Made by a program: the position numbers and the translations under genes. From Amia ocellicauda (Eukaryota; Chordata; Actinopteri; Amiiformes; Amiidae), in assembly GCF_036373705.1 (NCBI RefSeq), contig NC_089857.1:32098284-32162283 (forward strand): a stretch of 64,000 nucleotides of DNA, read 5' to 3'. Positions 1-64,000 of the stretch are shown one piece after another; positions within the stretch are counted from its first letter, which is position 1, and the number at the start of each line of letters is the position of its first letter. Under the pieces are notes generated by a model. That model had not been told where the DNA came from. It was given only the letters and a program-made list of their open reading frames with translations, and searched no databases.

Positions 1-93
1 GACGGAAATCACTGGTTTTCTTCAAGTGAAAATGATCAATGATAGAAGAGTGGAAACGCATGTCACCCAAACGTTTCCAGTTTTCTATCAACT
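1..93 (-). CDS. CDC20B: Candidate internal exon of CDC20B (partial at window edge)
   Basis: Reading the minus strand from 93 down to 1, an acceptor (TTTATTTACAG) is followed by about 30 open codons that include ENWKRLGDMRFHSS and HFHLKKTSDF. The second stretch resembles the FHLKSSGD segment just before the WD40 repeats in mammalian CDC20B. It lies on the right strand, downstream of CDC20B exons 1-2. The exon continues past the window start, so its donor cannot be seen. The similarity is short and recalled from memory; treat as tentative. Confidence 0.35.
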
Positions 94-236
94 CTGTAAA
101 TAAACCATTCTCTTTAGTATAAATCTCAGCTGCCTTGTAATATGATGCTGTGAGTGTTGTGTCGTAGACAACACAGCTCTGCCCTTCTTGCCTCTCCACC
201 CCTGCATTTGCAGCTGCTGCCGTCTCCCCCACCAAG

Positions 237-1769
237 ATGGAGCCCCTTTCCGCATATCCTCTGAAATGCTCGGTGCCAAAAGCAAGAATGTTCATGGTTT
301 TGCTCACAATGACGATATGCACGGCGGGGTTATTTCTAATGCAGAACAAACTTTTCAAAAAGAAGAAGGTTATAGATTTTTACTCTTTGCAAGTCCGGGA
401 TATGAAAGGGAGAACCGTTTCCTTGGAGAAGTATAGAGGGAAAGTAAGTTCCAAATGCATGCATTAGTATGCATGCTTTCCTAACATTGCAGTCATGTTT
501 GTGTTTAATCGAGGTATTTAATGGGTGATACGTTTCTCTGAATGTAAGAAAAACATACGGAAAGTACTGTACGTTTCATTTGAAGTTATTGCTTATAATG
601 GCCAATCTGGGTGTGCAACGTGGAAAAGTCTCGTTTTAAGTGAACCACCAACATAACCTTGTAGCCTTGCAGCTGTGTATTAGTTGTGTTGTTTTTGTTT
701 CTCCCTTTGCTTGTTTATAGAAGCTGATTTTGTGATTATGATGCATAAAACACTATATTTTATTTTAGATATATGCATTATTAATCAGAGGAGGAGAAGT
801 AAGATCAGCAATAATAATTATTATAATAGTAAGTAGTAGTAGTAGTAGTAACTTAGATATCTACATAGTTTTCGTTTCAGTCTGCATTGTTACCTCACTG
901 TCACTGTATATAATGGTCATTTATTGGAAGAAGACCAGGAAGAAGCTCGTTCAGTGGCATTTCTCCTCCTTTCTTTCTCCCCAGGCGTCTCTGGTTGTAA
1001 ACGTGGCGAGTCAGTGCGAGCACACGGAGCGCAACTACAGAGCCCTGCAGGAGATGCAGCGGGAGCTGGGCACCTCTCACTTCAACGTGCTGGCCTTCCC
1101 CTGCAGTCAGTACGGGCACAGCGAGCCGGGCACAGACCGCGACATCGAGTCCTTTGCCAAATCAAACTATGGCACCACTTTCCCCATTTTCAGCAAGATT
1201 AAGATCATAGGCTCAGAGGCCGACCCTGCTTTCAAGTTCATTACAGGTACCGTGCATACAACAGTAGTAGTAGTAGTAGTAGTAGTGTTGGTAGTCAAAC
1301 ATTTGCTAAGTTTTTCATATTTTATAAGAAAGAGATCTTAGGCTCCTTGTGTATAAAGGCCTGTTACAGTGAGGTCTCTCCCCCATATGCAGTATTTCAC
1401 TAATTCCTGTATCCTGCAATTATGGAATGATGTGCTAAATGTGGCAGGGTTAGCTAAGAGGCTTTTACAAGGGAGATGCAGGTGTAGGTGTGCAAGAAGA
1501 ACATAAAACAAACACAAGCCTTGAAGGGGTGATGGAGCTGGGATATTGTGTTTCTGAATATATATTTATCATGCCTCTTTAATACTACTTTTTTTATTTG
1601 GACAGATTCGATCAAAAAGATCCCGAAATGGAACTTTTGGAAGTTTCTCGTTAACCCCGAGGGACAGGTGGTGAAGTACTGGAAGCCCGAAGAGCCCATG
1701 GAAGACATTAAACAAGAGGCGGCCGCTTTAGTGAGGGAGATCATCTTAAAGAAAAGGGCAGAGCTTTAA
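237..1769 (+). CDS. GPX8: Glutathione peroxidase 8 (GPX8), complete, 3 exons
   Basis: Type II membrane, ER-resident peroxidase of the thioredoxin fold, involved in oxidative folding and ER peroxide handling. Coding exons are 237-443, 985-1246 and 1606-1769 with GT-AG borders and compatible phases (0, then 1), giving 210 aa against 209 in human. The start follows CCAAG and gives the family N-terminus [13 protein letters not shown] hydrophobic anchor covers about residues 18-36 ([14 protein letters not shown]). The active-site region [12 protein letters not shown] keeps the cysteine of the family; FPCSQYG and the [12 protein letters not shown] motif with the conserved Trp follow. The C-terminus ends in RAEL, where mammals have the KDEL-like KEDL. 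Introns 1 and 2 hold AGT microsatellites. The gene lies antisense to CDC20B, as I recall for mammals. Very likely correct. Confidence 0.95.
829..850. repeat. AGT microsatellite in GPX8 intron 1
   Basis: Uninterrupted AGT repeat. A second AGT run occupies 1263-1286, in intron 2 just after the exon 2 donor. Confidence 0.85.
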
Positions 1770-4235
1770 CAGCTTACCCTTGACCTCAATCGATGAACAA
1801 CTTGTGCCTTTTTCACTGCGTCACACAAGATCTTGTGCCTTAATTTGCTCACCAAACAGAGTTATATTTTTTACAGGAGTTGCATTTTTCACATTTCCGC
1901 TCATGGCATTGTTTTTCTTTGGAGTATTAACCACAGCCACATGCATAGATAACCTCAAACAATTCAATGTATACCTGTTTAGCAGGTGCTCACTGCTTGA
2001 CATTTTGATCAGCTTTTTATCTCTTTTGTTGTCATGCATGCAAAGTGAGGGATTATGTGTCCTAGACTATCCCATTGAATTATCACTAGTTTAAACTCCT
2101 CTTTTGCATTGAATTTCAGAGTCATCCAAAAATACATTTCTGCATGATGCACTACAGTCTTGAAGAACAACCTTGACAAGGCCTTGGACTGTTAATCATT
2201 ACATTATCGACAGGACAGAGATAAATATCTTATTTATCTTATGCTAAAAGAAGTCAGGGGTCTTGTTTAGTCCATACTGGCTTAAGGACCATGTCTCTGC
2301 AGAAACTGAAAAGGAGTGTGACCTTTTGACCTTTTGGTGTTTGTGGGGATACACCATTAAGTTGATTATAACTACTAATTGTTTGTGGTTGTTGTATCGT
2401 TATATTGTACATTTGCAGTTGTAAAATTGGAGGCATGTTTTTTTCAGGTCAGACTTTATAAAAGTTGTTTGTGTGTTGTAGGTGGGTGGTTGAAACCTAA
2501 GGTACAGATAAAAGTGTTTCATTTATAGATGTTTGTAACCTTGCATTACATAATTTGATACACATGAAAATTATTTGATACCATTGGTAATTTGCAATTT
2601 GTTCCTAAACATTTTCACTCATCAATAACATAAATATTGTGTCTGATGGATACAGGTTAAATGAGTTATGGCATCACATGTCTAAAGTTTGTAAAGATAT
2701 GGTTCAGTCTAATCTTTGCCAAAACTCTGTAGTGTTATTGCATAAATATACCTGATGCTGGCTTTATTTGTAGTGAAGATACTGTGACATTCAATGACAT
2801 ATAAGTACTGATAAGCAGGTGTAATTTAATTGTAATACCTACTACTTTTAATAACCAGAAAGGGTTTATCCCCAGATAGAGTTGCTACATTTAATCCATA
2901 AGGAAATGGTTACTTTTCATATTAGGCCTAGACTGAATCAAAACTTTGACCTGCCAATTAACTGCAAATGACAAATTTGTCACTATAAAGATGCCACTTT
3001 ATACTTCTAATAAATAATAAATGGATAGTGTCTGAGTTTGTAACATTTAATTTGTAGGTCGGTCAAAAATGTGATTTTATGCAGGCGTAAAGAAAGGATC
3101 ATGCTGGATTTTTTTACATTACACTACAATTATCAAGAGTGCTTTAGTATTACATTCCACTTCAAGAAAAACAAAGGTGACATATATCTTATTTTTATAT
3201 CAGTTATGAAAGTTGAAATTGTGATATAAAGTGTATTGTGTAAATTAGAACTGTATGTGACCTTTTTTGTACTCTGTTAATATACAAAAGACCCAGTATA
3301 TTTTTAAAGTTTCAGTTTATAAGTAAATGTCAGGTTGTTCTTGTTTTTCAATAAAATACAATAATTCATAATTATCTCCATGTAAGCCTAACCTTTATAA
3401 ATCAAAGACGGATACACTGTGAAGTAAACCCAAACTGAATCATTGTGAATTTCTATGCCATGTTAAAAGATGGATAATTCATGAGTAACAGTGCTGTAGC
3501 TTGTTGCTAAATTAAACAGGTCTAGAATGGCCAAACCACATAACATTTATACTTTATGGAACCCTCTTCAAATAAAAAAATACATTCAAATGATCATGAA
3601 TGTGTTTGGAGTTTTGTCAGATAAAGCCTCTTTGGTATTGTCTCAACCTTAGGTGTTGCATAAGGAGGCTCAAATACTTTTTTGGTGGCTGTCCCTAAAG
3701 CTTTAATTTCAGCCCTATTAATATGTTGAGCTTGGATAACATGATAGGACTAACCATACATGTCTTTTGATTTTCAACTTCTGAAGGAACTCTTTCACAG
3801 CTTCAAAATTGATGTATGTCACTGTGACCAGAGAATTTATGACCACAAGAGATTATTTTCTGCTCCAATATTTTTGATACACTCTTCAATCTATAATGTA
3901 ATGAATAAAATACAGTTGCCCATCTTAAAATAAAGATTGCTCTACTATCCAAAATAAAACTTAACATTTCCAAATGTACCAGTCAATAGTGTGTCTAGAA
4001 TTATATTATACCATCCAGTATTTTCTACCAACAAATAAAACATTCAGCTTTCACAAATAATGTATTAACATTCTCCCTCACAAAGTAAAAATGTAACTTT
4101 CATATCTGTTTTTAACAGTGAAAATGCATGCATCTGCTGTGGTTTGTGTTTTTCAATATGAAAATTATAATATAGTTTTGAAATATTTACAATATCAACT
4201 TTATCATTCAACATTTATTGTTTAAATATATAGGT

Positions 4236-4297
<62 letters not shown>

Positions 4298-4825
4298 TCA
4301 TCTTAAAATCTCAGTACTTTCTAATATTCACTTTTGAGTCCAGATTAAATGTATAAGTTTATTTTTCCAGAGACTTCTCGCTAAGGAAAAATTAGTAGTT
4401 GTTCAGTAACCAGGTAGTAATCTGCAATTAGCAGGTGGGTTAAAATTTTGATTTCTTAACATAATTATTTTTACCATTTTGCTGCTCTCTTTTGTGGGAA
4501 TTTGCAAATGTCTGTACTTATTTTACACGTAATTTTGTCACAGGTGATGAATAATTATGAGCCCATACAGTGTATTCATGAGATTTGAATTAGCATTTAT
4601 TATTGGAACCACAATTCATTCCTGTCCCGTTGTATATTATTAATATTTAAACTGACAAAAGCTATGAGGCACAGTGTCACTGGAATTAACATAAAAGTAT
4701 TCCTATTGTGATGCCATTTACATGTGGTATGGCCAATTGAATCATATGCATTGTAGATATACAGTATTGAAACTCATGTAGTCAATTAAGTCATTAAGAA
4801 AAGTTGTCTGGCATGTACTGATGTG
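1770..4825. other. GPX8 3' UTR and CDC20B intron sequence
   Basis: AT-rich sequence with no convincing coding exon on either strand. AATAAA signals that could end GPX8 transcripts occur at about 3008-3022 and 3350-3355. A long AT repeat lies at 4238-4294. On the minus strand it would be intron of CDC20B. Exon 3 and later N-terminal exons of CDC20B were looked for here and not found with confidence. Confidence 0.5.
4238..4294. repeat. AT dinucleotide microsatellite
   Basis: About 28 perfect AT units in the intron/3' flank of GPX8. Confidence 0.95.
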
Positions 4826-4882
4826 GGAGTGCATGTAGCTGCTGATCTATACGTGACAGCCAGCTAACACTACACTGCCTTA
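4826..4882 (-). ncRNA. mir-449: miR-449 family hairpin, copy 4 (last in transcription order)
   Basis: On the minus strand the 5' arm reads AAGGCAGTGTAGTGTTAGCT and continues GGCTG, carrying the miR-34/449 seed GGCAGTG and the family tail TTAGCTGG. After a loop of about 10 nt the 3' arm (CAGCAGCTACATGCACTCCC) pairs back imperfectly. It is the most degenerate stem of the four and lies 1.3 kb from the others, separated by LINE debris. Same strand and same host intron as the other copies. Confidence 0.75.
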
Positions 4883-5222
4883 TCATTACACACGGTTTTT
4901 GGCTGTCTTTATTGAGGATTTTCAGCACATGTCTGTACAACTACAGTTCTTCGTTACAGCAGCATACAGAATCAATATGCAGAAAATCCCAATAAATCAC
5001 CACAATGATGAATATATGCATTTATATATGTATTTAAATGGAAAATGTACTGAGATTAAAAGGTCTTGCGTAAAACAGTATATTTTTCTATCAACCTGCC
5101 ATTTTAACATTTTCACTCTTTCAATGATGTCACATATTTGTGTTTGTTCTCTGATGCATTCATTTATTTTTCTGTCTCATTTTGTTATACATATACATAC
5201 ACATTTACATGATTCCTTGTTT

Positions 5223-5577
5223 CGTCCGCAGTTTCTGTATCATTTTTGCATGTAGTGACCACATTTCACAACCATAAGTGAGGACTGGTAGTATGCATTC
5301 ATGAAATACTTTTCACTTCTGGTAAATGGGTCGATTATTTGCTTTCAATTGCATGCTGTTTCCAAATGCACTCCATCTGTTAATCTACTTCAATTATCTT
5401 AGTTTGCATAAAGCTGTTAAACATGACTTTGGCAGTTTTCTTGCTTGAATCTGAGAGTTCTGGAGGGTTCTGAAGACCTGCACCTTCAAATTCCAAAACT
5501 CTTGGATGTAAGTAAGATGCAAATAAGAAAACTGGACTCAAAATGAATTTGAGTAAGATCAAAATCATATTCAACAA
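5223..5577 (-). mobile_element. Degenerate LINE piece, reverse-transcriptase C-terminal region
   Basis: The minus-strand translation contains KVMFN, then after an apparent internal deletion GWSAFG-like and CILPVLTYGCEMW, typical of the region after the reverse-transcriptase domain in RTE-like non-LTR retrotransposons. Stops and frameshifts show it is dead. Family assignment is by motif only. It lies in the CDC20B intron between miR-449 copies. Confidence 0.6.
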
Positions 5578-5603
5578 CTTTGCAAAAAACTAAGAAAAGA
5601 TAC

Positions 5604-6062
5604 CTGAAGAAGTCAAGTTATATCTAGCTCAGAAATTAACACAGATAGAGATCTTATGAAAGAAATCAAAAGAAGAGTGAAGTACATTTGTAAGAAATTG
5701 CACTCTACTGAAAGAAATTGTACCGATTTGCTGTAAAGGAAAAGTATACTAGCACTGCTCACTTATGGGTCTGAAACCTGGTCATTAAACACAAAAATGG
5801 TATAGAAACTGAAAACCACACAAAGGACCATGGAAAGATGTATAGTTGGAATAACACAAAGAGAAAAGAAAACATACACTAAATGGATCAGAGAATAAAC
5901 AAAAATATGTAAAGTCACTGAAATCATTGAAAGAGTGAAAATGTTAAATGGGCAATGGGCTGGACATATTGCAAGAAGACCAAAGACAGAGAAAAGAAGC
6001 TATAGAAGGGATCCCAAGAGATACAGAAGACGACAACATAAAGGATAGGAAGAGTAAATAAA
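5604..6062 (+). mobile_element. Degenerate LINE piece in the opposite orientation
   Basis: The plus-strand translation (with stops) shows EINTDRDLMKEIKRR, then ALLTYGSETWSLNTKMV, then RTMERCIVGITQREKK and NGQWAGHIARR. This is the same C-terminal region of a non-LTR retrotransposon as the piece at 5223-5577, but inverted. Both pieces contain the LTYG(C/S)E segment, so this is two copies or a rearranged insertion and not a simple 5' inversion. Confidence 0.65.
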
Positions 6063-6202
6063 ACAATTTAAGACTATCTATATGGCATAATTTAGTTTAA
6101 TTTATTTGAATATGGCAACTCCATTCTTACTGGAATCGCTTTGGTTCCCCATGAAGTAAAATGTAAATTCTATGTCAGTTTTGGTTGTTATACTATGAGC
6201 AG

Positions 6203-6266
6203 CAAGAGGGCAGTAGAAACGTAAGCTGGTGAAAACAACAAAACCAGCTAACGTTGCACTGCCTTC
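6203..6266 (-). ncRNA. mir-449: miR-449 family hairpin, copy 3
   Basis: The minus-strand 5' arm is AAGGCAGTGCAACGTTAGCT followed by GG. The 3' arm, CCAGCTTACGTTTCTACTGC, pairs along about 21 nt across a loop of about 12 nt (arms at 6243-6263 and 6208-6230 on the plus strand). The seed GGCAGTG is intact; the next base is C where the other copies have T. The 3' arm resembles miR-449a-3p, which supports a real precursor. Confidence 0.85.
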
Positions 6267-6325
6267 CAGCCACACACACAACCACAGAGTAAAGCGTTCT
6301 AGATGGTACTTAACTGTTGCGAAGT

Positions 6326-6394
6326 GTGCAGTTAGATAGCAGTTGAAATGTAAGCTGGTACCATTTTCACAGCCAGCTAACGTTACACTGCCTT
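6326..6394 (-). ncRNA. mir-449: miR-449 family hairpin, copy 2 (miR-449a/b-like)
   Basis: The minus-strand 5' arm, AAGGCAGTGTAACGTTAGCT continuing GGCTG, matches miR-449a/b through the seed, the next T and the TTAGCTGG tail. The 3' arm, ACCAGCTTACATTTCAACTG, pairs well across a loop of about 10 nt (arms at 6370-6392 and 6338-6359). It starts about 130 bp from its neighbours, as expected for a tandem microRNA cluster processed from one intron. Confidence 0.9.
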
Positions 6395-6479
6395 ATAACC
6401 AACACACAGCAGTAAGGAGACGAGTCCTCCACATCCTCCGAACAATCTTCAATGCTCTTTGATGACGCTCTTGCCTTGC

Positions 6480-6548
6480 AGCAGGTGGCAAAGTAGTAGC
6501 GGCTGCTACAGACAGACACAGCAGCCAGCTAACAGTACACTGCCTACC
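6480..6548 (-). ncRNA. mir-449: miR-449 family hairpin, copy 1 (miR-449c-like)
   Basis: The minus-strand 5' arm is TAGGCAGTGTACTGTTAGCT followed by GGCTGCTG. The leading TAGGCAGTGTA and the GGCTG end resemble miR-449c. The 3' arm, TAGCAGCCGCTACTACTTTG then CCACCTGC, closes a long stem with CAGGT/ACCTG at its base and a loop of about 10 nt. It is the first copy after CDC20B exon 2 in the direction of transcription. Confidence 0.88.
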
Positions 6549-7359
6549 TGACACAGACACTCATATACTAGGCATTTGCTTTTTGATACCTCTTGTGGGT
6601 TTCACTATATCTTAGTTAGTTTGTTTTGTCTTATTGTATAAGAAATAATTGCTGCCCCCAAAAAACAAAAAACAAAACAAAAATAAACTGAATTGTACTT
6701 TACAGTTGTAAATACTCCCATTCAATAGAAAAGTCAACCATGTGTTGGTAACACACAATGGATGTGTCGACACCAGTCTGAATTTCAGTTACACTGAGTC
6801 ATTGAAAGGAACAATGTGGAGTGGAAGCAGTAACTGTCAGACACATAACAACCAGCAGCGATACACTGACATACTGATAAAAAGAGCTTCTGCTCACAAG
6901 AAAATGTCAAGGATTTGAAAACATAATGTATTTATCAATTTACTGGTAGGACATGTTGTAAGAAAATATACTCAATTTGAACAAATCCATGCATTCACTT
7001 GTTTCTTAATCATACTTGTGATTTAAGTTACTTAAATACTGATGTGCAACTAATTTAGTATGGATAAAATGTATTCATCAAAGTCTAGCCCTAAATGTAC
7101 GTGACTGATTTAGACCAATTTTAACAGCTAAACATCAAAACTATTAATGAATGTTTGTGCCAGTATTCACCCATAGTTTCACACAGTCCATGTGCTCATG
7201 CAGCTTAAGTCAATATTACAATTCTGATATATTCTGCCTCAATATATCTTTGCTAAGAATGTGATAAATAAAACAACTGACATATTACACTACATCTATG
7301 ATAGTCATTGTCAGTCATCATGTAATAAACTGTTGCTTTATCCTTAAATATAATCTTAC
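6549..7359 (-). other. Remaining CDC20B intron 2
   Basis: AT-rich intron between miR-449 copy 1 and CDC20B exon 2. No further hairpin with the GGCAGTG seed and no coding exon was seen. Confidence 0.5.
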
Positions 7360-7639
7360 CTTCCTCATCCTGAATGGATAGTGTCTTCTAGTCCTGGTGA
7401 AATCTTTAGCAAGTATGCTCATAATGGTCTCCTGTATAAATGCAAAATACATTTTTTTTGTTTGTTGGAGAAATAGTATTAAGTTGAATACATCATGCTG
7501 TTGTAGTCTACATAGTCTCCCTGATCTGCTGAAGCCAACTTGAAAAGATTAAGATACTTCCAGTGGATGTACTTACCCATCTCATGGCATCCTCAGTTTT
7601 GATCTTAAAACGTGAATATCTCTCCAGCTTCCAGTCCAT
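7360..7639 (-). CDS. CDC20B: CDC20B coding exons 1 and 2 (5' end of the gene)
   Basis: CDC20B is a WD40 protein related to the APC/C activator CDC20 and is expressed in multiciliated cells. Exon 1 (7639-7577, 21 codons) starts MDWKLER and ends at a GTAAGT donor. Exon 2 (7431-7360, 24 codons) follows a TTTATACAG acceptor, reads ETIMSILAKDF, and ends at GTAAGAT. Mammalian CDC20B begins MEWKLER and continues with an ESIMRVLSKDL-like segment across the same junction, so start, frame and splice phase 0 all agree. The WD40 exons must lie beyond the left window edge. A trinucleotide repeat starts about 15 bp upstream of the ATG. The intron after exon 2 hosts the miR-449 hairpins. Confidence 0.88.
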
Positions 7640-7653
7640 AGTAAAATAAATAT

Positions 7654-7654
<1 letters not shown>

Positions 7655-7705
<51 letters not shown>
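7655..7705. repeat. AAT microsatellite just upstream of the CDC20B start
   Basis: About 17 perfect AAT units, in the 5' UTR or proximal promoter of CDC20B. Confidence 0.95.
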
Positions 7706-7707
<2 letters not shown>

Positions 7708-7879
7708 CAATAAATGTTACTTTGTATATAAGCAGAAAAACGTGACAAGTATTAGGTATACTTTGTCTTTTGAAGCCCAGACTCCCTTTCCATACAATTC
7801 AAGTCCCCTCTGACCTCCCCTGAGCTTGACTATCCTCACCTCATCATAGATACCTTTAAATATGCACTAGGGCGCAATT

Positions 7880-8090
7880 CAGAGCGGGAATTACTCTGCC
7901 CTCCACCTGATTGGTCGACACACAGGCTTGCGTGACAGCCAGGGATTCCCTCTGTGGCGTCGAGTCTCCCAGCAACTGCGCCACGCCGCGGGTCCGCACC
8001 GCACAGAGCGCCAGCCCGCCGAGCTGCGCCGGGAGCATTGCGTGTGCGAAAAGCGCGGGGACGCAACTGTGCATTCACCACAAACCAATT
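7880..8090 (-). promoter_or_regulatory. CpG-rich putative promoter of CDC20B/miR-449
   Basis: A GC- and CpG-rich island of about 200 bp in AT-rich surroundings, 240-450 bp upstream of the CDC20B ATG. It contains an X-box-like RFX site GTCTCCCAGCAAC (7964-7976; the right half AGCAAC is perfect), an E2F-like GCGGGAA (7884-7890) and an inverted CCAAT box (ATTGG, about 7910). These factor classes fit multiciliated-cell genes: RFX2/RFX3, and E2F4/5 with multicilin. Open frames in the island are by-products of its composition. Promoter function is inferred. Confidence 0.6.
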
Positions 8091-8306
8091 CAACACTAAC
8101 GTCTCATTATTAGTAGCCTGCCCAACATACAGAGAACTGTCCTCTTGAAAGATTTAGTAGTAGTTCTTGTTGTAGAAGTATAAGGATAAGGGCGTCTGGC
8201 AATAGATATATAATAATGAATAGCCTAATATTTTGTATTATTATCATCAAAGCAATTATACCGTTTTATCCTAATAAATCATGCAAGCATATAATCCTGC
8301 CAACAG

Positions 8307-8307
<1 letters not shown>

Positions 8308-8378
<71 letters not shown>
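8308..8378. repeat. ATT microsatellite
   Basis: About 23 perfect ATT units. Confidence 0.95.
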
Positions 8379-8466
8379 GGCAGTGGAAGCATGCATGCAT
8401 GATTTAGGCTACTAGGATATCACTGTAGCATTTTGTATTGACATAGAAACCCCATTAATTTTTCAT

Positions 8467-8476
8467 AGTAGTAGTA

Positions 8477-8539
<63 letters not shown>
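8467..8539. repeat. TAG/TAA compound microsatellite
   Basis: Four TAG units pass into about 20 TAA units. With the ATT run 90 bp away it forms a near-inverted pair of A/T trinucleotide repeats. Confidence 0.9.
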
Positions 8540-8543
<4 letters not shown>

Positions 8544-9660
8544 GAAATGCATACATGTATAATACGTGTAATTGATCAATTAGACAAGTCATATAACATT
8601 GTTTTGGTTTGTTTCCCTTTTGCTTATTTGGTGTTCTGAATCTAGAGAATGTATCTACTGTCGTCAATTAAGTAAATTACAGTTTTGAAAACGTTAGACC
8701 TTTTTATAAGAGCTTATCAACAGTATTTAAAAATATCTGAATACATATAATTTATCTCTAATCTTCTACCGTGTGGCAGAGAGATCTGCATCCACCCATT
8801 ACAGTACCAGCCTTGCCACCTGCCATTTCCATATGTCTGCTGCTGCAGTACAGCACTCACAGGCCCCGCCGCGGGCTGGAGACAGGTGCTTTCAATGGGG
8901 AACAAACAGATGCTGCTCTTTAAAAAGAAAGGAAGAAAAAATAACGGATATAATCTGAAATAGGAACATTGAATAGAATTCAATTTTTTCTGGGTTGAGT
9001 TCGATTAGTATCCTGAAGCTCTATAAAAATACTTTAATCTGAGGTAAAGTATATGAGAGAGAGAGAGGTATTCTGCATTAGTTTATTTCAGATTGTACTT
9101 ATTATGAACATACTGTATTCCACTAAAAACATGTCATTGCACTCCTACAAAAGACTGCGGTTTAAGAGAAAATCATACCGATTTCAACAGATTACCATTA
9201 TTCATAAAACACAAAAACAATAGTAGTAGTAGTAGTAGTATTTTTATTTTACTTATAACAATTAAAACATTTACTTGCACATTACTATGATTTTATATTA
9301 TTTATTTTTAATCACTGCTGATTTACTTGGATTTAGGCCTACTTGTCCTATCAGGATTGCTTAAACCAAGTAACTGGATTATTTGAATTTCTCATATGTG
9401 AATTACAATTACTGCTGGAGTGCATTGCTGTTTTCTTGCCTTCTTAGATCAAACAATAACGAGTATTTTTGTTTACTGCACATAAGTAATAGATTAACAA
9501 ATATTGTACATTACTAACAATTACATGGACACTTTTTTATTTCATTTTTATTTGTACTTGTTTTGAGTAATGTTATTCATTTAAGAACAAACAAAGTGTT
9601 ATCCTTCCTTTAGAAGGCGTAGTATTTAATGCAGCTTTGTCTGGATATTGATTTGATGAT
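8540..9660. other. Intergenic, no gene seen
   Basis: AT-rich sequence with a short moderately GC-rich patch (about 8790-8900) and a TAG repeat at 9221-9240. No splice-bounded coding exon was found. Confidence 0.4.
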
Positions 9661-9664
9661 TTGA

Positions 9665-9845
9665 TGTGCGCTGTCCTGGCGGCCGCAGTCTCCAGTGTTT
9701 GCCCGCAGTTGCAGGTTGCCATGGCTGACTGTGGTCGAGGGGCGCAATGCCGGGAAAGTGGCGTGAAAGTGGCGCATGTGGAAGCGCCCTTCTGCGGTAT
9801 TGGCGCTGGTTGGAAGTCGTAACGGTCAGACCTGTCAATTACACA
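9665..9845. promoter_or_regulatory. CpG-rich element with X-box-like motif
   Basis: GC-rich island of about 180 bp with several CpGs, GGCGC cores and GTTGCCATGGCTGAC (9715-9729), whose left half and spacer match the palindromic RFX X-box while the right half is imperfect. It lies 2 kb upstream of CDC20B and could be an enhancer or alternative promoter. No coding exon of a known protein could be read here on either strand. Confidence 0.4.
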
Positions 9846-9849
9846 TATT

Positions 9850-12800
9850 CCTATCGCCCACTGCTGAGCAAAGGTCTGCCTGTGATACTGGACGGCATTT
9901 GTACAATTCACAAGGAAAACAAAGGGTTCGTAAATCAGTCTCAGGAGGAAATGCACCCAAGATACCGACAGCAGCTCCCTTACGCACGTTTTACGGGGAA
10001 AGTTGCAGTTTGCCTTTTGTATCAGGACGTATCGTGATAAGATTAAATATTTGTTAACAACGGTTTTGATTCGTTTCCCTTTCCTTGTACACTACAATGT
10101 GTGACATGCGATTTAATTACACTGGTTCAATTAAATAATTATCCAACCCAACCAGGTACACACCCTTTTGTGTATTAAAGTTCCATTAATCCACATATAT
10201 TTTTCCAGTTTTATTTTATGCACCTAAACACTATGTCATTGGCACTATCATTTTAGTTCCTTTACACTTTATGCACCGCTGGATGTATTGATTGATTAAT
10301 GAGTATGTGCTTTTTAAATATATAATTTATAGATACATTTGATTGAAAGACTTATATAAGAACAATAAGGAAGTTTGCTATTATCCTTTTTAACACGTTT
10401 TGCGCAATCATAAAAACAAGTGTAACTACCAGCTTTAATTAGGCAATAATTGTCCACGGGGTGGCAGTGAAAAACTATGACAATGTGCAGAACTAGGAGA
10501 CCTGTATGCAAAATGAAAACAGCTGCCAGAACATCCTGTAATACCTGTAAAGAGGCAACACACACACAAATTGTCAAAAAATTGTCAGTTGTGAGAGGCA
10601 AACAAAAGGAGACCTGCTGGCAGTGGGGGATGGGACTTGGGGCAGTTTGGTGTTCAGTTTCATGAAAGGTAACCTGTACCACGTGTAAACAATAGTAGGT
10701 GAACCCTATAATTTGGCACTACCGAGCATTGAGGCTGAAGGACTAGGAAAGTAGTACTTAAAAAATGGTTTCAGTGGAGATTCTTAATTTTGTTTTTTTA
10801 AATGTGTGTATGTATGTATGTATGTATGTATATTTTGTAGTGTTATCGTTATGGAAATAGGAGAACCATGATAGACCAATTCAAGTATACAAAGCACAAG
10901 CAGAAACAAACATATAAAGTTGTGATTAAAACAGTTACGCATGTAATCAGCTTGTTTTTCTGGAATGTTACAATTTCCCATCAGTAGGTCTCCACAGTTT
11001 ACTGCTCCAGAGTAAGTTGTTTTGTTCTACTTTCCAATTAAGCTAGAACAAAAAATATCTTCTGTGAAAAGTAAAATTTCAACCTAAACCTATCAATCAC
11101 ATTTTCAAATGTAAGTGAAAAGTCTTAATTGAATTAGCCTGGTAGTTTCCCTCTTTGACAGATGACTTTGCTTGTGTTTATTCAGGGTTGTGTCTTTAGT
11201 GGATACCCGCTGCCCACTCATCAGCCTTGATTAGCTAGTGGGGTCAGCAGGTTTTGTGCAGGTTGATCTAGTGAGGTTAAGATGTTATATTATTTATTAA
11301 CATGGTTTAATTACTGTGATGTTGTACTCTTTCTCCCTCTTTATAAAAGGGTTTCAAGACAAAGGGTTTTTTATGAGCCAGGCATTCTTTGAACTAAAAA
11401 ATAAATAAACAAAGATTTCTAGAAGAGATTCCTACAGTAAAATACAATACTTCTCACAGATTTCACTTTGGGAACTGACAGCATCCATGTCATAATAAGA
11501 AGTAAATGCAATCGTTTTTCATTTTGATGTGCTTGTCATTGTGGAAACATGAGTTACAGTGTAAAATATGTGTTTTTAAATGGAGACTAATCAGTTCAAT
11601 TTATGACAAAAGACATTATATGCCTACATTTGCTAATATTCCTTCAAAAATACATTTGTTATATGTGATTTTTTTTCTTCTTCTATGTATTCCCTAGCGT
11701 AAATGAGGAGAAAAGTAATGGTGCTCTCCTGCAATTAAATTGACAAATGAGGCACCATTGACAGAGCTTTGCCATCTGTGTTGTTTTCACAGGCCAATTC
11801 AATTACAGATTAAGGAACTTCAAGGGTTCAAAGCCTGTGATTCATGTGAATCAATCCCCCTTTTCATTTTACACATAATTGTATTAAAGTTAACATACGT
11901 TTTGTGTAAACTGACTCAATAAATACCATGTCAATAATTTCAACTCATATTAAAAGCAATTGGAAATTAAAGCTGAATTTATCATGACAAAACATGCAGC
12001 AAAACACTAACCATTTATTCATGGCTTGGCTTTGTGTCATAATTTCAAGCATGCTATTTAATATACCTTACCCTGCCAAAAGGCACTAAGGATAAACAAA
12101 TGAATAAGCTTGTAACAGTGGACAAATACGGAACCCCCTGTCTATGTCTCCACCAAAGTGGAACCCTGGTATACCAATTCTGTCTGTGTAGTTAATTAAT
12201 GGGTTACAACATCCACACGATTGAGTTGACAGGGATTTTAATAGGTCTTCCACCTGTGGACATATAATTCATATTTAAAGTGCTTGCTCTGTAAGCATAC
12301 TTCATTCTTGTAACATTAATTCTAATCTCTGGTCTATAACAAGTAGATATGGGTCTGTTGCACATTCTGAAGTGAAAATGATTTCCCTTTATCACAGCAC
12401 TGCATTAGCCCACTGAATGTGATGTTGTATATTGATTTATGTTTTGTACTATCCCCCTGAATAATTTCTTGGCACCAACTGTATTTACTTATTCTGTGTA
12501 CTTTGTTGGACTGAGTAGAGACAACTTACAATTAAAAAATGTGTTCTTTCCTGGTTATGCGTTTAATTTAGTAGATGTTGTTTGCTTTAGGCCGTGCTGC
12601 ATTGAAAGCACTTTGTCATTTAAATGGTAGTGCAACAATTTTCTGATGCTATTAACAACACACAACGTTTACCCACAATCCCCCCCCCCCCAAAAAAAAA
12701 AGATCAAATCCAAACCTGGAAGTCAGATTTAAGTTTCATAGAGAAGTATGTATTTTACCTAAATTCAACTGCTACTGAGTACTGGGCTTTTAATTTGCAA

Positions 12801-14745
12801 TTGGTGGGAGCAGCAAGGTGGTGATTTTAATTAAATTCACTATGAGAAGACATTAGGGGAATTTATTTCCTAATTGTTGTTGATTTAAATCACACTTGGT
12901 GAAGATGAATTGAATGTGCGTGAGCTAGTGTGTTTTGCTCTTAATTTCCAAAATGCTGTTTGCCCACATTATTCTTGTAAAGACTGACTACAGTAAGCTT
13001 GAAACTAATGAATTACCAACTTCAACATATGTCGGGTGTATTAAGCATATTTCAGAATTGTACATTGAACAACAGGCCCATGATAAATATAAATGTTCCT
13101 AAACCCAGAGCTTTACAACTACAACAGCTTTACAGCTTAAAAAAGGAGGAAGTAAAAAAAAAAATTACAGGTGCTCATTTGCCTTCAACCATGCAAGTTA
13201 AAAAGTAACTTTGGAGTGTCGGGGGTCATCTTTTAAGAGATGAGAATGTGGGTTACCAGGGAGTCACTCAAGTGTGTAGCAAATACCCAAGATTAATCTG
13301 TTCTCTCAGAGGATTAATATGGGAAACACTCTTATAGGTCCTTGACATTGTGGAGCACTCTTTCATAACAGTGATTTTATAGAAAAGGGAAAGTACATTT
13401 TATTGTTATTAATTCACTTGATAATTAAAATGGTCATAAGATCATCAGAGTGAAAAAAGTATATTTATAATATTTCTCAGTGTTGCGTATTCCCATTTCT
13501 AACTAGTCTTTATTGACTACCATGCTGTTCTAATAGAATGTTTATTGCTCATTAAGAGAAATCAGTCATATGTATACCACTTCTTACTTACTTGCTGATC
13601 ACATTCTTTGCTTTGAACATGCACTTAAAACATGAATATAAGAAGCATATTAATTCAACATGATTCCATGGTTCATTGCAAGTTGATTAGTACTCAGCAC
13701 TTAATTACGAAATACAGCTCTAGGTAACCCTTAATTTAAGAGAGGCTCAATAATTAATTTACACCTGCCAATTATATCTCGCAGTCACTAATTGCCTAGT
13801 GTAACAGAGTTAGCATAGCAGCTTGCAATATTGTCCGCTGGGTTGGTTAAGCTACTTCTGTTTATTAAGTACATACTGTCAGGAGTTCAAAATCCTCATT
13901 TGTGGATTTAATTCATGCTCTGACGGTTAAGTGGGAAAATATGGAAACCTGCTTCTTTACCCATTGGGAAAATCTTGAGATATTATTCAATTGTCAGCAA
14001 TATCACAAGCAACACAAAGCTGACCAAAAATTCCCCTCAAACACTGCTCGCAAGAATTGTCAGTAATAATTGCCAAATGTAAAAGCATCCTAATATTTAT
14101 CAAGCTACCCAAGAACATAAATGTATTATTATTTAAAAAAATCCCTCTAAGTCTATGACAAGAAAAGGAAGTGGACTGTGGTGGTAGGAATGTTGAGAAC
14201 AATGCCTTTCAGACAATGGCTATACATTATCTGTAAGAAACTGGTTTCTATTCATAAATAACCTCACAATAGATGTTTCCTTTCTTTTTATTTTTGTTGC
14301 AGCTTTTGTCCAAAGAACAAACATTTTACTGAAGAAAGCATCTGATTTTTACATTGATTGCTATGATTTCAGTTACTCAGCTAACAGAGATTATGAAAAA
14401 AATGTTGCTTTCATGTAAATATTCTCTGCTGTATGATATTTATCATGATTCCAATACCATCATGATTTACACTCCTGTAGTAAAATAAATTGCTGCAGCC
14501 ATGCGTCGTACTTTGCTTTCACTTGCTCTCTTGTCTCTTTCCAGGTGTGACATGAAAAAGATGATGGCATCTGCAGTTCATGTGAGGCAAACACTGAGGC
14601 AAAATAATTGTGCCACATGTTAATCCATGTCAGGGGTTAAATTGACTCTTGGCAAAGTAAAAATATCACATAACTGTATGTGAATTACTTGATACATTAA
14701 CAACAAACCTGTGGAAAAACCCTAGTGCACTACGACAGTTATTGC
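9850..14745. other. Gene-free AT-rich intergenic sequence
   Basis: No supported gene. It contains a TATG repeat (10806-10831) and a C-run/A-run junction near 12680. Several segments rich in TAATTA, CAATTA and ATTAAT motifs (about 11700-11830, 12820-12900, 13740-13830) look like the texture of conserved non-coding elements, but conservation cannot be judged from one sequence. Confidence 0.35.
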
Positions 14746-14748
14746 ACA

Positions 14749-14802
14749 AGTGGGGGCACAATGGATCGAATGACCTCCTCTCATTTGTAAACTTTCTTAA
14801 GT
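14749..14802 (+). mobile_element. CR1-like LINE 3' end relic
   Basis: ATGGATCGAATGACCTCCTC followed by TCATTTGTAAACTTTCTTA is a diverged copy of the 3' tail found intact at 15978-16033. Confidence 0.6.
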
Positions 14803-15649
14803 GAGCTTGTATGGAAGCAAATGCCTCCCCCATCCCTGTGGTGCCACTACTGCAAGAGATGAATTGCAAAGGCATCTTAAAAAGATATGATACATCTTCC
14901 ATGGCTTTCTACAGAAAAGACAATTCTAATCTATGAAAATTCTAAACAGAACAAAAAAAAACGTATCCCAGTCTTGAATCAAGACTGTGTTTGATAGAGG
15001 ACTCGTATATGACAACAAAAAAACACAACAATAATGGTCACCTTATTTTTTCGGGGGGAAATGTAAAAAAATAAAATAAAATAAAAATGTATTGATGGAA
15101 TGAGTAATTGAGATGCATATCTGAGTCATTTTATTTTAATGTGTTGAAATTTAACCTTGATATGAATGTTAAACACAGGCCAAATATGTATTTGTTTCCA
15201 CAGATAAGCTCCTTGGTTACTGCAATAAAAGACAAAATGTCAACAGTAGATTTGTGATAAGTTATATATCATAAAGTTGCTTGACTGAAAACTAGGATGA
15301 GCTGAAGAAGATTCCCTTAGAAAAGGCATTCCTTTTAAGAGGGACAGGAACGCCCATTTCAACTGAAATTTCAAATGCCAATAAATAAAAAAGATGTAAT
15401 TTTATATATCTCATTTTAAGGAGCAATACAATTTGTGTCTCTGCTTTAATATTTAACAGATCTATTCAATTTCATAGAAATACTTAGGTCCCTCAGATTA
15501 ACTCTAACTTTAATTGGTGTAAACCAATTGAAACAAAGCCAATTAAAAGAAAGAAAACTTGTATCAAAACAAGCTAAATATCCTAAAAGAATCTAAAAAT
15601 ATAATTATAAATGTAAATCACTTTTAACCTTACTTTTACTTCTACCTAC

Positions 15650-16033
15650 TCTGAGAGACTGAGGGAACTGAACCTTTTCACCCTGGAACAGAGGCGACTA
15701 CGTGGGGACTTGATCCAAGTCTTCAAAATCATGAAAGGCATCAACCACATCAAACCAGAGGAGCTTTTCCAGATCTGTATTGACACACGGACCCGGGGAC
15801 ACAAATGAAAATTGGGCTTCAAGGCATTCAAGACAGAAAACAGGGGACACTTCTTTACACAGAGAGTCTCACAATCTGGAACAAACTCCCCAGCGATGTG
15901 GTTGAAGCTGAAAATTTGGGAACATTCAAAATCAGACTTGGATCACTTAGTTATTAATGGACACCAAACGAGCACGATGGGTCGAATGGCCTCCTCTCGT
16001 TTGTAAACTTTCTTATGTTCTTATGTTCTTATG
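15650..16033 (+). mobile_element. CR1-like LINE, 5'-truncated 3' end
   Basis: The plus translation, across at least one frameshift or stop, gives RLRELNLFTLEQRRLRGDLI, QVFKIMKGINHI and WNKLPSDVVEAENLGTFK, the C-terminal tail of CR1-type reverse transcriptases. The 3' UTR (GGGTCGAATGGCCTCCTCTC...) ends in three tandem TTCTTATG units, the usual kind of CR1 terminus without poly(A). Not functional. Confidence 0.85.
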
Positions 16034-16804
16034 TGCCTGACTACATACAAGCTGTTGGCTGGAGTAAATATAATTTTAATGCTAAAATTAGGCTTAGGTT
16101 TTTATTTTTGTTTGACTAAATGTGATCATGAAAACATATATGGGTATTATCTCTGGGAATTAATGTATTCCATAACTTTTTAGTATTTATATAGTCTTTA
16201 TTTTTAATCAAGTTAATATACATGAAATGAAAACTTGCAAAACAATGTTATTTCAATAATGATATTAAATGCCACTGTCATCCTATTAATTTAAGACATT
16301 AATTTAGTTATTAATCAATACAATTGCATGCTGATTAGTTGTAATAACAGGTGATGATCTGTATTTAATGTCAGACCGCTGATAAAGACAGTTACACGGT
16401 TGTCTTATTGCATTCACCTATATTCCTTTTCATATTTCTTTCAACTGTTATCACTGCACTACCTAGTGATTTATCATACAGCACTTCACAGTCGCAATAA
16501 ACAAACATACAGTCAGTTACATGAAACCCCAAGTGCATCTGACAGATTTAACTTATACTGTATTTATTTAAGCACTTATGTTTTGTTAAATATAAAATGT
16601 AAATATATTTATTTAGGTAAAAGGGTGACTGATACTGGATTGTAATTTCTTCAGTGAAAGACTGCAAATTGCATTAGCCATATTGTATTTGTTTAGTGGG
16701 CTTTCCCTGTCGGTCTGTTTTATATTATGGAGCAGGCAGTTCACTATTTGCTTTGATTTGTATCGTTTTTGTGCTGTCAGTTAAAAATGTTAGGTGTGTG
16801 TTTG

Positions 16805-16850
<46 letters not shown>

Positions 16851-19800
16851 ATGATTTCTGAAATTAACATATATATGTTACACATTAACAAACAACCAAT
16901 TCAAATAAATAATGTTCAAATCTGGATTTAAATAAATCTCTTTAATTTCCTTTTCAAAAATAGTAAAATTACAATGTGGGATGTATAGAGTTACATTTTT
17001 ATAAGATATTATATGGTTTTAATAATAATGTAACATGTAAAAACTACAAATATTTAGAGTTAAAACCAAATCAAAATAACAAGTCTAAAGAATAATACCA
17101 ATGAAATGTAATCTTCAACAGGTTATGTTACTAAATATCACACGTTTTCAATCATTTTTGTCATTGGAGTGGCATGGTTTGTTCAAAAACAGCCACCAGA
17201 GTAAAATAAATAAACCATGTGCAATAATTGTTTAATATATTAACAACTTCTTTTCAATAGCTTTTAAATTGCTTTCAAATGAGAAGGGTGACAGGCAGTC
17301 TGTGTTCAGTGTTGAATGTTTGGGCGTTTCTATATACAGCCACACTTAATGATTTCAAATGAGTGTAAACTATTGGTGTCTGTACTTACCAAGGAGGAGA
17401 ATAATTTGAAAAATATTATACTTACTTCAGAAGATATGATTATATCTACTTCACTTTAAATATATAGATATAAATATATCTAAATATAATATAAGTACAT
17501 TTTTGTCAGTTTCAAAAAAGTATGGCCAATCTTATATATCGTGTATCATTTCATGTTTTTATTCCTCTTTTTTTTAATTGTCTGAAATATGTACAATAAT
17601 AAAACAATATGGAAAACATGGATATTGATGAAACCGATGTAGAATTGTATACAATCTTGTTACCCATCTTTTCAAAATGTAATTATCCTGTTAAACACCT
17701 CAGCCAACCAACCCCCTTGGCTCCCATATTACTTTTTATTCCCCACATGCTCAACCCATCCCAAACGCATAATGAACCATCTAAACCATTTTAAGTAAGA
17801 GAAGCTTTGTTGCTTTTGAATATCGATTAATGTAGGATGTTCCATGTACTTAGTTTCTAAATCTTCCAGCAGACTTTGGACAGACAATCTGAATGCAATG
17901 TATATTTTTCAGCCATTTACTGACATTTATTGTCTTAAGTGGTATTGAAAGATGTTTTATGAATCGGGTAGGGCAGTAGGTCAGTTAATTCATAATTAAC
18001 AGCTTACTACAGTAGTATGTGTGGGCTAAAAGATAGCAATACATGCAGGTTTAGGCTGTAACTTAACCCCTTCTTCAATGTGAGAGCCTGTCATTTATTG
18101 TAAGTAATAACTATGAATTGTTCTTGATAAATGATAAAATAACAGCAAAATTATTTTGCTTGTTCAACATTATCAGATAAATTATGTAATGTAAGATTTT
18201 TTTTGGTTGTTTAATAGTTTTTTGTTTTGTTTTTACGACCAAAATCAATTGCCTAAAACTTTTCTTGTTAAAGGTGATTTTCAGTTCTGAAAACTGACTT
18301 CAAACCCTCTCACACAAGGAACTAATAATTTATTAAATGTTCCAATGTCAACACGGCATACCTGGAAATATTTATTATCAGATTATTTTGATGTGTTTGC
18401 ACATGTGTCCACCAATGGCATTGCCCTAACCATTTAACAAGGGATGAAACTGACACTTTCTCTAAACGATTCAAGAAAGATCTTGAGAGGTTTGTCAGCG
18501 GACAAGTTACTTATCGTAGTGCACTACTGTGTAGTGTTCTGTAAACATGCTGACTGAAACACCTGTTGCACCTTTGTGTCAGGGACGACTCTTAAAGCAG
18601 CTTGGACAAGCATCATCCACTAAGTGTAAACACACAAAACTGAATCATCTCATTGCCATATAGTCAAATGAATCTGATACCTGATCTGCATGGCTATACA
18701 TAGACTTCCAAGCTCTGCAGAAAATGTTTTGTTTTTTTGTCTGGAAGGGAAATGTCAGTGTTTGAATTGGAAAAATATATTTTTAATTTGAAGAAAAGTT
18801 TCTGACAACTGAATTGACCATCCCATCTTTGCCATCATCAGATAGACACTGTTACACTGTTTAAAAAAAGTTTTTTCAAAATCAACATACTGCATAGGTC
18901 ATACAGCAGGGATCCTGACATCCCACAATTGTCATCTGGGATATGTTACTCTCTCAATTTCATTATTAGTATTAAGTTCCTTTGGCATTTCTTTGCTTTA
19001 TCTAATTTTGGGATTTTAATTTTAAGGAATAAGAAACATGGAATTCATGACTGCTGTGGAGAGGGACTAGAAACTAGCTTTCCTAGATTCCTCAAGTTAC
19101 ATCAGTAATACCTACAGTTTAGTGCCAAAAGTAATTTTCTGCATCTCAATCCATTTAATCAACATGGAGCTATCATTTTGGAATATTAAATTAACCCTTT
19201 AAAACAAATTCATACATAAACTTTTAAAATGAGCAATGTTCTTTTCAAGGTAATACTCTGAATTATTATTTCTTCTTAATAGTACTTTTTGTCCCTTTTA
19301 CTGACATCATTACCCTTTGAATTAAATATAGAATTGGACCACCTTTATCTCTGGGATGAAACGTATCACACTTGCAAGGGTATCATGAATTGCTAGGCAC
19401 ACAACTTGGCAAACAAATTGCATAAGTGTTTTAACAGCAACCTGTTCTAGTTCCTTAGATGCTTAAAATAATTATACTATTTTATATAAATTATTCTTGT
19501 AATGTGTACTATATTAGGTAAAGCACTGAAAGCTTCAAAATACCTTTTTTTTGCAGCAAATCTTGAGTAGTACAAATCTCGTCATAAGATCATTCATCCA
19601 TTATGGACGTTTACCACAGTAAATGTGCATGATAGTGTTAGTTTTCCTATGTATTGTGTATTGCAATAGTTTTTCATTGTGATGCTTTCCTACAGTTTAC
19701 TGTAGTATTATCATGTTTATATACTACAGTAAATGTTTATAATGGGCCATATGACTAATTTTGATATGGAGACATATAGGCATTCCTTTTAATATTTTAC

Positions 19801-20808
19801 AATGTTATTTTTAACTATCCAAACAATAAGTAAAGCAGGTCTTATGTAGTAAAGTGTCTGCTTCTTAATTCCAAAGGCAGTGGAGCAGGGACTGTTGGGT
19901 CCAAGCATCACATTGCACAGTTTATATCTGTCCATCCACTGTGACGTTTATGGTGATTTAAAAAGCACGCTGGATCTAGAACAAACAGTCCTAGTGATGT
20001 GGATATCTGCTTTTTTCCTCATTCTTGCAGGCATTTTGTTAACCTCAGTTGTTTGATTGATCGGGGTTCTATTGTCTCTATCCTTTTCTAGCACCGTCAC
20101 ACTTTCATGAGCTATTTTGTAATTATTGACAGATAACAGTCCATAGGTAGGTGGGTCTCTCGTACAGTAAACACCCTAATCTTACCTGGATCTTTGAGTA
20201 CAATAATAGACTTTAGGGCAGGACCCTGATTTTTATTCACTGTATTTATACAGCTGAATCCAGTTCAATGAGTTTGTCGGTAAAAGACTCTGAACTTATG
20301 TCACTTACAGTACATAATCCTCAAAAGGCACCTCACCACTATTATATTGCAAGACTGTAAGAAAAAACTGTTGTTCATGGATTCAGCTATTTTTAAAATG
20401 CAAGTTTCCGAGCACAGAATAAGAATGGTTTTGTTAATAAGTGAAATTGCCCTTTGCTTGGTGCATTATACCTAGTTTTATAGTAACTGTCTGACTTCTC
20501 AAACAACTCAACTGTTACACGAATTCCTTTGGATACAGCAAGCAACAGATTTCCAACCAGGTTCTATACCAACTTGTACCAATTTTAATGTAGGATATTC
20601 TAGGGTACAGCATAACATCTATCCTGGGGGATTTGTTCTCTACCAGCCTGCAGTTTAACCATTTCACATCACTATATGTTATGAACTCATCTAAACAAAT
20701 AAGGTTCAGTACATTCTTGTGTTCACCTTATGACCTTAGCAATAGATTTGAGCTCATGATATAGGGCGATCCACGTATGACTGGTAGTGTTAAAACCTTT
20801 AAAGTCTA
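16034..20808. other. Gene-free AT-rich intergenic sequence
   Basis: No supported gene or RNA. An AT microsatellite occupies 16808-16847. The longest open frames (60-80 codons) lack splice or family support. Confidence 0.4.
16808..16847. repeat. AT dinucleotide microsatellite
   Basis: About 20 perfect TA units. Confidence 0.95.
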
Positions 20809-21000
20809 CAGTGGCTCTCAAAAGTATTCACCCCCTTGGACTTTTCCACATATCATTGTTACAACATGAAATCAGAATGGATTTAATTAGAAGTATTTGC
20901 CATTGATCAACACAGAAAATGTCCAAGTGAAATATATAATCTGCAAATTGTTCTAAATTAATACAAAACTGAAAATACTTGAATGTATAGGTAATCACCC

Positions 21001-23074
21001 TGTAACAACCTCAGGGACAAGGATGATGGATCCAACTGCAGGCTCACTAATTAGATCCAACAAGGGGAAATCCAAAAGGCAAAAAACAAGGACTGTCCAG
21101 GGGTCAGTCGATTGGGCAAACAGGCTAGACAGGGAGATCCAAGAGAGGTAGTCGGGCAAAGGCAAACATCAAAACACAGTTAGTTACAAAGATAGGAAAA
21201 GTGCAGCAGAGGCGGCGCCAGCAGGGATGGCCACGGGGCCGAGGGGCTGGAGCAGTAGGATGAGTTTGGTGAATCTCCTCGGTCAGGGACAGGTCCAAAA
21301 CATCAGAAGCAGCCACCCAGAGCATTCCTCTGGACCATAACCCTCCCAATCAGTCAAGTACTGCAGGCACCCCTTGTGGCGATGGGAACGTAGCAGGGAC
21401 CAAACTGCATATGCAGAACCATCGTCAAGATCCAGCTGAGGAGGCGGAGAGGGAGCGGCCACGGACTGAGCAGGGGAAGGTGAGGGATCCAAGCTCACTG
21501 GTTTCAGCAGGGAGACATGGAATGAAGGTGAGATTCTGTAATGAGGGAGCAACTGCAGATGGTACGTAACAGGATTGATCTGGTGGAGAATGTGAAAAGG
21601 TCCAATGAAACGCGGGCTCAGTTTTCTTGATGGGAGTTTCAGCTTGATGGCCCAGGTGGATAACCAAACCATCTGTCCAGGGTGATATTGTGGGGCTGGT
21701 CATCGGTGGTGGTCTGCCATGGCCCTTTGATGACAGCAGACGCTTAGCAGAGACGGACATGAGCTTCATTCCATATGGCCGTACTACGGTGGAACCAGTC
21801 AGTCAGTTAGTGGGATCCTCGTCCCAAGGAAACAAGGGTGGTTGGTATCCAAGGACACTTTTTTTATATATATATATATATATGTTTTGAACCAAGCTCG
21901 AACCATACATTGATCAGGTGTTACCAGGGGACAAAGTTTAGTACTCACAGGGTTCTCTGGGGCAGCTGTGGAGGATCCGGGATGAATGGAACAGGTCTCA
22001 CGGAAATGCCACGACTGTCCACAATTGAGACAGAGGCACTGCTGTAATCTTCACTGTCTCTTCTGTGGGCAGGTGGGTTCTTCCCAATTGCATGGATTCC
22101 GACTTGAACACAGGGCTGGGCGTGAGATGAGGTCTGGCAAGTGGTCGGGATACTGCAGACATGGAATATTTCTCTCGTCTTCATTAAATTGTCCAACCTG
22201 ACAGCAAGCTGGATCAGTGGTTCCAGAGTGAGCGCCTCGTCCTTGCAGGCTAGCTCGGCTTGCAAGTCATTGTGCAGACCAGGACGGAACAGTTACAGGA
22301 GCGCGCTCGTCCCATCCACTCATCTCTGCCAAGGTTTGGAACTTCAAGGCATATTCTGTGATGGAAGAGGAACACTGATGAAGAAATACATTTTTCTCCA
22401 GCGTCTCTCCCAGCTGCTGGATGGTTGAAAACCTCCTTGAAGTGGTCAAGAAATGCTGGTAATGACTGTCACCTCTCCTTCTCAAGCCCAGACAACGGAT
22501 GCCCACTGAAGCGCCTTCCCAGTAATCAGTGTTATAATGAAGGCAATCTTCGCTTCATCTGAAGGGAAGGGTGTGGGTGATGTGCAAAGCAAAGAGAGGA
22601 CAAATCCTTTGCAGCAGTCAGGAGCACCATCGTATTTATCTGGTATAGCTAGCTGGACTGGTCTGACAGGGTCTACAGGAACTGCTGGGACAGGAGCTAC
22701 TGCAGGGGCTGCAGCTGCTGGGAGTTCAAGTGGTTGGTTTGACAGCCTTTTGAGGACCTGGTCCAAGGTGGCTTCAATCTGTCTCAGCATCTGTTCATGC
22801 TCACCCAGCAGGGCTCCCTGAGCGGTCAGGGCGGCAGCCACATCTGGTAGAGCCGCTGGATCCATATGGTAGGCGAAGTCTTATGTAACAACCTCAGGGA
22901 CAAGGATGGTGGATCCAATTGCAGGCTCACTAATTAGATTTAAGAAAGGCAAACAATCCAACAAGGGGAAATCCAAAAGGCAAGAAACAAGGACAGTCCA
23001 GGGGTCAGTTGATTGGGCAAACAGGGAGATCCAAGAGAGGTAGTCGGGAATGAGAAGGCAAAGGTCAAAACACA
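21001..23074 (-). mobile_element. Internally deleted Ty3/Gypsy (chromovirus-type) element
   Basis: Two direct repeats starting TGTAACAACCTCAGGGACAA (21001-21178 and 22884-23074) are short diverged LTRs, differing by indels of about 9 and 20 bp. On the minus strand, gag starts at 22865 (MDPAALPDV) and continues with frameshifts to a zinc knuckle of CX2CX4HX4C form (CLNCGQSWHFRETC, about 22000-22050). It then jumps to the integrase C-terminus ([20 protein letters not shown]) and a chromodomain ([12 protein letters not shown]) before about 21190. Protease, reverse transcriptase, RNase H and integrase core are missing; the junction lies near an AT run at about 21860-21885. No matching target duplication flanks it. 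Non-autonomous and broken. Confidence 0.85.
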
Positions 23075-24720
23075 GGGAGCAAGTGTAGAGAGAGAAAAGG
23101 AGGGGGCCCAGGATGGAGCCTTGGGGTACGCCTGTGAGGAGATGTTGGGGGGTGGATCAGGAACCTCGCCATGTTACTTGATAGGTCCAGTCATTGAGGT
23201 AGGAGGAGAACCAGGTAAGAGCACTTCCAGAGATTCCAAGGTCAGCAAGGCACGAGAGGAGGATGGAGTGATCAACAGTGTCAAATGCTGCTGAGAGATC
23301 AAGGAGGATGAGGACTGAGGAGAGGGAAGCCACTGAAGCACAGCTGAGGGAGTCAGTGACTGCCAGGAGAGCAGTCTTAGTGGAGAGAGCTGTGCGGAAT
23401 TGCAGCCGGATTGCAGAGGAACCAGGAGTGAGTGATGGGAAAGAAATGCAGAGAGCTGATGAGGGTCTTTGAGAGGAAGGGGAGTTGGGAGACAGCGGTA
23501 GTTCTGAGGAGAGGTGGGGTCAAGGGTAGGTTTCTTGAGGAGTGAGATGACAGCAGCTTGTTTAAATGCAGAGGGGAAACAGCCAGAGAGGAGTGAGGAG
23601 TGAGGAGATGAAGGGGAGTAGATCAGGAGTGGTTGCTTGGAAGAGGCGAGTGGGGAGAGGATCCAGGGCACACGTTGTAGGTATGTTACCTAGGAGGAGA
23701 GAGGAAAGTTCAGAGTCTGAGACAGGTGAGAATGAAGAAAAGGAAGCTTGGTCAGTGGGTGACTTGCGCGTGATGGGAGAGGAGGGGGGACTGTTGAAGA
23801 GCTTGCGAATTTCTGTGATCTTGGAGGAGAAGAAGGAGGCAAAATCGTCTGCAGTGAGAGATGAGGGAGGAGGAGGGGGAGGGGGGCAAAGAGGGAGGAG
23901 AAGGTGGAGTAGAGTTTGCGGGGGTTGTTGATAGTGGATTCAAAGAGTGATTGAAAGTAAGACTTCTTGGCTGAGGTGAGTGAGGAGGAGAATGTGGACA
24001 TTTGAGAGCGATAGAGTTCGAGGGCAGCTGGGAGTTTGGACCTTTTCCACTTCTGTTCAGTGGCACACAGACTGGATTGGGTTGAGTGGAGAATGGAAGA
24101 GATCCAAGGCTGAGTAGGGCAGGAACAGACAGGACGAGATGTGAGAGGACAGAGAGAATCAAGGGAGGAGGTGAGGGAGGAGAACAAAGAGGTAGCACAG
24201 TTGACAGATAGATGGGAAAAACAGTCAATGGAAGGTAAGAGAGTGGGAGCAGTGGAGACAAGAGTGGGTGGGGTGGGGAGGGAGGGGAGAGAAAGGGAGA
24301 AGGAGATGAACTGGTGGTCTGAGATGTCCATGGGTGTCACGGAGAGTGTCGAAGGGGAGCAGCCTCTAGAGAAGATGAGGTCTAGCTGGCGGCCTGCCCT
24401 GTGAGTGGGGGGAGACAGGGAGAGAGAAAAGTAAAGGAGTGAAGGAGAGGAAGAAATTCGGCAGAGTGGGGGGTGTTGGAGAGGTGGATATTGAAGTCTC
24501 CCTGGAGGATGGTAGGTGAGGACAGTAAGTGGAGGGAGGAGAGAAGAAAGTCGAGTTCATCCAGGAAGTAGGCGAGTGGACCGGGGGGATAGTAGAAAAC
24601 TAGGAGGAAGAAGTGAGAGGGAGAGGTGATTTCCACTGCATGGAATTCAAAGCTGTTAGTCATGATAGAGGAGAGAAAGGTTGGGACAGAGAAGAGGAGA
24701 GAAGGGGAGAGCAGGAGCCC
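23075..24720 (-). mobile_element. L2/CR1-like LINE fragment: endonuclease to mid reverse transcriptase
   Basis: In minus-strand order with frameshifts: endonuclease motif GDFNIHL (about 24500), endonuclease motif SDHQFISF (about 24310), reverse-transcriptase start SAFKQAAVISLLKKPTLDPT (about 23560), AFDTVDHSILLSCLADLGIS (about 23250-23290), and GVPQGSILGPLLFSLYT (about 23085-23140). It stops exactly where the Gypsy LTR begins, so the catalytic YxDD part and 3' end are missing. The strong purine bias on the plus strand follows from Ser/Leu/Pro-rich coding on the minus strand. Confidence 0.8.
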
Positions 24721-24784
24721 ATGTTGTAACACAATGAAATATGGAAAAGTCCAAGGGGGGTGAATACTTTTGAGAGCAACAGTA

Positions 24785-27202
24785 TAACTGAAGAGGGGGA
24801 AAGAAGGAAAGAGGAGGGGATCAGAGGAAGAAGACGAAACACCAACCAAGATTGACTGTCATCTGTCTGGAAGAGCAGAGAAAATAATTGGGTATTACCT
24901 ATTCCTTTTCTGTAGCTCAAAAGAAGGTTAATTTTGCATATTTTATTAACAATCAAATAATTGTAGTTTTCCATTAAATCTTCCCCAAATAAATCATCAT
25001 TGCAGACTTTTTCTCTCAGAAAATTATCTTCTAGAGATTCAGTTTCAGTTAAACTGTAAAGCAGATTGGCTGGAAATGATACCTGCAAAAATCCTTCTTA
25101 CATACAGGTGGTTTTTACATTTTCTGACAGCTTGAAATAATATTTTGTTGCAGAAGAGTGTTAATATAATTTTCATATGATTAAGTGGTTATTTTCTTTA
25201 GCCTAAGCTATGAAATTCATTACCTTGGAAATATAATAGTTAGCAGTGCTTTTGTAACAGGGTTTGTGCAGGGTTAGTCTTTTCTGTGGCCCAAGTGAAC
25301 ACAAATTACATTTAGTTGTGGCGTTACTAAATAAAACCTTTCCTTTATCAAACAACATGGAATACTAGAATTATATAAATACCTAAGAGTCGTGTGTAGA
25401 AAGACCTTTTTCTAGGATGTAAGCCAAGCCTGTCTCTAAATCAGTTTTACTTATTTACTGTTCCACTGTTTAACTTTCTGCGTAGGTTGATTCAACATGG
25501 CACCTGGATTGGTAGCTTTGAGATGTCTTCTGTGCTGTCCTCTGTACCAGAAGTCACCCCTTTCCCTTCTAATTTTTTAAGCCCTGAGTTTCGTCAATGG
25601 GGGGAGGATTCAGGTTTGGGGAGAAGGGCCAAGTGCATTCAATTGGGGAGGATCAGGGTTCATATCCACCTGAGAATGTCCAGTTAAGACATAACCCAAC
25701 ACAACCATAAATACCAAAACTCTCTGCCACACAGCCTGCAACATGTCAGCCAAACCATTGAAGCACTCCCCATTTAACCTGCTGGATACTGCCCTTCACA
25801 AATAGAGGTGCTCTTTGATTTAACAATAAATGCTTGATAGTAATAGAGTCAATATGTGTATAAATATATTCTGTATATATACACTGACTTGCACTGGGGT
25901 GACTAAAGCCCCTGCCCTCCTGGCCAAGTGCTCCCCCCCACCCCCCGCAAGTGCAATTGTTCTGGATGAGCAGATCTTGTTTTGATCAACAGCATCTGTT
26001 TTTCACTCTATTGATACAAATAATATTGAGACTATTCATTACCTCTACAATACATGATTTTCACTTGCTAAATAAACTGTTTGTTCCAGTTCAAGAGGGT
26101 TATGAATAACCCTGGGTTATGGAGGTAACTATATTCATATACACACTGTATATAGATCAAGATAATACATATTAGCCTCCCTCTTTCTCTCATATACCTT
26201 CTAATTATTTGCAAGATTCTGTGCTTGGAAATCAGACAATATTCAACTTATTTATATTAATCTTTTTGTATCTTTATGACTTATAATATTAATAAAAACA
26301 GACAGAGATTTCTTTAAAATCAAATTATTCTAATTAGAAGTGTGCCTTGGAGTTAAGCGTGTAGAAAATACAGATATGATCTCTACAAAAAGCAAACAGA
26401 AATAATGAATGATCTCAGGAAGCCTGCCTAGGGACTGCCTTACATCTGATATAAATTGACCATATCTAGTGTGGGTGAGGTGTAATGTTTGAATTCCTGT
26501 TAATCTTATTAAAATATTACACTTGCCAGAATATCAAAGCAAGAGTTATCAGCTATCTATTTCAAAGCAAACAAGGCTATTTAAAGGCTGAGGTAAAGGA
26601 CCCAGTTTTTCAGTATCAAAAGGGTCTTGCAGTTCATTTGGTGAAGCTGGTTATGTTTTTTTATATTAATTTATTTCCCGGAAAGCTTGAAAGTTTGTGT
26701 TTTCCTAAGCATGACCAAGTAGCTTTTCCTGTTCACTGCTGCACTAGGGGAAGTCCAATACATTCCTAGTCATCTGTCCAATACATTTCCAAATGGAAAA
26801 GCACCTCTAAAAGGATTTATCTTAAATTGGCAGTAAAAAGTATGAGTTCACCACTTTATTATTCTGTATGTATCTGTACACCCCAGACCATATATAAATA
26901 CTGTTTACTGTAGAAATTCAGTGCTATTTCATTGGACCATGGTTTGGTATGGTTTTCCCCTTTGCTCAGGATTCTGGCATCTTTCAGGACCTCATGTAAT
27001 GAAAAAATCACTGCACAACAATTAACCATGTATTATTTGTTACGGCTATTAAAACATATAGCATTAAATTAGACTTATTGAAGGTATTGTAAAGTGCTAA
27101 TTTGAATTATTGTGCATGACATCACTACTGCAAACCTAAGGGTCATACTAGTTTAACTACATGCTATTCATGGATATTTGTTGTAATGTACATAATGTCT
27201 AC
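24785..27202. other. Gene-free AT-rich intergenic sequence
   Basis: No supported coding, RNA or repeat feature beyond short simple runs, such as a C-rich tract near 25935. The last five bases (TCTAC) are the BEL element target duplication. Confidence 0.4.
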
Positions 27203-27743
27203 TGTAACTGCCTCTCAGCTTTAGTTAAGTTTGTGACTATTTTTTTGGTTCCTACCTAAAATTAATAGGATATCGTAGAGGCGGAACTAATTAGCGCCAT
27301 CCTTGTGTTCCGCACGTAATTAAAGGGGGCACAACATCTAAAGTGTAGAGCTAAAACATAGCATCGCAAGAGCTCTCCGAGCTAAGTAAATATTAAGAAT
27401 ATAAAGATATCTAAATGTATATTATCCGAGTAAAGAAGACAAGGAAGAAGGCTTTTGAGATTTAGCCCCTCCTAAGTAGGAAGCAGCCTACGAGGTATGT
27501 TTCTTTTGTATCCAGTTGTCTGTGATATATTTCATGTGCATAGCTTGTGTTAACTAGTGTGTAACTATAACGGCACAAACTGTATTCAAGACATACATAC
27601 ATGCATTGTATTTATAATTTCCTTTTATTTTTTTTCTCTCTTTCAACCCAGTTCTCACGGGTTGACATGATATGTTGTTGAAATAAAACCCCGTTTTTTA
27701 ACCAAGACCTCGTGCTTCGTGTTGACTACTGGAGGGAGCTACA
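27203..27743 (+). repeat. BEL/Pao 5' LTR (541 bp)
   Basis: Begins TGTAACTGCC and ends GGAGGGAGCTACA (TG...CA). Contains an AATAAA signal (about 27680) near its 3' end. The sequence right after it (GTGAGAACTCGTC) has no obvious TGG-initial tRNA primer site. Confidence 0.97.
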
Positions 27744-28525
27744 GTGAGAACTCGTCTGCTCCGCATGAGGAGGCGAGGAAGACGGCATCGGAGAGCGCGA
27801 GTCGTGGTCGGGCCGAGACATCCGCACATGACAGCGCGAGAAGAGGCAGCGCCCACGGAAGAATCAGGTTTCATAACGCAAATGAAGCTGTAATTCAGAG
27901 ACATTAAGCGTTCTGGGCAAGAGAATGAGACATTTCTTTGCATTTCCCATTAGTTAATGTTTTGTTTACTTACCTTTTCTCAAATTGAAGTGGATTGATA
28001 TTGCTACTGTGTTGATATTGTGTCTACTGATGAGTAGGATGTGAATATTAAGAACTATTAGTACCGAGAGTAAGGCAGAATTGGTCATATTTAGACTTAA
28101 AAGTGAATGGTTATTACTTAATGTGGTATATGTACAAGTTTAACTAAGAGTTAATATTTTTGGTTTGTTTAATTTCATTTGTGGTAATTTAAGATTTAAA
28201 TAAGGCCATATATAACTATAACAAGTTATCAGGCAAGAAGACCATAGCTCCATAGATCACAAAGTGAGTGTTACTAGTCTTTGAGTACAGTTAGTACAGT
28301 TTTTATTTTGGAAAAAGCAAGTTAATTTAGCTGCAGAGAGTAATTTTTCTCCAAAGTAGTGTCAGTAGCTGCAAGTAATTAAAGGCTGACTATTCACATA
28401 TCAGAGATTAAAAACAACTACTCAATTGAGCTTAAGCTAAATTAAACATAACTTAGATTATTGTGAACAAGGTAATTTACTCAACTAAAAAAAACAAGTT
28501 TAGATTTAAACCAAACTAAAGCAAA

Positions 28526-31500
28526 ATGTCAGAGTTTGAGCTTTTCTTTGAGAGTGACAAAGAGGGTGCAGGTGAAGACGCGCAGCAGCACTGCGCAGAC
28601 ATGCAACCACAAGCTGCTGAAGGCACAGGAGATAACCACACTTCCTCACAAGAGCCACATAGAAGCCAAAGGGTCCGCAGGTTTACGGAAAAGGGCCAAG
28701 AACTGCACGATCAGCAAGTAAGAAGATTTGCACACCGTTTCAGTGTGAGCTACGAGAAGTGGAAAGCTATCGCTAAGGATGCCAAACAAGCGCTGAGTGG
28801 ACAATGCTCAAACAACCTGCTGCGTGACCACATCACTAAGATAAGCAATGCCTCAGATAATCTGAACGTTGTTTATGAAGATTTAAGGCACATTGACATT
28901 CCCGACCAAGACACACGTCGCAGAGCAGACACCTGCGAAGCAGTAACAAGTACAATCATCCAGACTGCAAAGGCTCTTCTAGACACAAGAGGGGGTGAAG
29001 AACAAAGAGTGAAATCAATAGAGTCTGTAATTGAAGCTGCAGCCTCAGACAAAGTAAGCGTCAACTCTCACCGCACCAAGTCGTCTGCTCATTCTCAAAC
29101 TAACTCAAGAATAACATCCCGTTCAAGCCAGTCTTCTGCAAGACGAGATGCTGCTGCTGAAGTTGCTGCCAATGAAGCCACTTTAAAAGTACTGCTAGAG
29201 CAAGAACGTCATATCAAAGAACTTGAAAGACTCGAAACTGAAGCAGCCAATTTACGAGCTAATCAAGAGGCTGAAAATGCAGAAAGACAAAGGGTGCTGG
29301 AAGCCAAGCACAGAGAACTAGAAAGATTGGAGACAATCAAGAAGCTAGAGGCTGCTAAGGCGAGACAGCAAGTATATGAACAAAGTGAATGCTCAGATGA
29401 AGAAATATTTGGGCTGCTCCATCAATGTGTCCCTCCGAAGGAGAATGAGGAAGTCAAGCATGAAAGTAGCCTATTGCAGCATCGCTCCCCACCTCACTCT
29501 CTGACACAACCAAAACAAGAAGACAATACTGCAGCTCTTGTTAGAGCATTCGCAGAGTCCATCAGTGCGAGTCGTCTTCCCGTACCTGAACCAACAACGT
29601 TCAACGGCGACCCACTCAGATTTAATGACTGGAAAGTCTCCTTTCAGACACTTATTGACAGGAAAAACATACCAGCTGAAGAGAAAATATACTATCTGCG
29701 AAAGTATGTGGGTGGACCAGCCAAAAAGGCCATTGAAAGCTACTTCTTGCTAGGCACAGAGTCAGCTTATTGTGCAGCGTGGACCATCCTAGAAGAGAGA
29801 TACGGCAATCCATTCCTTATCGCCAAGGCCTTCAGAGATAAGCTTGATACGTGGCCCAAAATAAACTCTAAGGGGAGTGTGGAACTTCAAGAACTCGCTG
29901 ACTTCCTTCGCAGCTGTGAGGCGGCCATGTCTCAGATCAGAGGTCTTGAAGTACTCAACGACTGCAACGAAAATCAGAAAATACTCTCTAAACTTCCAGA
30001 CTGGCTGACCTCAAGATGGAATAGGAAGGTGATAGAAGTGGAAGAACAAAGTCACACGTTCCCAAGCTTTAGCCAGTTCGTCAAGTTTCTCACACGTGAA
30101 GCCAAAATCGCCTGTAACCCAATAACGTCCCTCCACGCTCTAAAACCAAGTGAAAATGAGAAGATCAAGGTTTCAAAGACAAGAGGTCATGGAGCAAAGG
30201 TATTGGCAACCAACTCAGACGAGAAAGCTGTTACCACAAGCTGTGTCTTCTGTGAGAAGGCAGGTCACAGTCTACACAAGTGTCGCAAATTTATGGATGA
30301 GACTATTTCAGAGCGAGTCAAGTTTGTTCAAGAGAAGAAATTGTGTTTCGGCTGTCTGAAGTTTGGCCATCGCTCGAAGGACTGTGAAAACAGAGAGATC
30401 TGCGATATGTGTGAAAAAAGACATCCAGCTTGCCTCCATGATAATCGCACCAAAGAAGAAAGGATGTCAACACGGCTTAGTGGAGCAGGGAACAGTGGCA
30501 AGTCAAGGGAAAGGAAAATAGAGCGGCCACAAGATAGGGCAGCAAGATCATCACGTGAGTCAACATCCAACAGAGTTTTACAGAATGTTAAAGACACTCA
30601 TACATCCACAGTCATTCCAGTGTGGTTGTCAGTCACAAGTGAGCCAGATCGTGAAGTTCTTGTGTATGCACTCCTCGATACACAGAGCGACACGACATTC
30701 ATCCTGGAAGAAACGGCAAAGACTCTTCACACAAAGAAGGAACCAGTTCAGCTAAAGCTCTCCACAATGGCTTCAAGAAACACAGTTGTGTCCTGTCGGA
30801 AACTGACTGGACTACAAGTGAGAGGATTCTACTCAGACAAGATAATTCCTCTGCCAGTGACCTACTCAAGAGAATTCATCCCTGCAAACAGAGATCATAT
30901 TCCCACACCAGAGACTGCAAAGGCATGGCCTCATCTGGAACACGTCGCAGACGAGATTGCTCCTCAACAAAGCTGCGACGTGGGCCTGCTAATCGGCTAC
31001 AACTGTCCTCAAGCTCTTGTCCCAAGGCAAGTGGTGCCTGGTAAAGAAAATCAGCCCTTTGCTCAGAGAACAGACCTGGGCTGGAGCGTAGTTGGCTATG
31101 GCAACCCATGTCTTGACTATGGAGATGAAATTGGAATAAGTCACCAGGTCATCGTGAGGCAAGTGATGCCTGGTCTTCAGTCCTCTTCAAACCTCACAAG
31201 CGAAGTTCACTATGTCTGTAGAACTCAAGTCAAAGAGGTAGTCTCACCTGCAGATGTCATCAAGGTGCTGGAATCGGACTTTGTCGAAAGGTCTTTGGAG
31301 GACAGTCACATCTCTCAAGAGGATCTCCGATTCCTGTCAAAGATGGAAAGAGGCATCAGGCTCAAGGACAATGGTCATTATGAGATGCCACTGCCATTCA
31401 AGAATGAAATTCCCAACTTACCAGATAACATGGTGTGCGCCATCCACCGTCTCAGATGCCTAGAACGGAAGCTGAAAAGAAACAAACAGTACTACAAAGA

Positions 31501-34500
31501 CTACAAGACCTTCATGGATGAGATCATAACACGTGGAGATGCAGAAAGGGTCCCAGAAGTAGACCTCAATAAAGCTCCAGCATGGTACATCCCACACCAT
31601 GGGGTGTATCATCCCCAAAAGCCTGGGAAGATACGTGTTGTCTTCGATTGTTCGGCGAGATTTCAAGAGACATCCTTAAACGACCATCTCCTGACCGGTC
31701 CAGAGCTGACAAACACCTTGGTGGGAGTTCTGTGTCGTTTCCGGAAAGGTCCAGTGGCAATCATGTGTGACATTGAACGCATGTTCCACCAGTTCCACGT
31801 TAAAGCAGAAGACCAAGATTACCTAAGATTCCTGTGGTGGGAGAATGGAAATCTTGAAGCCAAACCATCCATCTACCGGATGAAGGTCCACTTGTTTGGC
31901 GCTGCTTCATCACCTGGCTGCGCTAACTATAGACTCAAGCACCTCGCAGCCGAAGGACACGGACACTTCAGTGAAGCCACCATCAAGTTCATTCAGAAGA
32001 ACTTTTACGTTGATGACGGCTTGTCAAGCTTAGCGTCTGAAAGCCAAGCTATTCAGTTAGTGAAGGAGGCAAGAGAGCTCTGCAACAAAGGCAAACTCAG
32101 GCTGCACAAGTTCATTTCCAACAGCAAGAAAGTCCTAGCCTCAATCCCCAAAGAAGAATGTGCAAAAGCTGCCCAAGACCTGGACATGGCCCTGGGAGAG
32201 CTACACGTGGAAAGAGCACTTGGCATACAGTGGTGCGTGGCTTCTGACGAGTTCCAGTTCAGAGTGATTGTGAAAGAAAATCCACTTACCCGAAGAGGAG
32301 TTTTATCCACTGTCGCTTCAGTATACGATCCACTCGGATTTGTGGCACCGTTCATCCTGGTGGGAAAACAGATTCTGCAGCAGATGTGTCATAACAAGCT
32401 CAGTTGGGATGACATCTTACCTGATGATCTTCGACCCCTGTGGGAGTTTTGGCTCCAAGACCTGCAAAACCTGGCTGGTGTAAAGATTCAGAGATGCTAC
32501 ATTCCATTAAACTTTAAGGTTCAGAGCTACGAGCTCCATCATTTCTCTGATGCCAGCGTGTCAGGTTATGGCGAGTGTTCGTACCTCAGAGCAGTCAGTG
32601 CATCAGGTGAAGTCCACTGCTCTTTGGTAATGGGGAAGTCAAGAGTAGCCCCTGCTAAGGTTACCACCATACCAAGACTTGAGCTGTCAGCAGCAGTCGT
32701 AGCCGTCCGCACCAGTGACATGCTCAAAAGGGAACTGGAGATAGATTGCCTACAGGAATTCTTCTGGACCGATTCAAAGGTTGTCCTCGGATACATCAGT
32801 AACGAGGCCAGGAGATTTCATGTGTTCGTGGCAAACCGTGTGGAACGCATCAAGCAAAGTACGGAGTCTGCGCAATGGAGGTATGTGGCTTCCGAAGAGA
32901 ATCCAGCAGATCATGCCTCAAGAGGTCTTGCAGCAAAACAACTTGTAGCTTCCAACTGGTTCACGGGTCCAAGCTTTCTTTGGCAGAAAGAGCTGACCAG
33001 CGAAGTAGTCAAGGTGGGAGAGATTGCAAGTAGTGATCCAGAGATCAAGAAGGCCCAGGCTCATGACACCCTGGCAAAGGAAATAAGGTCACTGTTAGAT
33101 TGTCTACGAAAGTTCTCTGACTGGTCAAGAATGGTGAAAGCTATAGCCAGACTAAAGCGGCGTGCAAGGGAAGCGAAAGGCCTCAGGCCAAGGTCCTGGG
33201 AAAGCACCAGTTTAGAGGAAAGGAGAGATGCAGAGCTCAGCATAATCAAGATGGTCCAACAAGCAACCCTCTCTCAAGAAATACAGGGCATCCAGTGTCA
33301 TAAGAACTCACAAATCAAAGACAAGGCCAACAAGTTACACAAGTTGGGTCCATTCCTGGATGACCAAGGTATCCTCAGAGTCGGAGGCCGCTTAACTCAT
33401 GCTGCTCTTCATCCACATGTGAAGCATCCAGCTGTTCTCCCTAGAGACAGTCACGTGTCGGCATTACTCGTCAAGCACTATCACGAGAGAGTGCACCATC
33501 AGGGACGGGGAATGACCATAAATGAGATCCGATCCAATGGTATATGGATCCTGGGATGCAGCAGGGCAGTGTCATCCCATATTTACAAATGCACAACGTG
33601 CAGGAAGTTCAGAAGATGCACAGAACAACAAAGGATGGCAAATCTCCCGGAAGATCGAATGGAAACAACCCCTCCATTTACTTACTGCGGGATGGACTGC
33701 TTCGGGCCATTCCACATCAAGGAAGGAAGAAAAGAGTTAAAGCGTTATGGACTCTTACTTACCTGCATGTGTTCCAGAGCAGTGCATATTGAAATGCTCG
33801 ACGACTTGACCACAGATGCCTTCATTAACGCTCTGCGTTCATGCATCGCTATTCGTGGAACAGTACGGCAAATAAGGTGTGATCAAGGGACAAACTTTGT
33901 TGGTGCCAGGCGTGAGTTCATTCAAGCATTAAAGGAGATGGATCAAGAGGAACTCAAAGAACTGAGATGTGAGTTCATCATGAACACCCCAGCTTCAAGT
34001 CATATGGGTGGCGTCTGGGAAAGACAAATTCGCACTATCAGAAGTGTCTTGACGTCCATTCTAGAACAGTCAGCCAGACAACTTGACTGCTCCTCACTAC
34101 GAACGTTCCTATATGAAGTTATGGCGGTTGTAAATAGCAGACCTCTGACCACTGATCATCTGAACGATCCATCCTGTCCAGAGCCCTTGACACCAAATCA
34201 CATCCTGACCATGAAATCCACGATCATCTCTCCACCTCCTGGAAAGTTCGTCAGGGAAGATCTGTACCTCCGTAAAAGATGGCGCAGAGTTCAACTCTTA
34301 GCCAACAACTTTTGGACACGGTGGAAAAAGGAATACCTCCTCAATCTCCAACAGAGACAGAAGTGGACCAAAGACCGCAGAAACGCTAAGGTCAATGATA
34401 TTGTCATTTTGCAAGATGATGCTACACCACGAAACCAGTGGAAGTTAGCAAAGGTTATTGAAGTGTACCCAGGAAAGGACGGAAGAGTGAGAAGGCTCAA

Positions 34501-34609
34501 GTTGCTTATCGGCGATTCAACTCTGGATGGAAGAGGAAAGCGCATCTCTAAACCTGTTCATTTGGAGAGGCCCATCCATAAGACAGTTACATTGTTGGAA
34601 GCAGACTGA
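28526..34609 (+). CDS. BEL/Pao Gag-Pol polyprotein, intact
   Basis: Single 2027-aa frame. Domains in order (approximate residues): Glu/Lys-rich coiled coil 205-285; Gag core of the DUF1759 type 355-510; zinc knuckles CVFCEKAGHSLHKC (573) and CFGCLKFGHRSKDC (607) plus a third Cys/His cluster; retropepsin-like region with LLDTQSDTTFI around D718; reverse transcriptase with motif A Asp (CDIERMF, D1082) and YVDD (D1163/D1164); RNase H-like region with FSDAS (D1342) and WTDSK; integrase with an HH-CC zinc region (about 1650-1695) and D1724, D1786, E1832 (45 residues between the last two); C-terminal DUF5641-type domain about 1905-2000. The retropepsin site has Gln where DTG/DSG is usual. Smaller frames inside are shadows. 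No stop or frameshift. Confidence 0.96.
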   Translation: MSEFELFFESDKEGAGEDAQQHCADMQPQAAEGTGDNHTSSQEPHRSQRVRRFTEKGQELHDQQVRRFAHRFSVSYEKWKAIAKDAKQALSGQCSNNLLRDHITKISNASDNLNVVYEDLRHIDIPDQDTRRRADTCEAVTSTIIQTAKALLDTRGGEEQRVKSIESVIEAAASDKVSVNSHRTKSSAHSQTNSRITSRSSQSSARRDAAAEVAANEATLKVLLEQERHIKELERLETEAANLRANQEAENAERQRVLEAKHRELERLETIKKLEAAKARQQVYEQSECSDEEIFGLLHQCVPPKENEEVKHESSLLQHRSPPHSLTQPKQEDNTAALVRAFAESISASRLPVPEPTTFNGDPLRFNDWKVSFQTLIDRKNIPAEEKIYYLRKYVGGPAKKAIESYFLLGTESAYCAAWTILEERYGNPFLIAKAFRDKLDTWPKINSKGSVELQELADFLRSCEAAMSQIRGLEVLNDCNENQKILSKLPDWLTSRWNRKVIEVEEQSHTFPSFSQFVKFLTREAKIACNPITSLHALKPSENEKIKVSKTRGHGAKVLATNSDEKAVTTSCVFCEKAGHSLHKCRKFMDETISERVKFVQEKKLCFGCLKFGHRSKDCENREICDMCEKRHPACLHDNRTKEERMSTRLSGAGNSGKSRERKIERPQDRAARSSRESTSNRVLQNVKDTHTSTVIPVWLSVTSEPDREVLVYALLDTQSDTTFILEETAKTLHTKKEPVQLKLSTMASRNTVVSCRKLTGLQVRGFYSDKIIPLPVTYSREFIPANRDHIPTPETAKAWPHLEHVADEIAPQQSCDVGLLIGYNCPQALVPRQVVPGKENQPFAQRTDLGWSVVGYGNPCLDYGDEIGISHQVIVRQVMPGLQSSSNLTSEVHYVCRTQVKEVVSPADVIKVLESDFVERSLEDSHISQEDLRFLSKMERGIRLKDNGHYEMPLPFKNEIPNLPDNMVCAIHRLRCLERKLKRNKQYYKDYKTFMDEIITRGDAERVPEVDLNKAPAWYIPHHGVYHPQKPGKIRVVFDCSARFQETSLNDHLLTGPELTNTLVGVLCRFRKGPVAIMCDIERMFHQFHVKAEDQDYLRFLWWENGNLEAKPSIYRMKVHLFGAASSPGCANYRLKHLAAEGHGHFSEATIKFIQKNFYVDDGLSSLASESQAIQLVKEARELCNKGKLRLHKFISNSKKVLASIPKEECAKAAQDLDMALGELHVERALGIQWCVASDEFQFRVIVKENPLTRRGVLSTVASVYDPLGFVAPFILVGKQILQQMCHNKLSWDDILPDDLRPLWEFWLQDLQNLAGVKIQRCYIPLNFKVQSYELHHFSDASVSGYGECSYLRAVSASGEVHCSLVMGKSRVAPAKVTTIPRLELSAAVVAVRTSDMLKRELEIDCLQEFFWTDSKVVLGYISNEARRFHVFVANRVERIKQSTESAQWRYVASEENPADHASRGLAAKQLVASNWFTGPSFLWQKELTSEVVKVGEIASSDPEIKKAQAHDTLAKEIRSLLDCLRKFSDWSRMVKAIARLKRRAREAKGLRPRSWESTSLEERRDAELSIIKMVQQATLSQEIQGIQCHKNSQIKDKANKLHKLGPFLDDQGILRVGGRLTHAALHPHVKHPAVLPRDSHVSALLVKHYHERVHHQGRGMTINEIRSNGIWILGCSRAVSSHIYKCTTCRKFRRCTEQQRMANLPEDRMETTPPFTYCGMDCFGPFHIKEGRKELKRYGLLLTCMCSRAVHIEMLDDLTTDAFINALRSCIAIRGTVRQIRCDQGTNFVGARREFIQALKEMDQEELKELRCEFIMNTPASSHMGGVWERQIRTIRSVLTSILEQSARQLDCSSLRTFLYEVMAVVNSRPLTTDHLNDPSCPEPLTPNHILTMKSTIISPPPGKFVREDLYLRKRWRRVQLLANNFWTRWKKEYLLNLQQRQKWTKDRRNAKVNDIVILQDDATPRNQWKLAKVIEVYPGKDGRVRRLKLLIGDSTLDGRGKRISKPVHLERPIHKTVTLLEAD

Positions 34610-34763
34610 AGACTCCAGCATCCTCTAGTCACTCTTTCAACTAGTTCTTAAGTTAAGATAATAAGTAAATAGTTAGTACTTTGAAATTAATATTATGTGC
34701 AGTTTATATGCAGTATGTGTGTCTCCAAGCTGTTCTGAGAAATCACTTGTGATTTGGTGGGAG

Positions 34764-35304
34764 TGTAACTGCCTCTCAGCTTTAGTTAAGTTTGTGACTA
34801 TTTTTTTGGTTCCTACCTAAAATTAATAGGATATCGTAGAGGCGGAACTAATTAGCGCCATCCTTGTGTTCCGCACGTAATTAAAGGGGGCACAACATCT
34901 AAAGTGTAGAGCTAAAACATAGCATCGCAAGAGCTCTCCGAGCTAAGTAAATATTAAGAATATAAAGATATCTAAATGTATATTATCCGAGTAAAGAAGA
35001 CAAGGAAGAAGGCTTTTGAGATTTAGCCCCTCCTAAGTAGGAAGCAGCCTACGAGGTATGTTTCTTTTGTATCCAGTTGTCTGTGATATATTTCATGTGC
35101 ATAGCTTGTGTTAACTAGTGTGTAACTATAACGGCACAAACTGTATTCAAGACATACATACATGCATTGTATTTATAATTTCCTTTTATTTTTTTTCTCT
35201 CTTTCAACCCAGTTCTCACGGGTTGACATGATATGTTGTTGAAATAAAACCCCGTTTTTTAACCAAGACCTCGTGCTTCGTGTTGACTACTGGAGGGAGC
35301 TACA
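34764..35304 (+). repeat. BEL/Pao 3' LTR (541 bp)
   Basis: Same length as the 5' LTR and identical to it on visual comparison of every line; followed by the target duplication TCTAC. Confidence 0.97.
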
Positions 35305-37562
35305 TCTACACACATTAAAACAGGGCTTTCTAATGTATAAATAGCTTTTACACATTGATGACCATTATGATATTGTAATTTTTGTTGTTATTATTATTAT
35401 TGATATTATTATCAATAATAATCATCATTATCATAATAATGAAAGCAGGGGCTCTTAACTAGTTATTAGCTAGAAATTCTGTCTACAGAGAACTCACAGA
35501 TGCAGAAAATATATAATTTCATAAAATGTAAACTAGAAGAAGACAATGTTAAACATTAAACTACTTTCATAGATATAGTGAAAGAAACTGCAGACGTGTT
35601 GTTTTTTAACTTTAAAAAAATGTCTGGCAAAGTAGTAGAAATCTATAAGACGGAATCCTCAGAGCTGCAGTTTTTCCATATTTCAATTTGAATTATTGAA
35701 TGTAGAGCTAATAAACTCTAAAAGACCCTAGTACTTGTACTTTTCACATTCACCTTTCTTGCATCTGGTTACATTCTATCACTGTGTGTCACTGACAATT
35801 TGATATTACTACGAGAATTAAGATAAATATATTTGTTATGTAATGTTTAACAGAGAGCACATTTACCCAGATAATCCATAGCTGGCATGCACACTTCAGG
35901 TGTGGCCTTCTTTGTCTGTATTATTTTAGAAGTGAAGCATTCTGTCGATTTGAACACACAGGCCATACATATATACATAACATATATATTAACATATGTA
36001 TGCAGATGGTTACATACCAGACTTGTTTCAAGAAATGTTAGGAAAATGTCATTCATGATTTTAGAAAACTCTGCTTGGAGGCCCAGTGAGGCATTGAGAT
36101 TCAATGGCTTGCAGAAAAGTACTTTTATAGTTACCCTGGCTATAAAAATACATCAATATAGAACTGGCACTCTGATCCATAAACATGCTGAAATCAGTAG
36201 ATGAAAGAAAAGAACATGGGAAATGTTATCATCTTGACTTTGGCTCAGGTTTTGTAGCTATTCTTTGTCTTGAAATGACATAATTGAATGCTTTTAAGTA
36301 AAAATAAAATTAATATTAGACACATCCAAACCCATTCCAGTCTCCTCAGTGAACTCATTATTCTAGGGGAAACAATCCCCTTTTAAAATTGTTGTAATGC
36401 ACTCTATGTAGGAGGCATATGCAATGAGAACGGTCATCTGCCAAATGGCAGATCAAACCAAGATCAATGGATGTCACAAAAGTCACAGTCATGAAATGAA
36501 AAGGGTCCCAACAACTCCACAGAACAATCACAACAAACACAGAACACAATTAATAGGTTTTTGACCAAAGTCATAATGTGATTTTGCTTTTTCCAAATAT
36601 CACTTTTAATTTAACTCTTTCCAACACAGCAGTAAAGTGTTTTTTGCTAGGGCGTCTATAACTGGGCACAGTAATCTAATGGAGTTATAAAACCGTGGTA
36701 GGTTTCACACTGTGTCAGACTTTGCTTTCTTCATTACATTTTTTAAATCAGAATTGATGAATTAACATGAAAACTGTCTTTTTGTTCACAGTGGCTTTCA
36801 AGTTCAAAATCACTGATTTAAAAATATGTTGCTACCTTTCAACTTTACATTTCACCACACCTTTTTTTTAATGTTAGCCCAGTATATTCTACAATTCCTA
36901 GAAGCATAACACAGCTGAGAATGAGGATAATGAAATGTGAAGTCCACTTACAGTACTGGTTTGATATCTGTGTTTACATCTTTAAACATATTTGGAATTC
37001 TGTCACGTTGACAAAGCAGGAAAATTGATGTTGGGTGCCACTGTGTCACTGATCTGTTTCTAGCTTCTTGTTTAGTACATTTTTTTCATGATTTGTCCTC
37101 CTTTTCGCCCTAGTCTGACATGTTAAATCCTTAGTCTTGCTATTTCCAGCACTAATGTGATTGAAAGGACATGATTGATCGTGGGTGCTTCAAGAGTGTG
37201 GTGTGACTCAGGCGTTCAGTAACATTCATGTGATATTAAACTGTATGCCATATCAAGAAGATTAACTTGTTTTTTATTATGACCTTATCTCTTCCCTATG
37301 CTAAAGCCTCAGCAAACAGCCCTTGTTAATTAAATGCTTCAAATTGAATGAATAAACGCTGACATTTATGAATTCTAATTTCACTGGTTACTTGTTTTCA
37401 ACTGAAAAAGGCAAACAGTGAAAAATAAACAGGGCTTAGTATAGAGAGTTTGAACAGGTGTAGGGGAGAAGTCTATACTGTAGTTTCTGCATGCCTCTGG
37501 AACTGTTGACCTCAAACAAACTGTTGTCATTTTTCCTGCCCGCTCAAGCTATTGTTTTAGGG
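35305..37562. other. Gene-free intergenic sequence
   Basis: AT-rich, with a small self-complementary ATT/AAT stretch near 35385-35440. No supported gene. Confidence 0.4.
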
Positions 37563-37881
37563 CAGTGGTGGGCAACCTGCGGCCCACGGGCTGCATGCGG
37601 CCCATAGTGCATCCACTTGCGGTCCACAACCACACCCCCAACCCCCCAAAATTAACAAACTTAAGAACAAAGTAGTATATTTATGACAAATGCTTATTTT
37701 GTATCAATGTGTTACTCCCTTAAGACATTGTTGACATGTATGTATTGCATTATATTGCTGTTTTTTAATTAAAATGTAGCATTTGTGGCTTGTTATTGTG
37801 TTGAACGGGGACGTGCGACCCAGGCAGTTTTTTGACACCTGGACTTGTGAACCACTGATCAATTTAGGCTGCCCACCACTG
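37563..37881. mobile_element. hAT-like MITE (319 bp) with 8-bp target duplication
   Basis: Starts CAGTGGTGGGCAACC and ends GGCTGCCCACCACTG, a terminal inverted repeat of about 15 bp with one mismatch. It is flanked by the direct repeat TTTTAGGG (37555-37562 and 37882-37889). An 8-bp duplication and CAGTGGT-type ends are typical of hAT transposons. Too short to encode a transposase. Confidence 0.9.
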
Positions 37882-37889
37882 TTTTAGGG

Positions 37890-39170
37890 TGACATGAAAT
37901 GTGCTACAGGTGATTTATTTACACTTTAAACCTGAGAGCCAGACCACTAAATCTAACATATCCACTTTGTACGTGTCTGCCAACATAACCGTTAACAACA
38001 CTGGGTAAATGCTTAATTGCTCCATGTACAAGGATGTGTTCATTAAAAGAAATGCAAGACCTGTGCAAATTACAATTTAGGATTTTTATAGTAGTCTAAT
38101 TTGTCTGATGAAACAAAGCAAATATCTGATCCAATGTGTATTATAACATGATGACATGTCACAAGGAGATTTAGGCATTCATTTTAAAAGGCATAGTGGT
38201 AGAAGGATTAGGTTTTGTGTTGACATGTTCAGTGTACTTCTGGTATGTAATAAATTGTGGATTCACATCAAACAAGAATTGTGACACTAAAAGGTACAAT
38301 ATTCACAAATAAGTGACCACTAACATTATTCATTCAGTATCTAATAGTGTTAAAGCAGTGAAGAAAATTAATAGAAGCCACTTGTTGATCATTCTTAAGA
38401 TTAAATGTAATTTGTTCAAGTGTTTTATTGCAATGGTTGTTTTTTTCCAGAACGAACACAAACAATAATTTGGGAATCTGGAGAAAACATTGTAGCGTCT
38501 CCGATCAAATCAGTAATGTAGCCTCCATGTGTAATTATGGATTGTTGTCTTCCCTGCACTTATCATGAAAAAGTACTGCCCCACCAAGACATGGTCTCTC
38601 AGGTTGACACCATAGGCAAACCCCAAAACACAACTATAAAATTGCATATCTGTAAATACAATATAAAGATATTTTTTATTTTTTATTTATTTATTATAAA
38701 ATCAAATTGATGTCTAATTATTCATTTCACAAAACATAATTCTTAAAAAAATAAAAATAAAATAAAATAAGTACAAATAATCAAATACATGATATAACAT
38801 TATTTAACAGCATGTAAAAAACATTGAGGTCAATGCCTATCCAGCAGCATTCATTTCAATTCAATAAATATTCTACAAATAATTGTGGAGTGGGCCATGG
38901 TCATTAAAAATCACAGTAGGCAGAAATATTAATACATTGTGTAGATTTGAGGGAAATGTGTGTGTATGTGCAGCACTTAGTTTCCATGTATATTTACAGT
39001 AAAAAAAAAAAAAAAATCTTCTGGGTAGCATCTAAAGTAGTTGCATACATAAGGTACAAACTGTTGTTTAAAAACAGGCTTTAAGTGCGGCAGTGCAAAA
39101 GATATGCATAGAATACATTTTTAGGTCTGCAATGAAGACTGTGGCCAGTGTAGTTAGCTGAGAGGCTGGT
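37890..39170. other. Intergenic and MCIDAS 3' flank
   Basis: No gene seen. TTTATT runs at about 38675-38697 supply AATAAA signals for minus-strand MCIDAS transcripts, roughly 480 nt past the stop. An A-run occupies about 39001-39017. Confidence 0.4.
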
Positions 39171-42100
39171 CTAACTTGGAACCCATCGGAACTTATAGTC
39201 CCCGCTTGGACTCCTTGTGGTGAATGCGTTTCCTTGGGGAAAAGCCACAGTTCTGATTGTACAATGGTCTCTAATGGATGTTTTGAAGCACATCCCTTCA
39301 TCCATGTCGCTGCTCTCTACAGCGATGGAGTTCCGTGTTGTACAGGTCTGTAATCCATTGAAGGCACCATACATGTTTATCTTTTCGGTTTCCTGACTGT
39401 AGTTGACATGTCCAGTCTCTTGCTGCAATTTAGGGTGCTTTGAGTCCCTGTGCAAAACGGCATTGCATTTGTCCGTGATGTCTTTCAGGATGTTATCCAC
39501 CTCAGTACAGTCTGGAATAGGCTCGTATAAATCCTCTAGCCGTCGTCTTTTAATGCCACTCTTCAGCTGGAATGGTTCTGCAGTGGGTTGATCTGTGCGA
39601 TTAGTCTGTGTCATCAGCTTCTACAGTAACAAGAAAGAGACCAGATTTAGCCACACAGTGTAACGTGCAGTTTCATTTTTGCAGATGCTCTATTGGAAGA
39701 ACATTACCCCCTACTGTACACTGTTGAAAATGCACATACAATCAAATCTCCCAGGGGTCAGTACTTTCAGACAACAACGAAGTGAATCATCTGGGGATGT
39801 CAGAAAACTGATTTAGGTTGCAATAAAAGTTAAGCAAGGTTTTGAAAGGTTCTATTGATCTTATTGTTGGCAGGCTCTAACTCTGAATTAATTCAATGTT
39901 TGCCAGGATAAAGGTGCATGTAACCAAGAGCTCAAATTGAATGTACATACATCAAGTACTGAGGCCAAATGTTTTGCTTGGTTTGCAAGTTCCTTCAGTT
40001 GGACGTTTCTTTCTTGCAGGGTTGCTATCTCCTCTTGCTTTCTGTTCAATGTGACATGGAGCTATAGAACATGAACATAAAAATCAAAAATATTACTCAT
40101 CACATACAATTGCACAGTCATATAGTTATGGGTGTATTATTAGAATAACAGATGAGCTAACTGTATAACAATAGTAATAATAATTTAAAAAGTGGCAAAA
40201 AGCAAACATAAACTGAACCCAGATGACATCAGCTAAATAAAATATTACAAACTAGAAACACACACTGGGCATCTTCTATAGCCAGTGAATTTAGTGCCTT
40301 TATTTATGACAACTTCAATTTATCTACAAAATATATTGGAATAATCAGTTTGAGTGGCAAGCATTACACAGTGGGATCTGTGCCTCTAACCTGATTGTTA
40401 GCTTCCAGGGCATCCCCTAGAGCCTTTTGATTGTGATCAGCCATGTCCTTCCAGTATTGCTCAGCCTGGGGAGACTGCTGTTCGTGGAGAGGGTGGAGAG
40501 GGGGGCTGTAAGACATACTCCTGAGCAGGCTGTGGTCCTGCAGTATGGGGATGGGTGACATGATACATGTCTCAAAGTCAGAAACCTCACAGTTGGACAG
40601 TTGCAGGCTAACTGCATCGAGGCAGGGCTGCATTAATGCTGGGTGATCTGTGGAGAAATAGAGCTGTCAGGAATGCATGCATAATCGTATCAATAATATA
40701 GTGCTTTTCTCCCCTGTAACTTAAAGAGTTGTGCAGTGGTGCAATTTGCAAGTATAAGGGATTTTTCCCAGGATGATTATTGTACATCATGGAAGTAAAA
40801 ATAATCTCACGCAATAAAATCTGAAGATATAAGCAGCGATTATATATGATATATAGATATAAGCAAGAAGAAGAAAACAATACGTAATGTTTTTAATTTA
40901 CTCACCGGCATTAAAATTTCCAACAGCATCCCCAAAATCTTGAAGGTCATAATCTCCATTTGATATCTGTATATTATTATTTTTTAAGAGAGAAGGAACA
41001 CATTTAGATATGTATGTAGTATGGTAGGCTATAGTGTATGCAAACATGTATAACTTCATATCCTATTTTGAAGTTTTAGTTACTAATTCATACCTGGAAT
41101 TCATATGCCCAAGATGGAAATTGTGCGTAATTGCAAGTCTGGATTGCCATGTTAATTGCTTCACCGTGCCTGGTTCACAAATAGTCGATATCCTATTTGA
41201 ATGTGAGTGCGACTTGAAGCTGAAGTCTGTGATAGTCGACTGTTTAGATTTGCATTTAAATACAGACACCTGAGGTCCGGTGCGCAGTTGACACGCGTTG
41301 TTCAAACTGGCACTCGCCAGACTGCATTGCCTCTATACATCAGCACTCCTGTTATCCTATAGGCTCCCCACACACACCAACCACAGCGCCAGTCGTGCGC
41401 ATTCCGATACAGGACAATGCAAACATGGACAGATTAACCTGAGCACCTCTACTGTTGATTCTTGGGCACCGGCGAGCACCACACCCTGCGTTACTGAATC
41501 AGGCAAACTGTTTTATTGTATTTCCTTTCCACATTGACAGTAACGTATGTTTTCGTGCAGGATCATTTATCTGACTATGCAACCATAACCAAAACTAGTG
41601 CTCAAACATTGCGCCCTGATATCTTACTTTAGGGGTAGGAATACAGTCTACGTGTGGGTTTAGGGTTTATGTGACCCACATCAGAAATCAGTGGAAGTGC
41701 ATGAGGCTTTCAGATGTTATTCCTGTGGGGTGCATGCATTCATTCGTTAAGAATTGGTGTGCATTGTGGTAAAGCGTTACTGCATAAAAACAATATTCAT
41801 TCATTCATTCATTCAATCGTCTGCATATGCTTTGTATATGCAAATGTCATATGAATATCTGTTTTCTGGTCCAAATCTGAAAATGTGCTAACACTTAAAA
41901 TGGGTAATCTCGCGTAAAGAACTTTGTAAAACATGCATACCTCAAAACTGCTACAATGTATCTGTATTTACCTTGCACAGTGATAGTAATTATCGCAAGC
42001 ACCTATAGCCTAAAAATACAAATAAATCTTTCATGTATTCTCCCTCAAACAAATGGTCTGAGAAGAAGATTCAATTCGTGGATGCGCAGACTGTCCACGC

Positions 42101-42394
42101 ATGCTCTCGGTGTTGCGTTACGCACCGCTGAGCGCCGCTTGCAGTGCAGCTCCAGCTCTGGTTAGTAACAGGTTGTCCGTTTCCAAAACACGTGGAGATA
42201 AGGCGATTTAAAGGGCCTTTGCTGCAACTGTAGCCGCTATTGTTTGCTGAACCTCCTCCTTCTCCCTCCCATGCTATGTGTTCTTTAGTCAGCTGTATGT
42301 TGGTTGCTGTTTATTTAACTTAATTTCTGCTGCTAATTCGTTAACTTCACGCTTTGTTGTAAAATGTCAGATTTGTATGCATATGTGAAATAAC

Positions 42395-42431
<37 letters not shown>

Positions 42432-43100
42432 CGTATTTGACAAAAGTGTTATATTCATTTAGGTTATAGGCTGCTTCCATGTGCAAATGACAGTTGTATT
42501 TTTATACAGGTGTATTTAAACTTCTTAAAACAGTGGTTCCCAAAGCGGTCCTGGAGCCCCCCGCCTGCTGGTTTTCGTTTAAACGGAGCTCTTAATTACT
42601 TAATTGAATTCCCAATTGCTCTGTTAGTCCAATTAATGGTTCAATTAAGGAATTCAAAATAAGATAAACGGGGTGTGAAATGGTTTTCCAAAATCGCTTA
42701 AACAAGCTTCTGATTTCTCTTTTTAAGTGTATGAGTTTCATACTAATTATCTGTAGTCTGATATTCGACGTGAGGTTATAAATACCTGCTGCTGGATAGA
42801 ATTGCTCTCCCGCTGCAAAACAGATGCGCATTCTTCCAGGTCTTGCCATGCAATCGTTGCAAATGCTACAAGAACAAACAAGCCACACGATTAAAATAAT
42901 GAATGATCAATCACACATATGTGTGTCAAACTTAACTTGTTTAAATTAAACGTGTAGAGGCGATTAAAATTAATGGACAGAAAGAATAACGGATACCTTC
43001 ATCTACGATATTTGATGGCTCCTCAGTGTAAATGGAAAGTGCAGGATTGGTGGTCGAGTTTTTTGCATGTTCCTGTAAATGCAAGAAATTTGGATTAGGG

Positions 43101-43147
<47 letters not shown>

Positions 43148-43282
43148 AAGTATACCCGTAGAAATAGCCTACTGTACCTTTCTATGGTCATCTTTGGGTT
43201 GTTTTCGGTCTCGAAAACGAGAAGACAAATCCACCAACCTGTTTGGGCAAAGTCTCCCAAATGCTTTCCTCTCATTTTGCAT
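39171..43282 (-). CDS. MCIDAS: Multicilin (MCIDAS), complete, 7 exons
   Basis: Geminin-family nuclear coiled-coil protein that joins E2F4/5 and DP1 to switch on the multiciliated-cell programme. Coding exons in transcription order: 43282-43178, 43072-42997, 42865-42786, 40966-40906, 40647-40391, 40061-39951, 39620-39171. All have GT-AG borders and matching phases, total 379 aa (human 385). The N-terminus keeps MQ, then [10 protein letters not shown]. Exons 3-4 carry the [13 protein letters not shown] and [12 protein letters not shown] segments. The geminin-like coiled coil spans about residues 169-232 ([39 protein letters not shown]). The C-terminal TIRT domain ends [26 protein letters not shown] lies directly upstream on the same strand. 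An AT repeat (43101-43144) sits in intron 1. Confidence 0.96.
40967..42785 (-). other. MCIDAS intron 3, with CpG-rich patches and a repeat
   Basis: Largest MCIDAS intron. Patches richer in CpG at about 41270-41480 and 42080-42260 stand out in an AT-rich intron and may be regulatory. A TG/TA repeat lies at about 42396-42432. A dispersed-repeat-like segment (about 42530-42660) begins GTGGTTCCCAAAGCGGTCCT; I recognise its texture from fish genomes but cannot name it. Confidence 0.4.
43101..43144. repeat. AT dinucleotide microsatellite in MCIDAS intron 1
   Basis: About 22 perfect TA units, 29 bp upstream of the exon 2 acceptor. Confidence 0.95.
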
Positions 43283-43529
43283 TTTAGTATAAGAGGTATT
43301 TCAGCAGTCTTTGAAATACTCTTCAGAATTGAAATGCATCAACATACACATGGCACTTTGGCATATATATTGCCCTTATACTTCGTAGTAAAAATGCCGT
43401 TATGTGTTCATTTTCTTTATCCAATCCCTGTGCTTGGTGACAAGTCTCCAAGGTAGACAGGCGTCCCTGGAGATGCTGCAGGTTGTGGAAAGTAAAAGTT
43501 TTTTTTTTTTTTCCCTCTCTCAATACAAT

Positions 43530-43700
43530 AGACTGAGCGCCAGAGGTGGCGCCTTCAGTGAAGCAGACTGTGCGCAGCAGAGGCGCTAAATGTCCAATAA
43601 GCCTCACTGTCCGCTGGGGACCACAGGACACAGCTCTGAGGTTTAGCCCCAGTGCAACCATATTTGCGCTCTTTTGATGAATGTGGCGCCAGTTAACGGC
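43530..43700 (-). promoter_or_regulatory. Putative MCIDAS promoter region
   Basis: CpG-bearing sequence 250-420 bp upstream of the MCIDAS ATG with two GTGGCGCC cores (about 43553 and 43682; E2F-like), TTTGCGC (about 43662) and CCAAT (about 43593). No TATA box is evident. Function is inferred from position and motifs. Confidence 0.4.
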
Positions 43701-45854
43701 TTGATTCATTATAACTGAAATGTATATGTATAGTCTACTACCAATAACTATTATGGATTATTATGTTGTTATTGTTGTTAATGATGATGATGATGATTAT
43801 TATTTCAATGAATATCGTATAATGCCTATATTAGCATATGTACTGTATGGACAAAGCATTGGGGTCATCTGGAAATCTGACTTAAGTGTTTTACTGCACA
43901 CAGCGCAATCAACCGGTGTTACACATCTTGCAGAGTATTGTCTTTTCATCTGATATATGGTTCAAATTGTTCCCAGCACACTCATATCCTTACATGGTGT
44001 TTATCTCATATAGACTTGAGATCCGCAGCCATGTGAGTGCTGGCTATTTCTTAATTACATTTTTATTCATTTATTTGACCGATACCTTTATCCACAGAAA
44101 TCACAAAAACTGAAGAATATTAGAAACGTACAAGGAACTGTAAAATGTTACACAGTGTTCAGAGGTTTAATAACAAACAACCAATAAAATAGTTGCATTG
44201 TGAAGCCAAATACAGGATACAGCTAAAATAACAATTGTGATGCAGTACTGAAATGTGCTTGTATAGTGTAGGTGTAGAGTTCAGAATGCATCAGGCGTTC
44301 TTCAGAAATTATCTTCCCACAGTGGGTAGTGTGAAGTCAGACATTACTGGTGATGAGAGATTATAGGTTCCAAAGCAGAGAGACAGACCATGGGATCTGC
44401 AGGAGGGGTTGGAAGGTGTCAGAGATAGTACAGTACAGATGGGTCTAAGCAACCAGTATGAAGAATTAAGTATGGGAATTAAATGGCAAGCAGAAAACAA
44501 GTGGGGAGGATGAGGAGGAGGAAAGGGCAGATTGATGAGACAGTGGTAGGCAATGCATTGAATGATACAAAGTTACTTTGGGTAGAACTACTTGTCTGAG
44601 GGGTTTTGAAGACTGTGCATGTCATAAGTCTATATGACCAGCAGGGGACTCTATTACAGCTTAATTGTGCAATTCAAGTTGTGTGTGTGTGTGCGTGTGT
44701 TTGTGTGCACTTTCTTTATAGAGTGTTTGAAGGGTAATGCTGGAGTTAGGTTCCTTATATGTTGTGTCCTTCCTCACTTGTCATTCATTCCTGCCCTACA
44801 CTTCTTGATGTGTCACGTATACAAATAAGAACAAATAGAGTATATTGTTTTCCTTTCAATCATGTCTGTAGCGCACTGTCTTAGAGGGGAATACACAGTC
44901 CATTTAAAAATGTTATAGTTTCATAGTTTTGGGTTTACATTCTGTTTAGAAATGAATGGAAGTCAATGTGAATCAAGAGGAATCCAGAAACACTATGTCA
45001 ATGTATAGATAACTTTAAATTAGAAATATAGAAACCTGTAAATAGCTGCTGACTTGATTAAGCATCAACTAAACATTAAGAGTCAACTAACATAATTCAG
45101 CAGTCAACTGGGAAGAAAACCAGATGACACATTGACTCTCCAGGACCAAGGTTGGCGATGCATTGTGCAGAGACGTATTCCTTAGGAAAAATATTTTCCT
45201 TTACTTTTAAAATAAGTGTGAATGTTTTGATGTGGGAATGTGATTCTAAATGTGTGTCAGTGTGACTCAACTCTGTCATCATCTCCTTTTGTCTACACAG
45301 TGTAAGTTTGTATACCAAGTACTGTCAACTAATAGATTTAATTATAAGTTTGGGCTAGGTAGCAAATTGAATGGAAGCAGATAAACACACACAGATGTCT
45401 TCATTCCAATGGCAAGACTGGTACCTATCTGCAAACATGAGCCATAATAATAATACAAAAGCAAGAATGAGGATATGCAATTGTCTGTTTATTGAAGAGC
45501 ACTATAAATATATAAAGTGTAAATTCTTTACTATTAGTGTACAACAGTGCATAATTATGAATGAAATATTATAAATAAATACAAATGTTGACACATAAGC
45601 ACACATATTGCAAATATCTGAAGTGTGTATATGCTCAACACTGATTGACAGTTGTTCTCCTTCATTCAAAAGATATCTGACCTACCAAAAAGACAACATC
45701 ATAAATTACATTTATTTACATAAATAAAACAAAAACAACAACAATAATAAAAAAAATCGATTGAAATGAAAAGAGGGGACTTTAATGTTTCTGTAACATT
45801 TTTGAAAATGTGCATAATTCTATGATATGAATATAACTTTAAAGTGCAGCTGCT
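43701..45854. other. MCIDAS-CCNO intergenic and CCNO 3' flank
   Basis: No gene. A segment near 44060-44110 (TTTGACCGATACCTTTATCC) resembles a repeat motif seen widely in fish genomes. TTTATT at 45711-45716 gives a minus-strand AATAAA about 140 nt past the CCNO stop. Confidence 0.4.
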
Positions 45855-46985
45855 TTACAGTTCAGCCATGGACAGTAACACTTCTTCATTCAGGGAGACC
45901 AGAAGCCTCAGGTTTTCAATGCAGTCCATGGTGAGGCTGAGGGGATAACCATCTTGTTCCAAGTCTATTGTGCATTGCAGACCCAGCATGTGGTCGGCCA
46001 GAGTAATTGAGCAGATTGCCACAAGGGAAGGAGGGTACCTGTTGAATGCATAATCTGCCAGACTGAGTTCTGCAATTTTTCTGGCCAGATTTTTACATTT
46101 TCCAGTGCCTGATGTGCATTGGCTAAACACGTCTCCTCTTTCTAATCTCTGATTGGTGAAATGTTCGAGGAAGAAGGCAGTAGTGGGAGCTGCCAAGCTG
46201 AAGTTCAGTCTGATCAGGATAATGCACTCCAGATTGCACATCTGATCTTTTGTAAAGGCATCACAGCACAAGGCAAGAAGCTGCTTTATACGTGGTGGGC
46301 ACACCTCCACCTGCAAAGCAATAAAAAAGTACAGTTAAAACAACTGGCTTCCCACTGGATATTATTATAATAACTAGCAGTAACAGTCACTGTGTATTAT
46401 TGTGTATTACTATAAAATCTACAAATTCTCTAGAATCTCAAGAAGAAGTGTAGGAGATTATCTTATTAAATGCTTTGTTAATTTCATATGATTTTCTTAA
46501 TAATGATTTGTAGTGCCTGTTTCACCATAGCTAACTATCAATATGTATTATTTGATTGATTGATTTGTCTATCCATCTTTATTCATTATATATTGGGTCA
46601 TATGCCACAACTTCCCTTTTTTAATGTGTATATTGGTTAATGTAACATTAATATTATGAATACATCAACTTTTAAATATAAAATCCACAAATGAGCCTCT
46701 CAGGCTACATCCAACCCATTTTGTTTTGTTTTCAAGTTTCCCTCACTTATGGACACTTACATGTTTGCAAGCGAGCAGAAGGGAGGTGACTCCGACCAGC
46801 TGGAAGCAGTCTGAGGCCACAGGTGTGGTGGCGAGAAAGCGGTCCATGATGTTGACTGCAAGACAGCAGGACTCAAAAGACAGATTGAAATGTCTGTGGA
46901 CAGGGATCAGCCAGCTGACCAGCTTGCATCGAGCTTCTGCAGTTACCTGGAAGGAACAATTAGGGAATCAGTTTGTTTGTTTGTT

Positions 46986-47050
<65 letters not shown>

Positions 47051-47521
47051 GTAGCACTCTGTGTGTTTTCTATTTGAAACAAATGCACTTACTTGGGATT
47101 GTAATGATAAGCAGTTGACTGGGTGGAACCTCTGCTCGTTGTTTTTTTGGATACAGTAACAGGTCTCTCCGTATTCCTTGAAAGTCTGCCAGTCCAATAT
47201 CCACTGATGGGAAGTCTGTGCTTCTGCAAGCCCATGGCTGTGACAGGCCGAGTCTGAAGAGGGGCTCGGCCCAGGGGTTAACAGCCCCTCCTGAAACCCA
47301 GAGTCGTTAAGCACGGACTCGATCCTCTGCTTTCTGAGCCGCGCGTATCTGTGCCTCTTCACCGGCGCTCGGATGATGGCAGGACTGACCACCGCAGCTT
47401 CACTCCTGTCCTCGGGTGTGATGTCCTCTTTTCCAGGAGACACATCCCGTCTTCTGCTTCTTTTACACGGACTCAACTTCTTCGTTACCGCATCACCGTC
47501 CAAGAAACTGAACGCGACCAT
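45855..47521 (-). CDS. CCNO: Cyclin O (CCNO), complete, 3 exons
   Basis: Cyclin required for deuterosome-mediated centriole amplification in multiciliated cells; loss causes reduced cilia number in humans. Exons 47521-47093, 46946-46761 and 46310-45855, all phase 0 with GT-AG borders, give 356 aa (human 350). The N-terminus is basic and low-complexity ([14 protein letters not shown]). The first cyclin box spans about residues 105-205 ([35 protein letters not shown]). The second starts [19 protein letters not shown] and continues [40 protein letters not shown]. The MCIDAS-CCNO order and strand match tetrapods. An AAT microsatellite (46987-47051) lies just past the exon 1 donor and creates false open frames. 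Confidence 0.97.
46987..47051. repeat. AAT microsatellite in CCNO intron 1
   Basis: About 21 perfect AAT units. Confidence 0.95.
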
Positions 47522-47690
47522 TGTGCTTTTGCGAGAGAGCCAGGACTAACAGTGATGCGCTCAGCTGTGATACCGAAAGCAAGCAGCACATGCGTTTATT
47601 TAGCACCGCAGGCGCACTTCTCATTGGTGGCTGGCGGTGGAGATTTCCCAGTGTGACGTAGGTGGGGGGGCTTTTCCCGGGTTAGCCAGC
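47522..47690 (-). promoter_or_regulatory. Putative CCNO promoter
   Basis: CpG-bearing sequence immediately upstream of the CCNO ATG, with an ATTGG (inverted CCAAT, about 47621) and a TGACGTAG CRE-like half site (about 47654). Inferred. Confidence 0.45.
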
Positions 47691-48239
47691 GCTCCTTGCC
47701 TCTCTTTTCAGATCACGCCTCTGGAGGTTGCCAGAGCTACACAAAAGGGGGTCCTTCTGCTGGTATACCCAATCCTCTGCGAAATACTGGTTGTAAATAG
47801 TAAAAGTCTCCACGCTTTTGTGTAAACCCATTTGAATTTGGAGTTTTGAACTGACATTCAAAAGATTACACACCCAATATCTTATTTTAGTTATTTAAAT
47901 GAATATTTTATTTGTTTTGCGATGGTCAACAAAGTCTGAAATATATTTTATAAATAATTGTAGTTTAAGAAATGTGTATCAACCTAATCACATAATAACA
48001 TGTTCTGGCACTACTGCAGGGTAGATATCGTCCTTACAACCATAGTTTACACAGATTATATGTTATAGCTCAATATTAATACTAGCCTTTATAAGCATAC
48101 AAAGAGGTGAATAGTGCTGATGCTACTACAACCGAAAAAAGTGTTCCTTTATTATTATTATTTGGCGTAGTAGGTTTGGTAGTCTATTATTGATTGAACG
48201 CATTAAAGTAAAATAGTTCCGTGAGTTCAGAGAAACGTC

Positions 48240-48375
48240 AGTTTCATTGCAGGCCGCTTATCTAGCCTGTGTTTGAGTGCGGGACAGTGGCGCGCAGTGC
48301 AGAGGGAAGCAGGGCTCCCCCGGGGGGTGACGTCACACTCCGGCTGCAGATAGCCTTGCAAACGGCACCTTTCAA
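48240..48375. promoter_or_regulatory. GC-rich element with perfect CRE
   Basis: An isolated GC-rich island between CCNO and TUT7 containing the palindrome TGACGTCA (48328-48335) and GGCGCGC. It could be a distal CCNO promoter or enhancer. A CT repeat (48599-48627) follows 230 bp later. Confidence 0.45.
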
Positions 48376-48597
48376 ACAAGAGCATAATTACAATGGCCTT
48401 AGCAGTTGACAGTTAGCAAGCCTGGGGGGTTTTACCTCAATAACATTTACAAAAAGTGTAATTGGTGGCTATGTGAACAATACCTGGGTTACAGCTGTCA
48501 GGAGGAGGACAGAGTTAAAGATGAACTGCCATATACTTTAGCATCCTACTGGCTAAAGCTCCTTTTATGTTTCATGATTGGAAAATGTCTTGTGTTG

Positions 48598-48598
<1 letters not shown>

Positions 48599-48627
<29 letters not shown>
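48599..48627. repeat. CT dinucleotide microsatellite
   Basis: About 14 perfect CT units. Confidence 0.9.
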
Positions 48628-48634
<7 letters not shown>

Positions 48635-49439
48635 TGCTAATCTTCAAAGACTCCTATCTAAATGTATCAGTTTTAATAAAACGTGTTATATATTTTCTTT
48701 ATTGGTCTCTGTCTGATGCAGTACATTAAATAATTATAAACGCAAACAGGTTGTGTGTGGTTTTATTATTATTGTGCACATTGGTAATTGCAGTAATAAA
48801 ATAACAATTTAACTGAAACAACCGTTTAACTTTGTGTACTGGTTTTGAGTTAATAATGTTTGATCCGTATCATATAAATGAAATATAAATTACTTCATCA
48901 AAGAAACTTGTGCATCGCCTCAGAAATACTTTTGGGGGAAAGTATGATGATTCATTTTCATTACATTTTGAAACATACTTTATGAAAAGCATGAGATATG
49001 CACTGCAAGCGATACTCTGTCCAACGTGATAACACATGCACTGCACTACACTGATAGTGCTGACTCTCCAAGAACGGGCCCTCCACACAGGGCAGATATA
49101 CCACAATGGCCGCTCCCAAGTAGCAATCAAGGGAAGTGACGTCTACTGCAAACCAACTATCCCTGGAAACAATCCGGAGGAATTGGTTCAACACAGTCTT
49201 GGTTATGTGGAGGAAATCGCATATCTGCTGCAAGTCCACACAATTAACAGTAGGCACAAGATGCAAACTATAATTACAGCCAATTATTCTAGCCAAAATA
49301 TGCTTTTCCCAAGAATAGAACATTGATACCATGTGCACATTGTTGTACTTTGTCCTTCCTAAATGCGAAGCGTAGTTTTTGTAAATGAAGAAAGAAAAAC
49401 GCCCATTCCCTTTGTGTGTTTTGGTATTCAGTCCTCATT

Positions 49440-49618
49440 TCTCCGCGCTCGACTAATGATGTCTAGGGTTAGCACGGCTCGTCTCGGAAACGCACATAGA
49501 CGCCGAAGTCAGGGACGCCATTTTGGATTTTTATGCGTGTTTGGTCCGGAAACCCACACTATCCTCTGCCTCGGCGGAAACGAGAAACAACAGTATGCAG
49601 CGTTTACCGAGAGTGCGG
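49440..49618 (+). promoter_or_regulatory. TUT7: CpG-rich TUT7 promoter and probable noncoding first exon
   Basis: CpG-rich sequence about 1.1 kb before the TUT7 coding start. A plausible donor (GCGG|GTTAGT) at 49619 would splice to the acceptor CTTATCCTAG that precedes the coding start at 50704. GACGCCATTTTGG (about 49512-49524) resembles a YY1 site, common just downstream of TATA-less starts. Exon limits are inferred. Confidence 0.5.
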
Positions 49619-50703
49619 GTTAGTTATTGTTTGTTTCTCTTAACATTTACGGATCTTGTGGTGATTATGCATTTTAGTGCAATTCATTTTGTTTACGTAA
49701 TTATCGATAAAGCATTGATGTATCCAGCAGTATTAGAGATCACGTAAAAAGACAAAAACAAACCAGCAGTATAAATAGAATTCTGGCTGCGAGCGATTAA
49801 CATGAGTTATTTGACGACGTACTTTAATTCCCAAACAATAGGTGCTTGATTCATATTAGCCGTTTATTTTAGAAATCCAGCACTACACAAGTGGCCAGGG
49901 AGTTACAGAGTTACTGTTATTATTTTTTTAACACTGAAGACTCGTTAGTATAGTCTTAGTAGTTGAGGTGCAGGGGATTTTAAATCATCACACCGTGATC
50001 ACACTACATCCTGTACACCACAATGAAAAAGAATAGCTAGATTTTGTGTTGTTGTTGTAGTACATGTTTTGTTAGCCACAAAATATATAAATAAATAAAC
50101 ATACAAAAAACTACAAAAGAATGTTATGTTGCCTAAGGAAAAGCTAAACTGGGTCATGGACAAAAGTTTATACCCTTTTTGCATCAATGCTAAGCGACAT
50201 TTGCAATAGTATACCCCTTCTGAAACATTAATATATGTAGCTATACATAATCTTTACGCTACTTATATATATTTGTGTGTTTGCATTAGGGAATCTTACC
50301 AGAAATATAAATTTAAAAATCACAGAAATGCTTGTAAAACATTGATTTGGACTTATTGCAGGCATACATTTAGCATGAAGACCTATGAAATTATAAAATC
50401 TTATAAAACCATTGAAAACTGCAGATGATGGGAGATTCATCATTCTTATGAATTACATGTAGCTTATATCATGTATATTTCTTAAGATACATTAATACCT
50501 GAAGGAGTTTCTTTAGAGTTTGGGGCTTATAAGTACTGTTTAATAGTTTTTTCTTATGTCTTTGAAAATTGAAAATCTAACACTTTTTGTGTAGCTAAGA
50601 GGCAAGCTAGTGTATTTTATATTTTGTGTTGGCAAACGTTTGCCTCGTGGGTATCTTAGTTGATTTTTAATGTTTCTTATCCTAGGCTTGATTTGAAATA
50701 CAA

Positions 50704-53700
50704 ATGGAAGAGACCGGTAGACCTCGCTATTCCAAGCAAGGCAAGGAGAAAGGCAATGTGGCAGACGAGGCTGATACCTGGAGAATCCCCATGTGTACGG
50801 AAGGCCTTGATTATGGAAGATTCAGCAATAAACCAGAAAAGGGGTCCCAGAAGAAGAGCTCAACTGGGAGCTTTGCCAGCAGCCCTCGGAGAATAGGCCA
50901 AGATGTCTTGAGTACCAGTCCTGCAGGGTTTAAAAAACTGTCTCACAGCCCCAAGCAGAAGCTGCAGGATGAGCTGAGAGATGGGTTCAGGAAGTTCCCC
51001 ACACAAGACGATCACGCCAGGGATGACAACTGGAGGGAGAAGAATTTCGGCCGTGAATCAGGCCGGTGGAGGAAGGATTCCTTCCATGAGAGTGGTGAGG
51101 ATGTGAGCAGGCAGCGAGATGATGGTGGAAGAGGACAAAGGCATGCTCGAAGGCAGCCGCCGAAGGAGATGAACAACGATGAGAGAGCTGAGTCTGTGAC
51201 ACAGTCTGCAGGTAAGGCTGTTGAGATTATGAGCGTGTGACATTCCCACGGCAAGATTCATGTCATGTGACAATTATCTGAAATTGCCACAAAGACTTTC
51301 TCCTCTTAAATGTTGTTCACCCACCCCCAGTTTTAATTAAGTGAATTAATCAATTCAGTGGCTTTCCAAAGTTTACATTATTAACAATACATAGTCGATA
51401 AATAAGTGGTTTAATTAACACAATGTAGTAAACTAAATTAATCAATAAATATCAGTTTCAGATGAAGGGCTTCAATATGTTTGACATCAACTGGTTAGGG
51501 CATGGGGAAGTGCTAGTTTGTTACCCTCACCTGCTTGCATTTAGTATTAAATAAGAACTTTCAAATGTCATTTTGTATTAAGATGTTTTTTCATTTCATT
51601 CATCATAAGATGTGGTCCATTTAAATATTTTATATATTGTTACTAACAGGTAGTAAAATAAAAAAGAGAGAGAGGAGAAGGAATCAAGTTGACAGAGATG
51701 ACGACAGGGATGGCACTGTTATTGATGAATCTACCTTGTCAGAGAAGGAGCTTCTGGGATTGCAACAAGCTGAAGAAAGGTTAAACAGAGATGAGATTTT
51801 CAGACTGAAAAGGGTAAACCATTTATCTTTGAAACTATATTTATTTGTCTTGTTTCTCATCTAGGTTTTACATCCCATGTAACCTGTGCAGTTTCTCACA
51901 GTCTGAGTCGTAGTTTTGAGTTTTTCGTGTCAGAATGTGTTGGGAATGTTTTGCTAACAATTGACTTATTACTATATTCTTTACAGCGTCCTCGTGGTTC
52001 TCCCAACTCCACGTATTCTTGCATGCTCTGTGATGTTTTACTTGAGTCTATTTCGTCAGCCCATAAGCATATTAAAGAGAAGTGGCACAAGAAGCTAGTA
52101 AGGGTAAGTAGCTTTACAGATTTACACCAATACACTGCCTATCACCAGCTGAAGTGTATATGTTTGCTCTTTTTTTGTTTTTGGTTAATTGCATGAAATT
52201 GATTTGACTATTTTTATGTTAAAATTCCTTCCCTCACAGTCTAGTGTAGTGCTTATTCAAGTCCTAATACTTTCCAAACTTTAATTCTCAAATTGAATTA
52301 ATTGTAACAGAGACTGCTATTAAGTGATTTGTGTACATAGTAACTTGTGTACAATTTTACTTTGGGTTCACAATTTCAAAATTATGTAGAAAGACTTGAG
52401 ACAGAGGAAACTCAGATCTTCCAGAGGTATTTAAACATGCTTAATGTGTCAGATCTTTGGGGTATTTATTGGTTTACATTAAAAAGAAACATTAGTTGTC
52501 ATTAGGAACAACTCAAATTCATGGTCTATGTTCATTCTCACAACAAAATAAATCGGCAGGAAAATCACTCAAGAAGCATTTGCTAGGTGCATTAGCTATT
52601 GTCTACAATGAGTGAAAGAGGAAATTCACTTAAAGATCTACATAGTACAGAGTGAAATAATTTCTATCCATTTTGTATAGTTTTATTATTACTTTTTCCA
52701 GGAAAAGCGTGAGGAGGAGATGCTCACAGCATTACTCCCACCAAATCCTTCGCAGGTGAAAGCCATTGACACAGCCATTGAAAATGTTCTAAAGAAGTAT
52801 GGCTTAAGCGGTGAAGATTTAATAAGGAGGCAACAGATTGTGATGTCAATGGAGGAAATAATCAAATCGGTTTTACCTGGTAGGAACTGTATTTTCTATT
52901 TGCATTCTCTCGTGCACCTTTCCTAAACGTTTAGTGGCACTGATAAAAAAAATCTAGACATTCAATAATATAGTCCACTGTATTTTCTATGTAATTGACA
53001 TTTTCTAGTATACATTTAATGACTCAAACTTAAGTCTTTGAAGACTTTCTAAATTGCTGTTACCCAATCATGGTAGTAATGTAATTTTAACCCCATCCAT
53101 CTTTTCATTTTATTACAGAGTGTTCTCTTCGATTATATGGATCCTCTTGTACAAAATTTGGTTTCAAAGACTCTGATGTCAACATTGATATCCAGTTCCC
53201 GACTCACGTAAGTTGGGAGTTCGCCAGATTTGTTTTTGGGGGAGCATAGCAGAAGTCGCAGGCAAATAATGGAAATCCCAAGAATATATGAGTACACAGG
53301 AGCACATGCAGGCATAGTTAAATCAAGTGCATAATAGCAAGAGTGCTGAACAGCCCAGGAGAAAAGGCTGCTGTATTACAGGTGAAGTTGGAACAGATGT
53401 GTCTTGAGTGATCGCAGGGAGGTGGTCAGGGACTGTAGGTCCTGACCTCAGTGGGAATGTTGTTCCACCACATGTGAAAATGTATAACCTTTCTATATTT
53501 ATTTATAGATGCATCAACCAGATGTGCTTCTGCTGGTTCAAGAGAGCCTTACAAATAGTAGTAAGTTAATTTTTGTTTCTCCCCTTGAGATTAAAGGAGT
53601 ATGTATGATAGGATTTCAGGATTTATTTATTTTCTATTTTATTTTCTCTTTAGCGTCCTATATTGACCTTGAAGCAGACTTCCACGCCAGAGTGCCTGTC

Positions 53701-56700
53701 TTGGTTTGCAGAGAAAAGCAAAGGTCTGTTTGTTTAGGTTGTATTAATTGCTCATAATGATGATGATGATAATCTGTATTGCTTCTATAAATAAATAAGT
53801 TAATCTAGATAACTGTCATAATGTGTAGTACTTGATCTTGTATTGGAGCTCTGAAGTAGTCTTACAACCCATTAATCCTCTTATACATCAGATACAAGGA
53901 CATAGTTTAAGAAAGCGGAATTTAAACATTGATAAATTTGATTTTTACAAATGCTTTAATACTTCTTTTTCGCTTAATGGTAAAATTCTGTATGCAGGTT
54001 AAATATTAAACTGATATCCTTTGTTGCATCTATCACAGTGGTCTACTTTGTAAAGTGAGTGCAGGCAATGACAACGCATACCTCACAACAGAGCACCTGG
54101 CAGCTCTGGCAAATCTGGAACCCTGTCTTACTCCTCTTGTGATTGCCTTCAGACACTGGGCCAAGGTAAAGAAGGGTTTCATTGTGGGTCAGCATTAGAA
54201 ATGTATCTAAGCCCTTCCAGTAAATGTTTTCTTAGTTGTACTAAAGCAGTCAGTCTGTTTCCCTCACAGATCTGCCATATTGACCACCCGGAGGAAGGAG
54301 GGTTGCCCCCTTACGTGTTGGCCTTGATGGTCATTTACTTCCTTCAGCAGAGGAAAGAGCCCGTGCTCCCTGTGTATTTGGGGATGGATGTAAGTGTTCG
54401 TGCCTGTGCTCCTCAATAAGCCAGCTTGGAGGCTGTTCCTAACCTTAAAATTTCACAAGTTAAAGAAAATCTGTCTGGATTATATAGATAATGTTAAAAA
54501 CTATCATCGTAAATCCGTGAAGTGGACCCCAAAGCTTTTATCATCGTATTGGAAATTCTGGACGATAACGCTAGACTTATTTTTGTATTTTCTATGGGAT
54601 GCATTTCATTATTTACAGACAGTCAGTTTATGTTGCCGAACTGCAATAAACCTCTTCATACCTACCCGTTTCTATAGTAGCTGTACATAATTAAAAGTAT
54701 GTAAAGCATACTATATACATTTCATTTGATTGTCTATTGTTTTTTTTTCATGTATTCTCCATTTAGTGCTTTCAAATTTATAATATGAATTAGAAAGCAG
54801 AGCATCTTTATAAAATATGAATTTCTAACTTCTGGTAGGCACATTGCTAGCTCCCCTCTTTGTGCTTGTAATTTGTTCATGATTTATGAATTAGTGTGCT
54901 GTTTTATGAGGTTTTATTAAAATAGTGCAATTTGTTTAAGCGGAAATGTCGCAGCTTTCTAAATTAACAACTCTGATTGGTTCTTGCATTTGCAGATTGA
55001 GGAGTTTTCTCTGAACAAACTTGTAGATTTCAGGCTTACTGGTGTGGAAGATGGTCATGTTTTGTGGGAGTATAACCCATCCCTGGATCAGGCAACCTCT
55101 GCTAAAGAGTTTGTCAGGAACGGCAAGGTGAGTGATGAAACTTCAGTAGCAAGTTTTGAGTGTGCATTAATATTTCAGAGGTACATGTAATATACAGGAT
55201 ACATTTTAAAAAAAATTAGATCCCTGGCTTTTACATTTACAAATTTATATGTAAATACAAATCATTGTACCCACTGTGGCTTTTGGCTGAGAGTGACTGG
55301 CATGAGACAGTGGATTAAACACAATTTTAATAAACAATAAATCGTCATCACAAAATGCACTAGACAGATTTTATCTATTAGCTTTTAGAACCAAGTCCAT
55401 CTGTATTATTCAGGATTTGAAAAGCATGTACTTGTTGAGGTGGTATGAGGAACATTATTCATTTTCTTTGTTTCCTGTTAAAGGCCAAGCTGGCATTTGG
55501 ACCAGAATGCCAACGTGAAGTGGCCATTGGGCAGCTGTGGGTAGAAATGCTTCGTTTCTATTTACTGGAGTTCAACATGGCCGATCATGTCATCAGCATT
55601 CGTATAAAGGAGCTCTTCACGAGGGAGTCCAAGGACTGGCCTAAAAAGAGAATTGCCATAGAAGGTAACATCTCTCTGCTAGCTTGTGTCTCTGCAGTAT
55701 ATACACCATTCACAAAAAGTACAATTACTCAATGTGCACACAGATTGAAATAGGATGTTATTGTGACTTAACATTACACAAACCCTTGTGGTTATTTTAG
55801 TATGTGTTTCTCATGTTATGTATCAAGTTTCTAGCCACTGAAATGTGTTCAGGGTAGTACTTGCATTTTCACATAATACTTTTGGCAGTGATGCAGTACA
55901 TGCACTGATATAGTCAAGTTTGCTGTTGCAACCACAGCACCAGAAATTGAGGTGGAAATCACTGGATTGGTCAAAATTGGAGGGACCATATAGTTTACTG
56001 ACACACAACTTTCATCAGTGACTTTGGCTATGTCCCTAATATTCTCCAAATACACTTGAAACTAGACATTAATTGTTCATATGTATAAGTAGAATTTGAG
56101 GTTTCGAAACATTGTCAAGTGTTTTTATTTCGTAAACCAAGGCTGTCACAAGTACCAAATAGTGTTGGCATTTTTTAAGCAGTTCTTGTGGATTGACATT
56201 TTCTGTCTTTGAATTTCAGATCCTTACTCTGTGAAGAGAAATGTGGCAAGGACTCTCAACAGTCAACTCATGTATGAGTACATTCTCCATTGCTTAAAAA
56301 CAACCTATAAGTATTTTGCTTCTCCTTTTAAAAAGTACGGGAAGCTGAACAAGCAAAATCACAAACGGGAAGAGTTTCAAAGCCCTGTAGCTGCACACAG
56401 TGGAAGGGAAGAGAATATGCCACCAGATCTGGATGAGTTGCGTTTGATCCAGTCAGAATTAGACGGTCTCAGCATCGACAGTCACATCATGAATGGGACG
56501 ATTGTGAAGCATGTCTGTGAAGAAAGCCCGGATGCAGTTTTTCCAGAAATGGCAGGCTGTAATGCCAGTTTAACAGAAGAACTTACCTCCCTGAAAAGCG
56601 ATGGTGGGCTACTCCAAGATAACTTCGACTGCATCATAGAAGAGTTAGTAATTGAAGAACCTGATGGTTATGAGCCCCGTTCCGGTGAAACGGAAAGTGG

Positions 56701-59700
56701 CAATGAAGAGAACGAAGCAGGAGACATAAAGGGGGAGTTGTTCTCTTTACATGGTAACCAACTGTTGGGGGAGGAGAGTGAGGACACCGACCCCACAAAC
56801 TTGCCTTACTTCCAGCAAGAACTGGAGAATGAGATCGAAAGCCTTTCTGATTCAGAAGGTGGTTTGCACACGGGAACTGTGGACAGCGACGACTTGGGCC
56901 TAGAGGAATCTGGGAAACTAGACCGGGAGGATGAGTTGGGAGACTCGTTGCACCAGCTGCCAGGAACACGGAAGAGGCTCGCCTTTGAGAGCAATAACTC
57001 GGATGATGAGGAGGAGGAGGAGGATGTGAACCACAGAACTCACCTGGACAGCCTTACTGTGGAAGATGAACTGGAAAATATGTACACCGCTTCGGGAGAA
57101 GAGGTCCTCTCTGACGATGACGGTGGGCACAGTGTTCACGTTGAGGCTCACAGTTCTGTGAAGGAAGGCCTTAATGGCAACAGGGATTCCAGTGAGATCA
57201 ACACTCCTCTGAAAGAAGGTCCCCCAAAAACCTGCTCTGTGTCTGCAGATCAGGGCCAACATGAACCTGTTTTGAGCTACGAGTTCAGTAAACTTCAGTT
57301 TACTAGAGGAAAGGTAAGGATGTTCATTCAGAAAAGTGCCATTTTTACTGTCCTTGTAATTATCAGTCTTGTTACTGTTAAGCAGAGTGATTTGAGTTAA
57401 CCTTTGATTTGAATGAAAAATCCCTATTTAAAATAGGATGTGTGAACAAATAAAACCAACAAGATTAACAGAAACATTCTCTGCAGTCGCCCACAGTGGT
57501 ATGCAGTCTGTGCAAGCATGATGGACATCTGAAACGTGACTGCCCTGAAGACTTCAAGAGGGTTGAACTTGATCCTTTACCTCCAATGACACCAAAGTTC
57601 CTTACAATACTCAACAAAGTTTGCATTCAGTGCTTCAGTAAGTTCAATATATACTTCAGTATCAATACTTTTTGATGCTATTGATTGGGCCACTTGATGA
57701 CTTTAAATACAAAAGCTATAAGCAACTTAAGTAAACTTATTATGTGCAGTGCATAAAATAGACATTAGTACACATCTTTCCCTTATAAATTAGGCTACCT
57801 TTACACAGTAGAAAAAGTCTCATAATACCCAAGGTATGTGTTTTTCTTTCTTCCTCCAATGTGTAAAGAATAGGATTTTTCCAATTTGTTGAAGTACTAC
57901 ATAGAGGGGAAAAAAGGATTTCAGAGATTTGTCTTTTTTCTTCTTTTTTTTCTTTCAGGTTCTATAGACTTGAAGTGTTTTCATAGAAAAGATGTTGACA
58001 TGATTACCTTTCTCACCCACAGATGATTTTTCTCCAGACCTGATAGAAGAAAAAGCTCGTGAGAACATTCTGCAGAACCTGGAAGACTTAATCAGTTATG
58101 ACCTGGAAGGTATGGACACTCTTCTTTCAAACGCATGGGCCAGCAACTCAACTTCCATATCAGAATGATCATTGTGAAAATAAGCATTGATCACACTCTA
58201 ATTCACTTTCCACATTTATTCATTTTTTATAGGAGCCAAATTAAGTTTATTTGGATCTTCTAAAAATGGATTTGGCTTCAAAAAAAGTGATCTGGACATC
58301 TGCATGACATTTGAAGGAAGAGAAACCGCAGAGGTAAATGTGTTTTGTCAGTGTGTTACCTGTTAAACTTTGTTTTGAAAGGAAATATAGTTTCTATAGA
58401 GACACTTGCTGATTATTATTGCTTAGTACCCTTGTTTTGTCTTTCCCTCCCCCCGTCTCCTATTCACAATGCATGTCCCTGAAATATAAAATAGAACCTA
58501 ATGTATATAATATATAGAAGGTTTAAAGTAATTCTCTGAGACTTTAAAAGTTTAGTTTTATACCGATATTCTATCTTTGGGTTCAAAGTATAATCTTGAT
58601 CCTGATCATTTTGACAGTACTCAGATCATATACTATGTGTATTACCATTATAGTATGTCCTGTTTTGTTTATACAGTGAAATTAAGTGTTTTAATATTTT
58701 CTTAGGGTCTCCAGTGCATTGGAATAATTGACAACTTGGCTAAAGTGCTCAGGAAGCATCCAGGTATGGAGCTTATATAGTGTGATTTCTAGTCATGCGT
58801 TATTTTTCCAGTTTGGACTACTTGTATAAAAGGAATGTCTGATATTGTAATCTTTTTACTGATACTGTTGGCCAAGGTACCTGTTTTTAGAACTGAAGAA
58901 TGATCTGCATTGAAGTCAAATGTTTCATAGTTTTTCTTTTGTTTGTTTTTCCTTTGTGGAATTACAGGTCTACGAAATATACTGCCGATTACAACTGCCA
59001 AAGTTCCAATTGTAAAGTTTCTGCATGTGAGAACTGGTCTGGAAGGAGACATTAGCCTGTATAACACACTGGTAAGGGATTACTATCATTTTTTTTATTT
59101 TTTTTTACCCTTTGCTTACCTGATAGAAGTAACTGAAAGATATATATATTTTGTCCCCCTTTCCCTCCTCCTCTAGGCTCTGCATAACACAAAACTACTT
59201 GCTGCTTATGCCAATATTGATCAAAGAGTGAAACATTTGTGCTACACCATGAAGGTGTTTGCAAAAGTAAGTATTTTCTTTGTTGATTCTGTCAATCATT
59301 CAACACATTTTAGAGATTTATCTTTTCTAGTAATGTTTTTAATAAGCATACATGTGAGGATATTAAATAGAATAAACTGTGAAATGTAAATTTTATCAAC
59401 ATGTAATTATAAACAAAGCAAAGCTCAGTGAACCCTCAGATATAGCAATTTAAGTGTTGGTTATTGTAAACAAGAATTAAATTTGCCATAGTCTGTAACT
59501 GCTACTGTTGGCCCAATTTGGCAGGTAGCAGGTTGAAGTGATTTATGTTCATTGTGTCTTGATTTCTCCTGCCCTCTGCAGAGTCATTTGTTGTTTTGAC
59601 AAATGGGTTCAATGTTTCCCTTCCGTTATCATTGAAAGATTAACCTCTATTTTGCAGATATGTGACATTGGAGATGCATCAAGGGGTAGTTTGTCATCTT

Positions 59701-62700
59701 ATGCCTACACTCTCATGGTGCTGTACTTCCTGCAACAGAGAAACCCACCCATCATTCCAGTTCTTCAGGAGGTAATGCATATTTTTATTAAGATTGAAGA
59801 GATTTTAGTGTTTTTTTGTCCAACATCCAGAGGTTACATTGTAAGCATATTAAAAGAACAAGCATATTACAAATACAACTTGTGTCCCTTTTCATGTGTT
59901 TTTAAAAGGCAAGACTGTAACTTCAAACTCATGTTTAAATGTCTTAAAGCACAGGCAGTTGTAGTGTTGGTAAAACAGGGTTCTGTTCCAGTACGTGTCT
60001 TTGGTCACAGACAAAAAAAGTGGTTTTGCTTTGGAGGGCATTTTAATGCTGAAACTATATCTTACATTCTTGTTACTGGATGATAGTGTGGCTTTTTATC
60101 AGGAAAAAGCTGATTTAAAAAAAAAAAAAAAAAAAGCTGCCTGTTTGGGAAAACCTCAAAAGCTGGCAAAGAAAGTCTGTCATAATGAACATGTCAATTC
60201 TGCTCAGCAGCACCACCAAAGCTATTTTACTTTAATGCTATATAGTGTTTAGCTTCTCTGCTGAATACGTGTTTCACGGTTTAATCATCTAATCTAATTT
60301 GGTTTGTATTATTGTAATGGGCTGCAATATGTGGACTAATGTCTTCGTGGTGTTTTTGTTTCCTTTAATATTACTCCTATAGATTTACGATGGCCCAAAG
60401 AAACCAGAGGTACTTGTGGATGGTTGGAACGTGTACTTCTTCAATGATCTAACCGATCTAGTAAGTTAATGTTTTTTTTGTTTTCCAACATATTATTCTT
60501 TATCTAAAATAGATAGGCATTTCTGATATATATCTTCGAACGTTTTACAGCCAAACCGGTGGCCAGAGTATAGAAAAAACACCGAAAGCGTAGGGGAGTT
60601 GTGGCTGGGATTGCTTCAGTTCTACACCGAAGAGTTTGACTTCAAGGAACATGTCATCTGTATCCGGAGAAAGAAACTGCTCACCACCTTCAAGAAGCAG
60701 TGGACATCGAAGTACATTGTTATTGAAGGTGAGAAGTGGATTCAAACTTGTAAGAGTAAGCACGTGGTGAGAAATTCTAAAGTTATGCAATGTATTTATA
60801 GTTATGGATTTCAAAAGGAAGTAATCTCAACCAGAGATGGTCACAATATTAAATTGACTGCTGTATGAGTGAATCTGGAGAGGAATTAGTTGCATTACAA
60901 TTTAAATTATTGTTGTTGTTGGTTTACTGACATTTTACGATGGATGTTTAGAGATTCTCTGAGATAATCATGTTTATAACCATGACAGAAAAGGTAAAAG
61001 TGAGAGAATATTGTTAATCATATTACATTGGCTTTTCTGCTTCACTCAGTACAACTTTGACAGGAGCCAGCAGTTCATACAAGATTCTTGTGCCTGATTA
61101 ATGCCAATCCACAGTTTACACATTTTTCATATCTTTATTATTTACATCTCCACCTTTACTTATTTTCTTTATAATTTTCCCAGATCCCTTTGACCTGAAC
61201 CATAACCTTGGTGCTGGATTGTCAAGAAGGAGTAAGTCTTTCGGTTTTGGCATCTGAATGTATTTCTAGTTTCGTTTCTTTCAGTATGAGTATTTTTACT
61301 TGTCTATCTTTCATAGTGACCAATTTTATCATGAAGGCCTTCATCAATGGGAGGAGAGTCTTTGGTTCCCCAGTTAAAGTCTTCCCCAGTGAATACACTT
61401 CTGAAATGGTAGGTCTGATTTTCAAAGTACCCTTTTCTTTTTCATTTTTTTTACTGCCTTTAGACTTATGAATGAAGTTAAGATTATTCTTAACTTATTA
61501 AAGAAAAACTTTTTAAATCAGCGTTTTAAATAAATGATCCACGCATTAATTAACGGATCTCAAATGTAAAGGTTTTCTGAAAACGTTTTCTTAATGGCAT
61601 GTGTGTCATTCACTGATACTGATCTGTTTTTAAATATATAAAGCCCAACACACGCCTACACTCTCTCATAAAAGACGTCAGCTTCCATTCAGTACAGCCC
61701 GTTCTGTGGCTGAATTGTTAATGGAACAAATAGTCAATTTACAAAGCTGTTATACTGTAGCAAATTCTAGTAAAGTAAAAGGAGCATGTTTTGGATTTGT
61801 GTTTGTACTGACAAACATATTTCTGCATTCCATATTGTGCTGCTTTGTCACTCAATTATAATATATATATATATATATTTTTTTTTAGAAAACTAAAACT
61901 ATAAATGTGCCATTTCATTTGCTGTTAATTTAGTTTGCATTACAGTATGCAATGTCATGGCTTAAGTCACTGACAGCATATTCAATGCTTCTTTTCAGGA
62001 GTATTTCTTTGATCCAGAAGTGTTGACAGAGGGAGAACTGGCACCAAATGACAGGTGCTGTCGAATCTGTGGAAAGATTGGACACTTCATGAAAGACTGT
62101 CCATTGCGCAGAAGGTATCTATCACAGATTTCAGTGGCTGATTTGTAGAGTTGTGCACTTCAACTTCAATCCTGTCTTGCAAACTAAAGTATTCACCACC
62201 TGGTGGCAGAGCAGTGCTGTAGCAGATGCTGAGTATAAGCTCTGACTGAAAGGCAGGCTGTTAATGTGTGCTTGTGTTATTTTTAAAAGGTGCCGACCAC
62301 ATTACAATTAAAAAATAATAATGGTGGAATGTATTTATGTCAACAGATTAAGGCAGAGGCATGACCATCGAGGTCACGAGGATGCTTTTTATCAAAGGCG
62401 CCACTATGGAGACAGTGAGATTAGGAGGTCGGATGCTTCGGCCCCAAGATGGAGGGCAGAGAACCAGGTGGCGGGCAGAGAGCAGAACCCCCGACAGGCC
62501 TCCGACAAGTGGAGGAAGCAGGACGACCGAGAGTTCAGAGAGAAACGCTGCTTCATCTGTGGTTCCGAGGGACACATTAAGAAAGAGTGTCCTCAGTACA
62601 AGGGCTCTTCAGGTATGCAATAGTAGTAGTAGGGATTTGCTCTTTCATATCCAACTTTGCAGAGTTAATGTAGTTTTGTGGAAGGATTGCATCATTAAAG

Positions 62701-62950
62701 CTCTCCAGATGTGTTCGACTAGTCTTATTAATGAACACTGGTGCATTGTTTAAAGATGCATTTAGACTAAAATAAGTACATATACTGTAGTGTTCACAGG
62801 AATAGTCAGTCAATTTGTGATAGGATTCCACTCCTTAGTCTATTCAATATTTTGCTCTGTTCTGTTTCAGGGAGTTACAGAGCTGATGGCTCCTCCTTTT
62901 CTTCATCCCCATCTGCTCCCAGTAATTTAAAGATCTTCAAAGCAAAACAG
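50704..62950 (+). CDS. TUT7: Terminal uridylyltransferase 7 (TUT7/ZCCHC6), 26 coding exons, 3' end uncertain
   Basis: Cytoplasmic enzyme that adds uridines to pre-let-7 and to mRNA 3' ends. Exons: 50704-51211, 51650-51813, 51987-52103, 52702-52879, 53119-53207, 53509-53560, 53654-53723, 54039-54165, 54270-54389, 54996-55127, 55484-55664, 56220-57313, 57487-57637, 58023-58109, 58233-58333, 58706-58763, 58968-59071, 59177-59266, 59658-59771, 60383-60460, 60551-60728, 61184-61231, 61317-61408, 61999-62114, 62347-62612, 62871-62950. All phases agree, giving 1465 codons (human about 1495 aa). A C2H2 finger (C236, C239) precedes a first nucleotidyltransferase domain with GSS at 330-332 and D342-V-N344 in place of DxD, so it is inactive. 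A long acidic linker is in the big exon. CCHC knuckles lie at C950, C1332 and C1418. The second catalytic domain has GSS at 1031-1033 and D1043, D1045, D1104, so it is active. The stop codon is not certain. Confidence 0.95.
53230..53480. repeat. Probable dispersed-repeat fragment in a TUT7 intron
   Basis: The segment containing GATCGCAGGGAGGTGGTCAG and CCTGACCTCAGTGGGAATGT has the texture of a repeat common in fish genomes. No family could be named from sequence alone. Confidence 0.3.
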
Positions 62951-64000
62951 GTAAGTGCTCTTATATATTGGATATGAAGAACCCAAACTCACCTGAGTGT
63001 TTTATATGGGATAAGTACCAGCATTAGAGATTGCAGGTTTGAACCTTATCCAGAGGCATCTTGAGTGGAAATGTGCATCTGTGAATCTGGCCTGGCCATC
63101 CTTGCTTTGTTATGCTTACTTGCCAGTTCAGCTGCTCCAGATTTGTTTGTGTTTTCAGTTTTAATGAAGTACGTATTTCCTGTGTGCGCTTGTTTATTTG
63201 TTATCTAGAGTGTATATAATTATACACATGAATCCCTCGAACGATTAAATACATTTTAGGAAGTGAAATGCTATATTTAAAAGTATGACTAATATCGTAA
63301 TGCAATACAGAAACCGAGAGAAATGTAAGGCAGCAAGGAGTCACAAATGCAAGACCCAAACACAAAGTGCACCAGGAATTTAAATTTAAATAATTTTAAT
63401 TAAAAATTTAACTATTTCTCTGTCAGAATTGTCAGAAATGTATAACTCCAAAAATTAAGTTTTAAAGCATCCTGGAGCAATCCAGAAAGTTCTGAATCAT
63501 CACCATATGTTCATGCTCTGCCCAAGCTGCGCAGACCACAAATGCAGTCGTGTAGCCTGGGTTTCTTGGGAGGCAGAGGGGGCGCTTGTCCAACTCTGAA
63601 TTTTTCCTTTGTGAAGCAGCATCTTCACCTCTGAGCTGTTTTTGAATTTCACATTATAGACCCTTGATGGAGAATACCAGGTGGCCCTGTAGCAGCAATT
63701 ATTTTTAATGATTAAGATTGTCCTTGTTCCCAATGAAGTGACTTTTTGTTAGTGCTTTATATCTGTTAATTGAATAAATATTCACTGAATATTATGTAAC
63801 TGTATTGGCTGAAAAATCTTTCATTTTGTTCCCTTAAGTGTAATAGAGGTGTATAAAATGTTGTCTGAATAACGCATATCATTACATTTCCATTGTTTGA
63901 TTTGTGATGATGGGAGGGAGATTGTACATTCTACACTTTTACTTGCATATACAAATCAGTATTCTATTGTGTTACCCGATTATTGAAGTATATGTAGCAA
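62951..64000. other. 3' flank or last introns of TUT7
   Basis: The last traced exon ends with a clean GTAAGT donor, so at least one more exon should follow. A possible tiny terminal exon starts at 63311 after AATACAG and reads K-P-R-E-M-stop, but its pyrimidine tract is weak. Otherwise AT-rich with no recognised feature. Confidence 0.3.

Follow-up and report, generated by a model that had tools for sequence, protein, structure and literature searches.

The window analysed here, a stretch of 64,000 nucleotides from the bowfin Amia ocellicauda, carries four hairpins of the mir-449 type. All are on the minus strand, at 6559–6472 (H1), 6408–6323 (H2), 6278–6194 (H3) and 4894–4810 (H4), and each has an arm of the form GGCAGTG...TTAGCTGG (6544–6525, 6392–6373, 6263–6244 and 4879–4860, respectively). 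With up to two mismatches allowed, the 20-base arm pattern matches at four places in the 64 kb, each without a mismatch. Dinucleotide shuffling of the window gave a mean of 0.01 arm matches, and four matches were reached in none of the 100 shuffles. A preliminary description of this DNA had reported four minus-strand copies with such arms, and this count holds for the whole window. When three mismatches are allowed, nine matches are found against 4.46 expected, and nine or more occur in 7 of 100 shuffles. Since this looser pattern is near chance, only the exact arm matches carry meaning. The heptamer GGCAGTG itself occurs 14 times on the two strands of the window, the miR-449 arms making up four of these.

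The start of the putative 5p product was set at the A that precedes GGCAGUG. Thus defined, the putative 5p sequences are AGGCAGUGUACUGUUAGCUGGC in H1 (6545–6524), AGGCAGUGUAACGUUAGCUGGC in H2 (6393–6372), AGGCAGUGCAACGUUAGCUGGU in H3 (6264–6243) and AGGCAGUGUAGUGUUAGCUGGC in H4 (4880–4859), and the seed GGCAGUG occupies positions 2–8 in every one of them. The start-to-start spacings are 152 (H1–H2), 129 (H2–H3) and 1384 (H3–H4) bases; the earlier statement that three hairpins lie about 130 bp apart is therefore accurate for one gap and too short for the other. H2 and H3 form an ungapped repeat of 77 nt with 74% identity, which marks them as tandem sisters. A search of the window for tRNA genes with ARAGORN (bacterial code) gave none.

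Among Rfam families, mir-449 (RF00711) ranks top at all four places when the whole window is searched, with E-values of 5.2e-9 for H3 (51.0 bits), 2e-8 for H4 (49.1 bits), 1e-7 for H1 (46.8 bits) and 8.6e-7 for H2 (43.7 bits). When 2.2 kb was searched alone, the E-values ranged from 1.8e-10 to 2.9e-8. The assignment to the miR-449 family made previously is thus borne out, though none of the hairpins attains the gathering score of 60.4 bits, which is a curated cut-off for listing and not a biological feature. A scan at the gathering threshold listed no family, and the matches given here came with E-value scans. In the 2.2-kb search, weak mir-449 echoes were also seen on the plus strand at three places (24.7, 22.9 and 18.8 bits; E 0.016, 0.055 and 0.91), because the complement of a hairpin gives such matches.

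As independent support for the four hairpins, folding is mixed. Compared with shuffled sequences, the stability z-scores are −4.80 for H3, −3.29 for H4, −2.26 for H2 and −0.84 for H1, with 37 of 200 shuffles of H1 folding equally stably. The stem-loop check put forward in the preliminary description thus came out clearly past shuffles for three of the four hairpins, H1 excepted. In the minimum-energy folds, 16 (H1), 17 (H2), 19 (H3) and 17 (H4) of the 22 5p bases are paired, and H1 and H4 have one unpaired seed base each. The minus strand of the intron was further scanned in 297 windows of 84 bases with 60 shuffles each, 11 of which had z below −3. H3 came second (−5.49), H2 only just reached −3.0, H4 had −2.47 and H1 was outside the best 20; seedless windows rank equally high, the top one (4908–4991, z −5.55) being without the seed. 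RNAalifold, applied to the alignment of the four hairpins, gave 25 consensus pairs, at six of which both sides had changed in at least one sequence, and a consensus energy of −8.5 kcal/mol, a weak value obtained from four paralogues, which are few.

Another hairpin on the minus strand, at 4905–4990, lacks the miR-449 seed and is very stable (−29.5 kcal/mol); it lies 10 bases 5′ of the Rfam match of H4. It had no Rfam match at E up to 1 and no second copy by blastn within the window. It may represent either a miRNA-like hairpin of no relation to the cluster or what is left of a palindromic transposon.

Upstream of the hairpins and on their strand, an open reading frame (ORF) reads MDWKLERYSRFKIKTEDAMRW up to a GTAAGT donor, and the next exon, bounded by an ACAG acceptor and a GTAAGA donor, reads ETIMSILAKDFTRTRRHYPFRMRK. 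A search with these 45 residues, with six candidates, brought back one protein, the A. ocellicauda ‘cell division cycle protein 20 homolog B-like’, a record of 508 residues that is 100% identical over the 45 in the window. The two are coding exon 1 (7639–7577, residues 1–21, 21 of 21 identical) and coding exon 2 (7431–7360, residues 22–45, 24 of 24 identical) of CDC20B. The remaining 463 residues (46–508), searched by tblastn against the window, gave chance-level matches only, the best of which (E 0.39) is on the plus strand in an ORF of TUT7; likewise, neither a splice-site scan nor tblastn of the bowfin protein located exon 3 in the window. Because exons 1 and 2 are matched and the rest of the protein lies outside the window, the cluster is placed in CDC20B intron 2, which runs on the minus strand from the exon 2 donor past the low end of the window (7359–1). 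All four hairpins are on the strand of their host, so the same-intron, same-strand arrangement proposed at the outset is supported.

On the plus strand, three coding exons of GPX8 are found at 237–443, 985–1246 and 1606–1769. The middle exon has a GSHPx domain (E 2.8e-27) and matches the GPX8 structure 3kij (E 1.2e-34); the first and the last, which contains the stop, were placed by sequence and splice sites, the ORF of the last alone being without a Pfam match. The joined protein is 100% identical to Amia ocellicauda GPX8 across all 210 residues, and spotted gar GPX8 comes next with 81% among the matches listed (the best 120 of 581 proteins). The DNA had been attributed to a fish, and it is indeed from the bowfin, which NCBI taxonomy classes in Holostei, Amiiformes, although this single protein would also be compatible with a sister species of Amia. 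The whole of GPX8 (237–1769) appears to be nested inside CDC20B intron 2, on the strand opposite to the host and together with the miR-449 cluster. The same intron has an inverted repeat in the H3–H4 spacer (5097–5294 and 5746–5954, 75% over 210 aligned bases), which is probably a leftover of mobile elements that lengthened the spacer; three ORFs near it, between H3 and H4, had no match in Pfam.

MCIDAS and CCNO lie upstream of CDC20B and on its strand. A minus-strand ORF at 40666–40367 contains a coiled-coil exon of MCIDAS, as it matches the multicilin chain 4bry_B (E 1.9e-7) and, below the cut-off, Pfam Geminin (E 9.4e-4). Another at 39620–39174, whose translation ends in DHCTIRT...RWVPS, has what we presume is the last coding exon of MCIDAS, its TIRT stretch being, we assume, the TIRT end of multicilin; Pfam gave only a chance-level match to WD40 for this ORF (E 0.039). 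Two minus-strand ORFs with cyclin domains, at 46334–45858 (Cyclin_C E 9.3e-10, Cyclin_N E 1.5e-4) and 46967–46746 (Cyclin_N E 2e-18), are named CCNO by position. Thus, MCIDAS and, by position, CCNO adjoin CDC20B as expected of a multiciliary locus. Beside CCNO, exons of TUT7 (terminal uridylyltransferase 7) follow on the plus strand at 56213–57397 and 60527–60865 (E 7.4e-20; PAP_assoc in the latter, E 1.6e-13). Mobile elements are present as well. An uninterrupted plus-strand ORF of 2029 residues at 28520–34606, with a Pao retrotransposon peptidase, DUF1759 and DUF5641 as well as weak reverse transcriptase and integrase matches, lies between CDC20B and MCIDAS and represents an element of the BEL/Pao type. 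Broken retroelement pieces occupy separate minus-strand ORFs at 21286–23519 (Tf2-1-like SH3, 3.8e-20; reverse transcriptase, 1.7e-6; DUF4939, 8e-5).

The hairpins were also compared with human miR-449a, b and c, over the 55 nt after the 5p only, with provisional human precursor sequences and with 2000 shuffles. With these provisional sequences, H1 scores 53.0 against human 449b (35.0 against 449a, 34.5 against 449c) and H2 scores 53.5 against human 449a (28.5 against 449b, 37.0 against 449c), and neither best score was equalled in the 2000 shuffles. H3 is closest to H2 (50.5), followed by the provisional human 449a (39.5). H4 has no clear subtype, with 35.5, 37.0 and 35.5 against the provisional human 449a, 449b and 449c and 41.0 against H1. 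Equating H4 with human 449c or 449a was dropped, as both score 35.5 and 11 and 22 of 2000 shuffles, respectively, did as well. The human 449b-3p string is present in print, and the H1–449b match is therefore firmer than the H2–449a match. A literature search for a provisional human miR-449a-3p string gave no paper that contains it, and this string does not agree with the 3p portion of the provisional 449a precursor that served for the comparison. Since the two provisional 449a sequences disagree, at least one of them is wrong, and the H2–449a match rests on that part.

In human, 449b comes before 449a in transcription, about 0.1 kb apart, and in bowfin the b-type H1 likewise starts 152 bases before the a-type H2. 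The human 449c is upstream of 449b, whereas the lone member in bowfin is downstream of the trio. Going by sequence, we read H1 and H2 together with H3 as what may be the old b–a pair, the a-type member of which would later have been copied in tandem.

Taken together, we consider the four hairpins to be the orthologous miR-449 cluster of bowfin, i.e. four miRNA genes in CDC20B intron 2, with a probability of about 0.93. The hairpins, their seeds and strand, the host exons and the neighbours are read directly from the DNA; the identity of the cluster is supported by mir-449 being the best Rfam family (E at most 8.6e-7), the shared seeds, the host strand common to all four, the CDC20B exons, the adjoining MCIDAS and CCNO, the changes on both sides at 6 of the 25 consensus pairs and the likeness of H1 to the provisional 449b and of H2 to the provisional 449a. 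It is weakened by the scores under the gathering score, the z-scores of H1 (−0.84) and of H4 in the sliding scan (−2.47), and the weak consensus energy (−8.5 kcal/mol).

That the hairpins are instead miR-34b/c, the other clustered locus of the family, is highly improbable. Such a reading would be served by the identical seed and by weaker, unnamed matches from the same Rfam clan, which overlap the hairpins (four in the 2.2-kb search, two in the whole window), but Rfam favours mir-449 at all four places and the host is CDC20B. In addition, the form GGCAGUGNANNGUUAGCUGG, in which extra bases separate the seed from UUAGCUGG, is presumably that of miR-449, and this counts against miR-34b/c. Less credible still is that the cluster consists of chance or repeat-derived inverted repeats without miRNA function. 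The intron does have another stable hairpin (4908–4991) and the inverted repeat pair in the H3–H4 spacer; against this, four arm matches never arose in 100 shuffles, and a known gene is fitted by position, strand and family.

We also weighed, as unlikely though worth keeping in mind, that not all four are functional miRNA genes, with H1 or H4 perhaps in decay. The low stability of H1, equalled in 37 of 200 shuffles, and the single unpaired seed base in each of H1 and H4 would agree with decay, as would the position of H4, which starts 1384 bases from H3, past the inverted repeat. Disagreeing with decay, however, the seed and GTTAGCTGG are invariant in all four while loops and flanks vary. Furthermore, H1 after its 5p is like the provisional human 449b, and this likeness argues for long constraint on H1.

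If the orthologous cluster works as the miR-34/449 family is known to, Drosha and Dicer would excise the hairpins from the CDC20B primary transcript and the 5p arms would go into Argonaute. The miRNAs would be co-produced with CDC20B in multicilin-controlled cells and would repress targets in the cell cycle, in Notch signalling and of the CP110 type, letting precursor cells stop cycling and form multiple motile cilia. The predicted function is thus most likely the known role of miR-449 in promoting multiciliated-cell differentiation, a role of miR-34/449 that is reviewed in PMC11545745. The cluster is a real, ordinary and expected addition to a known system, and no new mechanism is claimed.

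In the passages searched, a teleost miRNA review (PMC4159003) and a sturgeon miR-34b/c paper (PMC9511750) have miR-449 in the reference list only. It is absent from PMC8789304, and the main text of the bowfin genome paper (PMC8423624) contains neither ‘microRNA’ nor ‘miRNA’. No paper on bowfin miR-449 was found among the matches listed; the one match for miR-449 together with bowfin is a Xenopus study (PMC4015847). FishmiRNA includes bowfin and gar data (PMC12060346), and the bowfin miR-449 genes may already be listed there. The literature covered also includes PMC5363356 and PMC11896067.

The human miR-449 cluster (c, b, a) shares with that of bowfin its family, seed, host CDC20B and location in the second intron, which is given in PMC6220262 together with the requirement of CDC20B for multiciliogenesis in mouse and Xenopus. 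The bowfin cluster differs in having four copies, with the tandem pair H2/H3, and in that H4 is not clearly 449c (35.5; 11 of 2000 shuffles as good). Chicken, likened by names alone, has four named members in one species, i.e. miR-449a, b and d (PMC7565416; 449a also in PMC6815035) and miR-449c (PMC7552605), so four copies are not beyond precedent.

Among fishes, miR-449 is named in Atlantic salmon (449a/b, PMC6356880) and Atlantic cod (PMC4403832), and MCIDAS, CCNO and CDC20B are reported together in Latimeria (coelacanth), euteleosts and Callorhinchus (elephant shark) (PMC8470418). These share miR-449 or the multiciliary locus with bowfin, going by reports and not by hairpin sequences, and none is holostean. 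In zebrafish (Otomorpha), CDC20B and mir-449 are reported lost and the synteny broken (PMC8470418), unlike in bowfin, which has both; multiciliated cells there are regulated by miR-34b, which belongs with miR-449 to the miR-34/449 family (PMC11545745). From this literature, the locus dates far back in jawed vertebrates, fishes do have miR-449 and the zebrafish clade lost it. The earlier suggestion of a lineage that kept an ancestral arrangement, with miR-449 not described from zebrafish, should be moderated as to novelty: on these reports, the exception is zebrafish and not bowfin.

In bowfin, and hence among the holosteans, which are the sister group of teleosts, CDC20B with its intronic miR-449 is now found grouped with MCIDAS and CCNO. 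The evolutionary point is a modest one and concerns the ancestral order of the cluster. We give even odds to the proposal that the split into b- and a-types, and the b–a order with about 0.1–0.15 kb between them, is older than the divergence of ray-finned and lobe-finned fishes, with bowfin keeping the ancestral order of bony vertebrates, H3 a later local gain and H4 an ancient member, perhaps of a subtype lost in mammals. The holostean locus supports the published view that the lack of CDC20B and miR-449 in zebrafish is a loss, and given that loss, bowfin or gar may suit better than zebrafish for asking what miR-449 adds beyond miR-34.
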